NCBI GenBank assembly: GCA_902558105.1
Contig: CACECR010000005.1
Span: forward strand, 1 to 43,130
DNA length: 43,130 bases
From: an uncultured Candidatus Marinamargulisbacteria bacterium
Lineage (GTDB): Bacteria; Margulisbacteria; Marinamargulisbacteria; UBA817; CACECR01
Direction: 5' to 3'
How positions within the stretch are numbered: position 1 is the stretch's first letter; each line of letters opens with the position of its first letter. Shown here piece after piece: positions 1 to 43,130 of the stretch. The position numbers and the translations under genes were made by a program. The notes beneath the pieces were generated by a model. It was not told the origin of the DNA, ran no database searches, and worked only from the letters and a program-made list of their open reading frames with translations.

Positions 1-371
1 GTTTCGGTTTTACTTTCTTGAATAAATTTTTGAATATCTAAAAGTTGTGCTTGATATAAGTTAAAGCTTTGATCTAAAAATTCAAAGTTTCCGTTTTTCA
101 GATTTTCATCTAATTTAAATAAATAAGGCTTAAGTGTGTTTATATTTTTTCTTGTGAAGATTTGTTTGTTTGGATCCATTCGATCTATAAAGAGGTCATA
201 GACTCTTTTGGAATAATTATCATCTATTTTTTGGGGCTTCAAATGAAAGGATTGGATACTTTGTAATATCATTTGACTGACTAATGTATCCTTTTCAGTA
301 TTAGCTAATACTCCAACAGTTAAATAAAAACTTAATATTATTGTAAAAAAAAGCTTGAGCTTAGTTTTCAC
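1..371 (-). CDS. prc: Tail-specific (C-terminal processing) protease, N-terminal part only
   Basis: The gene is cut by the window edge; only about 123 N-terminal residues are visible and it is absent from the ORF track. The reading frame begins at a GTG that overlaps the end of the malic enzyme gene by 11 nt and has an AAGGA-type ribosome site just upstream. It opens with a hydrophobic signal peptide (KLKLFFTIILSFYLTVGVLA). What follows resembles the helical N-terminal domain of Prc/Tsp proteases: 'IDDNYSKRVYDLFIDRMDPN', then 'IFTRKNINTL'. That family cleaves periplasmic substrates from the C-terminus through a PDZ domain and a Ser/Lys dyad, both of which would lie outside the window. The assignment rests on the N-terminal domain alone. 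The overlap suggests translational coupling with the malic enzyme gene. Confidence 0.75.
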   Translation of the reverse strand, partial: MKTKLKLFFTIILSFYLTVGVLANTEKDTLVSQMILQSIQSFHLKPQKIDDNYSKRVYDLFIDRMDPNKQIFTRKNINTLKPYLFKLDENLKNGNFEFLDQSFNLYQAQLLDIQKFIQESKTE

Positions 372-1551
372 TTTCTTCCTTACGTGCGGCTTCTTCAACA
401 CTTTTAGCCACTTTTATAGCTACAGACTTATCTAGAACTTCAGGAATGATTTTATCAACGGAAAGATCTTCTACAGAGTCAGCTAATGCATAAGCGGCTG
501 TTATTTTCATTTTTCTCGTGATTCGTTTGGCTCCGGCATCGATAGCGCCTCTGAAAATTCCAGGGAATGCTAATACATTATTTACTTGATTCGGGAAGTC
601 ACTTCGCCCTGTACCTACAATGAATGCACCAGCTTCTTTGGCTTCTTCTGGCATAATTTCAGGAACTGGGTTCGCCATAGCTAAAATAATGGGTTTTTCA
701 TTCATAGATTTTATCATTTCTTTTGTCACAGCCCCGGCAACACTTACTCCAATAAATAAGTCCGTGTCTTTCATGGCATCGGCTAGACTACCTACTTTTT
801 TATCTCTGTTTGTTCGTCTAGCAATTCGGATTTTGGCTGGGTTATCCGCAATGTCTTCACGTTTTTCAGAGATGATTCCTTTTGAATCACACATGAGAAT
901 TTCTTTAACAGATTTTGTTTCGTTTTCATCAATACTCATGGATAGAAGTAATTCGGCGATGGCTACACCCGCTGCTCCGGCTCCGTTTATCACCACTTTC
1001 ATTTCGGTGACATCTTTTCCAGATAATTTGGCAGCGTTAATTACCGCAGCTAAAACCACAATAGCGGTTCCATGTTGGTCGTCATGAAATACTGGGATTC
1101 CAATGTCTTGGAGTGCATTTTCAATTTCAAAACAACGAGGTGCTGAAATATCTTCTAAGTTTACTCCTGCAAATACTGGCGTTATATTTTTGACCAAGTT
1201 TACAATTTCTAGTGTGTTTTGAGAATTTACACAAATTGGAAAGGCATCTAGCCCCGCATACTCTTTAAAAAGTAGCGCTTTTCCTTCCATAACTGGAATG
1301 GAAGCGGTCGCACCAATGTTTCCAAGACCTAATACGGCTGATCCATCGGTAACAATTGCGACTGTGTTTTTCTTTAATGTTAGTTCACGAGCTAAGGATT
1401 CATCTTCCGCGATGGCCTCACAAACTCCCGCTACTCCAGGTGTGTAGGCGATAGATAAATCATGTGTGTTATTGATGTGCATTTTAGGGGTAAGTTCTAA
1501 TTTTCCACCATGTTTACGATGTTCTTCTATTGATTCTTCAAAAATGTTCAT
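361..1551 (-). CDS. NAD(P)-dependent malic enzyme (oxaloacetate-decarboxylating malate dehydrogenase)
   Basis: This enzyme oxidatively decarboxylates malate to pyruvate in the cytoplasm, linking the C4 acids of the TCA cycle to pyruvate. At 396 residues it is the short bacterial form without a phosphotransacetylase domain. Visible motifs are YTPGVA at 36-41 with the catalytic Tyr, the Lys near residue 91, FHDDQHGTA at 155-163 in the metal-binding region, and a Rossmann NGAGAAG at 189-195. The ATG start is preceded by a good GGAG site. The downstream protease gene starts inside its last codons. Whether it prefers NAD or NADP cannot be read safely from the sequence, so no symbol is given. The plus-strand ORF inside it is a shadow. 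Confidence 0.93.
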   Translation of the reverse strand: MNIFEESIEEHRKHGGKLELTPKMHINNTHDLSIAYTPGVAGVCEAIAEDESLARELTLKKNTVAIVTDGSAVLGLGNIGATASIPVMEGKALLFKEYAGLDAFPICVNSQNTLEIVNLVKNITPVFAGVNLEDISAPRCFEIENALQDIGIPVFHDDQHGTAIVVLAAVINAAKLSGKDVTEMKVVINGAGAAGVAIAELLLSMSIDENETKSVKEILMCDSKGIISEKREDIADNPAKIRIARRTNRDKKVGSLADAMKDTDLFIGVSVAGAVTKEMIKSMNEKPIILAMANPVPEIMPEEAKEAGAFIVGTGRSDFPNQVNNVLAFPGIFRGAIDAGAKRITRKMKITAAYALADSVEDLSVDKIIPEVLDKSVAIKVAKSVEEAARKEESEN

Positions 1552-1629
1552 AAATCTCCTTGGTTTAAGTTAGTATGGATTGTTGCAATTCTATAAGTGT
1601 AACAAAATAATACTTTTTCTACTAATTTT

Positions 1630-2604
1630 CTACGACAGCGACGATAAGTAGTGTTCCGCATCCATAGCGGCCATGCAACCTGATCCGGCAGCTGTAATAG
1701 CTTGTCGATACAGTTTATCTTGAACATCACCGCATGCAAAAACACCTTCTAAATTAGTCTGAGTAGACCCAGGCTCTTTTACTACGATATATCCTGTATC
1801 ATCAGTTGTAATGGATTCGTTTAAAAAGTTTGTGTTAGGCTCATGTCCGATTCCATAAAATAAGCCTCGTATGTCTATTACAGACTCCGTATTTGTTTTG
1901 TTGTTTAAGACACGTAATTGCTTCAGAGTTGTATCTCCTATAGCTTCTTGAGCTTCAGTGTTCCAGCAGATCTCGATTTTTTCATTATTTTGGGTGCGCT
2001 CTTGCATTACTTTTGATGCACGAAGTTCGTCACGACGTACTAATAAACTCACCTTACTAGCATACTTACTTAAGAAGTTCGCTTCCTCACATGCGGTATC
2101 TCCACCCCCAATAACCACTAAGTGCTGGTCTCTAAACATAGGAAGTGCTCCATCACATACGGCACAAGCGGATATCCCTTTTTGCCAAAATGTTTTTTCG
2201 CCATCGATTCCTAAACGTTTTGCCGTTGCACCTGTGGCGATAATGATGGTTTTGGCTTTAAATTGTTTCTCTTTAATATGAACAGTATATGGGTGGCTAT
2301 CAAAATCAATTTTATCCACTGTTTTTGTAAATATTTTAGTTCCACAATTTTCAGATTGCTGTCTCATGTTCATCATGAGTTCTGGTCCAGAAATTCCGGT
2401 TGGGAAGCCTGGGAAATTCTCAACTTCAGTTGTTGTAGTTAATTGTCCTCCAGCCGCTACTCCAGCCGCCATTTCACCTTCAAACATAATAGGGTTTAAG
2501 CAGGCACGAGCTGTATAAATTGCCGCCGTGTGTCCCGCAGGTCCAGATCCGACAATAATTACATTGTGGATATCATTTTGTAGTTCATCTAATTTAGTCA
2601 TCAT
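1630..2604 (-). CDS. trxB: Thioredoxin-disulfide reductase
   Basis: TrxB is an FAD enzyme that passes electrons from NADPH to thioredoxin and so keeps cytoplasmic thiols reduced. The 324 residues match the low-molecular-weight family length. The FAD-binding GSGPAGHTAA lies at 19-28, the redox-active CAVC at 147-150, the NADPH-binding GGGDTACEEA near 166-175, and the C-terminal FAD motif GVFACGDVQD is present. Two ATG codons lie in tandem at the start; the second has the better distance from the AAGGAG site, so the protein may begin one residue later. It lies 11 nt downstream of the PBP1A gene, so the two are probably co-transcribed. Confidence 0.96.
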   Translation of the reverse strand: MMTKLDELQNDIHNVIIVGSGPAGHTAAIYTARACLNPIMFEGEMAAGVAAGGQLTTTTEVENFPGFPTGISGPELMMNMRQQSENCGTKIFTKTVDKIDFDSHPYTVHIKEKQFKAKTIIIATGATAKRLGIDGEKTFWQKGISACAVCDGALPMFRDQHLVVIGGGDTACEEANFLSKYASKVSLLVRRDELRASKVMQERTQNNEKIEICWNTEAQEAIGDTTLKQLRVLNNKTNTESVIDIRGLFYGIGHEPNTNFLNESITTDDTGYIVVKEPGSTQTNLEGVFACGDVQDKLYRQAITAAGSGCMAAMDAEHYLSSLS

Positions 2605-2615
2605 TACTCTCCTTA

Positions 2616-4766
2616 TTAATTGATGTCAAAGAAATCGAGTAGTTCGTTCTCTTCTTTTTCTTTTTGTTGCCTAACTTTTTTAACTTTAGAAATCGATTTA
2701 CTAGAATCTTTTTCTACAGGTTCGGATCCTCTCCAATATTTTAAATCCGTTACCTTCGCTGTTTCTGGGGTATATTCAGAGGCTAAAAGTCCGGTTTCCC
2801 AGTTGACGCGTCGTGTGACTAAGCCTTGAGCTCTTGGAAAGGATTGGGCTTTTACCGAACGCAGTGCTTCTTTCATAAATTCTTTCCACATGTAAGCTGG
2901 AATCCATCCACCCGTTACATTATTCATAGGAGTGTTATCATCGTTTCCTACCCATGCCGCGGTTACCATCTGTGGAACAAATCCCATGAACCATGCATCT
3001 TTATAGTCAGAAGTTGTTCCTGTTTTTCCAGCAATGGGTCGTGGTAATTTTGCGCCTCTTCCGGTTCCATAATTAACAACACCTTGCATCATTTCAACAA
3101 GTGCGGCTACATGGTTTGCGTTTAAGACACGTTTTTCTCGTTTGACATGGTTATAAAGTGGAATTCCGTCTCTATCTTCAATTTTCAAGATAGCCACCGG
3201 ATTTACTTTTATTCCATTGTTTGCAAAGGTCATGTAGGATTTGGTTAATTCCATCATCGTCACTTCGTTAGCCCCTAATGGTAACGATAAAATAGGTTTG
3301 AGTGGCGATGTGATTCCTGATTTTCTAGCGGCCTCAACTACTTTTTCGGGACCTACTAAATCGTTTAATTTAACAGCCACTACATTTACCGATCGTTCGA
3401 GTGCTTTTGTCATTGGGATATTTCCTAAATGTTTTAGCGTGTAATTTAAGGGTTCGTACGGACCTTCGATCGTATTAAATGTAATGGGATTATCTTCAAT
3501 AAATGTACCCGGAGAGAGGCCTTTTTCTAATGCCGCTAGATAGACAAATGGTTTAAATGCCGAGCCTGGCTGACGATTGGCTTGTACCGTTCGGTTAAAT
3601 TGAGTGTCTTTAAAGTTGGCGCCCCCTTGCATCACTAATATGTGACCATTTCTTGGATCTACAGATAATAACGCTGCTTCATTAAAGTTTAAGTTTTCTA
3701 CTTTTTCTCCTTTGATCCAATAACTTTTCTCACCTAACTCGATGGCTTTTTTAACCACTTCTTCGGCATGGGTTTGTAGTTTGTAATCGAGTGTGGTGTA
3801 GACATTCATACCCGAGGTATAGGTGGATTCTTCACCATACATTTCGATGAGCTTTTCAACGACATAACTGGTAAAAAATGGTGCTTTGTAACGATGTTTT
3901 TTACGTTCGGCCAAAACTAACGTTTTGTTCAATGCGGCTCTATATTCTTGCAAACTGATAATTTTAAGCTTTTTCATACGTTGAAGAACAATTTTTTGTC
4001 GTTCTTTACATCGGCTAAAGTTTCTAAACGGACTATATAATTCAGGCCCAGATAACATGCCCACAAGTGCGGCTGATTCGGACAAGTTTAAATCGGCTGA
4101 GGGTTTTCCAAAGTACATTCTGGCGGCCGATTCAATACCATAGGCATTATGACCCCAATAGACTTGGTTTAAGTACATTTCAAGAATTTCTGTTTTACTA
4201 AATTTCTTTTCAATTCTTATGGCTAGTACCATTTCAGCCAGTTTACGTATGATTTTCTTTTGTTTATATAAGAAAAGGTTTCTAGCTAATTGCTGAGTAA
4301 GTGTACTTCCACCTTCTACGAAACTCATGGCTTTAATATCTACATAAAGGGCTCTCATAATCCCTTTAATATTAATCCCGTTGTGTTTGTAAAAATCGGT
4401 ATCTTCTAATGCAATGACTGTTTTAATAATATTAGGAGAGATTTTTTCGATTGGAATTAAGATTCGGTTTTCTTCTTGGTGGAGTTCGGCTAGGACAGTT
4501 CCATCTTTTGCATAAATTTTTGTGGTTTCAGCTGGTATGTAGGTGTTGATGCTATCGATATCAGGTAATTTTTTTGAAATATACGCTACAAATATACTGC
4601 CGCTAATCACTCCAATTACACCTAAAACGGTAGAGCCAATCATGATTTTTTTAAACACGTTCATCCAAAAGTTTCGTTTTTTGTTGCGTGTATATCGTGC
4701 AGCTCCAACTGATTTAGAGGAGGATTTAAATATTTTTCCGATGGGTTGTTTTGATCTAAAAATCAA
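2616..4766 (-). CDS. mrcA: Class A penicillin-binding protein (PBP1A type: transglycosylase/transpeptidase)
   Basis: This bifunctional peptidoglycan synthase polymerises glycan strands and cross-links them on the outer face of the inner membrane. It has a short basic cytoplasmic tail and one membrane anchor at about residues 42-62. The GT51 domain follows, with the catalytic Glu in EDTDFYKHNG (121) and EGGSTLTQQLARNLF (151-165). The transpeptidase domain has the Ser-x-x-Lys motif in PGSAFKPF (about 402-405), SVN near 459 and KTGTT. The start is a TTG with an AAGGAGA site 5 nt upstream; no in-frame ATG gives the cytoplasmic tail. At 716 residues it is shorter than E. coli PBP1A and seems to lack the large inserted OB domain, as in many other phyla. 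It heads the run PBP1A-trxB. Confidence 0.93.
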   Translation of the reverse strand: MIFRSKQPIGKIFKSSSKSVGAARYTRNKKRNFWMNVFKKIMIGSTVLGVIGVISGSIFVAYISKKLPDIDSINTYIPAETTKIYAKDGTVLAELHQEENRILIPIEKISPNIIKTVIALEDTDFYKHNGINIKGIMRALYVDIKAMSFVEGGSTLTQQLARNLFLYKQKKIIRKLAEMVLAIRIEKKFSKTEILEMYLNQVYWGHNAYGIESAARMYFGKPSADLNLSESAALVGMLSGPELYSPFRNFSRCKERQKIVLQRMKKLKIISLQEYRAALNKTLVLAERKKHRYKAPFFTSYVVEKLIEMYGEESTYTSGMNVYTTLDYKLQTHAEEVVKKAIELGEKSYWIKGEKVENLNFNEAALLSVDPRNGHILVMQGGANFKDTQFNRTVQANRQPGSAFKPFVYLAALEKGLSPGTFIEDNPITFNTIEGPYEPLNYTLKHLGNIPMTKALERSVNVVAVKLNDLVGPEKVVEAARKSGITSPLKPILSLPLGANEVTMMELTKSYMTFANNGIKVNPVAILKIEDRDGIPLYNHVKREKRVLNANHVAALVEMMQGVVNYGTGRGAKLPRPIAGKTGTTSDYKDAWFMGFVPQMVTAAWVGNDDNTPMNNVTGGWIPAYMWKEFMKEALRSVKAQSFPRAQGLVTRRVNWETGLLASEYTPETAKVTDLKYWRGSEPVEKDSSKSISKVKKVRQQKEKEENELLDFFDIN

Positions 4767-4880
4767 TAGACTCTCCTTATTTTCTTACCTAAAGTCTACC
4801 ATACACTCTGTTCTCACTCTAGCCTTTTTTTAAGTCAAAATGTAAACTAATTTTACAATATTAAATTTAGGATATCTTCA

Positions 4881-6065
4881 ATGTCTGATTTATTTGAACG
4901 TTTCATGTCTGGTGTGGATACCATTATCCCTGAATCAGACACTATTTCTGCGATAAAAACTCAATCTTTACGTATTAAATTTGGTGCCGATCCGTCCGCT
5001 CCAGATTTACATTTAGGTCATGCGGTTATTTTAACGAAGCTTCGCTTACTTCAAGATATGGGGCATACGGTAATTTTTTTGATCGGCGATTTTACGGCCA
5101 TGATTGGAGATCCGACCGGTAAATCGCAAACTCGGAAACCGCTGACTAAAGAACAGGTCGTTGAAAATGCTGAATCGTATAAAGCGCAGGTCTTTAAATT
5201 CTTAGATCCTGAGAAAACAGAGGTGGTGTATAATTCCGAGTGGTTGTCCAAACTTTCGGCGGTTGATGTGGTGAAGTTGTCGTCGTCTTATACGGTGGCT
5301 CGGATGTTAGAGCGGGATGACTTTAGTAAACGCTATGCGTCCGGAACGCCGATTAGTGTCCATGAGTTTTTGTATCCCTTGTTTCAGGGCTATGATTCGG
5401 TGGCCTTAAAAAGTGATGTGGAAGTTGGGGGGACCGATCAAACGTTTAATTTATTAATGGGCCGTCACTTACAACAGCAAGATAATATGAACGCGCAGTC
5501 GATTGTAACCTTTCCTATTTTAGAAGGCTTAGATGGTGTCCAAAAAATGAGTAAGTCGCTTGGAAACCATATTGCGGTTTTAGATGAGCCTAATAATATG
5601 TTTGGGAAGGTGATGTCGATTCCAGATACCTTAATTACTCGTTATTTTCAGTTACTAAGTTTAGTGAGCCCGTCTGAACTGGCGCAGATTGAATCCGACT
5701 TAACGTCTGGGGTGAACCCACGTGATGTAAAACGTGATTTAGGGAAGCGCATTGTGGCTAAACTACATTCTGACGACGCGGCTGAGCAAGCCATTCAACA
5801 TTTTGATACGGTCTTTGCCAAACGTGACATACCAGATGATATTCCCGTATTAAATGTAGCCGCGGATGCCATTTTTTTGGCCGACTTTTTGCTTGAGCAC
5901 GGATTAGCACCTTCCAAAAAAGAGGCTCGGCGTTTAATTGCACAGGGGGCGGTGTCTATTAACCAAGAAAAAGTCTCTCCTGATGAGCGCCAGATGTATC
6001 ATCCGTCTCATGATGATGTGCTTAAAGTTGGGAAACGACGGTTTGCTAAAGTACAGGTTATGTAG
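4881..6065 (+). CDS. tyrS: Tyrosyl-tRNA synthetase
   Basis: TyrS charges tRNA-Tyr with tyrosine. It is a class I synthetase: the HIGH signature appears as HLGH at 44-47, KMSKS lies at about 222-226, and a C-terminal S4 RNA-binding domain spans about 335-394. The 394-residue length and the [13 protein letters not shown] context fit the TyrZ-like branch. The ATG is preceded by a weak TTAGGA site; a possible -10 (TACAAT) lies about 21 nt upstream and there is no T-box-like leader. Its last 8 bases overlap the stop of the convergent unknown gene. The 3' 480 bases have a degenerate second copy 1.5 kb downstream. By eye it uses more G/C-ending codons than uvrA or the helicase gene. Confidence 0.96.
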
Positions 6066-7092
6066 GCGGTTTGCTATATTTGGATAGTAATGTATCTACG
6101 GCTTCTTGGAATTTTCCTTGATCACCTGCGTTTTCTATTCCAAGATAGAGTAGTTCTTTGGCTACTATGGCTTGTTTATTAACAGGTACCTTTTCAAGAG
6201 CTTGCTGTTGTTCAGGGCTTAATTTACCCATAATCTTTTGAGCAGCTTCGCTTTGATTCACGCCTTTCTCTAATTTTTCTCCGGTTAGTTTTTGGAAGTT
6301 AGCTTTTACGGCACTTTTTTCTAGTCTTGTAAATATTTTATCACCTGCATAAAATAAAAGATTCCCAAGAGGTGCCGTAGCTGCTGTATTTATAGCGTTT
6401 TTTACTCCTTGTCTTACGCCAGTTTTTAAGAGTTTTACAAGAAAGCCATCTTTTTTTAATGTGCTTTTTGCTGGTTTTTCAGAGAGACTATTTATGCTAT
6501 ATTCTAGTTGTTTTTCAACACCTGTTTTTTCAGTAGATTTTTCTCCGGATGCTTGGACGTTTTTTATTCCAAGGGTATTATGAATGGATTGTATGGATGC
6601 TGCTGATATTGGAGGTGATTCTCTGTTTTCTTTAACTGTTTCTATAATTTCTTGTAATATTTCATTAATATTACATGTTTCACCCTGGTTTATAAGACTA
6701 GTGTCTAATTCACTTAATAGTTCAAGTACCGCATTTTTTTGTCCTTTTGGTAAATAAACAAAGCTTTGTAGTGTTTCCTGACTTACTTCACCTGTAATTT
6801 TATCATTAGTACTAAGTGTTTGGATTAACCCGTCAAGCTTTGTTTCTAAATCTCCTTTATTTAGATCATTAGCTTTTGCTTGATTAGTACTAAGTGATAT
6901 ACCAGGTATTTGAGTATTGTGACCTACTTCCATAATAACTTCTCGATCAGTTTCTTATCGTTATTATAGTTATCGATCAATAAGGGGATATCTATTGCAT
7001 TTAAATTCTTTGATATTTAAATTAATTTATGTAAATTTGAATATTATACTCATTGCAATGCTTGTGAGTATGACTATGTTCAAATAATTTTT
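5583..7092. repeat. Tandem duplication, copy 1
   Basis: Copy 1 of a diverged direct repeat. It starts at GATGAG inside tyrS, contains the tyrS 3' end and a convergent unknown gene (291 aa), then that gene's upstream region and a 66-nt piece matching the 3' end of the glycosyltransferase gene. The next GATGAG, at 7093, begins copy 2. Alignment by eye is continuous across the tyrS part, the C-terminal part of the unknown gene, its 5' region and the glycosyltransferase stub. The middle of the unknown gene has diverged in sequence and length. Confidence 0.85.
6058..6933 (-). CDS. Unknown protein, paralogue of the 7580-8218 gene (duplication copy 1)
   Basis: I do not recognise this 291-residue protein. 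It has no signal peptide and no clear membrane segment; it is polar, Lys/Glu/Gln-rich and probably mostly helical, with a low-complexity N-terminus. Its C-terminal ~90 residues match the neighbouring 212-aa protein: [15 protein letters not shown] against DAVESNFCTLTGQTL, and [20 protein letters not shown] against LGITHANDVERFQEEVKTLL. A second match is [11 protein letters not shown] against ELEFSIETLSE. A glycine/alanine-containing stretch ([22 protein letters not shown]) is absent from the paralogue. The stop overlaps the tyrS stop by 8 nt in convergent orientation. The upstream region carries GATCGATAACTATAATAAC, which includes a perfect TATAAT and is nearly repeated before the paralogue. 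A host-interaction protein is conceivable but unsupported. Confidence 0.75.
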
Positions 7093-7098
7093 GATGAG
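7027..7098 (-). pseudogene. Stub of the glycosyltransferase C-terminus (duplication scar)
   Basis: Read on the minus strand, this piece encodes LIKNYLNIVILTSIAMSIIF followed by KFT and a stop. The intact glycosyltransferase ends LIKNYLNLIIITSIAISIIF, then KFI and a stop. The spacing from the GATGAG junction to the stop is 66 nt in both copies with no indel. Substitutions are few and mostly conservative. It has no upstream coding part, so it is a leftover of the tandem duplication. Confidence 0.8.
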
Positions 7099-7575
7099 TC
7101 CAACAACATATTTGGAAAAGTGATGTCGATTTCAGATAACTTAATTACACGTTATTTTCAGATATTAATTTTACTAAGTCTGGCAGAATTATCTCAAATA
7201 GAATTAGAGTTGTCTTTTGGTGTGAATCTACATGATGTAAAACGTGACTTAGGTAAACGTATTGTGACTAAATTACATTCTTAAGCATCGTTTGAGTAAG
7301 CCATTCAACATTTTGATACCGTTTTTGCCAAACGTGACATATTAGATGATATTCCCGTATTAAATGTAGCAGCTGATTCCATTTTTTTGTCCGACTTTTT
7401 GCTTGAGCATGGATTAGCCCCCTCCAAAAAATATGTACGGCTTTTGATTGCACAGGGAGCGCTGCCGATTAATCAAGAAAAAGTATCTTCTGATGAACGT
7501 CAGATGTATCATCCGTCTCATGATGATGTACTTAAAGTTGGGAAACGACGGTTTTCTAAAGTACAGGTTATGTAG
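7093..7575 (+). pseudogene. tyrS: tyrS 3' fragment (dead second copy)
   Basis: This stretch aligns without gaps to the last ~480 bases of the intact tyrS. It has no start region, catalytic half or KMSKS, and two in-frame stops are visible (in 'ttcttaagc' and 'gagtaagcc'). The first ~200 bases have drifted a lot (by eye about three quarters identical). The last ~280 bases, covering the S4-domain end through VQVM-stop, are much closer (about 88-90%). The 62-aa ORF in the track is simply the longest open remnant. It ends next to the second unknown gene just as the real tyrS ends against the first. Confidence 0.9.
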
Positions 7576-7579
7576 TGGA

Positions 7580-8218
7580 TTAGCTATAGTTGGATAGTAA
7601 TGTTTTTACTTCCTCTTGGAATCTTTCTACATCATTTGCGTGTGTAATTCCCAACTCAAGAATTCTATATGCTACATATTTATGTTTTTCTGTTCGTTGT
7701 ACATTATTAAGGGCTGTATATTGATCACCTAATTTACGCATAATGGTTTGGCTGGCTAATTGTAGATTATCTAGATCTGTACTGTCTGTTAATGTTTGTC
7801 CGGTTAGTGTACAGAAATTACTTTCTACGGCATCTTTGTCTAGTATGTGATAGAGATAATCACTTTCATTTACCAAACGGGTTTTAGAATCCGGGCTCGT
7901 TAAACTTAATATCTTTTCTCCAGCTGGGTTTTCCAAAATTACTCCAGATCTTTGTTGTTTCAATGGAGCACTATTATAATTTTCGGATAGGGTTTCAATA
8001 CTAAATTCTAGTTCTTTTTGGATAACGTCGCATGCAGTTCCTGTTGTATTTATTCCTATATTGCTCTTCATTGCTTTTATTTCCGCTTTCGTGCTGGTGC
8101 CACTGCTACACTTACCTGTTCCTTCAGTTGTGGTATTAGTTGCTTTGGGAGTATCGGGACATTTCCTATCAAATGGTTCTCTTGCAGTATTGATTGGGTT
8201 GCTTGTATCTAGTTTCAT
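7580..8218 (-). CDS. Unknown protein, paralogue of the 6058-6933 gene (duplication copy 2)
   Basis: A 212-residue protein that I do not recognise. It lacks a signal peptide and membrane segment. The N-terminus is polar and Thr/Ser/Lys-rich (TTTEGTGKCSSGTSTKAEIK), then ELEFSIETLSE, then a C-terminal helical region paralogous to the 291-aa neighbour (DAVESNFCTLTGQTL...FQEEVKTLLSNYS). The divergence is large compared with the flanking tyrS-derived DNA. Because the frame has stayed open while the adjacent tyrS copy has not, the gene was probably selected for. The start ATG has the same context (AGTTATTATG) and the same GATCGATAAC upstream element as its paralogue, though the -10-like TATAAT has become TTTAAT. 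Confidence 0.7.
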   Translation of the reverse strand: MKLDTSNPINTAREPFDRKCPDTPKATNTTTEGTGKCSSGTSTKAEIKAMKSNIGINTTGTACDVIQKELEFSIETLSENYNSAPLKQQRSGVILENPAGEKILSLTSPDSKTRLVNESDYLYHILDKDAVESNFCTLTGQTLTDSTDLDNLQLASQTIMRKLGDQYTALNNVQRTEKHKYVAYRILELGITHANDVERFQEEVKTLLSNYS

Positions 8219-8309
8219 AATAACTACTCTATTAATTTCTTACGTTATTAAAGTTATCGATCAATAAGCGGGGTGGATTGCATCTAAATTGCTTAATATT
8301 TAAGTTAAT

Positions 8310-9173
8310 TTATATAAATTTAAATATTATACTTATTGCAATGCTCGTGATTATAATTAAATTTAAATAATTTTTGATGAGTCGAAATTTGTAATTATCA
8401 ATAGTGAGTCGATCACATATTTTGTGATCTTTTAATTGAGACCTGCGCCAGTCTAGTTCTTTTTTAGTATAAATTGGAAATTTATCCATAAATCCAAGTT
8501 TATACGCTATTGAATCTAAGCCTGTAAAAAACTTACCTGGAATATGTAGTAAACAGGGCCAGGTATCGGTTCGTTTGGAGTAGAGCTTTCCTTCTCTAAT
8601 TTCATAATCGTCGTATTCTAATCCGGCCCGTCCACCGTTTACTGCAAATAATTCATGGCGATGGTCAACGGTAATGTGTTCGGGATTTTTAACAAAGTAA
8701 CGAATGGTGTCCATTTGATCGCTTGTTTGTTTGGCGGATAAGCCAATGTCGTTGTAACAGTCTAAGGCTAGTTTGGCAGGTCCCATAATGGTTCCTGCAT
8801 TTAAGTAACGCATGGGAACGTTTTTAATAGGATATTTTAAGTAGTAAAATAAATCATCAAATGAATACATGCCAAAATTTTGTTCGGCTCCATAGACTAA
8901 CTTATCTTTATAATAGGCAGTGTAAGCATTAAGGATGGCATCTTCGCTTTTTAAAAAGATTACATCGTATGCATCTATGTAAAGAAATAAGTCATTTGGG
9001 TTTAGTTTTTTTAATGCTTCTAATAATAAGGTTATTTTCATCCCATTACCGGTGTAAACTTGATTGAGCCCAAGTATGGTAATGTTGAGATTGTTTTTTT
9101 TTGACGAGGTCATTAACCTATCTAAATGATGGTTTGTATGAGTGGCAAAAGTAAAAATGTGTAAGTTGCTCAT
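8310..9173 (-). CDS. PLOD-like glycosyltransferase with hydrophobic C-terminal tail
   Basis: The 287-residue protein resembles the glycosyltransferase domain of animal and giant-virus procollagen-lysine enzymes (GT_PLOD-like). Matching blocks are LFLYIDAYDVIFLKS with a DxxD metal/nucleotide-sugar motif at 67-70, VYGAEQNF near 93-100, MRYLNAGTIMGPA at 121-133, SDQMDTIRYF at 151-160, DHRHELFAVNGG at 170-181 and WPCLLHIPGKF near 205-215. It would move a hexose from a nucleotide sugar to a protein or glycan; the acceptor is unknown. The last ~20 residues (NLIIITSIAISIIFKFI) form a hydrophobic tail that could anchor it to the membrane. The tail is encoded in the duplicated DNA and has a copy at 7027-7098. 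No ribosome site is evident before the ATG. No other surface-glycan gene lies beside it. Confidence 0.75.
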   Translation of the reverse strand: MSNLHIFTFATHTNHHLDRLMTSSKKNNLNITILGLNQVYTGNGMKITLLLEALKKLNPNDLFLYIDAYDVIFLKSEDAILNAYTAYYKDKLVYGAEQNFGMYSFDDLFYYLKYPIKNVPMRYLNAGTIMGPAKLALDCYNDIGLSAKQTSDQMDTIRYFVKNPEHITVDHRHELFAVNGGRAGLEYDDYEIREGKLYSKRTDTWPCLLHIPGKFFTGLDSIAYKLGFMDKFPIYTKKELDWRRSQLKDHKICDRLTIDNYKFRLIKNYLNLIIITSIAISIIFKFI

Positions 9174-9323
9174 AATTTTTTAGACTTTTTTTGATTGTTT
9201 ACATCATAAAATACTTTTCAAAAAGACACTAGATTTAAAATCACCCCTTTAAATATCTCTTTTAAAGCTATTTTGTCTTTTTTTGTTGGTTTGGGTGCTA
9301 AATTTTCAAAACGTCGTTATTTT

Positions 9324-9364
9324 GCGAAATAATGCTTCATTTCGCTTAAATTCTTTGATATACT
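9324..9364 (+). promoter_or_regulatory. Candidate gyrB promoter with overlapping dyad
   Basis: A 7-bp inverted repeat (GCGAAAT, 8-nt loop, ATTTCGC) at 9324-9345 overlaps a TTCATT that lies 17 nt before an extended -10, TGA-TATACT (TATACT 9359-9364). This would give a ~70-nt leader before gyrB with a good GGAGAAGG site. The -35 is poor (3 of 6) and the -10 good (5 of 6). The dyad could be an operator. The rest of the 269-nt gap from 9174 shows only AT-rich sequence. Confidence 0.4.
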
Positions 9365-9442
9365 TTAAAAAGTAACTACAGTTTATCATTATTCAAATTA
9401 TGTCACTTTTTTGAATTTATAAGTATGGAGAAGGAATAAATT

Positions 9443-11425
9443 ATGGCACAACAGCGTTATGACGCCGAACATATTAAGGTACTCGAAGGACTTGATGCCG
9501 TTCGTAAACGTCCTGGGATGTATATTGGGTCTACTGGGGTAAATGGATTAAACCATTTAATTTATGAGGTCGTTGATAATAGTATCGATGAGGCAATGGC
9601 TGGGTATTGTACCGATGTTTATGTGACTCTAGAGACAGATTCTATCGTTACTGTTTCGGATAACGGTCGTGGAATTCCGATTGATATTCATAAAGAAAAG
9701 AAAATACCAGCGGTAGAAGTGGTTATGACCACACTTCACGCGGGTGGTAAGTTTGAAGGAGAAGGATATAAAGTATCTGGGGGTCTTCATGGGGTTGGTG
9801 TGTCGGTTGTTAACGCACTAGCTGAGTGGTTAGAAGTTGAAGTTCATCGTGATGAGCAAAAATATTCACAATATTATAAACGAGGAAAGCCTAATAATTT
9901 AATCGGTGAAACAACTGATGCTAAAGGATCGGCGTCCGGTACGATGATTCGATTCAAACCGGATCATAAAATATTTGATACGCTTGTTTTTTCTGGCGAT
10001 GTGATTGCTCATCGATTAAAAGAACTCGCTTATTTAAACCGTGGGGTGACTATTCACTTTAAAGATTGTCGTGATGAAGAAGAAATTATCGATGAAACTT
10101 ATGTCTTTGAAGGTGGTATTGCGTCGTATGTAGAGGATATGAATCAAAATAAGGAAGCCTTATTTGAGCCCTCAATTTATATGAAGAAATCTCGTGATAA
10201 TTACGAAGTTGAAGCGGCGATTCAGTATGTGTCGGATCATTACGATGAACACGTTGCGTCGTTTGCTAATAATATTCGTACCAAAGAAGGTGGAACTCAT
10301 TTATCTGGTTTTAGAACAGCCTTAACCCGTGTGATGAATTCATTTGCTAAAAAATATGACCTTATTAAAAAAGGATCGGGTGGTCAATTAACGGGTGCGG
10401 ATCTTAGAGAAGGCTTAACGGCTGTGATCAGTGTGAAATTAGCCGAACCTCAATTTGAAGGACAAACGAAAACAAAATTAGGGAACTCTGAAGTAAAAGG
10501 AATTGTGGACTCCATGGTGGACGAAGCATTATCTGACTATGTTGAAACGAATCCTAAAGTTGGGCGTTTAATTATTGAGAAAGCATTAGCGGCACAACGT
10601 GTTCGTGATGCGGCTCGTAAAGCACAGGATTTAGCGAGACGTAAAACGAGTTTAGAAAGTACCACGTTACCTGGTAAGTTAGCCGATTGTTCGGAAAAAG
10701 ATCCGTCTCAATGTGAAATTTACATTGTTGAGGGGGATTCTGCGGGTGGATCAGCCAAGCAAGGGCGTGACCGAAACTTTCAGGCTATTTTACCATTAAG
10801 AGGTAAGGTATTGAACGTAGAAAAAGCGCGTTTAGATAAAATTTTAGCTAACGAAGAAATTCGTAATTTAATTACGGCGATTGGGCCAGAAACAGTGGCT
10901 GGTTTATCGAAATCTAAAATTAATACCGAGGAAGATAATGCTTCTGAAGAAGGAATGTCGACCGAAGAAGTTCTTCAAAAATTACGGTATCATAAAATTG
11001 TAATTATGACGGATGCTGACGTGGATGGTGCGCACATTCGAACGTTATTGTTAACACTATTTTTCCGTTATGCACGAGGTATTATCGAAGCTGGGGCACT
11101 TTATATTGCGCAGCCACCTTTATACTCTGTTAAAAAAGGATCTAAACTTACTTATGCGTATAATGATGATGATTTAGAGCGTGTCCTAGAAGAAGTAGGG
11201 CGTGAAAAAGCTAATATTCAACGCTATAAAGGGTTGGGAGAGATGAATCCGGATCAGCTATGGGATACTACGTTAAACCCAGAGCACCGTACGATGTTAC
11301 AAGTAAATATTGAAGATGGTGAAACAGCGGATGAAATTTTTACACTCTTGATGGGTAGTAAAGTTGAACCTCGTAAAGAGTTTATTGAAAAGTATGGTAA
11401 AACAGTCCGTTGGATTGATGTATAG
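9443..11425 (+). CDS. gyrB: DNA gyrase subunit B
   Basis: GyrB provides the ATPase and part of the DNA-cleavage core of gyrase, which introduces negative supercoils. At 660 residues it is the short form without the E. coli-type insertion. The GHKL ATPase has NSIDEA, DNGRGIP and GGKFEGEGYKVSGGLHGVG. The transducer domain carries the QTKTKLGN lysine motif. The TOPRIM domain has EGDSAGGSAKQGRDR, PLRGKVLNVEKA and DADVDGAHIRTLL, and the tail has QRYKGLGEMNP. The ATG has a strong GGAGAAGG site. It is followed 9 nt later by gyrA, forming a two-gene operon. Confidence 0.98.
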   Translation: MAQQRYDAEHIKVLEGLDAVRKRPGMYIGSTGVNGLNHLIYEVVDNSIDEAMAGYCTDVYVTLETDSIVTVSDNGRGIPIDIHKEKKIPAVEVVMTTLHAGGKFEGEGYKVSGGLHGVGVSVVNALAEWLEVEVHRDEQKYSQYYKRGKPNNLIGETTDAKGSASGTMIRFKPDHKIFDTLVFSGDVIAHRLKELAYLNRGVTIHFKDCRDEEEIIDETYVFEGGIASYVEDMNQNKEALFEPSIYMKKSRDNYEVEAAIQYVSDHYDEHVASFANNIRTKEGGTHLSGFRTALTRVMNSFAKKYDLIKKGSGGQLTGADLREGLTAVISVKLAEPQFEGQTKTKLGNSEVKGIVDSMVDEALSDYVETNPKVGRLIIEKALAAQRVRDAARKAQDLARRKTSLESTTLPGKLADCSEKDPSQCEIYIVEGDSAGGSAKQGRDRNFQAILPLRGKVLNVEKARLDKILANEEIRNLITAIGPETVAGLSKSKINTEEDNASEEGMSTEEVLQKLRYHKIVIMTDADVDGAHIRTLLLTLFFRYARGIIEAGALYIAQPPLYSVKKGSKLTYAYNDDDLERVLEEVGREKANIQRYKGLGEMNPDQLWDTTLNPEHRTMLQVNIEDGETADEIFTLLMGSKVEPRKEFIEKYGKTVRWIDV

Positions 11426-11434
11426 GAGTTTAGG

Positions 11435-13981
11435 ATGGAAGAATTAAACCAAGAACAACAAGAGTCTGAATTACCCCTAGCCGGTGGTGGTGACGGTACG
11501 ATCGTTGCGGGTCCTCAGATTAATATTGATGAGGAAATGAAGACCTCTTATTTAGAATATGCGATGTCCGTTATTGTGGGACGTGCTTTACCGGATGTTC
11601 GAGATGGATTGAAACCGGTTCACCGTCGTATTTTATATTCGATGTACGAACAAGGGTACACAGCGGGTCGTGCGTACAAGAAGTGTGCGAGAATCGTTGG
11701 TGATGTACTGGGTCGTTATCACCCACATGGTGACTCGGCCGTTTATGATAGTTTAGTGCGAATGGCACAAGACTTTTCGATGCGTTACATGTTGATTGAT
11801 GGTCAGGGTAACTACGGATCGATTGATGGTGATAATGCGGCGGCGATGCGTTATACGGAAGCTCGTATGGCGAAGCTGAGTATGCATATTCTTCAAGATA
11901 TCGAAAAGAAAACCGTTGATTTTGTACCTAACTTTGATGAATCGTTAGACGAGCCGTCTGTTCTTCCAACACGTGTTCCTAACTTACTTTTAAATGGTAC
12001 AGCGGGTATTGCGGTTGGAATGGCAACGAATATTCCGCCTCATAACTTAGTGGAATTAACGGATGGTATATGTGCGTTAATTGATAACCCACAGGCAGAA
12101 GTTGATGATTTAATGGAACATATTAAAGGCCCTGATTTCCCAACGGGTGGTATTATTTGTGGTAATACTGGCATTAATTCGGCGTATCGAACGGGTCGTG
12201 GTGTCATTACTATTCGTTCTAAAACAACATTTGAAGATGTGAAAAAGCGTCGTGCTATTATTGTTCATGAGTTACCGTATCAGGTTAATAAAGCCAACTT
12301 AATTATAAAGATTGCGGAACTTGTTAATGAGAAAAAGTTAACCGGTATCTCCGATCTTCGAGATGAGTCGGATCGTAAGGGAATGCGTATTTATATTGAG
12401 CTTAAGCGTGATGCTCAAGAAGAGATTGTCTTAAATCAGTTATTCAAGCATACGCAACTTCAAAATTCGTTTGGGATTAATATTGTTGCGTTAGTGGGTG
12501 GTGTTCCTAAAACACTTAATTTAAAAGAAGTATTATCGCACTACATTGCACATCGTAAAGAGGTGGTTGTTCGTCGTACACAATATGACTTAAAGATTGC
12601 GAAGGACAGACTTCATATTTTAGAAGGGTTACGTATTGCTCTTCAAAATATCGATGAAGTAATTGCTTTAATTAAAAAGTCACCGAGTACCTCTGAAGCT
12701 CATAAAGGCTTAATGGAGACGTTTGGTTTATCCGAGAAACAAGCCTCAGCAATCCTTGAAATGCGTTTACAGCGTTTAACTGGATTAGAGCGCGATAAAA
12801 TTGAGAATGAGTACAACGATTTATTAGTTAAGATTGCTGATTTAGAAGATATTTTAGCGAATGAATCTCGTATTTTCTCAATTATTAAAGAGGAGCAAAT
12901 TGAAATTCGTGATAAGTATGCGGATGAGCGTCGTACAGAATTAGGTGCGTCTGTCGATAATGTAGATATTGAAGATTTAATTCCTCAACAATCGGTTGCG
13001 ATTATGATGACTAAAAATGGTCTGATTAAGCGTATGCCAATTGCTAACTTTAGAAGTCAGCTACGTGGTGGTCGTGGTGTGAGTGGTATGTCTAGACGTG
13101 AAGAAGATATTATCGAACGTTTACTTGTAACAAGTAGTCATGATTATTTACTATGTTTCTCAAGTAGTGGTAAAGTTCATAAAATTAAAGCGTATCAAAT
13201 TCCCGAGTCGTCTCGTACTTCTAAAGGTGTGTCGATCGCGCATTTCTTAGATTTACCAGAAGGTGAAACGGTAACTACTATTATTCCGGTTAAGAACTTT
13301 GATTCACAAGAATATTTAGTGATGGTTACTAAGAAAGGGATTATTAAAAAGACAGAAGTCTCGGCATTCTCTCACTTTAAAACTCGTGCCATTATTGCTA
13401 TTAATCTAGATGAAGGTGATAGTCTTAAATGGGTACTTAAATCGGATGGTAATAAAGATGTGATCTTATCGACTACTGATGGAATGGTGATTCGTTTTGA
13501 AGAGTCTCAAGCACGTCCGTTAGGTCGCTCGTCTCGTGGGGTTAAAGCTATTAAGATTAAGGACGAAGATGAATTAGTAGATGTTAACTTAATCGATCCC
13601 GATGACGATAAGACGTTCTTATTACTTATTACAACTAAAGGATATGGTAAGAATTTACGTACGAATGAATTTAAGTGCCAGAAACGAGGAGGGGTAGGTG
13701 TTAAAGCGCTTAAATTCAGAAAAACAGTTCCTGGAGATTGTGTGAAATCAGCGGTTATTTGTAATAAAGAAGATGAGATTATGATGGCCACAAAAAATGG
13801 TACCATTTGTCGACAAAAAGTTGAAAATATTTCTGTTCAGCGTCGAGCATCACAAGGTGTGATTGTTCTTAAGCTTGATAAAAATGATGAGCTTATTGCA
13901 ATGGCTAAAGTGGTTGAAGATGCCGAAGATACTGAAAGTTCTGAACAATTAGAGATTTCTGAACAAACAGAAGCTAAATAG
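11435..13981 (+). CDS. gyrA: DNA gyrase subunit A
   Basis: GyrA is the DNA breakage-reunion subunit that pairs with GyrB. The 848 residues begin with an acidic leader, then the winged-helix core ([31 protein letters not shown]) and the catalytic tyrosine in [10 protein letters not shown]. The C-terminal beta-pinwheel has repeated blades; [10 protein letters not shown] is the likely GyrA box, with a second similar blade motif QKRGGVGV. The tail is acidic, as in many gyrases. It has its own GGAGTTTAGG-like ribosome site after the gyrB stop and ends 23 nt before a strong hairpin terminator. Confidence 0.98.
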
Positions 13982-14004
13982 TTTCTATAGAAATTATTCT
14001 TAAA

Positions 14005-14031
14005 AGAAAGGCCCCGAAAGGGGCTTTTTTT
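14005..14031 (+). terminator. Intrinsic terminator of gyrBA
   Basis: A GC-rich hairpin (GGCCCC-GAAA-GGGGCT, GAAA tetraloop) is followed by a run of seven T. It lies between the gyrA stop and the convergent ilvA stop, so it ends the gyrase operon and could also weakly stop ilvA transcription from the other side. Confidence 0.9.
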
Positions 14032-14034
14032 AAT

Positions 14035-15558
14035 TTATAAAAACAAACGATAAGCTGGATTATGAGTCTCATCAATGTATCTAAAATTTAATGTATCTAA
14101 GAAACATTCGAGTGAGACGAGATCTTCTTCTTTGATGTCAAATCCGGCAAGAACTCTACCGTAGTCGGTGCCATGATTTCGGTAGTGGAATAACGTGATA
14201 TTCCAGTCTCCAGGCATCTTTGTTAGAAATTCTTTTAGAGCTCCAGGCCTTTCTGGGAATTGAAATCGGTAAATACATTCATTTTTTATCGTTTTGTTTC
14301 GTCCACCTACCATGTGACGGATATGCACTTTTGCCATTTCGTTTTCAGTTAAATCGATGGTGTTATATCCATTGTCTTTTAATAGTTTATAGATTTCATG
14401 CCGTTCTGAATGACCATTTTTAAGCTCAATTCCAACAAAAATTTCGGCTCTGTTATCGCTATTATATCGGTAATTAAATTCTGTGATGGCACGGTTCCCG
14501 ATGGTGTTAATAAATCGTTTAAAACTTCCCGCTTTTTCCGGAATTTCTACAGCATAAATGGCTTCTTTTCCTTCACCAATTTCAGCTCTTTCTGACACAT
14601 GTCGTAAGCGATCAAAGTTAATATTGGCTCCACAGTTTAGGGTCACTAATGTTTGATTTTTGTCTGTTGTTGCTTCGCAATATTTTTTAAGCCCTGCAAG
14701 TCCTAAGGCTCCAGCGGGTTCTGCGATTGCTCGGCAATTATCGTAAATATCTTTAATCGCTGCACAAATTTCATCTGTGCTAACTGTTAACATGGCATCT
14801 ACAACGTTTTGGCAGCACTCAAATGTTTCTTCACCTACTAACTTCACGGCTACGCCATCTGCAAATATACCGACTTCAGGTAATGCAATACGTCTACCTG
14901 CTTCAAGTGAGACACTCATGGATGCCGCATCTTCCGGTTCAACACCAATAATTTTAGTTTGTGGCCAAATTTCTTTGATGTAGGCACCAATACCTGCGAT
15001 TAGACCACCACCTCCTACCGCTATAAATATTGCATCAGGTGCTGTGTCTAATTGTTCTACTAGTTCTTTACCGATGGTTCCTTGTCCTGCAATGACAAAT
15101 GGATCATCATATGGGTGGATATAGATCTTGCCTTGCTCTTTTGCTAACGTTTTTGCATAATCAGAGGCTGTATCATAGCTATCTCCATGTAATATAATAG
15201 TGGCACCATGTTTTTTAACAGAATCAATTTTAATAGAAGGTGTGGTGTTTGGCATGACGATGGTCGCGTGTATTCCCATTTTTTTGGAAGCTACAGCCAC
15301 TCCTTGTGCATGATTTCCGGCCGATGCGGCAATTACTCCTTTGGATTGTTCGTCTACGCTAAGTTGTTTAATGCGATTGTAGGCGCCTCTTATTTTAAAT
15401 GAGTGAACGTCTTGTAAATCTTCACGTTTAATTAAAATATGTTGTGAGAAGAGTTGGGAGAGCCCTTCTAATTTAGACAGTGGGGTTTGATTTACTAAAT
15501 CATATATTTCTGCATTTTCAATTAATGTTTTATAGTTTGATTTCTTTTTGCTGTTCAT
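14035..15558 (-). CDS. ilvA: Threonine ammonia-lyase, biosynthetic (threonine deaminase)
   Basis: IlvA converts threonine to 2-oxobutanoate, the first committed step of isoleucine synthesis. The 507 residues comprise a PLP fold-type II catalytic domain (about 1-325) with the Schiff-base lysine in HSFKIRGAYNR (K55) and the phosphate-binding VGGGGLIAG. Two ACT-like regulatory domains follow (about 330-410 and 425-507), which in the family bind isoleucine and valine. The two ACT repeats mark the long biosynthetic form. There is no ribosome site; instead a near-consensus promoter ends 6 nt before the ATG, so the mRNA is likely leaderless. Confidence 0.96.
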   Translation of the reverse strand: MNSKKKSNYKTLIENAEIYDLVNQTPLSKLEGLSQLFSQHILIKREDLQDVHSFKIRGAYNRIKQLSVDEQSKGVIAASAGNHAQGVAVASKKMGIHATIVMPNTTPSIKIDSVKKHGATIILHGDSYDTASDYAKTLAKEQGKIYIHPYDDPFVIAGQGTIGKELVEQLDTAPDAIFIAVGGGGLIAGIGAYIKEIWPQTKIIGVEPEDAASMSVSLEAGRRIALPEVGIFADGVAVKLVGEETFECCQNVVDAMLTVSTDEICAAIKDIYDNCRAIAEPAGALGLAGLKKYCEATTDKNQTLVTLNCGANINFDRLRHVSERAEIGEGKEAIYAVEIPEKAGSFKRFINTIGNRAITEFNYRYNSDNRAEIFVGIELKNGHSERHEIYKLLKDNGYNTIDLTENEMAKVHIRHMVGGRNKTIKNECIYRFQFPERPGALKEFLTKMPGDWNITLFHYRNHGTDYGRVLAGFDIKEEDLVSLECFLDTLNFRYIDETHNPAYRLFL

Positions 15559-15564
15559 AACTGT

Positions 15565-15593
15565 ATTCTACGAGACCTTTCATTTTTCGTCAA
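15565..15593 (-). promoter_or_regulatory. ilvA promoter (probable leaderless start)
   Basis: Read on the minus strand: TTGACG, a 17-nt spacer, TAGAAT, then 6 nt to the ilvA ATG. Both boxes match the sigma-70 consensus at 5 of 6 positions. The expected transcription start falls at or next to the A of the ATG, and no Shine-Dalgarno sequence is present. Confidence 0.65.
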
Positions 15594-15600
15594 AATTCTA

Positions 15601-15629
15601 TTGTGATTTGTCGACGTCTTATGTATAAT
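15601..15629 (+). promoter_or_regulatory. Promoter of the first LysM lipoprotein gene
   Basis: TTGTGA, a 17-nt spacer, and a perfect TATAAT (15624-15629). It is back-to-back with the ilvA promoter, their -35 boxes 7 nt apart. It gives a leader of about 38 nt that carries a GGAAAGG ribosome site before the ATG at 15674. Confidence 0.65.
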
Positions 15630-15673
15630 ATGGCATACGTTCCCAAATATGCTTGTGATGGAAAGGTTTAATT

Positions 15674-16327
15674 ATGTATAGACTGTTGTTGGTACTATTA
15701 ATAGTATCTCTTACACAATTGTCGTGTTCCGATGAGCAATATGCTCGTTTATTGATGGAAGTTGATAAAGCAAATACTCGTCTTTATGAACTACAACGTC
15801 ATCAAACCTCTCGGTTTTCTCCAGAGAATACCACTAAAGCTTATGAGCAGCTCGCACTTGCGAAGCAAATGGCCCGTTTATCTCAATTTGAAAAAGCTGA
15901 ACTTCACTTAAATAAATTTCATCAGTTTTCTCAACAAGCGATTCAGCAATCACAATTCCAAACAATTAGTAATTCTACAGTTGTTTTAACCGCGTTGGAT
16001 CAGTCGGATCACATGGTAGTAACGGTTAAGGCGCCAATAAAAGAAGATCCACCGGTTCTTGCTAAGTTACCTGTTGAGGAAAGTCCTCCTATTATTGTGT
16101 CTAGTTCAACAGCGTTAGAAGTTTCTACTCCAGCTCAGGTTGCTCAGCCAATTCCTAAAGCTTCAAAGCCTAGTTATATTATTGTCAGATCGGGTGATTG
16201 GCTCATGAAGATTGCTAGGCAACTTTCACAATATTCCGTAACATGGTCTGATATATTTATGGAAAATAGTGATATTATTCGGAATCCTAATCGTATTTAT
16301 CCAGGTCAAAAATTATTTATTCCCTAA
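15674..16327 (+). CDS. LysM-domain lipoprotein-like envelope protein (paralogue 1)
   Basis: The 217-residue protein has a signal peptide ending in TQLSC, a non-ideal lipobox whose Cys 18 is the likely lipidated residue. An alpha-helical domain follows (SDEQYARLLMEVDKANTRL...), resembling DUF4398-type helical hairpins with an AxLxxAKxxA pattern. Then comes a Pro/Ser/Val-rich linker (about 110-165) and a C-terminal LysM domain (YIIVRSGDWLMKIARQL...NPNRIYPGQKLFIP). LysM binds the GlcNAc of peptidoglycan, so the protein probably tethers a membrane to the wall. It is paralogous to the next gene but has a much longer linker. The ATG has a good GGAAAGG site. The precise job is unknown. Confidence 0.8.
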   Translation: MYRLLLVLLIVSLTQLSCSDEQYARLLMEVDKANTRLYELQRHQTSRFSPENTTKAYEQLALAKQMARLSQFEKAELHLNKFHQFSQQAIQQSQFQTISNSTVVLTALDQSDHMVVTVKAPIKEDPPVLAKLPVEESPPIIVSSSTALEVSTPAQVAQPIPKASKPSYIIVRSGDWLMKIARQLSQYSVTWSDIFMENSDIIRNPNRIYPGQKLFIP

Positions 16328-16346
16328 AATTTACTATAAATTTAAC

Positions 16347-16375
16347 TTTACATACTTTTTTTATTTCGATATAGT
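16347..16375 (+). promoter_or_regulatory. Promoter of the second LysM lipoprotein gene
   Basis: TTTACA, a 17-nt spacer, TATAGT: both boxes match at 5 of 6. It lies just after the stop of the first LysM gene, so the second paralogue has its own promoter and a ~22-nt leader containing AAGGACAGGA before the ATG. Confidence 0.65.
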
Positions 16376-16403
16376 CATACCAGTATTAAGGACAGGAATA
16401 ACT

Positions 16404-16895
16404 ATGTTAAAAAAATTAAGTTTATTAGTTGTTGTAGGGATGTTAATGGTCTCTTGTAACAGTGAAGATTATGCTCGTATTCAATCTGAAGTTGAGTCGG
16501 CAAATCAAAAAGTTGAAGCGATGAACCAAGCTCAAACTGCTCGTTATGCTCCTAATTTAACAGAATCGGCTTTATCGTCTTTAAAAGAAGCGAAAGATTT
16601 AGCAAAAGATGGGTTTTATATTGAGGCGGAACCTAAGTTAGAATCATTCCATTCGACTGCGGATCAGGCCATTTCAAAAGCTGTTTCTTTACGTGAGGCA
16701 TCACAAGTAAAAGAAGTAGCTGCAGCCCCAAAAACTACAACTTATAAAATTAAGCGTGGCGATTGGTTATCTAAAATCGCACGTCGTTCGAATGGTCGCT
16801 ATACATGGAATGAGATTTATCAATTAAATAAAGCGTCCGTTAAAAATCCAAACAAAATTTACGCTGGTCGTATATTACAATTACCTGCAAACTAA
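16404..16895 (+). CDS. LysM-domain lipoprotein (paralogue 2)
   Basis: I start this at the ATG at 16404 rather than the track start at 16269. The earlier start would overlap the previous gene and the promoter, while 16404 has an AGGACAGGA site and yields a clean signal peptide. The 163-residue product has a lipobox LMVSC. A helical region follows (SEDYARIQSEVESANQKVEAM..., DUF4398-like), matching its upstream paralogue nearly residue for residue in spacing (YARLL/YARIQ, TSRFSP/TARYAP). It ends in a LysM domain (TYKIKRGDWLSKIARRSNGRYTWNEIYQLN...NPNKIYAG). It probably binds peptidoglycan from a lipid anchor. A tandem duplication most likely produced the pair. Confidence 0.85.
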   Translation: MLKKLSLLVVVGMLMVSCNSEDYARIQSEVESANQKVEAMNQAQTARYAPNLTESALSSLKEAKDLAKDGFYIEAEPKLESFHSTADQAISKAVSLREASQVKEVAAAPKTTTYKIKRGDWLSKIARRSNGRYTWNEIYQLNKASVKNPNKIYAGRILQLPAN

Positions 16896-16920
16896 TTTTA
16901 ATTAAATAGTTGCTTAATTT

Positions 16921-16944
16921 GGGTAGGTTATTTTAAACCTACCC
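16921..16944. terminator. Bidirectional hairpin between convergent genes
   Basis: A perfect 9-bp stem (GGGTAGGTT / AACCTACCC, 6-nt loop) lies between the LysM gene and the convergent yqeG-like gene and includes the last codons of the latter. The T-run after it is short (ATTTTAA), so termination efficiency is uncertain. Confidence 0.6.
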
Positions 16945-17446
16945 ATTTTAATAGTGAGTTCTCTAATTTATACTGAGCTTTTTTGATCTTATTTGATTTA
17001 CGCTCAATAGGATCTACTAAAATACTATAAGATCCCATCCAGTTTCCAAAAATAACATCGGTTAACACTTGGTCGCCAACGACAAGGGTTTTTTGATGGT
17101 CTAATTGATGCTTTTGATGGATGAAATCACCTGTAAATGTGAGTGGTTTTGCGGCAAAATAATAGCCAGACAGATTCATTTGCTTAGCTACTTTATAGAT
17201 GCGTATCCAACTAATATTATTGGAGACAATAAACACTTGGAAACCTACTTTTTTTGCGGTATTAATCCAATGTTCAATATCTAAATTACAGGTGGCTTCT
17301 GTTAATCCAACGACGGTATTATCAATATCTAGAAATATTTGTCTAAAGCCTTTAGTGTAGTAATCTTCTAGATTAATATCTAGTACCGAATCTACCATTA
17401 CATTTGGTGAGATTAGTGCTTTAATGAGTCGTTTATATTGTTTCAT
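16928..17446 (-). CDS. YqeG-family HAD phosphatase
   Basis: A 172-residue HAD-superfamily IIIA phosphatase of the YqeG type, related to phosphatidylglycerolphosphate phosphatases. Motif I is DIDNTVVG (nucleophile Asp), motif II IVSNN, then KPLTFTGDFI with the lysine, and motif III VVGDQVLTDVIFGNW. I chose the ATG that overlaps the hisG stop (TAATG) over the GTG two codons upstream. The substrate is not determined from sequence. The gene closes the run dinG-hisZ-hisG-yqeG, where translational coupling is likely. A lipid role would pair with pgsA elsewhere in the window, but that is inference. Confidence 0.85.
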   Translation of the reverse strand: MKQYKRLIKALISPNVMVDSVLDINLEDYYTKGFRQIFLDIDNTVVGLTEATCNLDIEHWINTAKKVGFQVFIVSNNISWIRIYKVAKQMNLSGYYFAAKPLTFTGDFIHQKHQLDHQKTLVVGDQVLTDVIFGNWMGSYSILVDPIERKSNKIKKAQYKLENSLLKWVGLK

Positions 17447-18078
17447 TAACACACCTTTAAAATATCTGAGTTGAATTGCATTATTTCATTATATTTAGTG
17501 TTAAATAAGGCTGGATTGGCTACCAATCTGGCGGTTGAACTAAAAATGGTATCAATAATATGTAAGCCATGAGCTTTTAATGTCGATCCAGTTACACTTA
17601 AATCACAGATGTAATCGCTTAGATTTGTAAATGGGGCTAATTCAATCGCACCATATAATTTAATAGGGTGAATATTCACACCTTTTTCATGAAAATATCG
17701 AATGCTAGAGTTCCAAAATTTGGTGGCTACTTTACTGTTTTGTTTAATTTCTTTTGGTGAAATTGGATCTGGTCCAGCCAGTACTAGACTACAAGCTCCA
17801 AATTTTAAGTCACTAATTTCAGTTAGTTGGGTATTTTGTTCAAGCAGTACATCTTTTCCTACTATTCCAAGATCTGCAGCTCCCTCTTCAACATAAGCGG
17901 GTACATCCCACGGTCGTACAAGTAATATTTTATATCTTCCGCTGGTATCGATGGTATATAGTTGTCTAGAGTGATCTAAATCAGTGTCGAATTCTACACC
18001 CATTTTACTAAATATTTTTTTAGCTTCGTCCCATAAATATCCTTTGGCAATGGCGATAGTTAATGGTGACTTATTCAT
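17446..18078 (-). CDS. hisG: ATP phosphoribosyltransferase, short form
   Basis: HisG catalyses the first step of histidine synthesis, joining PRPP to ATP. The 210 residues are the short HisG_S type, which lacks the C-terminal regulatory domain and needs HisZ as partner; hisZ is directly upstream. It begins TIAIAKGYLWDEA. The VRPWDVPAYVEEGAADLGIVG block and the ISDLSVTGSTLKAHGL block (normally the PRPP-binding E-x-G-x-T region; here VTGSTLKAHG) are present. The start codon overlaps the hisZ stop by 4 nt (ATGA) and the stop overlaps the next start by 1 nt. Confidence 0.95.
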   Translation of the reverse strand: MNKSPLTIAIAKGYLWDEAKKIFSKMGVEFDTDLDHSRQLYTIDTSGRYKILLVRPWDVPAYVEEGAADLGIVGKDVLLEQNTQLTEISDLKFGACSLVLAGPDPISPKEIKQNSKVATKFWNSSIRYFHEKGVNIHPIKLYGAIELAPFTNLSDYICDLSVTGSTLKAHGLHIIDTIFSSTARLVANPALFNTKYNEIMQFNSDILKVC

Positions 18079-18914
18079 GATAGAATCCCTTCAATAACGC
18101 TGTAGTTGAGTCCGAACCCAATGGCAGAGACTTGATGGTCAAAATTTTCGAGTAATTTGTCGTATCGGCCTCCATTACCAATTTTTTTACCTTCACCATT
18201 AACGCAACACTCAAAAAAGAATCCATTGTAATATTGAGTCGTTGTTTGAATACTTTCATTAAAGTAAAGGTCCGCTTTAATGGATTTTGAGTCAAGCTGG
18301 TTTCTCAGTTCGGAAAGAGGGTGGTCTGATGAAATATCTGATAATGGGCATCGTTTTGGGTACTGACTTAAGTTTGTGTAGTCTCTGGTTTTGAACGCGT
18401 TTTGAGTGGCTGTGTCATAAGAATTTAACGTTTTGGTATGATTGATTTCAATACTGATCTGATGAAGTCCTAATGAACTTAAACTTTCGGCGCAAGTTTG
18501 AATGAGTTCCGCTTCTGATTCAACTCCAGAATTTCCAATATTTTCGACTCCAAGCTGAAATCGCTCGGTTTCTCCAGTGACAGGATCTAAGCGGTAGACT
18601 GGGTCGGCATAACATAATTTTAAGTTTGATGGATTTTCCTTAATCCAAGTACTAGCTAATCGGCTAATTCCGATCGTATGATCGGGTCTTAAGGCAATAA
18701 TTTCTCCTTTTGAATTAATGAATTTAACGACTTTATCTTTCAGTGTTTCGCTACATAAGGGTTCAATTGTTGACCAATATTCAAACATTGGTGTAGCCAC
18801 TGCTTTATATCCTTTTTCTTCAAATAAATGCAGTGCTTTTTTAACATTATTACTTTTTTTTTGATAGTCGTTGGGAAGGTAATCTCTTACTCCTAATGGA
18901 ATAATGTGTTTCAT
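18075..18914 (-). CDS. hisZ: ATP phosphoribosyltransferase regulatory subunit
   Basis: HisZ is a catalytically inactive paralogue of histidyl-tRNA synthetase that activates HisG_S and gives histidine feedback. Class II synthetase motif 2 is visible in YADPVYRLDPVTGETERFQLGVENIG. The 279 residues are short, with no anticodon-binding domain, which separates it from HisS. The N-terminus PLGVRDYLPNDYQKK is typical. It sits between dinG and hisG with 4-nt ATGA overlaps on both sides, so its dosage is tied to hisG by translational coupling. Confidence 0.93.
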   Translation of the reverse strand: MKHIIPLGVRDYLPNDYQKKSNNVKKALHLFEEKGYKAVATPMFEYWSTIEPLCSETLKDKVVKFINSKGEIIALRPDHTIGISRLASTWIKENPSNLKLCYADPVYRLDPVTGETERFQLGVENIGNSGVESEAELIQTCAESLSSLGLHQISIEINHTKTLNSYDTATQNAFKTRDYTNLSQYPKRCPLSDISSDHPLSELRNQLDSKSIKADLYFNESIQTTTQYYNGFFFECCVNGEGKKIGNGGRYDKLLENFDHQVSAIGFGLNYSVIEGILS

Positions 18915-21667
18915 TTCAATTTCTCCGATAGCCTCTGGTTATGATACCAGCTAATACTCGATTTGAGCAACTCAGCAAAGGGTCCTTCTTCTATCGGATA
19001 TTGATCGATTTCTCGGATGAAGCATTTTTTATAACTTTTTTGTCCAAGTCTTGGATCTAATATAAAGATGATACCAGTATCATCTTTCGATCGAATAAGT
19101 CGTCCAATCCCTTGTTTAAGTTTTAAAATAGCTAATGGAAGTGAGTATTCCTTGAACCCATTTTGGTTATGGTTGTGATAATACGTCAATCTTGATGCGT
19201 GTAAAGGGTCTGTTGGCACATGGAAGGGTAATTTTGTAATGATGACACAACTTAATGCGGGTCCTTTAATATCCATTCCTTCCCAAAAACTATCTACACC
19301 TAATAAAATGCTGGGAAAATGACTGGATTTAAATTTTGTGATTAGGCTAGTCGTTTGGCTTTCAGGACTCTGTGCAATTACATTAATATAAGGATTACTG
19401 AGTTTCTTTTGAATATCTTTTTTACAGTCTAATAAGGTTTCAAATGATGTGAACAAGCCTAATGTTTTTCCCTTAAATTCGCGTGCACATTTGGCAATGT
19501 ATTGGCTAAGTGTTTTGGCTGTTATCGATGAGGCATCTTCTGACAGACACATGATTTTTGCTTGTTCTTGATGGTTGAAATCGGATTGTATTTGGATACT
19601 TTCTACGGGTTTATCTAGCTGATCTAATCCAACTAATGTTGAGAAGAATTCGAATGATTTATTAACACTTAAACTGGCGGAACAACAAATAGAACTTGGT
19701 AATTGAGAAAAGAGTTGTTCGGCTAACATTGTATTACAAAAAATAGGGGTACAATGAAACGATACATTTTGAGTATATTTTCGTTCATTAATTTCTATCC
19801 ATGCGACGCTATCGTTATCTGCAGAAAAGCAATAATTAATATCTCCCTTTAAAAAATCGAGTTGATCGACGTGATTATCAATTAAATAGTCTAGTGATTG
19901 TGAGTCTGCTATCTCGGCATTTTGGATGATTGATTTTAATTGTTTTAATAGTTCTCTTAAATTACTTAGTTCGTTAATTAACTCGTGATGAGCGGAGATT
20001 ACTTTTGGCCATTGCTGCGTACATAAACAATCTTCGTTAATTATGATTTGTGTTTTACGTCCAAACTTTTTATCGTCTGGGTTGTGTAAGTACAAGGTGC
20101 TTTCTTGCCACGATTTGAAGTATAGCTCGATACGACGAGCTGAGGCTTCTACTTTTTGAAGGATATCTTGTGCTTTTGATTGATCTGGATGTCCCATGGT
20201 GGTTTTAAGTATTGGATGATAAATCGCTTGTTTGTGGTGTGGATAATAGTTGTGGAGAGTATCATTTAACCGGTGCTTGTCGATTTTGATGGCTACGCTC
20301 GATGTCGCTACGCTATCTAAATTGTGAGCCTCGTCAATAATTACAGTGGACGGTTTAGGTAAGGTTTGATGCCCTCCAATGTAATCGTTTAAAAGAAGTG
20401 CGTGATTGGTGATGACGATATGTGATTCTTTGGCTTTATCTTTTGCGTATTTGTAGAAACTAAGTCGATCAGGGATATGTCTAAAATAGTTGGGTTTATA
20501 CTTTAGGGTTTGGACATATTTTTCATATAAGCTGGGGTGTAATTCATCAAGTTCCCCCGTTTTTGTGCTTAGAATCCAATTCATGATGGCGCACCATTCG
20601 ATAGGATTACTATAACTTGTTTGTAATGCTAATCGTAATTCTTTATCGACTTGAGATAAGTCGCAATAATTTTCTTTACCTTTTAATACTGTTACATTGA
20701 GTTGATTATTAAACAACTGGTTGATGGTTTGACTGTCTTTATTAAATAATTGATTTTGTAATAGTTTTGTTTTTGTAGAAATAATACTTGGTGCATTTTC
20801 TTCGATACTTTTTAATACGGCTGGAATTAAGTAAGCACATGTTTTTCCAGACCCTGTTTCAGCTTCTACAATACCATGTGCATTGTTTTTGCAAATGGAT
20901 TCGATGAATGTGGATAGCACTTCTTGTTGAGGTCTTTTTTCATATCCTTTTGTTTGTGATAGTTTTTTATAAAGTTCTTGAATGGAGGGTCGATGTATAG
21001 GCTTTGTAGGAAATTTAACGGAATGAATTGCTGAAATAATGTGGTCTTTATAGTTTTCGATGAGTATGTCTTTTTCTGTAGAGTACTGATTTAATGTCGC
21101 TTGTAATGTTGGGTAGTTACTTAACGTTCGTCTGATTAGGTTTAAAATTGGCGGCTTAAGTTTTGGAATTTGCTTTTGTAATTTTATATAGATTTCAGCT
21201 ACACCGATCGCATCATCTAACGCTCTATGGACTGTTTGCTGATATATTCCTAGTGCCTGACATAGCTGATCTTGTTTGTAACTTTTAACAGTTGGATTAA
21301 GTATTTTAGCTAGGTTTTGTGTATCCATAACATCATTAGTTAAGGCGTCAAACCCATAATCATTTAAGCTTTTATTGAGTTGATTTATGTCAAAACTGGC
21401 ATTGTGTGCAATGATTGTATGATTTTCGATAAAGTTTATGATGTCAGATGCAATTTCTCTGAAATTTGGAGCTAGTTTAATATCTTCTGGTGTTAAACCG
21501 GTAAGTTTAAATATGAATTGTGGTACCGATTGTTCGGGTTGTACACACCAAGTACGTGTATCTGTAATTCGGTTGTTTTCTACTTTTACGAGTCCTACTT
21601 CAACAATTTCATTTTCAGTGGGTGCTCGGCTCGTTGTTTCTAAATCTAGGCAAATTACTGTGTTCAT
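18911..21667 (-). CDS. dinG: DinG-family helicase with N-terminal DnaQ-like exonuclease
   Basis: This 918-residue protein joins a DEDDh 3'-5' exonuclease (about 1-165; DLETTSR, HNASFDINQL, HRALDDAIG) to an XPD/DinG-type superfamily 2 helicase (about 240-918). Walker A is EAETGSGKT, the DEAH box is IIDEAHNLD, and the final motif is QGIGRLIRS. It probably acts on DNA repair intermediates, as known for Gram-positive exo-DinG. Iron-sulfur DinG/XPD proteins have four cysteines between motifs I and II; here only NYC and EWC are seen and the last pair is replaced (RLSFYKYAKDKA), so an Fe-S cluster is unlikely. The exonuclease fusion is common outside Proteobacteria. It heads the dinG-hisZ-hisG-yqeG run, and no ribosome site precedes its ATG. 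Confidence 0.9.
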   Translation of the reverse strand: MNTVICLDLETTSRAPTENEIVEVGLVKVENNRITDTRTWCVQPEQSVPQFIFKLTGLTPEDIKLAPNFREIASDIINFIENHTIIAHNASFDINQLNKSLNDYGFDALTNDVMDTQNLAKILNPTVKSYKQDQLCQALGIYQQTVHRALDDAIGVAEIYIKLQKQIPKLKPPILNLIRRTLSNYPTLQATLNQYSTEKDILIENYKDHIISAIHSVKFPTKPIHRPSIQELYKKLSQTKGYEKRPQQEVLSTFIESICKNNAHGIVEAETGSGKTCAYLIPAVLKSIEENAPSIISTKTKLLQNQLFNKDSQTINQLFNNQLNVTVLKGKENYCDLSQVDKELRLALQTSYSNPIEWCAIMNWILSTKTGELDELHPSLYEKYVQTLKYKPNYFRHIPDRLSFYKYAKDKAKESHIVITNHALLLNDYIGGHQTLPKPSTVIIDEAHNLDSVATSSVAIKIDKHRLNDTLHNYYPHHKQAIYHPILKTTMGHPDQSKAQDILQKVEASARRIELYFKSWQESTLYLHNPDDKKFGRKTQIIINEDCLCTQQWPKVISAHHELINELSNLRELLKQLKSIIQNAEIADSQSLDYLIDNHVDQLDFLKGDINYCFSADNDSVAWIEINERKYTQNVSFHCTPIFCNTMLAEQLFSQLPSSICCSASLSVNKSFEFFSTLVGLDQLDKPVESIQIQSDFNHQEQAKIMCLSEDASSITAKTLSQYIAKCAREFKGKTLGLFTSFETLLDCKKDIQKKLSNPYINVIAQSPESQTTSLITKFKSSHFPSILLGVDSFWEGMDIKGPALSCVIITKLPFHVPTDPLHASRLTYYHNHNQNGFKEYSLPLAILKLKQGIGRLIRSKDDTGIIFILDPRLGQKSYKKCFIREIDQYPIEEGPFAELLKSSISWYHNQRLSEKLK

Positions 21668-21699
21668 ACAGTAAGTATCCCATATCTAGTCTCAAAACT

Positions 21700-22122
21700 C
21701 TAATGATCACTGTTGATGGAATGATCAACTGATAGTTTACCAGGTTCTATAACGCTGAATACAACTAATAGTACTAACATAAGACTTGCATATTCTAGAT
21801 TCTGAGCGTAATTCATGAACCCTTCTTTTAAGTGAATGATAAATACAGCTCCTATTAAAATGGGGACTTGCACTAATGCTGCTATTCTCGTTAAAAGTCC
21901 AATAACTAAGAATCCTCCACCTACTAAGTGGCATAATACAATGTAATGCGCTAACAGTGAGTTCCAAAATAAAATTTTATTTTCAGATACTAAATTGGTG
22001 ATGATGCTCGGGTCTAAGAGAAAATAAATTCCTTTTAAAAATAAAAATACTCCAATGTAGATTCTAATGATATCTACATGATAGTTTTTAATCCATTGAA
22101 TTAGATTAGATAAATTGTTCAT
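21700..22122 (-). CDS. DoxX-like integral membrane protein
   Basis: A 140-residue protein with four predicted membrane helices (IIRIYIGVFLFLKGIYFLL; SLLAHYIVLCHLVGGGFLVI; ALVQVPILIGAVFII; YASLMLVLLVVFSVI), the pattern of DoxX/SURF4-like proteins. The function in the family is diverse and often redox-linked; nothing here narrows it. I prefer the ATG at 22122, with an AAGGGGC site at good distance, over the GTG one codon earlier. It stands alone, with a GATCGATAA element about 45 nt upstream of its start. Confidence 0.75.
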   Translation of the reverse strand: MNNLSNLIQWIKNYHVDIIRIYIGVFLFLKGIYFLLDPSIITNLVSENKILFWNSLLAHYIVLCHLVGGGFLVIGLLTRIAALVQVPILIGAVFIIHLKEGFMNYAQNLEYASLMLVLLVVFSVIEPGKLSVDHSINSDH

Positions 22123-22271
22123 CACAAGCCCCTTTTTTGTTAACGTGACGATTATCGATCCTGAATCTTAATAACTTGAGTAGAATTTGTGATGAATAGT
22201 TTGGGTAGGGGATTGATGATTTTTTGGCCTCATATGTGTGTAGGTGATGATTGGGTTACATTTGATTATTT

Positions 22272-22348
22272 ATTTATAGGGGTAGGTCCTTTTTCTATTT
22301 TTTTATACTATATTTTTTTATTTTATTGTACGGGGTACCCCTATAAAT
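22272..22348. repeat. 13-bp perfect inverted repeat with nested GGGGTACCCC palindrome
   Basis: ATTTATAGGGGTA (22272-22284) is matched exactly by TACCCCTATAAAT (22336-22348), separated by a 51-nt T-rich spacer. The right arm overlaps the 10-bp palindrome GGGGTACCCC. Related GGGG tracts lie nearby (GGGTAGGGG at 22203, CTATAGGGGG near 22426). These fill the otherwise gene-free 22123-22494 gap between doxX and hisH; I see no gene, RNA or riboswitch I can name there. Confidence 0.6.
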
Positions 22349-22456
22349 TTAATTTCTATCTTTTTTAAACGTTATGAATAGTACTTTGAGTCTATTTCTA
22401 TGTTGTTTGTTTTCACTTAGTTACCTATAGGGGGTTTGCGTAGGGTTGTTTTATTG

Positions 22457-22485
22457 TATTCATTACTAGTGACTTGTGATACACT
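22457..22485 (+). promoter_or_regulatory. hisH promoter (extended -10, near-leaderless)
   Basis: TATTCATT, 12 nt, TGATACACTT, 8 nt, ATG. The extended -10 is TGA-TACACT (TACACT 22480-22485). Exactly the same two blocks with the same spacings precede dnaB. There is no ribosome site between the -10 and the ATG. Confidence 0.55.
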
Positions 22486-22494
22486 TTGTGTGTT

Positions 22495-23112
22495 ATGAAA
22501 ATTGCAATATGTGACTATAATGTTGGAAACCTATCTAGTGTGGTTAATGTATGTCGTAATTTTGGGTATGAGCCAAATGTGACATCTGATTGGAAAACTA
22601 TGGATCAATCGGATTTGTTACTATTGCCTGGTCAAGGCGCTTACTCGACGGCTATGCAGTCATTAGATTCGACAGGTGCGGTTGATTTTATTAAGGACTA
22701 TGTTCGATCTAATAGACCTTTTGTAGGAATTTGTGTTGGGTTTCAACTTCTTTTTGAAGGATCTGAAGAAAATGGTTTTACGAAAGGGTTATCCTTATTC
22801 CCGGGTGTTTTTAAACGCTTTGAATCGGATACATTAAAAGTTCCTCACATGGGTTGGAATACGTTGTCTATTGAAAAGACCCATCACTTTTACTCCTTTG
22901 ACCAACAGTATGTATATTTTGTTCATTCCTATTATTTAGACAATACAGATTCAGATCTTATTTTATCAAGATCTTCGTATTCTCAAGACTTTGTTTCTGC
23001 AATTTCACGTCCCCAATTACTGGCCACACAATTTCATCCTGAAAAAAGTGGTGATGTTGGCTTATCTTTATTAGATTCATTTTTTGACTCTGTTTCTTAT
23101 AAGTTGCGTTGA
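22495..23112 (+). CDS. hisH: Imidazole glycerol phosphate synthase, glutamine amidotransferase subunit
   Basis: HisH releases ammonia from glutamine and feeds it to HisF, which makes imidazole-glycerol phosphate and AICAR in histidine synthesis. It is a class I amidotransferase: nucleophile Cys 80 in FVGICVGFQ, and the His/Glu pair at 181 and 183 in TQFHPEKSG. The N-terminus IAICDYNVGNLSSV is standard. I use the ATG at 22495; the track start three codons earlier lies inside the predicted -10. The product is 205 residues. hisF is not next door, so the pathway genes are scattered (hisZ-hisG lie 4-5 kb away on the other strand). Confidence 0.95.
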   Translation: MKIAICDYNVGNLSSVVNVCRNFGYEPNVTSDWKTMDQSDLLLLPGQGAYSTAMQSLDSTGAVDFIKDYVRSNRPFVGICVGFQLLFEGSEENGFTKGLSLFPGVFKRFESDTLKVPHMGWNTLSIEKTHHFYSFDQQYVYFVHSYYLDNTDSDLILSRSSYSQDFVSAISRPQLLATQFHPEKSGDVGLSLLDSFFDSVSYKLR

Positions 23113-23124
23113 GATTTTGAATCC

Positions 23125-23133
23125 TGATATGAT
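23125..23133 (+). promoter_or_regulatory. uvrA extended -10 box
   Basis: TGA-TATGAT ends 6 nt before the uvrA ATG and overlaps no ribosome site. The -35 is weak (TTGCGT at 18 nt). The position implies a leaderless mRNA, although read-through from hisH is also possible. Confidence 0.45.
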
Positions 23134-23139
23134 GGGCCT

Positions 23140-25959
23140 ATGAAAGAATCAATCATTGTTAAAGGTGCACGTGTTCATAATCTTAAAAATTTGGATGTCG
23201 AAATACCCAAAAATAAGCTAACGGTTATTACAGGACTTTCAGGCTCTGGTAAATCTTCATTAGCTTTCGATACTTTATATGCTGAAGGTCAACGTCGTTA
23301 CGTTGAGTCTTTGAGTGCATATGCTCGGCAATTTTTAGATCGTTTAGATAAGCCGGATGTTGATCAAATTACAGGTTTATCTCCAGCAATATCTATTGAC
23401 CAGAAAACACGTTCTCAAAATCCAAGATCAACAGTGGGCACAGTTACTGAGATTTTAGATTACTTACGATTGTTTTATTCCAGTATTGGAAAACCATTTT
23501 GTCCTAAATGTGGAGTGCCGGTTGAAGGTCAAAGTGCTCAGGAAATTAAGCAGCGGATTGTGGACTCTTTATCGGAAGGTGATGTGGTAATGATATATGC
23601 CCCACTTATTGTCGGAAAAAAGGGCCAGCATTTAGATACGTTTGCACAAATTAAACAAGATGGATTCTCTCGTGTTCGTGTGAATGGACAAATTTATAGA
23701 TTAGATGATGTGATTAAGCTAGAAAAAAATATAAAGCATGACATTGATATTGTTGTAGATCGCGTAACTTTAGATGCGTCAGATGATAGTCGGTTGTTTG
23801 AATCGATAGAAACCGCATTAGCTGTTGCTAAGGGGCATGTTGTGGTGACTTGCGAAGAGAAATTCTTCGATGAGCATTACTCTGAACAATTTGCTTGTGC
23901 GGATTGTTCGATTAGTTTTCCTGAAATTAATCCTCGTTTATTTTCGTTTAATTCACCTTATGGTGCGTGTGACAGTTGTAATGGATTAGGAAGTAGTTAC
24001 GACTTTGATCCTGAATTATTAATTGAAGATCGGGAGTTACCCGTTGAATTGGCTACGTCTAAAGCATTAAATCTAGATGATACGATTTATGGAAATAGAT
24101 TATTTTACGAAGGTGTCGATTTTGGCATAAAGCCGGGGCTGAAAGTGTCTCAATTATCCAAACGACAATTTCAGTTTTTTTTGTATGGTTCACGTGAATA
24201 TACAGGAGAGTTTAAGCGTAATAAGCGTGGACGATGGATGAATATCCCAAAATATTGGGAAGGTGTTGTTAATAACTTAAGACGACGCTATAAGCAAACA
24301 AGTTCGGAGCCGATGCGTTTTTTCTTTAGGCAGTTTATGTCTTCTTCGGCATGTCTTGATTGTTCCGGAGAGCGTTTGAATAACTTTGCCCGTAATGTAA
24401 AAGTGTTGGATTACTCGTTGTCTCAGCTATGTGATCAGCCTATCTCGGAGTTGGTGGTATTTTTTGAAGATTTACGTTTAGATCCACAAGATATGGAGAT
24501 TTCATCTTTACTGATTAAGGAGATTAGAAGTCGGTTGCAGTTTTTGAATAATGTTGGCTTAGGCTACTTAACGTTAAGTCGTCGAGCAAATACGTTGTCT
24601 GGTGGAGAGTCACAGCGCATACGTTTAGCGACTCAAATTGGATCTGGATTAACGGGTGTTTTATATGTACTGGATGAGCCTAGTATTGGGCTTCATCAAC
24701 GTGATAATGATCGCTTACTTGAAACGTTAAAGTCCTTACGTGATTTAGGAAATACTTTAGTTGTGGTTGAGCATGATGAAGATACGATACGATCGGCTGA
24801 CTATGTGTGTGATATTGGACCTCTGGCGGGTCGACATGGGGGTGAGCTTGGGTTTAGTGGAACGGTAAAGCAACTTTTGAAAGCATCAACGTTAACCGCA
24901 CAGTATTTACGACGTGAAAAAGAAATTATGGTTCCTACCAAGCGACGAACCTGTGCCAAATCTAAGTGGTTGAATTTGAAAGGTGCGTCACTTCATAATT
25001 TAAAATCTGTTAATTTTTCAATTCCAACGTCTTCTTTAGTGGTCGTTACGGGGGTTTCAGGTTCCGGAAAAAGTACACTTATTTCCACAATATTTCAGGG
25101 TGCGGTATCTCATGAGTTGTATAAAAAGCGTGTGAACAAAGATACTTATAAATCTATTACAGGATGTGATGAACTTGAACACTTGATTACGATTGACCAA
25201 AGTCCAATTGGACGTACTCCTCGATCTAATCCTGTTACTTATGTTGGTGTTTTTAATGCCATTCGAGAGTTATTTGCTAAGACTCGTGAAGCAAAAATTA
25301 GAGGTTATTCACCGGGTCGATTTAGTTTTAATGTTAAAGGTGGGCGGTGTGAATCATGTCAGGGAGATGGTGTTGCCAAGATAGAAATGCATTTTTTAGC
25401 GGATGTTTACGTAACCTGTGACGTATGTAAAGGGCGGCGCTTCAATGAACAGACTCTTGAAGTGACGTATAAAGGACAGTCTATTTACGATGTGTTAGAA
25501 ATGACTGTAAATCAAGCTCATGAATTATTCGAAGCTATTCCGGTTATTGCCAGAAAGTTACAAACTTTAATTGATGTGGGTCTGGGATATGTGAAATGTG
25601 GTCAGTCGGCGACAACGTTAAGTGGAGGAGAGGCTCAACGGATTAAATTGGCTAAGGAATTGAGCAAGCGTGGAGCTGGAAAAACACTATATGTATTAGA
25701 TGAGCCGACGACAGGGTTGCACTTTGAAGACATCCAGAATTTATTAGGTGTTTTGCAACGACTAGTGGATAAAGGAAATTCAATGGTAATTATTGAGCAT
25801 AATTTAGATGTAGTTAAGGTTGCAGATTATGTGGTTGATTTGGGTCCTGAGGGTGGAAATAAAGGTGGTCAAATTATTGCAAAAGGGACACCAGAACAAG
25901 TGTCAGAAGTGGCAGAGTCTATTACAGGTCAGTATTTACGCCCATTATTAACACGCTAA
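23140..25959 (+). CDS. uvrA: Excinuclease ABC subunit A
   Basis: UvrA finds bulky DNA lesions and loads UvrB in nucleotide excision repair. The 939 residues hold two ABC ATPase modules: Walker [13 protein letters not shown] (about 31-42) and [11 protein letters not shown]; signatures [12 protein letters not shown] and [15 protein letters not shown]. Zinc-binding cysteine pairs are seen at [25 protein letters not shown] and CESCQGDG...CDVCKGRRF. Length and domain order are normal. It lies 27 nt after hisH and 41 nt before dnaB. Confidence 0.98.
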
Positions 25960-25962
25960 GGC

Positions 25963-25991
25963 TATTCATTTTATCGTAAGTTTGATACACT
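25963..25991 (+). promoter_or_regulatory. dnaB promoter (extended -10, near-leaderless)
   Basis: TATTCATT, 12 nt, TGATACACTT, 8 nt, ATG, identical in blocks and spacing to the hisH promoter. The -10 core TACACT lies at 25986-25991, and no ribosome site is visible before the ATG. Confidence 0.55.
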
Positions 25992-26000
25992 TACTCTATT

Positions 26001-27359
26001 ATGCAAGAACGAATTCCGCCTCAAAATTTAGAAGCTGAACAATCTGTTTTAGGGTCTATGATGTTATCAAAGGATGCAATTGCCGTCGTAAGTGGTAGGT
26101 TGCAGCCGGAATATTTTTATAAAGATGCTCATATGCATTTGTACAATGCTATTATTCAATTAATGAAAAAAGGGGATCCTGTTGACTTAGTTACTGTTAC
26201 ATCTGAACTCAAGAAAATGGACTTACTGGAGCAAGCTGGTGGTAAAGCTTATATTGTGGATGTCCTTAATTCGGTACCTACGGCTACAAATGTTGATTAT
26301 TACGCTAATATTGTTCAGGAAAAAGCACTCCTTCGTCGACTTATTGATATCGGTGGAAATATTTTAGAAAATTCCTTTCAAGATCAGGACGATGTTGATC
26401 AGATTTTGGGTAATGCTCAACGTGATATTTTAGAAATTAGTAAAGAAAATATTCAAAATGATTTTGTAAAATTAGAGCATATCGTCTCAACGGTTTGGGA
26501 TGATATTAATGATACTTATGATAATGAAGATGGAATTTTAGGGGTATCCACTGGTTATTCAGATTTAGATGATATGACCTCTGGGTTTCAACCCGGAGAT
26601 TTGGTTATTTTAGCGGCACGACCGTCTATGGGTAAAACTGCATTAGCGTTAAATTTTGCCCTTAATGCGTCTATATTAAAAGAAGATTTAGTGGCTATAT
26701 TCAGTTGTGAGATGCCTAAAGAGCAGTTGGCGTTAAGAATGTTAGCCGCTGAAGCTAAAGTAGATTTGGGTCGGTTACGTACCGCTAATATTCATGAAAA
26801 TGAATATAGAGGTCTCTCTCAAGCATTAGGGCGTTTATCAGAAGCGCCCATGTATATTGATGATACGCCAAGTATTACGCCTTTGATGATGCGTGCGAAG
26901 TGTCGCCGGTTGCAAATGGAAGGTGAGTTAAGGTTAATCATTGTGGATTATTTGCAGCTCATGAGATCGGGTAAAAAGAGGGTTGAAAGTCGGTATCAAG
27001 AAGTATCAGATATTGTTCGTGAAGTTAAGGCTCTTGGTAAAGAGTTGAAAATACCAATTATTGCACTGTCCCAGCTGTCTCGTGATGTTGAGAAGCGAGG
27101 AGGCGATTTACCTAAATTATCTGATTTACGAGAATCTGGAGAGATTGAGCAGACGGCTGACTTAGTGCTGTTTATTCACCGTGATGACTATTATGATCAA
27201 GAGAAAACGGAAAAATATAGTCCCACAAAGATTGTTATTGCGAAACAACGTAATGGTCCTACTGGAGATATTAACTTAGTATTTAGACGAGATGTTGGTC
27301 GTTTTGAATCGGCTACTATGGTTCCTGAGGCGGTTGTGGATGCGACAGTATCTATGTAA
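26001..27359 (+). CDS. dnaB: Replicative DNA helicase
   Basis: DnaB is the hexameric helicase of the replication fork and recruits primase. The 452 residues begin IPPQNLEAEQSVLGSMMLS, the typical N-terminal domain. The RecA-like C-terminal domain has Walker A ARPSMGKTALAL, the switch glutamic acid in SCEMPKEQLALRM, Walker B LIIVDYLQLM and ALSQLSRDVEKR with the arginine-rich end. No intein is present. Its last 20 nt overlap the start of the lptD-like gene. Confidence 0.98.
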   Translation: MQERIPPQNLEAEQSVLGSMMLSKDAIAVVSGRLQPEYFYKDAHMHLYNAIIQLMKKGDPVDLVTVTSELKKMDLLEQAGGKAYIVDVLNSVPTATNVDYYANIVQEKALLRRLIDIGGNILENSFQDQDDVDQILGNAQRDILEISKENIQNDFVKLEHIVSTVWDDINDTYDNEDGILGVSTGYSDLDDMTSGFQPGDLVILAARPSMGKTALALNFALNASILKEDLVAIFSCEMPKEQLALRMLAAEAKVDLGRLRTANIHENEYRGLSQALGRLSEAPMYIDDTPSITPLMMRAKCRRLQMEGELRLIIVDYLQLMRSGKKRVESRYQEVSDIVREVKALGKELKIPIIALSQLSRDVEKRGGDLPKLSDLRESGEIEQTADLVLFIHRDDYYDQEKTEKYSPTKIVIAKQRNGPTGDINLVFRRDVGRFESATMVPEAVVDATVSM

Positions 27360-28872
27360 ATTATTTATTATATTACAATTTTTTGTTGTGTCAGCGGAGT
27401 CGTTTGAAATTGCTGGACGGGCATTTGATTTAGAAGCCGATCATGTTGTTTTTGATCAAGTGACAGGTAATATTGAAGCTTCACGTAACGTTTCTATTCA
27501 AATTAATGAGTACTATATTCAAGCGGAGTCGTTTCGATATGATGCTCAAACTGTTTCGATTACGTTGAGTCAGGACGTAAGGGTTCGTTTTAGAGACGTT
27601 GAATTATCTGTAGATGAGTTACAGTATACAGTGCTGTCTGATAGTGGGGTCGCATATAATGTCTCATTTCAGGTTGATGATTTATATGTGACCGCAGATA
27701 AAGCGGAATTAAAAAATGATACGATTTATTTCTTGAATATTTTATATACTAAATGTTCGTTAGAGGATGGGCAGCATTATGAATTTTCCTCTGATGAGTT
27801 GTCTTATCAGCGTTTAACGTCACTTTTGGTAAGTAAAGAAAATTCTTTTCATTTTTATGGGTTCCGATTTTTTAAGTATCCATTATTTACTAGGTATTTA
27901 AGTCGCGATTCAGAGGAATCTATTATTTCTATTTTTCCATCGTTTGGTAAAACACGTTCAGAAGGTAGCTATATTAAGTTTGGGATTCCATATTTTATAA
28001 ACTCTACTTCATTAGGTAAATACCGTTTAGAAACTTCTGAAAAAAGGGGGTTAATGCTAGGTGCGTCTCATAATCAGATATTGACTGACTTTCAAGAGTT
28101 AAAGTTAAGGGCTTTTTACTTTCCTAATGAGCCAGTTGTGAATTTTGGTGTTGATTACCTTTACTTTTTCAGTGATCGTCAGTTGGATGATCCTGTTAAG
28201 AAATTTTTTTCTTCAACTAATGAATCATCTGAAGACTCCTTTTTTAAATTTTCTTATCAAGAATTTATGATACAAAATGATACGATTGTTTCCAAACGAC
28301 CTGAGCTTGGCCTTCGAACTACTTATTCATTATTTGATGCTATTCATCAATTGGATCTTAGTACAGGATCTTATGATGAATCTGATACGCAGGCATTTCG
28401 TCATGCCATTGATTTACAATCATCTTATTTATTATTTAAAAATACGGACATTTCTTTCGGTGTAGGGCATGACCTTTCGGCTTATTATTATCGATATCGT
28501 GATTTTCAAAATACATTTCTTTCAGATTGGAAAAATAAATTGGAGAATTCTTGGAAGCGAGGAATTTTAAGATTATTTCTTGTATTTAATCAAGGAATTT
28601 TAAAGGAGTTTGGATATAATCATCTGTACTATACTAATGGTTTAAGTATTTTTGACTTTGATTCGTTTAATCAAGTTGAAGTGTCTGAGTTATATACTAA
28701 ATTAGAGTTTCCTATTCAAAATTTTCGTTTTATTTTAACGAGTTATTATCAAGTTGAATTAGAAACATTTCGTTCGATACGTTTAGAGTCTTTGTATAGG
28801 ATTCATTGTTGGGATCTTCAATTTATAACGGATTTTTCACGGAAATATGTGTCGTTAGGCTTTTCTTTTTGA
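27340..28872 (+). CDS. lptD: LptD-like outer-membrane LPS-assembly protein
   Basis: I use the ATG at 27340, which gives a clean signal peptide (LCKLFIILQFFVVSA); the track start would place 16 extra residues before it. The product is 510 residues. The N-terminal part (about 25-160) is an OstA/LptA-type beta-jellyroll (FDLEADHVVFDQVTGNIEAS, AELKNDTIYF). The remainder looks like alternating beta-barrel strands rich in Tyr/Phe. The end, YRIHCWDLQFITDFSRKY...GFSF, resembles the Cys-Trp strand of LptD and closes with a terminal Phe, an outer-membrane insertion signal. It is short against the ~780 residues of E. coli LptD. This is the best evidence in the window for an outer membrane with LPS-like lipid. 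It overlaps dnaB by 20 nt. Confidence 0.8.
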   Translation: MRQYLCKLFIILQFFVVSAESFEIAGRAFDLEADHVVFDQVTGNIEASRNVSIQINEYYIQAESFRYDAQTVSITLSQDVRVRFRDVELSVDELQYTVLSDSGVAYNVSFQVDDLYVTADKAELKNDTIYFLNILYTKCSLEDGQHYEFSSDELSYQRLTSLLVSKENSFHFYGFRFFKYPLFTRYLSRDSEESIISIFPSFGKTRSEGSYIKFGIPYFINSTSLGKYRLETSEKRGLMLGASHNQILTDFQELKLRAFYFPNEPVVNFGVDYLYFFSDRQLDDPVKKFFSSTNESSEDSFFKFSYQEFMIQNDTIVSKRPELGLRTTYSLFDAIHQLDLSTGSYDESDTQAFRHAIDLQSSYLLFKNTDISFGVGHDLSAYYYRYRDFQNTFLSDWKNKLENSWKRGILRLFLVFNQGILKEFGYNHLYYTNGLSIFDFDSFNQVEVSELYTKLEFPIQNFRFILTSYYQVELETFRSIRLESLYRIHCWDLQFITDFSRKYVSLGFSF

Positions 28873-28932
28873 TTAAGTGAAATCTTTATCTTTTTAATTA
28901 CGATAAAATAATAAGAGTAGAGTGAGGAATTT

Positions 28933-30981
28933 ATGACATTAAATCAACAACAGTTAGAAGCGATAAATTATTGTGAGGGTCCATTATTGATCCAAGCGGG
29001 TGCGGGGGTTGGAAAGACACGAGTTTTAGCTCAAAAAATTATGTTGTTATTAGATCAGGGGGTATCTCCATCTTCAATCTTATCATTTTCTTTTACGTCT
29101 AAAGCGGCTAAGGAATTATCGGATCGTTTAATGTTAGACTCTAAAGAAGAGTTATGGATTACAACGTTCCATTCTTTTTGTTTGCGATTGTTAATTGATT
29201 ATAAACAGTATTTAAATTTTTCTTATATTAAAGTTATTTCTGAATCCAAGAAAACGGCTTTCTTAGAAGAGCTTTATAAACGTTCTAAGTTATCGTTGTT
29301 TATGATTTCTTATGAGCAAGCGGTGTTATATATTTCAACATTTAAGAATAATTTAATTTCACAAGAGTGTGCTAATTCGTCTGTTAAATCTGATTTAGAG
29401 CGTGCGATTGTTGATTTTTATATTGAATATGAGGCATTTAAGCTAGACAATGGATATATTGATTTTGATGATATGATTTGTCAAGCTGTTCAACTTTTAG
29501 AATCTGAACCTACTATTTTAAATAAGTATCATTTAAGGTTTGATTATGTGTTTGTAGATGAGTATCAGGATACAAACTATGTGCAAAATAAACTATTTTT
29601 ATTACTAGCTAAAGAGGCCAAGCATCAAGTCGTTGTTGGAGATTTTGATCAAATGATTTACGCTTGGCGTGGTGCAAATAGAGAGTGTATGGCTCAATTT
29701 TGTTCATATTTTAAGTCTGTTAAAGAGATTGTGTTAGAGCAAAATTATCGAAACTCTTTTTTGATTTTATCTATAGCCAATCAATTAATTGAATCGACTA
29801 AAAATCGTAAGGCTAAACGATTGGTAGCGCAGACAGATAAAGGTGCTCCGGTAGAGTTAATAATATTAGATGATGATGCAGATGAAATATCATTTGTTGT
29901 TCGTAAAATTAAGGAATTAAGGTTTAAGGAATCATTACAATTGAAAGATATTGCGATTTTGGTTCGTACTCATCAGCATGGACAAAAATTAAAAATAAAA
30001 TTGACTAAACATGGCTTAATTTCAAATTTGAATTCTAAGCGTTATTCACAGCTGTCTGATGTTGTTTTTATTTCAAATGTTATATCTTATCATTTAGTTC
30101 AGTCTGATTTAGAGGCTTTAAAGGGTATCGTTTCGTTTTTGGAATCGAAAAAAATTGATATTGAATCTGTTGATGAAATCAATGAAACTCTTACTCCAAA
30201 AACCATTGCATTTTTGACTTCATTTGCTACTTTTTTGGATACGTGTTCAGATGATGGGATTCGGTTTGTTGATGAGTTGATTCCTTTTTTAATGCCTTAC
30301 TTATCACCCGGTTATTCTCAATACTCTGAAATTTTTCATTCTCATTTTTCATTAAGGCCCTATTCTTTAACACAATTAAAGGCGAAATTGTTATTGTTAC
30401 TAAATGATCAAGTTGAAGATCTTGATTCGATACAGTTAATGACAGCGCATCATTCTAAAGGAAAAGAATTTACAGCGGTCTTTGTGCTTGGTTTAGAAGA
30501 AGGAAACTTTCCTTATACATTTGGTACGTCTGTGGATCTTGATGAAGAACGACGTGTATTATATGTAGCTATGACTCGTGCGAAAGAGTTTTTGTATTTA
30601 GGATTCGTTCGACATCGTTATTACTTTGGAACTAAGGCTAATATGTTAGTTTCATCATTTATTATGGGTCTTAATTCTAGTTTATTTAATGTGTATTTTT
30701 CTGAAAAAGCGTTTATGTTAGAAGATAGTTATACTAAGTCATTAAAAAATAGCTTTCCACACCATAAATTGATGCAAGAGTATAAAGAAATGTTGAATTC
30801 CGATTCTATTGCATTTGATATTCATGAGGGAGATTCGGTGGTTCATCAAACCTTAGGTGAAGCCATTGTTCTTAAAAAAGAAGGGACTGGTTTAAATGAA
30901 ATTGTTCATTTACAATTTAAAGAAGGTGTAAAGCAACTTAACTTGCAATACGCCCCTTTGTTTCCAAAAAAAGAGTCGTAA
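28933..30981 (+). CDS. UvrD/PcrA/Rep-type superfamily 1 DNA helicase
   Basis: A 682-residue 3'-5' helicase. The Q motif is LNQQQLEAINY, Walker A is AGAGVGKTRVLA (Val where most have Ser), motif Ia FTSKAAKELSDRL, Walker B VDEYQDTNYVQ, motif III GDFDQMIYAWRGAN, motif IV EQNYRNS, motif V MTAHHSKGKEF, and motif VI ERRVLYVAMTRAKEFLYL. The C-terminal ~60 residues end in a Tudor-like segment (GDSVVHQTLGEAIVLKKEG) as in PcrA/UvrD. It is somewhat shorter than PcrA, mainly in the 2B domain. It likely acts in repair, next to uvrA and dnaB. The start has a GTGAGGA site. I cannot separate PcrA from UvrD or Rep, so I give no symbol. Confidence 0.93.
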   Translation: MTLNQQQLEAINYCEGPLLIQAGAGVGKTRVLAQKIMLLLDQGVSPSSILSFSFTSKAAKELSDRLMLDSKEELWITTFHSFCLRLLIDYKQYLNFSYIKVISESKKTAFLEELYKRSKLSLFMISYEQAVLYISTFKNNLISQECANSSVKSDLERAIVDFYIEYEAFKLDNGYIDFDDMICQAVQLLESEPTILNKYHLRFDYVFVDEYQDTNYVQNKLFLLLAKEAKHQVVVGDFDQMIYAWRGANRECMAQFCSYFKSVKEIVLEQNYRNSFLILSIANQLIESTKNRKAKRLVAQTDKGAPVELIILDDDADEISFVVRKIKELRFKESLQLKDIAILVRTHQHGQKLKIKLTKHGLISNLNSKRYSQLSDVVFISNVISYHLVQSDLEALKGIVSFLESKKIDIESVDEINETLTPKTIAFLTSFATFLDTCSDDGIRFVDELIPFLMPYLSPGYSQYSEIFHSHFSLRPYSLTQLKAKLLLLLNDQVEDLDSIQLMTAHHSKGKEFTAVFVLGLEEGNFPYTFGTSVDLDEERRVLYVAMTRAKEFLYLGFVRHRYYFGTKANMLVSSFIMGLNSSLFNVYFSEKAFMLEDSYTKSLKNSFPHHKLMQEYKEMLNSDSIAFDIHEGDSVVHQTLGEAIVLKKEGTGLNEIVHLQFKEGVKQLNLQYAPLFPKKES

Positions 30982-30985
30982 GTAA

Positions 30986-32371
30986 ATGACAATTGATGAT
31001 AGTATTCAATCACATCTTGTGACCAGTTCGCCTTGGTCTTTATCCTATTATTCGTCGGGTTTTAACAAATCGCAGCTTGTTAAGTTTCAAGATCAAGCGG
31101 ATGAGTTAGGATGTGTGGCACATTTTCAATCGATATTAGAAGGTGCAATTGTTAATACGTCGGAAAAACGATCGGTTATGCACCATGCGTGTCGGGCTCC
31201 TCACCATTCATTCTATCAGTCACAATTAGCTGATCTAGAGTCTCTCGTTGATTGGCAACAGTCTGGGTCTTTTTCGTTTGATCATATTGTGTATGTGGGA
31301 ATAGGTGGATCATTTTTAGGACCTAAGTTATTAGACCATGCGGCTCGATTAATGGGTCTTTCATCAAGCGTAACAGTTTCATTTATTTCGTCAATCGATC
31401 CTCATGAAGTGTACTCAACCTTAAATTCTTTAACAGTGTCTCGTACATTATTTATTGTGGTGTCAAAAAGTGGCTCAACTAGTGAGACCCTAGATAATAT
31501 TGAGATGATTCGATCTTATTTAGTTCAGAATGGCCATTCGGAGGCGAGTCATCGTAATCAATTTATGGTGATTACGACTCAGGGTTCACAATTGGATGAT
31601 GAGTCTCTATTTGTTAAACGTTTATATATTGATGAGGCGGTCGGTGGACGATTTTCGATTTCATCTGTAGTTGGAATGGCGTTGCTTGCTTTATCTTTAG
31701 GGGTGTCGGCGGTTCATGAATTTCTGGAGGGTGCGAATGAGATGGATCAATCGGCATTAAACCCCGATATTACAGAAAACCTATCGTTATTTACGGCATT
31801 TTTAAATCGATATTATCGTGAGTTGTGTGGGTATTCGGCACGTGCGGTGGTTCCGTATTGTTCGGCGTTAACGCATTTACCAGATTATTTACAGCAGTTG
31901 ATTTGTGAAAGTTTGGGTAAGCCTTCCGATACATTGTCAGGGCCGTTGGTTACGGGCGGAATGGGTCCGAATATTCAACATTCATTATTTCAGCATTTTC
32001 ATGATAGTTCAGAGTCGGTTCCAATTCAATTTATAGCTATTAAGCGTGCCTCCTCTCCAGAGTATCAATCGTATCAAACGGTATTAAATCAGCATTGTGT
32101 GTCACAGCTTGTCTCGTTTTTAAAACGGCCGCAGTCGATGGGATTAGCGCCTAAACCGACGTCGTTATTATTCACAGAGTCGTTAACCTTGAAATCGTTA
32201 GGGGCACTCATTGCCTATTATGAAAATACCGTTACCTTTGAAGGTTTTTTATATGGCATTAATGCCTATGATCAGCCGGCGGTGGAGTACGGAAAATCGT
32301 TAATGCGACAGATGGAGTCGGCCGATGTGGACGACGACTTATTGCGATCCTTTCAGGCGTTGATGGACTAA
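30986..32371 (+). CDS. pgi: Glucose-6-phosphate isomerase
   Basis: Pgi interconverts glucose-6-phosphate and fructose-6-phosphate. The SIS-fold motifs are VYVGIGGSFLGPKLL and FIVVSKSGSTSETLDNI. The catalytic region includes VGGRFSISSVVGM and GANEMD, and the C-terminal FEGFLYGINAYDQPAVEYGKSL carries the Lys. At 461 residues it is the shorter bacterial form. It begins 4 nt after the helicase stop. Toward its 3' end the codon use becomes visibly richer in G/C, as in tyrS and lysS. Confidence 0.95.
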   Translation: MTIDDSIQSHLVTSSPWSLSYYSSGFNKSQLVKFQDQADELGCVAHFQSILEGAIVNTSEKRSVMHHACRAPHHSFYQSQLADLESLVDWQQSGSFSFDHIVYVGIGGSFLGPKLLDHAARLMGLSSSVTVSFISSIDPHEVYSTLNSLTVSRTLFIVVSKSGSTSETLDNIEMIRSYLVQNGHSEASHRNQFMVITTQGSQLDDESLFVKRLYIDEAVGGRFSISSVVGMALLALSLGVSAVHEFLEGANEMDQSALNPDITENLSLFTAFLNRYYRELCGYSARAVVPYCSALTHLPDYLQQLICESLGKPSDTLSGPLVTGGMGPNIQHSLFQHFHDSSESVPIQFIAIKRASSPEYQSYQTVLNQHCVSQLVSFLKRPQSMGLAPKPTSLLFTESLTLKSLGALIAYYENTVTFEGFLYGINAYDQPAVEYGKSLMRQMESADVDDDLLRSFQALMD

Positions 32372-32384
32372 GTTTTTTTGTAGC

Positions 32385-32414
32385 GTTGCCAGTGTGTGTT
32401 TTCACTGTTAAAAT
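32385..32414 (+). promoter_or_regulatory. Promoter of tRNA-Leu
   Basis: TTGCCA, an 18-nt spacer, TAAAAT: both boxes match at 5 of 6. The predicted start is about 10 nt before the mature 5' end of the tRNA, so the tRNA has its own promoter although pgi is just upstream. Confidence 0.6.
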
Positions 32415-32430
32415 AATGACACTTTATAGT

Positions 32431-32516
32431 GCGCGTGTGGCGGAACTAGGTAGACGCGCTAGACTTAGGATCTAGTGCCGCAAGGCGTGGGGGTTCGATT
32501 CCCTCCACGCGCACCA
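32431..32516 (+). tRNA. tRNA-Leu (anticodon UAG)
   Basis: The 86-nt cloverleaf has a 7-bp acceptor stem GCGCGTG/CACGCGC and an anticodon arm CTAGA-cttagga-TCTAG with anticodon TAG, which reads CUN codons. It has a long class II variable arm (TGCCGCAAGGCG), a T-arm GGGGGTTCGATTCCCTC, and an encoded ACCA 3' end. The long variable arm agrees with the leucine identity. Confidence 0.97.
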
Positions 32517-32645
32517 TTTATAACTTGATACTATGTAGTTTAGTAAGAGCTAATAGATTTTTACCTAGGTGTTTATTTATTTTCTTCAGTTTTTATGAAA
32601 CATAATCGATAACTCTCTTAATTAGGGGTATCTTACGCATAATAT

Positions 32646-32664
32646 CTCCTGTTTTTTAGGGGAG
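32646..32664 (+). promoter_or_regulatory. Small hairpin that would cover the ribosome site of the downstream gene
   Basis: CTCC (32646-32649) can pair with the GGAG (32661-32664) that serves as Shine-Dalgarno for the ATG at 32670, with an 11-nt loop. The stem is short, so a translational switch is only a suggestion. Confidence 0.3.
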
Positions 32665-32669
32665 TTTTT

Positions 32670-33290
32670 ATGCCATTGTCACCAGTTCCGAGTTCAGGTC
32701 CGCCTAAAAGGCCAGGTTCAACAGGTTCAGGAAAGTCGTCACAGGGAGATTCAGGTCAAGGTTCTTCAATGGAAGGGACTCCAGATGGTTCCCCACAAGG
32801 TTCAAGACGTGTTTCCACAGCGAATGCGGCTGAACTTGAAGCTCAGCTAGCTCAATTTGGTGGTATGAAGAGACACGGTGCAATGAGAGAGTCTGGTAGT
32901 GTTCCATCAGAATCTTCGACAAAATTTAGAGAAGCGGTATCAAAAAACAAAGTTCAAATCGATGGTATAACTTATGATTTAGCTACACGTGAAGGTCAAC
33001 GGGCTGTACTAGACGAATTAACGGGAGAGGGTGTTTATTCTCTTGCAGATGCTGTGGAGGTAAGCCAAGATGAAGATTCTGCTTATGCAGATCTAATTGA
33101 AGTGGTTGGAGAGGCTATTCGTACATGTTTTACATTGAAACCTGGGATTTATGACGGTTTGGATCCGGATGACGATCCCCTTGAAGAATTTTTTTATGAG
33201 GCAGGCGAACGTGCTATACAATTTGAAATGTTGAAAGATAAATTAGAAAGGGATAAGCCTCTTTCGAAGGATGATATGTCCTTTCTGTAA
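32670..33290 (+). CDS. Open 5' piece of the broken gene (206 aa, unknown)
   Basis: This piece has its own strong ribosome site (GGGGAG, 5 nt before the ATG), so a truncated product may still be made. Residues 1-60 are low complexity (SSGPPKRPGSTGSGKSSQGD). Residues 90-206 are acidic and helical (EGVYSLADAVEVSQDEDSAY; DPDDDPLEEFFYEAGERAIQ). There is no signal peptide or membrane segment. Confidence 0.5.
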   Translation: MPLSPVPSSGPPKRPGSTGSGKSSQGDSGQGSSMEGTPDGSPQGSRRVSTANAAELEAQLAQFGGMKRHGAMRESGSVPSESSTKFREAVSKNKVQIDGITYDLATREGQRAVLDELTGEGVYSLADAVEVSQDEDSAYADLIEVVGEAIRTCFTLKPGIYDGLDPDDDPLEEFFYEAGERAIQFEMLKDKLERDKPLSKDDMSFL

Positions 33291-33308
33291 GAGCAAGTTG
33301 AGTCTACT

Positions 33309-33869
33309 TTGATTTCTAAGTCTGACCTAAAACCTTTTCAAACTGATGTGGATAGGTATGTTGCTCATAAATTATTTAAAACATTGGGTGATCAGGGTTT
33401 AGACTTATTTGAACCACTGGTTAAATATGCTAAACAAAAAACTATGAATACAGCTATGGGTTCTTACCAATATTTTGATTTTTCTTCAAATAGGCCTTTT
33501 TTTATGAAAAAACTTCATGATTTTACAACATTGTCTCCAACAGGTATTGATACTATAGTTCAATTTTTAATGCATTCCGATGATCCATCGGCTATGTTAG
33601 CGGCATTTACTCAACCTCTACCCGCCGAACCTATGAAGGGAGTTTCTATTGAAACCTCAGAGCAAAAGCTTAAGGCTATTAGCTCCTTATCGATGATTCA
33701 AAATCCGGTCGCTTCAATGTGTTTTTATTTGGAAGGCCTTGCAATAAATAAAGGATTTGATTTCCCCCCAAGAAGTATTTCAAAAAAAAGAAGATTACAA
33801 CAATTAACTCATTTGTTGTCTTTAAGAATTTCTATGGGAGATAAAGATACAACTAAATTGTTAAGATAA
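33309..33869 (+). CDS. Open middle piece of the broken gene (186 aa, unknown)
   Basis: The track places a TTG start here, but no convincing ribosome site precedes it and the frame is simply the continuation of the piece before the TAA. I read it as the middle of the former gene, not an independent one. It is polar and helical, with a basic segment (PPRSISKKRRLQQLTHLLSL) near the end. Confidence 0.35.
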   Translation: MISKSDLKPFQTDVDRYVAHKLFKTLGDQGLDLFEPLVKYAKQKTMNTAMGSYQYFDFSSNRPFFMKKLHDFTTLSPTGIDTIVQFLMHSDDPSAMLAAFTQPLPAEPMKGVSIETSEQKLKAISSLSMIQNPVASMCFYLEGLAINKGFDFPPRSISKKRRLQQLTHLLSLRISMGDKDTTKLLR

Positions 33870-34244
33870 AAGATGCACTTGAAGAGCTTCCAGATTTGGG
33901 ACCTCGTATAGATGCTTTAGAAACAAAAGCTAAAGAAGTAAACCATCTTTTTAAGCAAATACCTCCACTGCCCCCTCAAGAAAGAATAGATTATCTTTTA
34001 AAGTTGAAGGATCACCGTTAGATGCTGCAACAAATGAGGAAAAACTTATTTTTCTTGAAGCTCACAAGTTTTTAACCCCCCACTTTCACCACCACGTTAA
34101 CTATAATGGTGCTATATTGCTACTGTTAGTACTAGAGCTTAATCTTCCTTTCATTGAGTTCGATTCCCTGTTTTACATTCTAAGTTCAAATTGTTAAAAT
34201 AAGCATGTAGATTTTTACTATTTTCTTAACTTGAAAGGACTATT

Positions 34245-35744
34245 TTGTCAGAGACGCAATCAACAGTCGAACATCTTAACGAAGAAGAGGTTCGATTACA
34301 GAAACTTGAAACGTATCGTCAAGCGGGTGTCGAGCCGTTTGCATATTCATTTACACCCACTCATAAATTAGCGCAATTAACCACCGATTATGCCCATTTA
34401 GAATCGGGTGATCATGCCGAAGAAACGGTATGTGTCGCCGGTCGTATTGTGGCCAAGCGTGGGCATGGAAAAGCCACCTTTGGTAATATCATCGACCAAG
34501 ATGGTGCGGGGCAGTACTATGCCAATTTATCCACGTTAGAAGAAACCGATTTTAATTTATTATTGTCCTTAGATGTGGGCGATATTATCGGAATTACAGG
34601 ACACATGTTTGTCTCCAAACGAGGCGAGTTAACCTTGTTTATGGAGTCGTTTACTTTGCTAACGAAAGCGCTGCTTCCTCTACCTGAAAAGTATCATGGG
34701 CTTCAAGATAAAGAACTTCGTTACCGACAAAGGTATGTTGATCTGATTGCGAATCCGGATGTGCGTCGTTTGTTTCAAACACGATCGCAAGTGGTGCATG
34801 GAATCCGCGAGTTTTTACATCAAAAAGAGTTTATGGAAGTGGAGACCCCGGTTCTTCAAAGTATTTATGGGGGTGCGTCGGCGCGTCCGTTTAAAACCTT
34901 TCATAACGAGTTACAGCAAGACTTATATTTACGAATCGCGTTAGAACTTCATTTAAAACGATTGGTAGTGGGTGGTTTTGAGCGAGTTTTTGAGATTGGA
35001 CGTGTGTTTAGAAACGAAGGAATTTCTTGGAAACATAATCCGGAATATACGTTATTAGAATTGTATCAAGCGTATGCCGATTACAACGATATTATGGCAC
35101 TTACCGAAGAGTTAGTATCTAGTTTAGTCTTTAAACAATTTGGAACCTATGAGATCGAGTATCAAGGGGTGACACTTAACTTTGAAGCACCGTTTGATCG
35201 TATTACCATGGACGATGCCATGAAGCAGTATGCCGGTGTGTCGATGATGGATGATGTTCAAGTTCTAGCAGACAAAGCAAAATCTTTGGGGCTTGAAGTT
35301 CCAGAGGTTCTTCATAAAGGAGAGCTAATCAACTTAATTTATGATAAGTCGGTAGAGCCACAATTAATTCAGCCAACATTTATGATGGATTATCCTTGGG
35401 AGACGTCTCCTTTGGCCAAGCGTAAGCGCGATAACGACCAGTTAGTGGAGCGATTTGAACTGATTGTCAATAAAATGGAACTAGCGAATGCGTTCACCGA
35501 GTTGAATGATCCGATTGATCAGAACGCTCGATTTGAGGATCAGGTGAAGGCAAAAGAAGCTGGGTTTGATGAAACGCATGAGATGGATCACGATTTTGTA
35601 AACGCCTTAAAATATGGGATGCCTCCAACGGGTGGATTGGGTATTGGAATTGACCGACTCGTGATGCTTTTAACCGACGCTGCGTCGATTCGTGAAGTCA
35701 TTTGCTTCCCTCATATGAGAGATCAAAAAGGAGACGATTCATGA
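34245..35744 (+). CDS. lysS: Lysyl-tRNA synthetase (class II)
   Basis: LysS charges tRNA-Lys. The 499 residues have an N-terminal OB-fold anticodon domain (VAGRIVAKRGHGKATFGNI) and the class II catalytic core: motif 1 around FLHQKEFMEVETPVL, motif 2 FEIGRVFRNEGISWKHNPEYT, and motif 3 GLGIGIDRLVMLLT. The start is TTG with an AAAGGA site 6 nt upstream; there is no ATG in a usable position. It opens the coupled run lysS-secD-secF-sigma-membrane protein. Codon use is noticeably G/C-richer than in secF or uvrA. Confidence 0.97.
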   Translation: MSETQSTVEHLNEEEVRLQKLETYRQAGVEPFAYSFTPTHKLAQLTTDYAHLESGDHAEETVCVAGRIVAKRGHGKATFGNIIDQDGAGQYYANLSTLEETDFNLLLSLDVGDIIGITGHMFVSKRGELTLFMESFTLLTKALLPLPEKYHGLQDKELRYRQRYVDLIANPDVRRLFQTRSQVVHGIREFLHQKEFMEVETPVLQSIYGGASARPFKTFHNELQQDLYLRIALELHLKRLVVGGFERVFEIGRVFRNEGISWKHNPEYTLLELYQAYADYNDIMALTEELVSSLVFKQFGTYEIEYQGVTLNFEAPFDRITMDDAMKQYAGVSMMDDVQVLADKAKSLGLEVPEVLHKGELINLIYDKSVEPQLIQPTFMMDYPWETSPLAKRKRDNDQLVERFELIVNKMELANAFTELNDPIDQNARFEDQVKAKEAGFDETHEMDHDFVNALKYGMPPTGGLGIGIDRLVMLLTDAASIREVICFPHMRDQKGDDS

Positions 35745-37084
35745 ATTTAAAAAGTCGTTTATTACTGTTATTACTTGTTTTTGTTCCAGCTATTTATTTT
35801 TTTCAAACTACCCCATTAACACTTGGTCTCGATTTGCAGGGTGGAACTCGGTTAATTCTAGAAGCACAAGATAAAGATGATTATGTTGTCGATCAAAGTA
35901 CCATGCAGGGTATTTTGTCGGTTGTGAGAAGTCGTGTGGATGGATTAGGTGTTGCAGAACCTCTTATTCAGCAAAAAGGACTTCGTCAATTAGTCGTTGA
36001 GCTTCCGGGAGTGAAGGATCCGGATAGTGCCATTAAATTGATTGGGGATACGGCATTTTTAGAGTTTGTTGAAGCTCAGATTTTAGATCAGAAATTATTA
36101 GACTTGCCACTTGAGCAGCGTCGACGGTTAATTGGGCCGGATGTTGATATTCGAATTAATAAAATTATTGGACGCGATGGTACCGAATATGATCAACCCG
36201 TCGCGATTGGTGATCGTGCGTTAACAGGTGCGGATTTAAAAAACGCGGGACCTGCAACAAACGAAACGGGTTTTCCGGTTGTTAGTTTGCAGTTTACAGC
36301 TGAAGGGGCGAAGAAATTTTTTAATTTAACAGAAAAACAGGTTGGAAAACACATTGCGATTCTTCTTGATGGTAAGATTATCTCTGTGGCATCTGTTCGT
36401 CAGCCAATTGCGGGAGGGGCTGCGGTTATTGAAGGGCAGTTTACTCCTGAAGAGATTAGAAATATTGTGATTCAATTAAAGGCGGGATCCTTACCCGTTC
36501 CAGTGACCTTTGTGTCGAATCAAATTGTGGGGCCGACATTAGGTGCCGACTCGATTGCCAAGAGTAAGGTAGCTGGCATGATTGGGTTTGCGATTGTGAT
36601 TGCTTACATGTTGTTAGTGTATCGCTTGTCTGGATTGGTCGCGAATATTGCGTTGGTTGTTTACTTTCTACTTAATGTATCTTTACTTAAGTTGATTGGG
36701 GCGACCTTAACCTTGCCGGGGATTGCGGGGATTATTTTAACTATTGGGATGGCGGTGGATGCGAATGTTATTATTTTTGCTCGAATTCGAGATGAGATTC
36801 AGTCGGGGCGTAGTTTAGCCAAATCGGTTCGTGTTGGGTTTTCGAAAGGGTTTGTGGCTATTTTAGACTCTAATATTACAACGTTAATGGCCGCATTTGT
36901 TTTATTTTGGCTTGGAACGGGTAGTATTAAAGGGTTCGCGGTTACTTTGAGTTTAGGAATTTTAGTGAGTATGTTTACGGCGGTATTTGTAACGAAGCTT
37001 TTATTAGATTCTGTTGTAAGAATATGGCCTAGTGTTTCGTCCACAGTATTTTTTGCTACAAATGAAAGGGTCGACAATGTTTAA
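35741..37084 (+). CDS. secD: Protein translocase subunit SecD
   Basis: SecD, with SecF, uses the proton-motive force to help complete Sec-dependent export. I use the ATG at 35741, which overlaps the lysS stop (ATGA) and begins the first membrane helix (LKSRLLLLLLVFVPAIYFF); the track start lies inside lysS. The 447-residue product has the GLDLQGGTRLILE motif, a periplasmic region and a five-helix C-terminal bundle with GMAVDANVIIFARIRDEI. The conserved Asp of that motif belongs to the proton path. The length is typical for forms with a reduced periplasmic domain. Confidence 0.96.
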   Translation: MNLKSRLLLLLLVFVPAIYFFQTTPLTLGLDLQGGTRLILEAQDKDDYVVDQSTMQGILSVVRSRVDGLGVAEPLIQQKGLRQLVVELPGVKDPDSAIKLIGDTAFLEFVEAQILDQKLLDLPLEQRRRLIGPDVDIRINKIIGRDGTEYDQPVAIGDRALTGADLKNAGPATNETGFPVVSLQFTAEGAKKFFNLTEKQVGKHIAILLDGKIISVASVRQPIAGGAAVIEGQFTPEEIRNIVIQLKAGSLPVPVTFVSNQIVGPTLGADSIAKSKVAGMIGFAIVIAYMLLVYRLSGLVANIALVVYFLLNVSLLKLIGATLTLPGIAGIILTIGMAVDANVIIFARIRDEIQSGRSLAKSVRVGFSKGFVAILDSNITTLMAAFVLFWLGTGSIKGFAVTLSLGILVSMFTAVFVTKLLLDSVVRIWPSVSSTVFFATNERVDNV

Positions 37085-37967
37085 ATTAATTGAAAAATCT
37101 AGATTATGGTTTTTATTGTCGTTTGCGGTGATTTCGTTGGGCCTTGTTACGATGGGCTTATCGGCGCTTAAGCATCAGAGTTATTTGAAATTTGGCATTG
37201 ATTTTACGGGTGGCTCGTCGTTGATGTTTAAATTACAAGATGTCACCACTAGTGATTTGTCGATCATTGAATCGACTCGTGCTGCGTTATCCTCGTTTAA
37301 TTTAGAGGGTAGTCAGATTCAAATTACTAAAGAATCTGAGTTAATTATCAAGACGGTTGAGTTATCGAATGAGCAACGTCTAGCGGTTGTGTCTGAATTA
37401 ACTAAGCGTTTAGGATCTTTAGAATTATTAGAGGTGGATATCATTGGTCCAACGATTGGTGCTGAGCTTAAACAGAAGTCCTTATGGATTATTTTAGCGG
37501 TGTCATTACTGCTATTACTTTACATTTCGATGCGCTTTGAGTGGCGGTATGGCTTAAGTGCCTTAGTGGCTGTTTTACATGATGCGTTAATTATTATTAG
37601 TATGGCGGCCTTATTTGATATTGAAATTAATACCGCTTTTGTGGCGGCGTTACTAACGGTTCTGGGGTATTCTATTAATGATACGATTGTTATTTTTGAT
37701 CGAATTCGAGAATGGTTAGCGAAGGATGAAGTATTTCGCAACCTAGATGAGGCGTTGAATTCAGCTGTGACGTCGATGTTTGCACGTTCGATGCATACGT
37801 CACTTACGACATTGGCCGTTATTGGGTCTCTGTTTGTTTTTGGTGGAACTACAATTAAAACTTTTTGTTTGGTATTATTAATAGGAATTATCTCTGGAAC
37901 ATACTCCTCGTTGTTTATCGCAACTCCAGTGTTAGCTGTGTTATTTAAACGGGAGTCTCATGACTAA
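37077..37967 (+). CDS. secF: Protein translocase subunit SecF
   Basis: The partner of SecD. The ATG at 37077 has a GAAAGGG site and overlaps the secD stop by 8 nt; the track start is 15 codons too early. The 296-residue protein shows FGIDFTGGSSLMFKL, a periplasmic loop and the membrane bundle with LGYSINDTIVIFDRIREWL. Its last 8 bases overlap the sigma factor gene. Confidence 0.96.
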   Translation: MFKLIEKSRLWFLLSFAVISLGLVTMGLSALKHQSYLKFGIDFTGGSSLMFKLQDVTTSDLSIIESTRAALSSFNLEGSQIQITKESELIIKTVELSNEQRLAVVSELTKRLGSLELLEVDIIGPTIGAELKQKSLWIILAVSLLLLLYISMRFEWRYGLSALVAVLHDALIIISMAALFDIEINTAFVAALLTVLGYSINDTIVIFDRIREWLAKDEVFRNLDEALNSAVTSMFARSMHTSLTTLAVIGSLFVFGGTTIKTFCLVLLIGIISGTYSSLFIATPVLAVLFKRESHD

Positions 37968-38736
37968 ATCTTCCTCTTCACCACGTCCTTCTAAACCTAA
38001 AAAAAGAGGGAGACCTTCTAATCAGGAGCGTCAAAATAATTTGGTGGTAGAACATATCTACTTAGTGAAATACGTTGCCAATCGTTTAACCACTAATTTA
38101 CCGCCTGGTGTTAGTAAAGATGATATTTTAAGTATGGGGACCTGGGGTCTAATTGATGCCGCCAAGAAATTTAATCGTAAGCGTGGTGTTTTATTCAAAA
38201 CTTACGCGTTAACACGAATTCGTGGTGCCATTATCGACGAATTACGTCGAAATACCTTGGGTGGTCAAGCGTTATGTCGTAAGGCAAGACAATTAGAAAA
38301 AGCCGTATCTGCTTTAGAGGAAACAAATGACACCAAAGATATTTCTGATGAAATGGTGGCTAAAGAGTTGGGTGTAAGCGATGAAAAGCTTCAGCAAATG
38401 TATTATGATGTAGCACGATCATTTGTCTTGTCTTTGGATCAAAGTAGTTCGAAAGATGATGATGACTCGTCTACCTTTGTCGATTCTTTATCTGATAAAA
38501 ATGCCATTGATCCATTTAAATCAGCCGAGCGCCGTAATTTAAAAGAAATTATTATTGAATCGTTAAAACAACTTCATGATCAGGAACGAAAAGTAATTTT
38601 AATGTATTATTATGAGAGTTTAAATTTTAGAGAGATTGGCTTGGTGTTAAATGTGAGTGAGTCTCGCGTTTCTCAGATCCATACTAAAGCGATTTCTCAT
38701 ATGCGTGTTAAATTAAAACGAGTCTTAGAACGATGA
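37960..38736 (+). CDS. FliA/WhiG-family sigma-70 factor
   Basis: A 258-residue alternative sigma factor. Region 2 reads EHIYLVKYVANRL...DDILSMGTWGLIDAAKKFNRKRGVLFKTYALTRIRGAIIDELRR, characteristic of sigma-28-type proteins. Region 3 follows (ISDEMVAKELGVSDEKLQQM), and region 4 ends with LNFREIGLVLNVSESRVSQIHTKAISHMR. The N-terminal extension SRP-rich/KKRGRPSNQ contains an AT-hook-like RGRP, unusual for this family. A run of Asp/Ser (SSKDDDDSSTF) sits before region 4. No flagellar gene is in the window; the gene is coupled to secF by an 8-nt overlap. The regulon (motility, envelope or development) is not deducible here. Confidence 0.9.
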   Translation: MTKSSSSPRPSKPKKRGRPSNQERQNNLVVEHIYLVKYVANRLTTNLPPGVSKDDILSMGTWGLIDAAKKFNRKRGVLFKTYALTRIRGAIIDELRRNTLGGQALCRKARQLEKAVSALEETNDTKDISDEMVAKELGVSDEKLQQMYYDVARSFVLSLDQSSSKDDDDSSTFVDSLSDKNAIDPFKSAERRNLKEIIIESLKQLHDQERKVILMYYYESLNFREIGLVLNVSESRVSQIHTKAISHMRVKLKRVLER

Positions 38737-39431
38737 TGCGTTTATTGTGGGTGTGGCTTTGCTTGGTTTCTGTTGTCGTGGCGTCTCATACCATTCGATT
38801 AGAGTCTAAAATAGTTAACGGAGAATTATTGCCGGTTATTTCGGTAAATGGTCGTGACGTTATGATGATAGAGGATAGAGGGGATGCCTCACGATTTGTG
38901 TCTGTGTTTGATCGTGCGGAAACCATTTCAATGATGCTAAGTAGTTTAGATCAGAAAGGACTCAATCTATCTTCGATACGTGTGCGTCGGATTAAATCTG
39001 AGTATTTTGCTGATTTGAATGGCCATCGTATTTTTACGATTTATCCGGCGGATCGAATTTCTCATAATCTTACGTCATATCAATTAGCCAAAAAATGGAC
39101 GACTGCCATTAAAGATGCGGTGGATCCTAATGTTGTAGCGACAAGTCCTGTTGTTGATGTGATGGCTGAACAAGAAGTGGTGAACTATCGTTACGCGTTA
39201 CTGACTCTCGTTCAACTATCCGCAATTATTGGAATACAAGTACTTTGTGCCTTTATTATTTTATGGTACATTGATCGATACCGTGTGGGACATTATCGTC
39301 GATTACAACAGCAGATGGTTCAGTTTGAAACACGATGTCTAGACTTAGAAAAGCAGATTGAGTCTTTGGAGTCACCCAAAAAGGTGTCGGCCGTTTCTAG
39401 AAATCGCTCTCGAAACGTTTCTAATTTATAA
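38733..39431 (+). CDS. Unknown membrane protein with signal peptide and C-terminal coiled coil
   Basis: The 232-residue product begins with a signal peptide (LLWVWLCLVSVVVASH), followed by an extracytoplasmic domain of about 140 residues (TIRLESKIVNGELLPVISVNGRDVMMIEDRGD...). It then has a membrane helix (LVQLSAIIGIQVLCAFIILWYI, about 157-178) and a short cytoplasmic coiled coil (YRRLQQQMVQFETRCLDLEKQIESLE) with a basic tail. I do not recognise a family. It overlaps the sigma factor stop by 4 nt, a pairing that recalls sigma factor/membrane partner gene sets, but no anti-sigma motif is visible. It ends 1 nt from the convergent mnmE stop. Confidence 0.75.
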   Translation: MMRLLWVWLCLVSVVVASHTIRLESKIVNGELLPVISVNGRDVMMIEDRGDASRFVSVFDRAETISMMLSSLDQKGLNLSSIRVRRIKSEYFADLNGHRIFTIYPADRISHNLTSYQLAKKWTTAIKDAVDPNVVATSPVVDVMAEQEVVNYRYALLTLVQLSAIIGIQVLCAFIILWYIDRYRVGHYRRLQQQMVQFETRCLDLEKQIESLESPKKVSAVSRNRSRNVSNL

Positions 39432-39432
39432 T

Positions 39433-40785
39433 TTATTTGCCTACACAAAACCGTGAAAAGACGCCATCTAAGACATCTTCGGTTAGTGTGTCTCCACTAA
39501 TGTCTCCGCATAATAATACGGCTTGTTTTAAATCGATCACGAGCATATCTAGCGTTTGAATATTTTCAATGGCGTTATTCATTTCGTTTAGACGGTCATA
39601 GAGTTGTTCAATGCAGCTTAATTGTCGCATATTACAGATTAAATCATTACTAATATCGTTCGCTTTTTTAGAAAAGTCGTTATATAGGCTGTTATTAATT
39701 TGAGAGATATTTTCGCCATTTTTAGCTGATACAGAAATGGCCTTTCTGTGCGAAATGGTGCTTGTAGTTACATTTTGGATATCTTGATCTGATTTATTAA
39801 GTATGAGGTAGGTTGGGATCGTTTTTGGAAGTAATTTTTGGAGTTCTCTTTCGTGTTCATTAAGTTCTCGTGTTTGATCGATGACCCAGAGTATGGCGTC
39901 GCTGTTAGGTAATAACTGTTTAATTTTTTCGATTCCGATCGCTTCAATTTCATCGGTGGTTTCGCGATATCCTGCGGTATCGATAAGTTCGAATAAGAGT
40001 CCTCCAATTTCGATGGTCGATTCGATAAAGTCTCGGGTGGTACCTTTGATATCTGAGACAATGGCACGGTCTTCTCCAAGTAACTGGTTAAGTAAGGAGG
40101 ACTTTCCAACGTTGGGATATCCAATGATTAGGCACTTCACTCCAGAGTGTATAAATCGGCCATAATCTTGATGTTTGATGGTCGGCCTAAGCAATTCTAT
40201 AGAGTTAGTGATGCTTTTTGTTAATGACGCTTTTTCCGGAGGATCTACTTCTTCTGGAAAATCAATGCAGGCTTCGATATGTTCGAGAAGTTGTTGGCAG
40301 TTGTGTTTAATAGTTTGAATGGTGTGGTATAACTTTCCTTGTAGTTGATTGAGTGCAACCGTACTTTCTAGTTCAGTTTTTGCATGAATGAGGTCGCTGA
40401 TTGCTTCCGCTTTACTTAAGTCTAATTTTCCATTCATGTAGGCGCGTTTGGTAAACTCTCCTTCTTTAGCGGGTCTTGCTCCTAAGGTGTAGCATGTGGT
40501 GAGTATTTTTTTAATAACAGGCAAACTAGAATGACAATGAAACTCTACACAATCTTCGCCTGTATAGGAATGGGGTCCTTTAAAAAACACGACGCATGCA
40601 TCATCGATAATGTCTTCAGTTTCTGGCTGCTTTAACAAACCATGATACAGTTTTCTTGGTTCAAGTGTGTCACGTTTGCTAAGAGACTTGAGTATATTTA
40701 ATGCAAGTTCTCCTGAACAACGAATAACGGCAACCCCACCAACACCATAAGGTGTAGATAGAGCCGCAATTGTGTCAGTTGAAAT
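39433..40785 (-). CDS. mnmE: tRNA uridine-5-carboxymethylaminomethyl modification GTPase, ATT start
   Basis: MnmE, with MnmG, modifies the wobble U34 of several tRNAs. The track starts at an internal Met (40638), which would lose 49 conserved residues. Upstream, the same frame reads STDTIAALSTPYGVGGVAVI then RCSGELALNIL, the standard N-terminus, and begins at an ATT with GGAG exactly 7 nt before it; a stop lies 8 codons upstream with only ATA as an alternative. With ATT the product is 450 residues, the normal length. The G domain has GYPNVGKSS, DIKGTTRDF, DTAGYRE and NKSD, and the C-terminal folate-domain motif is CVGK. It lies 4 nt after jag. Confidence 0.93.
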   Translation of the reverse strand: MSTDTIAALSTPYGVGGVAVIRCSGELALNILKSLSKRDTLEPRKLYHGLLKQPETEDIIDDACVVFFKGPHSYTGEDCVEFHCHSSLPVIKKILTTCYTLGARPAKEGEFTKRAYMNGKLDLSKAEAISDLIHAKTELESTVALNQLQGKLYHTIQTIKHNCQQLLEHIEACIDFPEEVDPPEKASLTKSITNSIELLRPTIKHQDYGRFIHSGVKCLIIGYPNVGKSSLLNQLLGEDRAIVSDIKGTTRDFIESTIEIGGLLFELIDTAGYRETTDEIEAIGIEKIKQLLPNSDAILWVIDQTRELNEHERELQKLLPKTIPTYLILNKSDQDIQNVTTSTISHRKAISVSAKNGENISQINNSLYNDFSKKANDISNDLICNMRQLSCIEQLYDRLNEMNNAIENIQTLDMLVIDLKQAVLLCGDISGDTLTEDVLDGVFSRFCVGK

Positions 40786-40789
40786 GGAA

Positions 40790-41341
40790 TTACTCCGTTG
40801 TATACTCTAGTACAATGTGACGGTTAGATCCTTCACCTTCACTATGACTAGAAATACGTGGATTTTCTTTGAATTCAATATGAATGGCACGGCGCTCTGA
40901 AGCTGGCATTGGGTCTAATGCAATACTTGGACGTTTTTCGCTTAATTGGCGAGATTTAATAATCGCTGTTTCTTTTGCAGATTCTATACGTCTTTCAACA
41001 TATCCACCCACATCGATAAGTAGTTGAATAGGTGTATCAAACTTTTTGTAGATCATTGCTTTTAATAGTACTTGTAATGATTCGATCATATTTCCATTAC
41101 GGCCAATGATACGACCGGAGTCTGTTTCACTTTCAATATCAATATAAATGCAATATTCATCTTTGATATGTGCAGACACATCTGCATCTAAGCCGGATAA
41201 ATTAAGCATAGATTGTAGTTTTTCTTCGCAATAGTCTAGGGCCTCTTCAGGAATTTTTTTACGTTTGGGTCGGCTTGACTCATTTGTATTATTTGTATTG
41301 GTTTCAGAATCCTTGTTTTTAAAAATTTTAAAAATACTCAT
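40790..41341 (-). CDS. jag: Jag/KhpB-family RNA-binding protein (KH and R3H domains)
   Basis: The 183 residues have a charged N-terminus (FKNKDSETNTNNTNESSRPKRKK) in place of a full Jag_N domain, a KH domain (GRIIGRNGNMIESLQVLLKAM) and a C-terminal R3H domain (ERRAIHIEFKENPRISSHSEGEGSNRHIVLE). Members bind RNA and affect cell division and wall growth. Position between yidC and mnmE is the conserved context. The ATG overlaps the yidC stop by 1 nt (TAATG) and has an AAGGAGC site. Confidence 0.93.
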   Translation of the reverse strand: MSIFKIFKNKDSETNTNNTNESSRPKRKKIPEEALDYCEEKLQSMLNLSGLDADVSAHIKDEYCIYIDIESETDSGRIIGRNGNMIESLQVLLKAMIYKKFDTPIQLLIDVGGYVERRIESAKETAIIKSRQLSEKRPSIALDPMPASERRAIHIEFKENPRISSHSEGEGSNRHIVLEYTTE

Positions 41342-42003
41342 TAGTTAGCTCCTTTTGTTTCTTTCATTACTATTACTTGTTGAACGGTTGAAAATAATTG
41401 CGATACGGCCCAATAAATAAGGACCCCAGCTGGCATTTTTAAACAGATGGCAATTAAGAAAAACGGTAAAATTAACATGATTTGTTGTTGTTGCTTATTC
41501 GCACTACTCGAAGGGGTGAATTTTTGTCCTAAATAAGTGAGTAGTCCAATGAGGATTGGTAAAATGTATAAGGCATCGGGTTGTGATAAATTTGGTAACC
41601 AGGCTTCGCTAAACCCAGGAAATACACCATCTTTAGTAATGATTTCCACAAATTTGTCACTCTTTGTGGCATAAAAGATTGCTAATAAAAATGGTAATTG
41701 AAGAAGCATGGGTAAACATCCACCTAATGGATTAATACCTGTTTCTTTGTATAGCTTCATTGTTTCCTCTTGCATTTTACGAGGATTATCTTTGTATTTG
41801 TCTTTCATTTCCTTAAATTTAGGTTGTAAGACTTGCATTTGTTTAAGTGATTGAAATTGTTTTTGTGTGAGTGGGAATAGTAAGATTTTTACGAGTAATG
41901 TTAAAAGTGCAATACTAATCGCAAAATTTGGCCAAATATTTGCATATGAAAATTGAATAAATGGCAGCATAAAATGATCTATTAGTAATGTGATTGGGTT
42001 CAT
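41341..42003 (-). CDS. yidC: Membrane protein insertase YidC/Oxa1 (short form)
   Basis: YidC inserts membrane proteins alone or with Sec. This 220-residue form holds the conserved five-helix core and lacks the large periplasmic P1 domain of Proteobacteria. Motifs are [22 protein letters not shown] (cytoplasmic coiled coil), [22 protein letters not shown] and [23 protein letters not shown]. There is no lipobox, so the first helix anchors it. The short form is notable in a cell that seems to have an outer membrane. It overlaps yidD by 4 nt. Confidence 0.96.
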
Positions 42004-42206
42004 AAATTATCCTTTTGAGGTTTATAAAATGGATGACATCGAATGATTTGTTTGAGTCCTAAATATATACCTTTAATCATACCATGATTTTGAATACTTT
42101 TGTAAGTATGTTCTGAACAACTTGGGTGAAATCTACAATTATTACCTAGCATTGGCGAGATAAATTTTTGGTAGAATCGAATTAAAGATAAGAGTAAGAA
42201 TTTCAT
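42000..42206 (-). CDS. yidD: Membrane protein insertion efficiency factor YidD
   Basis: A 68-residue protein with the family signature [20 protein letters not shown]...IRCHPF, including the three conserved cysteines, and an amphipathic N-terminus. It assists YidC-dependent insertion. It overlaps rnpA and yidC by 4 nt each, the standard arrangement. Confidence 0.95.
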
Positions 42207-42502
42207 GTTAGTAATTTTGTTAGTGAATCTTTTAGATTTGAAAACTCACTGTGTTGTGCGGATGTCTTAATGATGACTATACAATTTGTTTGATGGTTAG
42301 TGTTTTGGAGGATATGACGGACTCTACGTTTTAAAAAGTTCCGAGTGACCGCGTTTCCAACTTTTTTGGAAGCTACGATAGCGGTTAAAGGTTTGGATGT
42401 TTTATTAGAATCTTTGTAGACTCTGAAATATTTTGAATCCGTGAATCGACGTAGAGAATAAATAGTTTGAAAATCAGATTGTCGTTTAAGCGTGTGTTTC
42501 AT
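42203..42502 (-). CDS. rnpA: Ribonuclease P protein component
   Basis: RnpA is the protein subunit of RNase P, which trims the 5' end of tRNAs. The 99 residues carry the RNR-type motif [18 protein letters not shown] and the N-terminal [16 protein letters not shown]. The start codon overlaps the rpmH stop (TAATG), so no separate ribosome site is needed. Confidence 0.95.
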
Positions 42503-42636
42503 TACACAGCGATTTTGTGACGTCCTTTTCTTCTACGAGCATTTAATACTCTGCGTCCGCCTACTGATCTCATGCGAACTAAAAATCCGTGTTTTTTATG
42601 TCGTTTTCTGTTGTTTGGTTTAAATGTTCTTTTCAT
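42502..42636 (-). CDS. rpmH: 50S ribosomal protein L34
   Basis: This gene is too short for the ORF track. The frame encodes 44 residues, [20 protein letters not shown] then [20 protein letters not shown], a standard L34 sequence, and ends KIAV. It heads the conserved operon rpmH-rnpA-yidD-yidC-jag-mnmE. A moderate AGGTAG site and a good promoter lie upstream. Confidence 0.98.
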
Positions 42637-42671
42637 GGCTCTACCTGTTTAAACTTAACTTTAAGATTAAT

Positions 42672-42700
42672 ACTTTAGACTGTTAGTCTTATTTAGTCAA
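42672..42700 (-). promoter_or_regulatory. Promoter of the rpmH operon
   Basis: On the minus strand: TTGACT (5 of 6), a 17-nt spacer, TAAAGT (4 of 6), then a leader of about 29 nt. A 5-bp dyad (AGACT-GTT-AGTCT, 42677-42689) fills the -10 edge of the spacer and could bind a repressor. No DnaA boxes are seen in this gap, so it is not an obvious oriC. Confidence 0.5.
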
Positions 42701-42747
42701 CTTTTTTATTGATTTTTCGCTACCTAGTACTTTGAAAGAACCCTGTG

Positions 42748-42753
42748 TATAAT
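42748..42753 (+). promoter_or_regulatory. pgsA -10 box (probable leaderless start)
   Basis: A perfect TATAAT ends 6 nt before the pgsA ATG, with no ribosome site between them. No good -35 is found at 16-18 nt. Confidence 0.45.
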
Positions 42754-42759
42754 GATATT

Positions 42760-43130
42760 ATGTCTATAAATCAATTACCTAATATCATTACTTTTTTGCG
42801 AATTCTTGGGGTAGTTGGAATCTTTTGGTTAACGCCATATTCTACTAACTTTTGGCTTCTAGTGGTTGCTGAACTTTACACTTTAGTTTGTATTACCGAC
42901 TTTTTGGATGGGTGGGTAGCTCGAAAATTTAAATGTGAAACGTATTTGGGTAAAGTTTTAGATCCGTTAGCGGATAAGATTTTAGTTCTTGTATTTTTAC
43001 CATTGTTAGAAATGCAAGTGATTACGGCGTTTCCTGTATTTATTATCTTAGCTAGAGAATTTTCGATTATGGCTTTACGTATTTTGGCAGCTAAAGAGGA
43101 AACAACCATTGTTGCCGCTCAATTTTCTGG
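42760..43130 (+). CDS. pgsA: CDP-diacylglycerol-glycerol-3-phosphate 3-phosphatidyltransferase, 5' part
   Basis: The gene runs off the window and is not in the track; about 123 codons are visible. PgsA makes phosphatidylglycerophosphate for PG synthesis in the inner membrane. The N-terminus INQLPNIITFLRILGVVGIF is typical. The CDP-alcohol phosphotransferase signature is complete: DFLDGWVARKF...GKVLDPLADK (D-x2-DG-x2-AR...G-x3-D-x3-D). It is divergent from rpmH. The minus-strand ORF in the track at 42876-43109 is its shadow. Confidence 0.93.
   Translation, partial: MSINQLPNIITFLRILGVVGIFWLTPYSTNFWLLVVAELYTLVCITDFLDGWVARKFKCETYLGKVLDPLADKILVLVFLPLLEMQVITAFPVFIILAREFSIMALRILAAKEETTIVAAQFS

Follow-up and report, generated by a model that had tools for sequence, protein, structure and literature searches.

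Start-proximal promoters point to leaderless or near-leaderless genes beside Shine-Dalgarno-led genes in Margulisbacteria

Actinobacteria, Deinococcus-Thermus and other groups are well documented as having leaderless genes with a -10 box next to the start codon (PMC3160421; PMC12340547), and predictions assign 21.6% of bacterial representatives to the leaderless type, a figure for the GeneMarkS-2 class that is relayed in PMC9581028. The TA-led genes described by Zheng et al. 2011 (PMC3160421) resemble the genes that we investigated: they have a TANNNT box some 10-12 nt before the start codon and no Shine-Dalgarno (SD) site, coexist with SD-led genes in one genome, and exceed the shuffled expectation. 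However, the 207 positive genomes of that study belong to Actinobacteria, Deinococcus-Thermus and others, with no Margulisbacteria named, and the consensus found here differs in favouring C at position 5 (TANACT) and in having a TG extension. Zheng et al. also report that many cyanobacterial genomes use neither an SD nor a leaderless signal (PMC3160421), and the phylum Margulisbacteria is sibling to the Cyanobacteria group (PMC6349859).

The "-10 region adjacent to ORF" of Deinococcus-Thermus (Zhong et al. 2025, PMC12340547) likewise places the -10 box a few bp from the ORF; there it drives leaderless mRNA; a -35 element is frequently missing, and those promoters that have one are stronger. 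The genome studied here has the same arrangement, with the -10 box a few bp from the ORF and an optional -35, and our Deinococcus gobiensis control behaves alike. The two systems differ in phylum and GC content, and the arrangement concerns about 30% of ORFs in Deinococcus-Thermus as against a predicted 7-24% here. The mycobacterial leaderless transcriptome (Shell et al. 2015, PMC4633059) also combines leaderless and SD-led initiation in one genome, but in high-GC Actinobacteria with mapped starts, whereas the present genomes are low-GC MAGs with predicted starts. In the literature searched, with subscription papers and preprints outside the search, we found no earlier report linking leaderless initiation and Margulisbacteria, and none joining it with both Cyanobacteria and Melainabacteria.

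The window, the whole 43,130-nucleotide stretch that was analysed, is one contig of a MAG from an uncultured Candidatus Marinamargulisbacteria bacterium (GCA_902558105.1; 952,545 bases, 57 contigs, 65% complete, GC 34.7%). Its ilvA is 55% identical to that of an uncultured Candidatus Marinamargulisbacteria record, the nearest named match from the phylum, but gammaproteobacterial records reach 54%, which makes ilvA a weak marker when taken singly; its dnaB is 60% identical to the dnaB in the genome of that record, a level matched by genomes flagged as belonging to the same order (59-62%). These identities place the MAG in Margulisiibacteriota, the class being assigned with moderate confidence. 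A sequence-only reading of the window had proposed a split between leaderless and SD-led genes, naming five genes with a -10 box 6 or 9 nt before the ATG and no ribosome site. Direct reading finds each of these boxes in place. The gene ilvA (threonine ammonia-lyase; 14035..15558, - strand; NF006674, TIGR01124) has a TTGACG -35 box (15588..15593, -; 5/6 match) separated by a spacer of exactly 17 from the -10 box TAGAAT (15565..15570, -), which ends 6 nt before the ATG (15558-15556). The -10 box of uvrA (23140..25959, +; TIGR00630), TATGAT with a TG extension (TGA-TATGAT; 23128..23133, +), also lies 6 nt before the ATG, and both ilvA and uvrA are predicted to be leaderless. The extended -10 box TGA-TACACT precedes both hisH (22495..23112, +; TIGR01855; box at 22480..22485, +, before the ATG at 22495) and dnaB (26001..27359, +; TIGR00665; box at 25986..25991, +) by 9 nt, and each gene is predicted to be leaderless or to have a leader of 1-3 nt. 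No -35 of uvrA, hisH or dnaB exceeds a 3/6 match, but the TG stands exactly at the extended -10 position. The fifth gene, cut by the window end (42760..43130, +), we take to be pgsA from the CDP-alcohol phosphatidyltransferase motif DG-x2-AR-x8-G-x3-D-x3-D in its translation; its box is a perfect TATAAT (42748..42753, +), 6 nt before the ATG at 42760, with no good -35 or any further promoter element.

A sixth case in the window, missing from that list, is a dinG-like gene encoding a DnaQ-DinG family exonuclease/helicase (18911..21667, -), with GATACT and a TG extension (TGG-GATACT; 21674..21679, -) 6 nt before the ATG; it is predicted to be leaderless (EM posterior 0.88). This DnaQ-DinG fusion lies upstream of a short hisG (210 aa) that adjoins a short hisZ-like gene (279 aa; both within 17446-18914, - strand). 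Elsewhere in the window, two unannotated genes (6058-6933 and 7580-8218) have similar upstream stretches on the - strand (6933-6980 and 8218-8265) that share GATCGATAACT..AATAACG..AAGAAA..GTTATTATG, a likeness that suggests duplicated regulatory DNA.

The proposed lack of ribosome sites is borne out by an EM mixture (described below), which assigns SD posteriors of 0.16, 0.19, 0 and 0 to ilvA, uvrA, hisH and dnaB; pgsA was left out of the scoring because its ORF is open at the window end. The genes put forward as the SD-led contrast score 0.99 for gyrB (9443..11425, +; AAGGA upstream), 0.99 for trxB (1630..2604, -; AAGGAG), 1.0 for jag (40790..41341, -; AAAAGGAG) and 0.88 for lysS (34245..35744, +; TTG start; GAAAGGA).

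One could assume that these boxes are chance matches, TANNNT occurring at any distance in AT-rich upstream DNA and five cases having been picked by the reader. Within the window this assumption is hard to dismiss: TATAAT-N6-ATG with one mismatch has 17 matches versus 27.9 expected, and loose TANNNT boxes at 6-9 nt are expected by chance in about 6 of the 36 window genes (estimated from the per-offset rate), so that five placements among 36 genes are barely above chance. Because the signal of the window is statistically weak, the case must rest on the whole genome.

We analysed 937,531 of the 952,545 bases of the MAG, in which 781 genes were called by coding potential only, with upstream signals unused. 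The sequence-only reading had suggested a genome-wide histogram of the distance from the -10 box to the start as a check; in it, TATAAT-like boxes peak at 6 and 7 nt (27 and 20 genes, versus about 9-10 per offset further upstream), and this peak is absent from genes less than 15 nt behind a same-strand gene. Scoring whole promoters (-35/-10) places 20 genes at 6 nt and 13 at 7 nt, compared with 1 at 4 nt and 0 at 5 nt; between 12 and 59 nt the average is 4.6 genes per offset. The unsupervised EM mixture, which was begun from random starts and given nothing but the 24 nt that precede the start codon, with no -35, recovers two motifs: AAGGAG, located 5-8 nt upstream, in 52% of genes, and TANA[A/C]T in 24%, with a peak at 6-8 nt. 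The split thus exists as a difference in DNA signals across the genome; an RNA start at the AUG and leader-free translation are predictions. The position-5 C of the second motif occurs in the forms TATACT, TACACT and TAAACT.

Genes with an EM posterior >0.7 form the high-confidence leaderless set (n=81), compared with 25.4 +/- 4.5 in 100 dinucleotide shuffles (maximum 37). About 25 of the 81 calls are therefore expected to be false, a single -10 match in AT-rich DNA being weak evidence, and the leaderless share probably lies between about 7% (the excess over shuffles, about 56 genes; a lower bound) and 24% (the mixture; an upper bound). Annotated members of this class are housekeeping genes (lipA, accC, purB, hisC, cysM, priA, dnaX and glutamate racemase). 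Internal Met codons give no peak at 6 nt, and in 300 kb of E. coli K-12 the box occurs at 6-9 nt in 0 of 237 genes. As a positive control, plasmid P1 of D. gobiensis has it in 12 of 150 genes versus 1.9 expected. The genome-wide peak at one spacing, the shuffles, the internal Met codons, the comparison with another phylum and the independent promoter elements described next all speak against chance, which is refuted as a genome-wide account and which we consider extremely improbable, although it may hold for single genes.

Further features mark the start-proximal boxes as promoters. The elements that identify them as such played no part in classifying the genes: TTGACA at >=4/6 positions is found with a spacer of exactly 17 in 23 of the 81 genes (1-9 at other spacers), at >=5/6 in 10 (0-2 at other spacers), and TTG at spacer 17 in 18 (0-5 elsewhere). 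A TG three bases upstream of the box, the extended -10, occurs in 25 of the 81 genes, about 30% of the class, versus 1-6 at other positions. A 17-nt spacer and an extended -10 characterise housekeeping sigma-70 promoters. With spacers of 16-18 allowed, 38 of the 81 genes have a -35 at >=4/6 and 43 do not. The idea that TG-extended promoters dispense with the -35 was rejected, there being no anticorrelation between the two elements (11:14 versus 27:29, P = 0.81).

A -10 box that ends 6-7 nt before the transcription start places +1 on the A of the ATG. We therefore propose that a sizeable class of genes, including ilvA, uvrA, hisH, dnaB and pgsA, is very probably leaderless or near-leaderless and stands beside a larger SD-led class. 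Promoters of the housekeeping-sigma (sigma-70/A) type would let RNA polymerase start on the AUG or no more than about 3 nt from it, and the resulting mRNA would have a leader of 0-3 nt, nothing or a mere stub. Such an mRNA could not carry an SD site, and its translation would have to begin at the 5'-terminal AUG; 70S or 30S initiation, as in other bacteria, would presumably serve. The larger class (AAGGAG at 5-8 nt) would consist chiefly of operon-internal genes and leadered transcripts. Alternatively, the mRNAs might not be leaderless in the strict sense and might begin with a very short leader, 1-5 nt long, that leaves no room for an SD site. The 9-nt spacing of hisH and dnaB, which allows a leader of 1-3 nt, agrees with this alternative, as does a spacing of 8-9 nt in other classes of the phylum; however, the peak of the present genome lies exactly at 6-7 nt and full promoters number just 0-1 at 4-5 nt, as would be expected if most genes had +1 on the A of the ATG, and we regard this alternative as rather unlikely.

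The leaderless signal is largely confined to the first genes of transcription units: 5 of the 81 leaderless-class genes follow a same-strand gene at a distance of less than 10 nt, versus 136 of the 364 SD genes in the comparison. The classes do not differ in start-codon preference (94% ATG in both). A further group, 111 of 766 genes, has neither an SD site nor a start-proximal -10 box; 43 of these overlap or sit less than 10 nt behind a same-strand gene, and translational coupling may account for many of them. The location of the promoters bears on a further explanation, in which the proximal -10 is genuine and yet the main transcript comes from a distal promoter, has a leader and is translated without an SD site (for example with the help of S1 on an A-rich leader). 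A short S1-like protein is indeed encoded in all 36 genomes of the phylum that we compared, and the 111 genes with neither signal leave room for SD-less leadered initiation. Individual genes may have further distal promoters. As a general account we consider this improbable, however, because it is mostly genes at the head of transcription units that have proximal promoters, and these promoters are conserved in place before orthologues, as a minor promoter would not need to be.

The gene starts were called computationally and without homologues, and it is conceivable that the true starts lie downstream of an SD site, in which case a leader would exist. Yet an ATG preceded by an SD site within the next 40 codons is found in only 1 of the 81 leaderless-class genes, versus 9 of 364 SD genes, the 290 genes with unambiguous starts retain the peak, and the starts of uvrA and dnaB align with the N-termini of relatives. 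We see hardly any chance that miscalled starts explain the pattern. The anti-SD sequence could be read in relatives: CCTCC is intact in the six with a readable 16S end, and the 16S rRNA gene is absent from this 65%-complete MAG.

The promoter placement extends to other Margulisbacteria. The samples from seven relatives (75-88 genes each) were too noisy for a free EM, and we therefore applied a fixed consensus; four of the seven have the peak (P between 2e-9 and 2e-3), and three (G017, G008 and G031) have no significant peak. Comparing full promoters with the ATG at 6-8 nt to those with the ATG at 14-16 nt yields 453:199 over 36 genomes of the phylum, the former being more frequent in 34 of the 36. 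The excess is missing in G031 and one other genome; G031 (3.3 Mb) has 18:19. The same pattern shows no enrichment in 30 AT-rich Firmicute genomes (726:736; Fisher P = 1.5e-17 against the phylum), and so the Margulisbacteria ratio stands. One Tissierellia genome with 14:7 had raised the possibility that the pattern is unspecific, which was dropped once the 30 related genomes had given 726:736. In four relatives from other classes (G032, G035, G029 and G031) the promoter-to-ATG spacing peaks at 8-9 nt (12 + 12 genes), reflecting either leaders of 1-3 nt or a different start-site preference. The spacing thus differs between lineages of the phylum (6-7 versus 8-9 nt), and the choice of start site may have drifted in step with the length of the leader.

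Individual genes retain the placement as well. Before uvrA and dnaB orthologues with 48-65% protein identity the -10 box recurs: TANANT stands 5-10 nt before uvrA in 13 of 26 relatives (control rate 0.05) and 7-9 nt before dnaB in 5 of 7 (control rate 0.07). For one-to-one orthologues, a leaderless call in one genome is predictive of a leaderless call in another (8/32 versus 14/155, P = 0.017), and dnaX is a leaderless-class example in two genomes. In several relatives (L094, L096, L102, L103, L109-L111 and L113) uvrA begins directly behind a hisH-like gene that ends in FHPEKSG, or overlaps its end. Several relatives in which uvrA follows straight after the hisH end lack such a box before uvrA, as expected if uvrA is translated inside an operon there. 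The hisH-uvrA neighbourhood is kept in the window and the coupling is not, the 27-nt gap between the two genes holding the uvrA promoter.

The finding extends a known mechanism to a new lineage, in which the pattern is conserved at the level of single genes. A deep-branching, uncultured phylum beside the Cyanobacteria thereby joins the bacteria with probable large-scale use of leaderless mRNA, and genes of core DNA replication and repair provide conserved examples. In Margulisbacteria MAGs, start codons may be misplaced by gene finders that look for SD sites. The pattern also bears on the question of leaderless initiation as an ancestral feature of bacteria. The combination of leaderless with SD-led initiation could be an old, phylum-wide trait of the Margulisiibacteriota that is conserved gene by gene (uvrA, dnaB, dnaX), and possibly the condition from which Cyanobacteria changed to initiation that shows neither a clear SD nor a leaderless signal; this we put forward tentatively, as an idea that deserves consideration even if we lean slightly against it.
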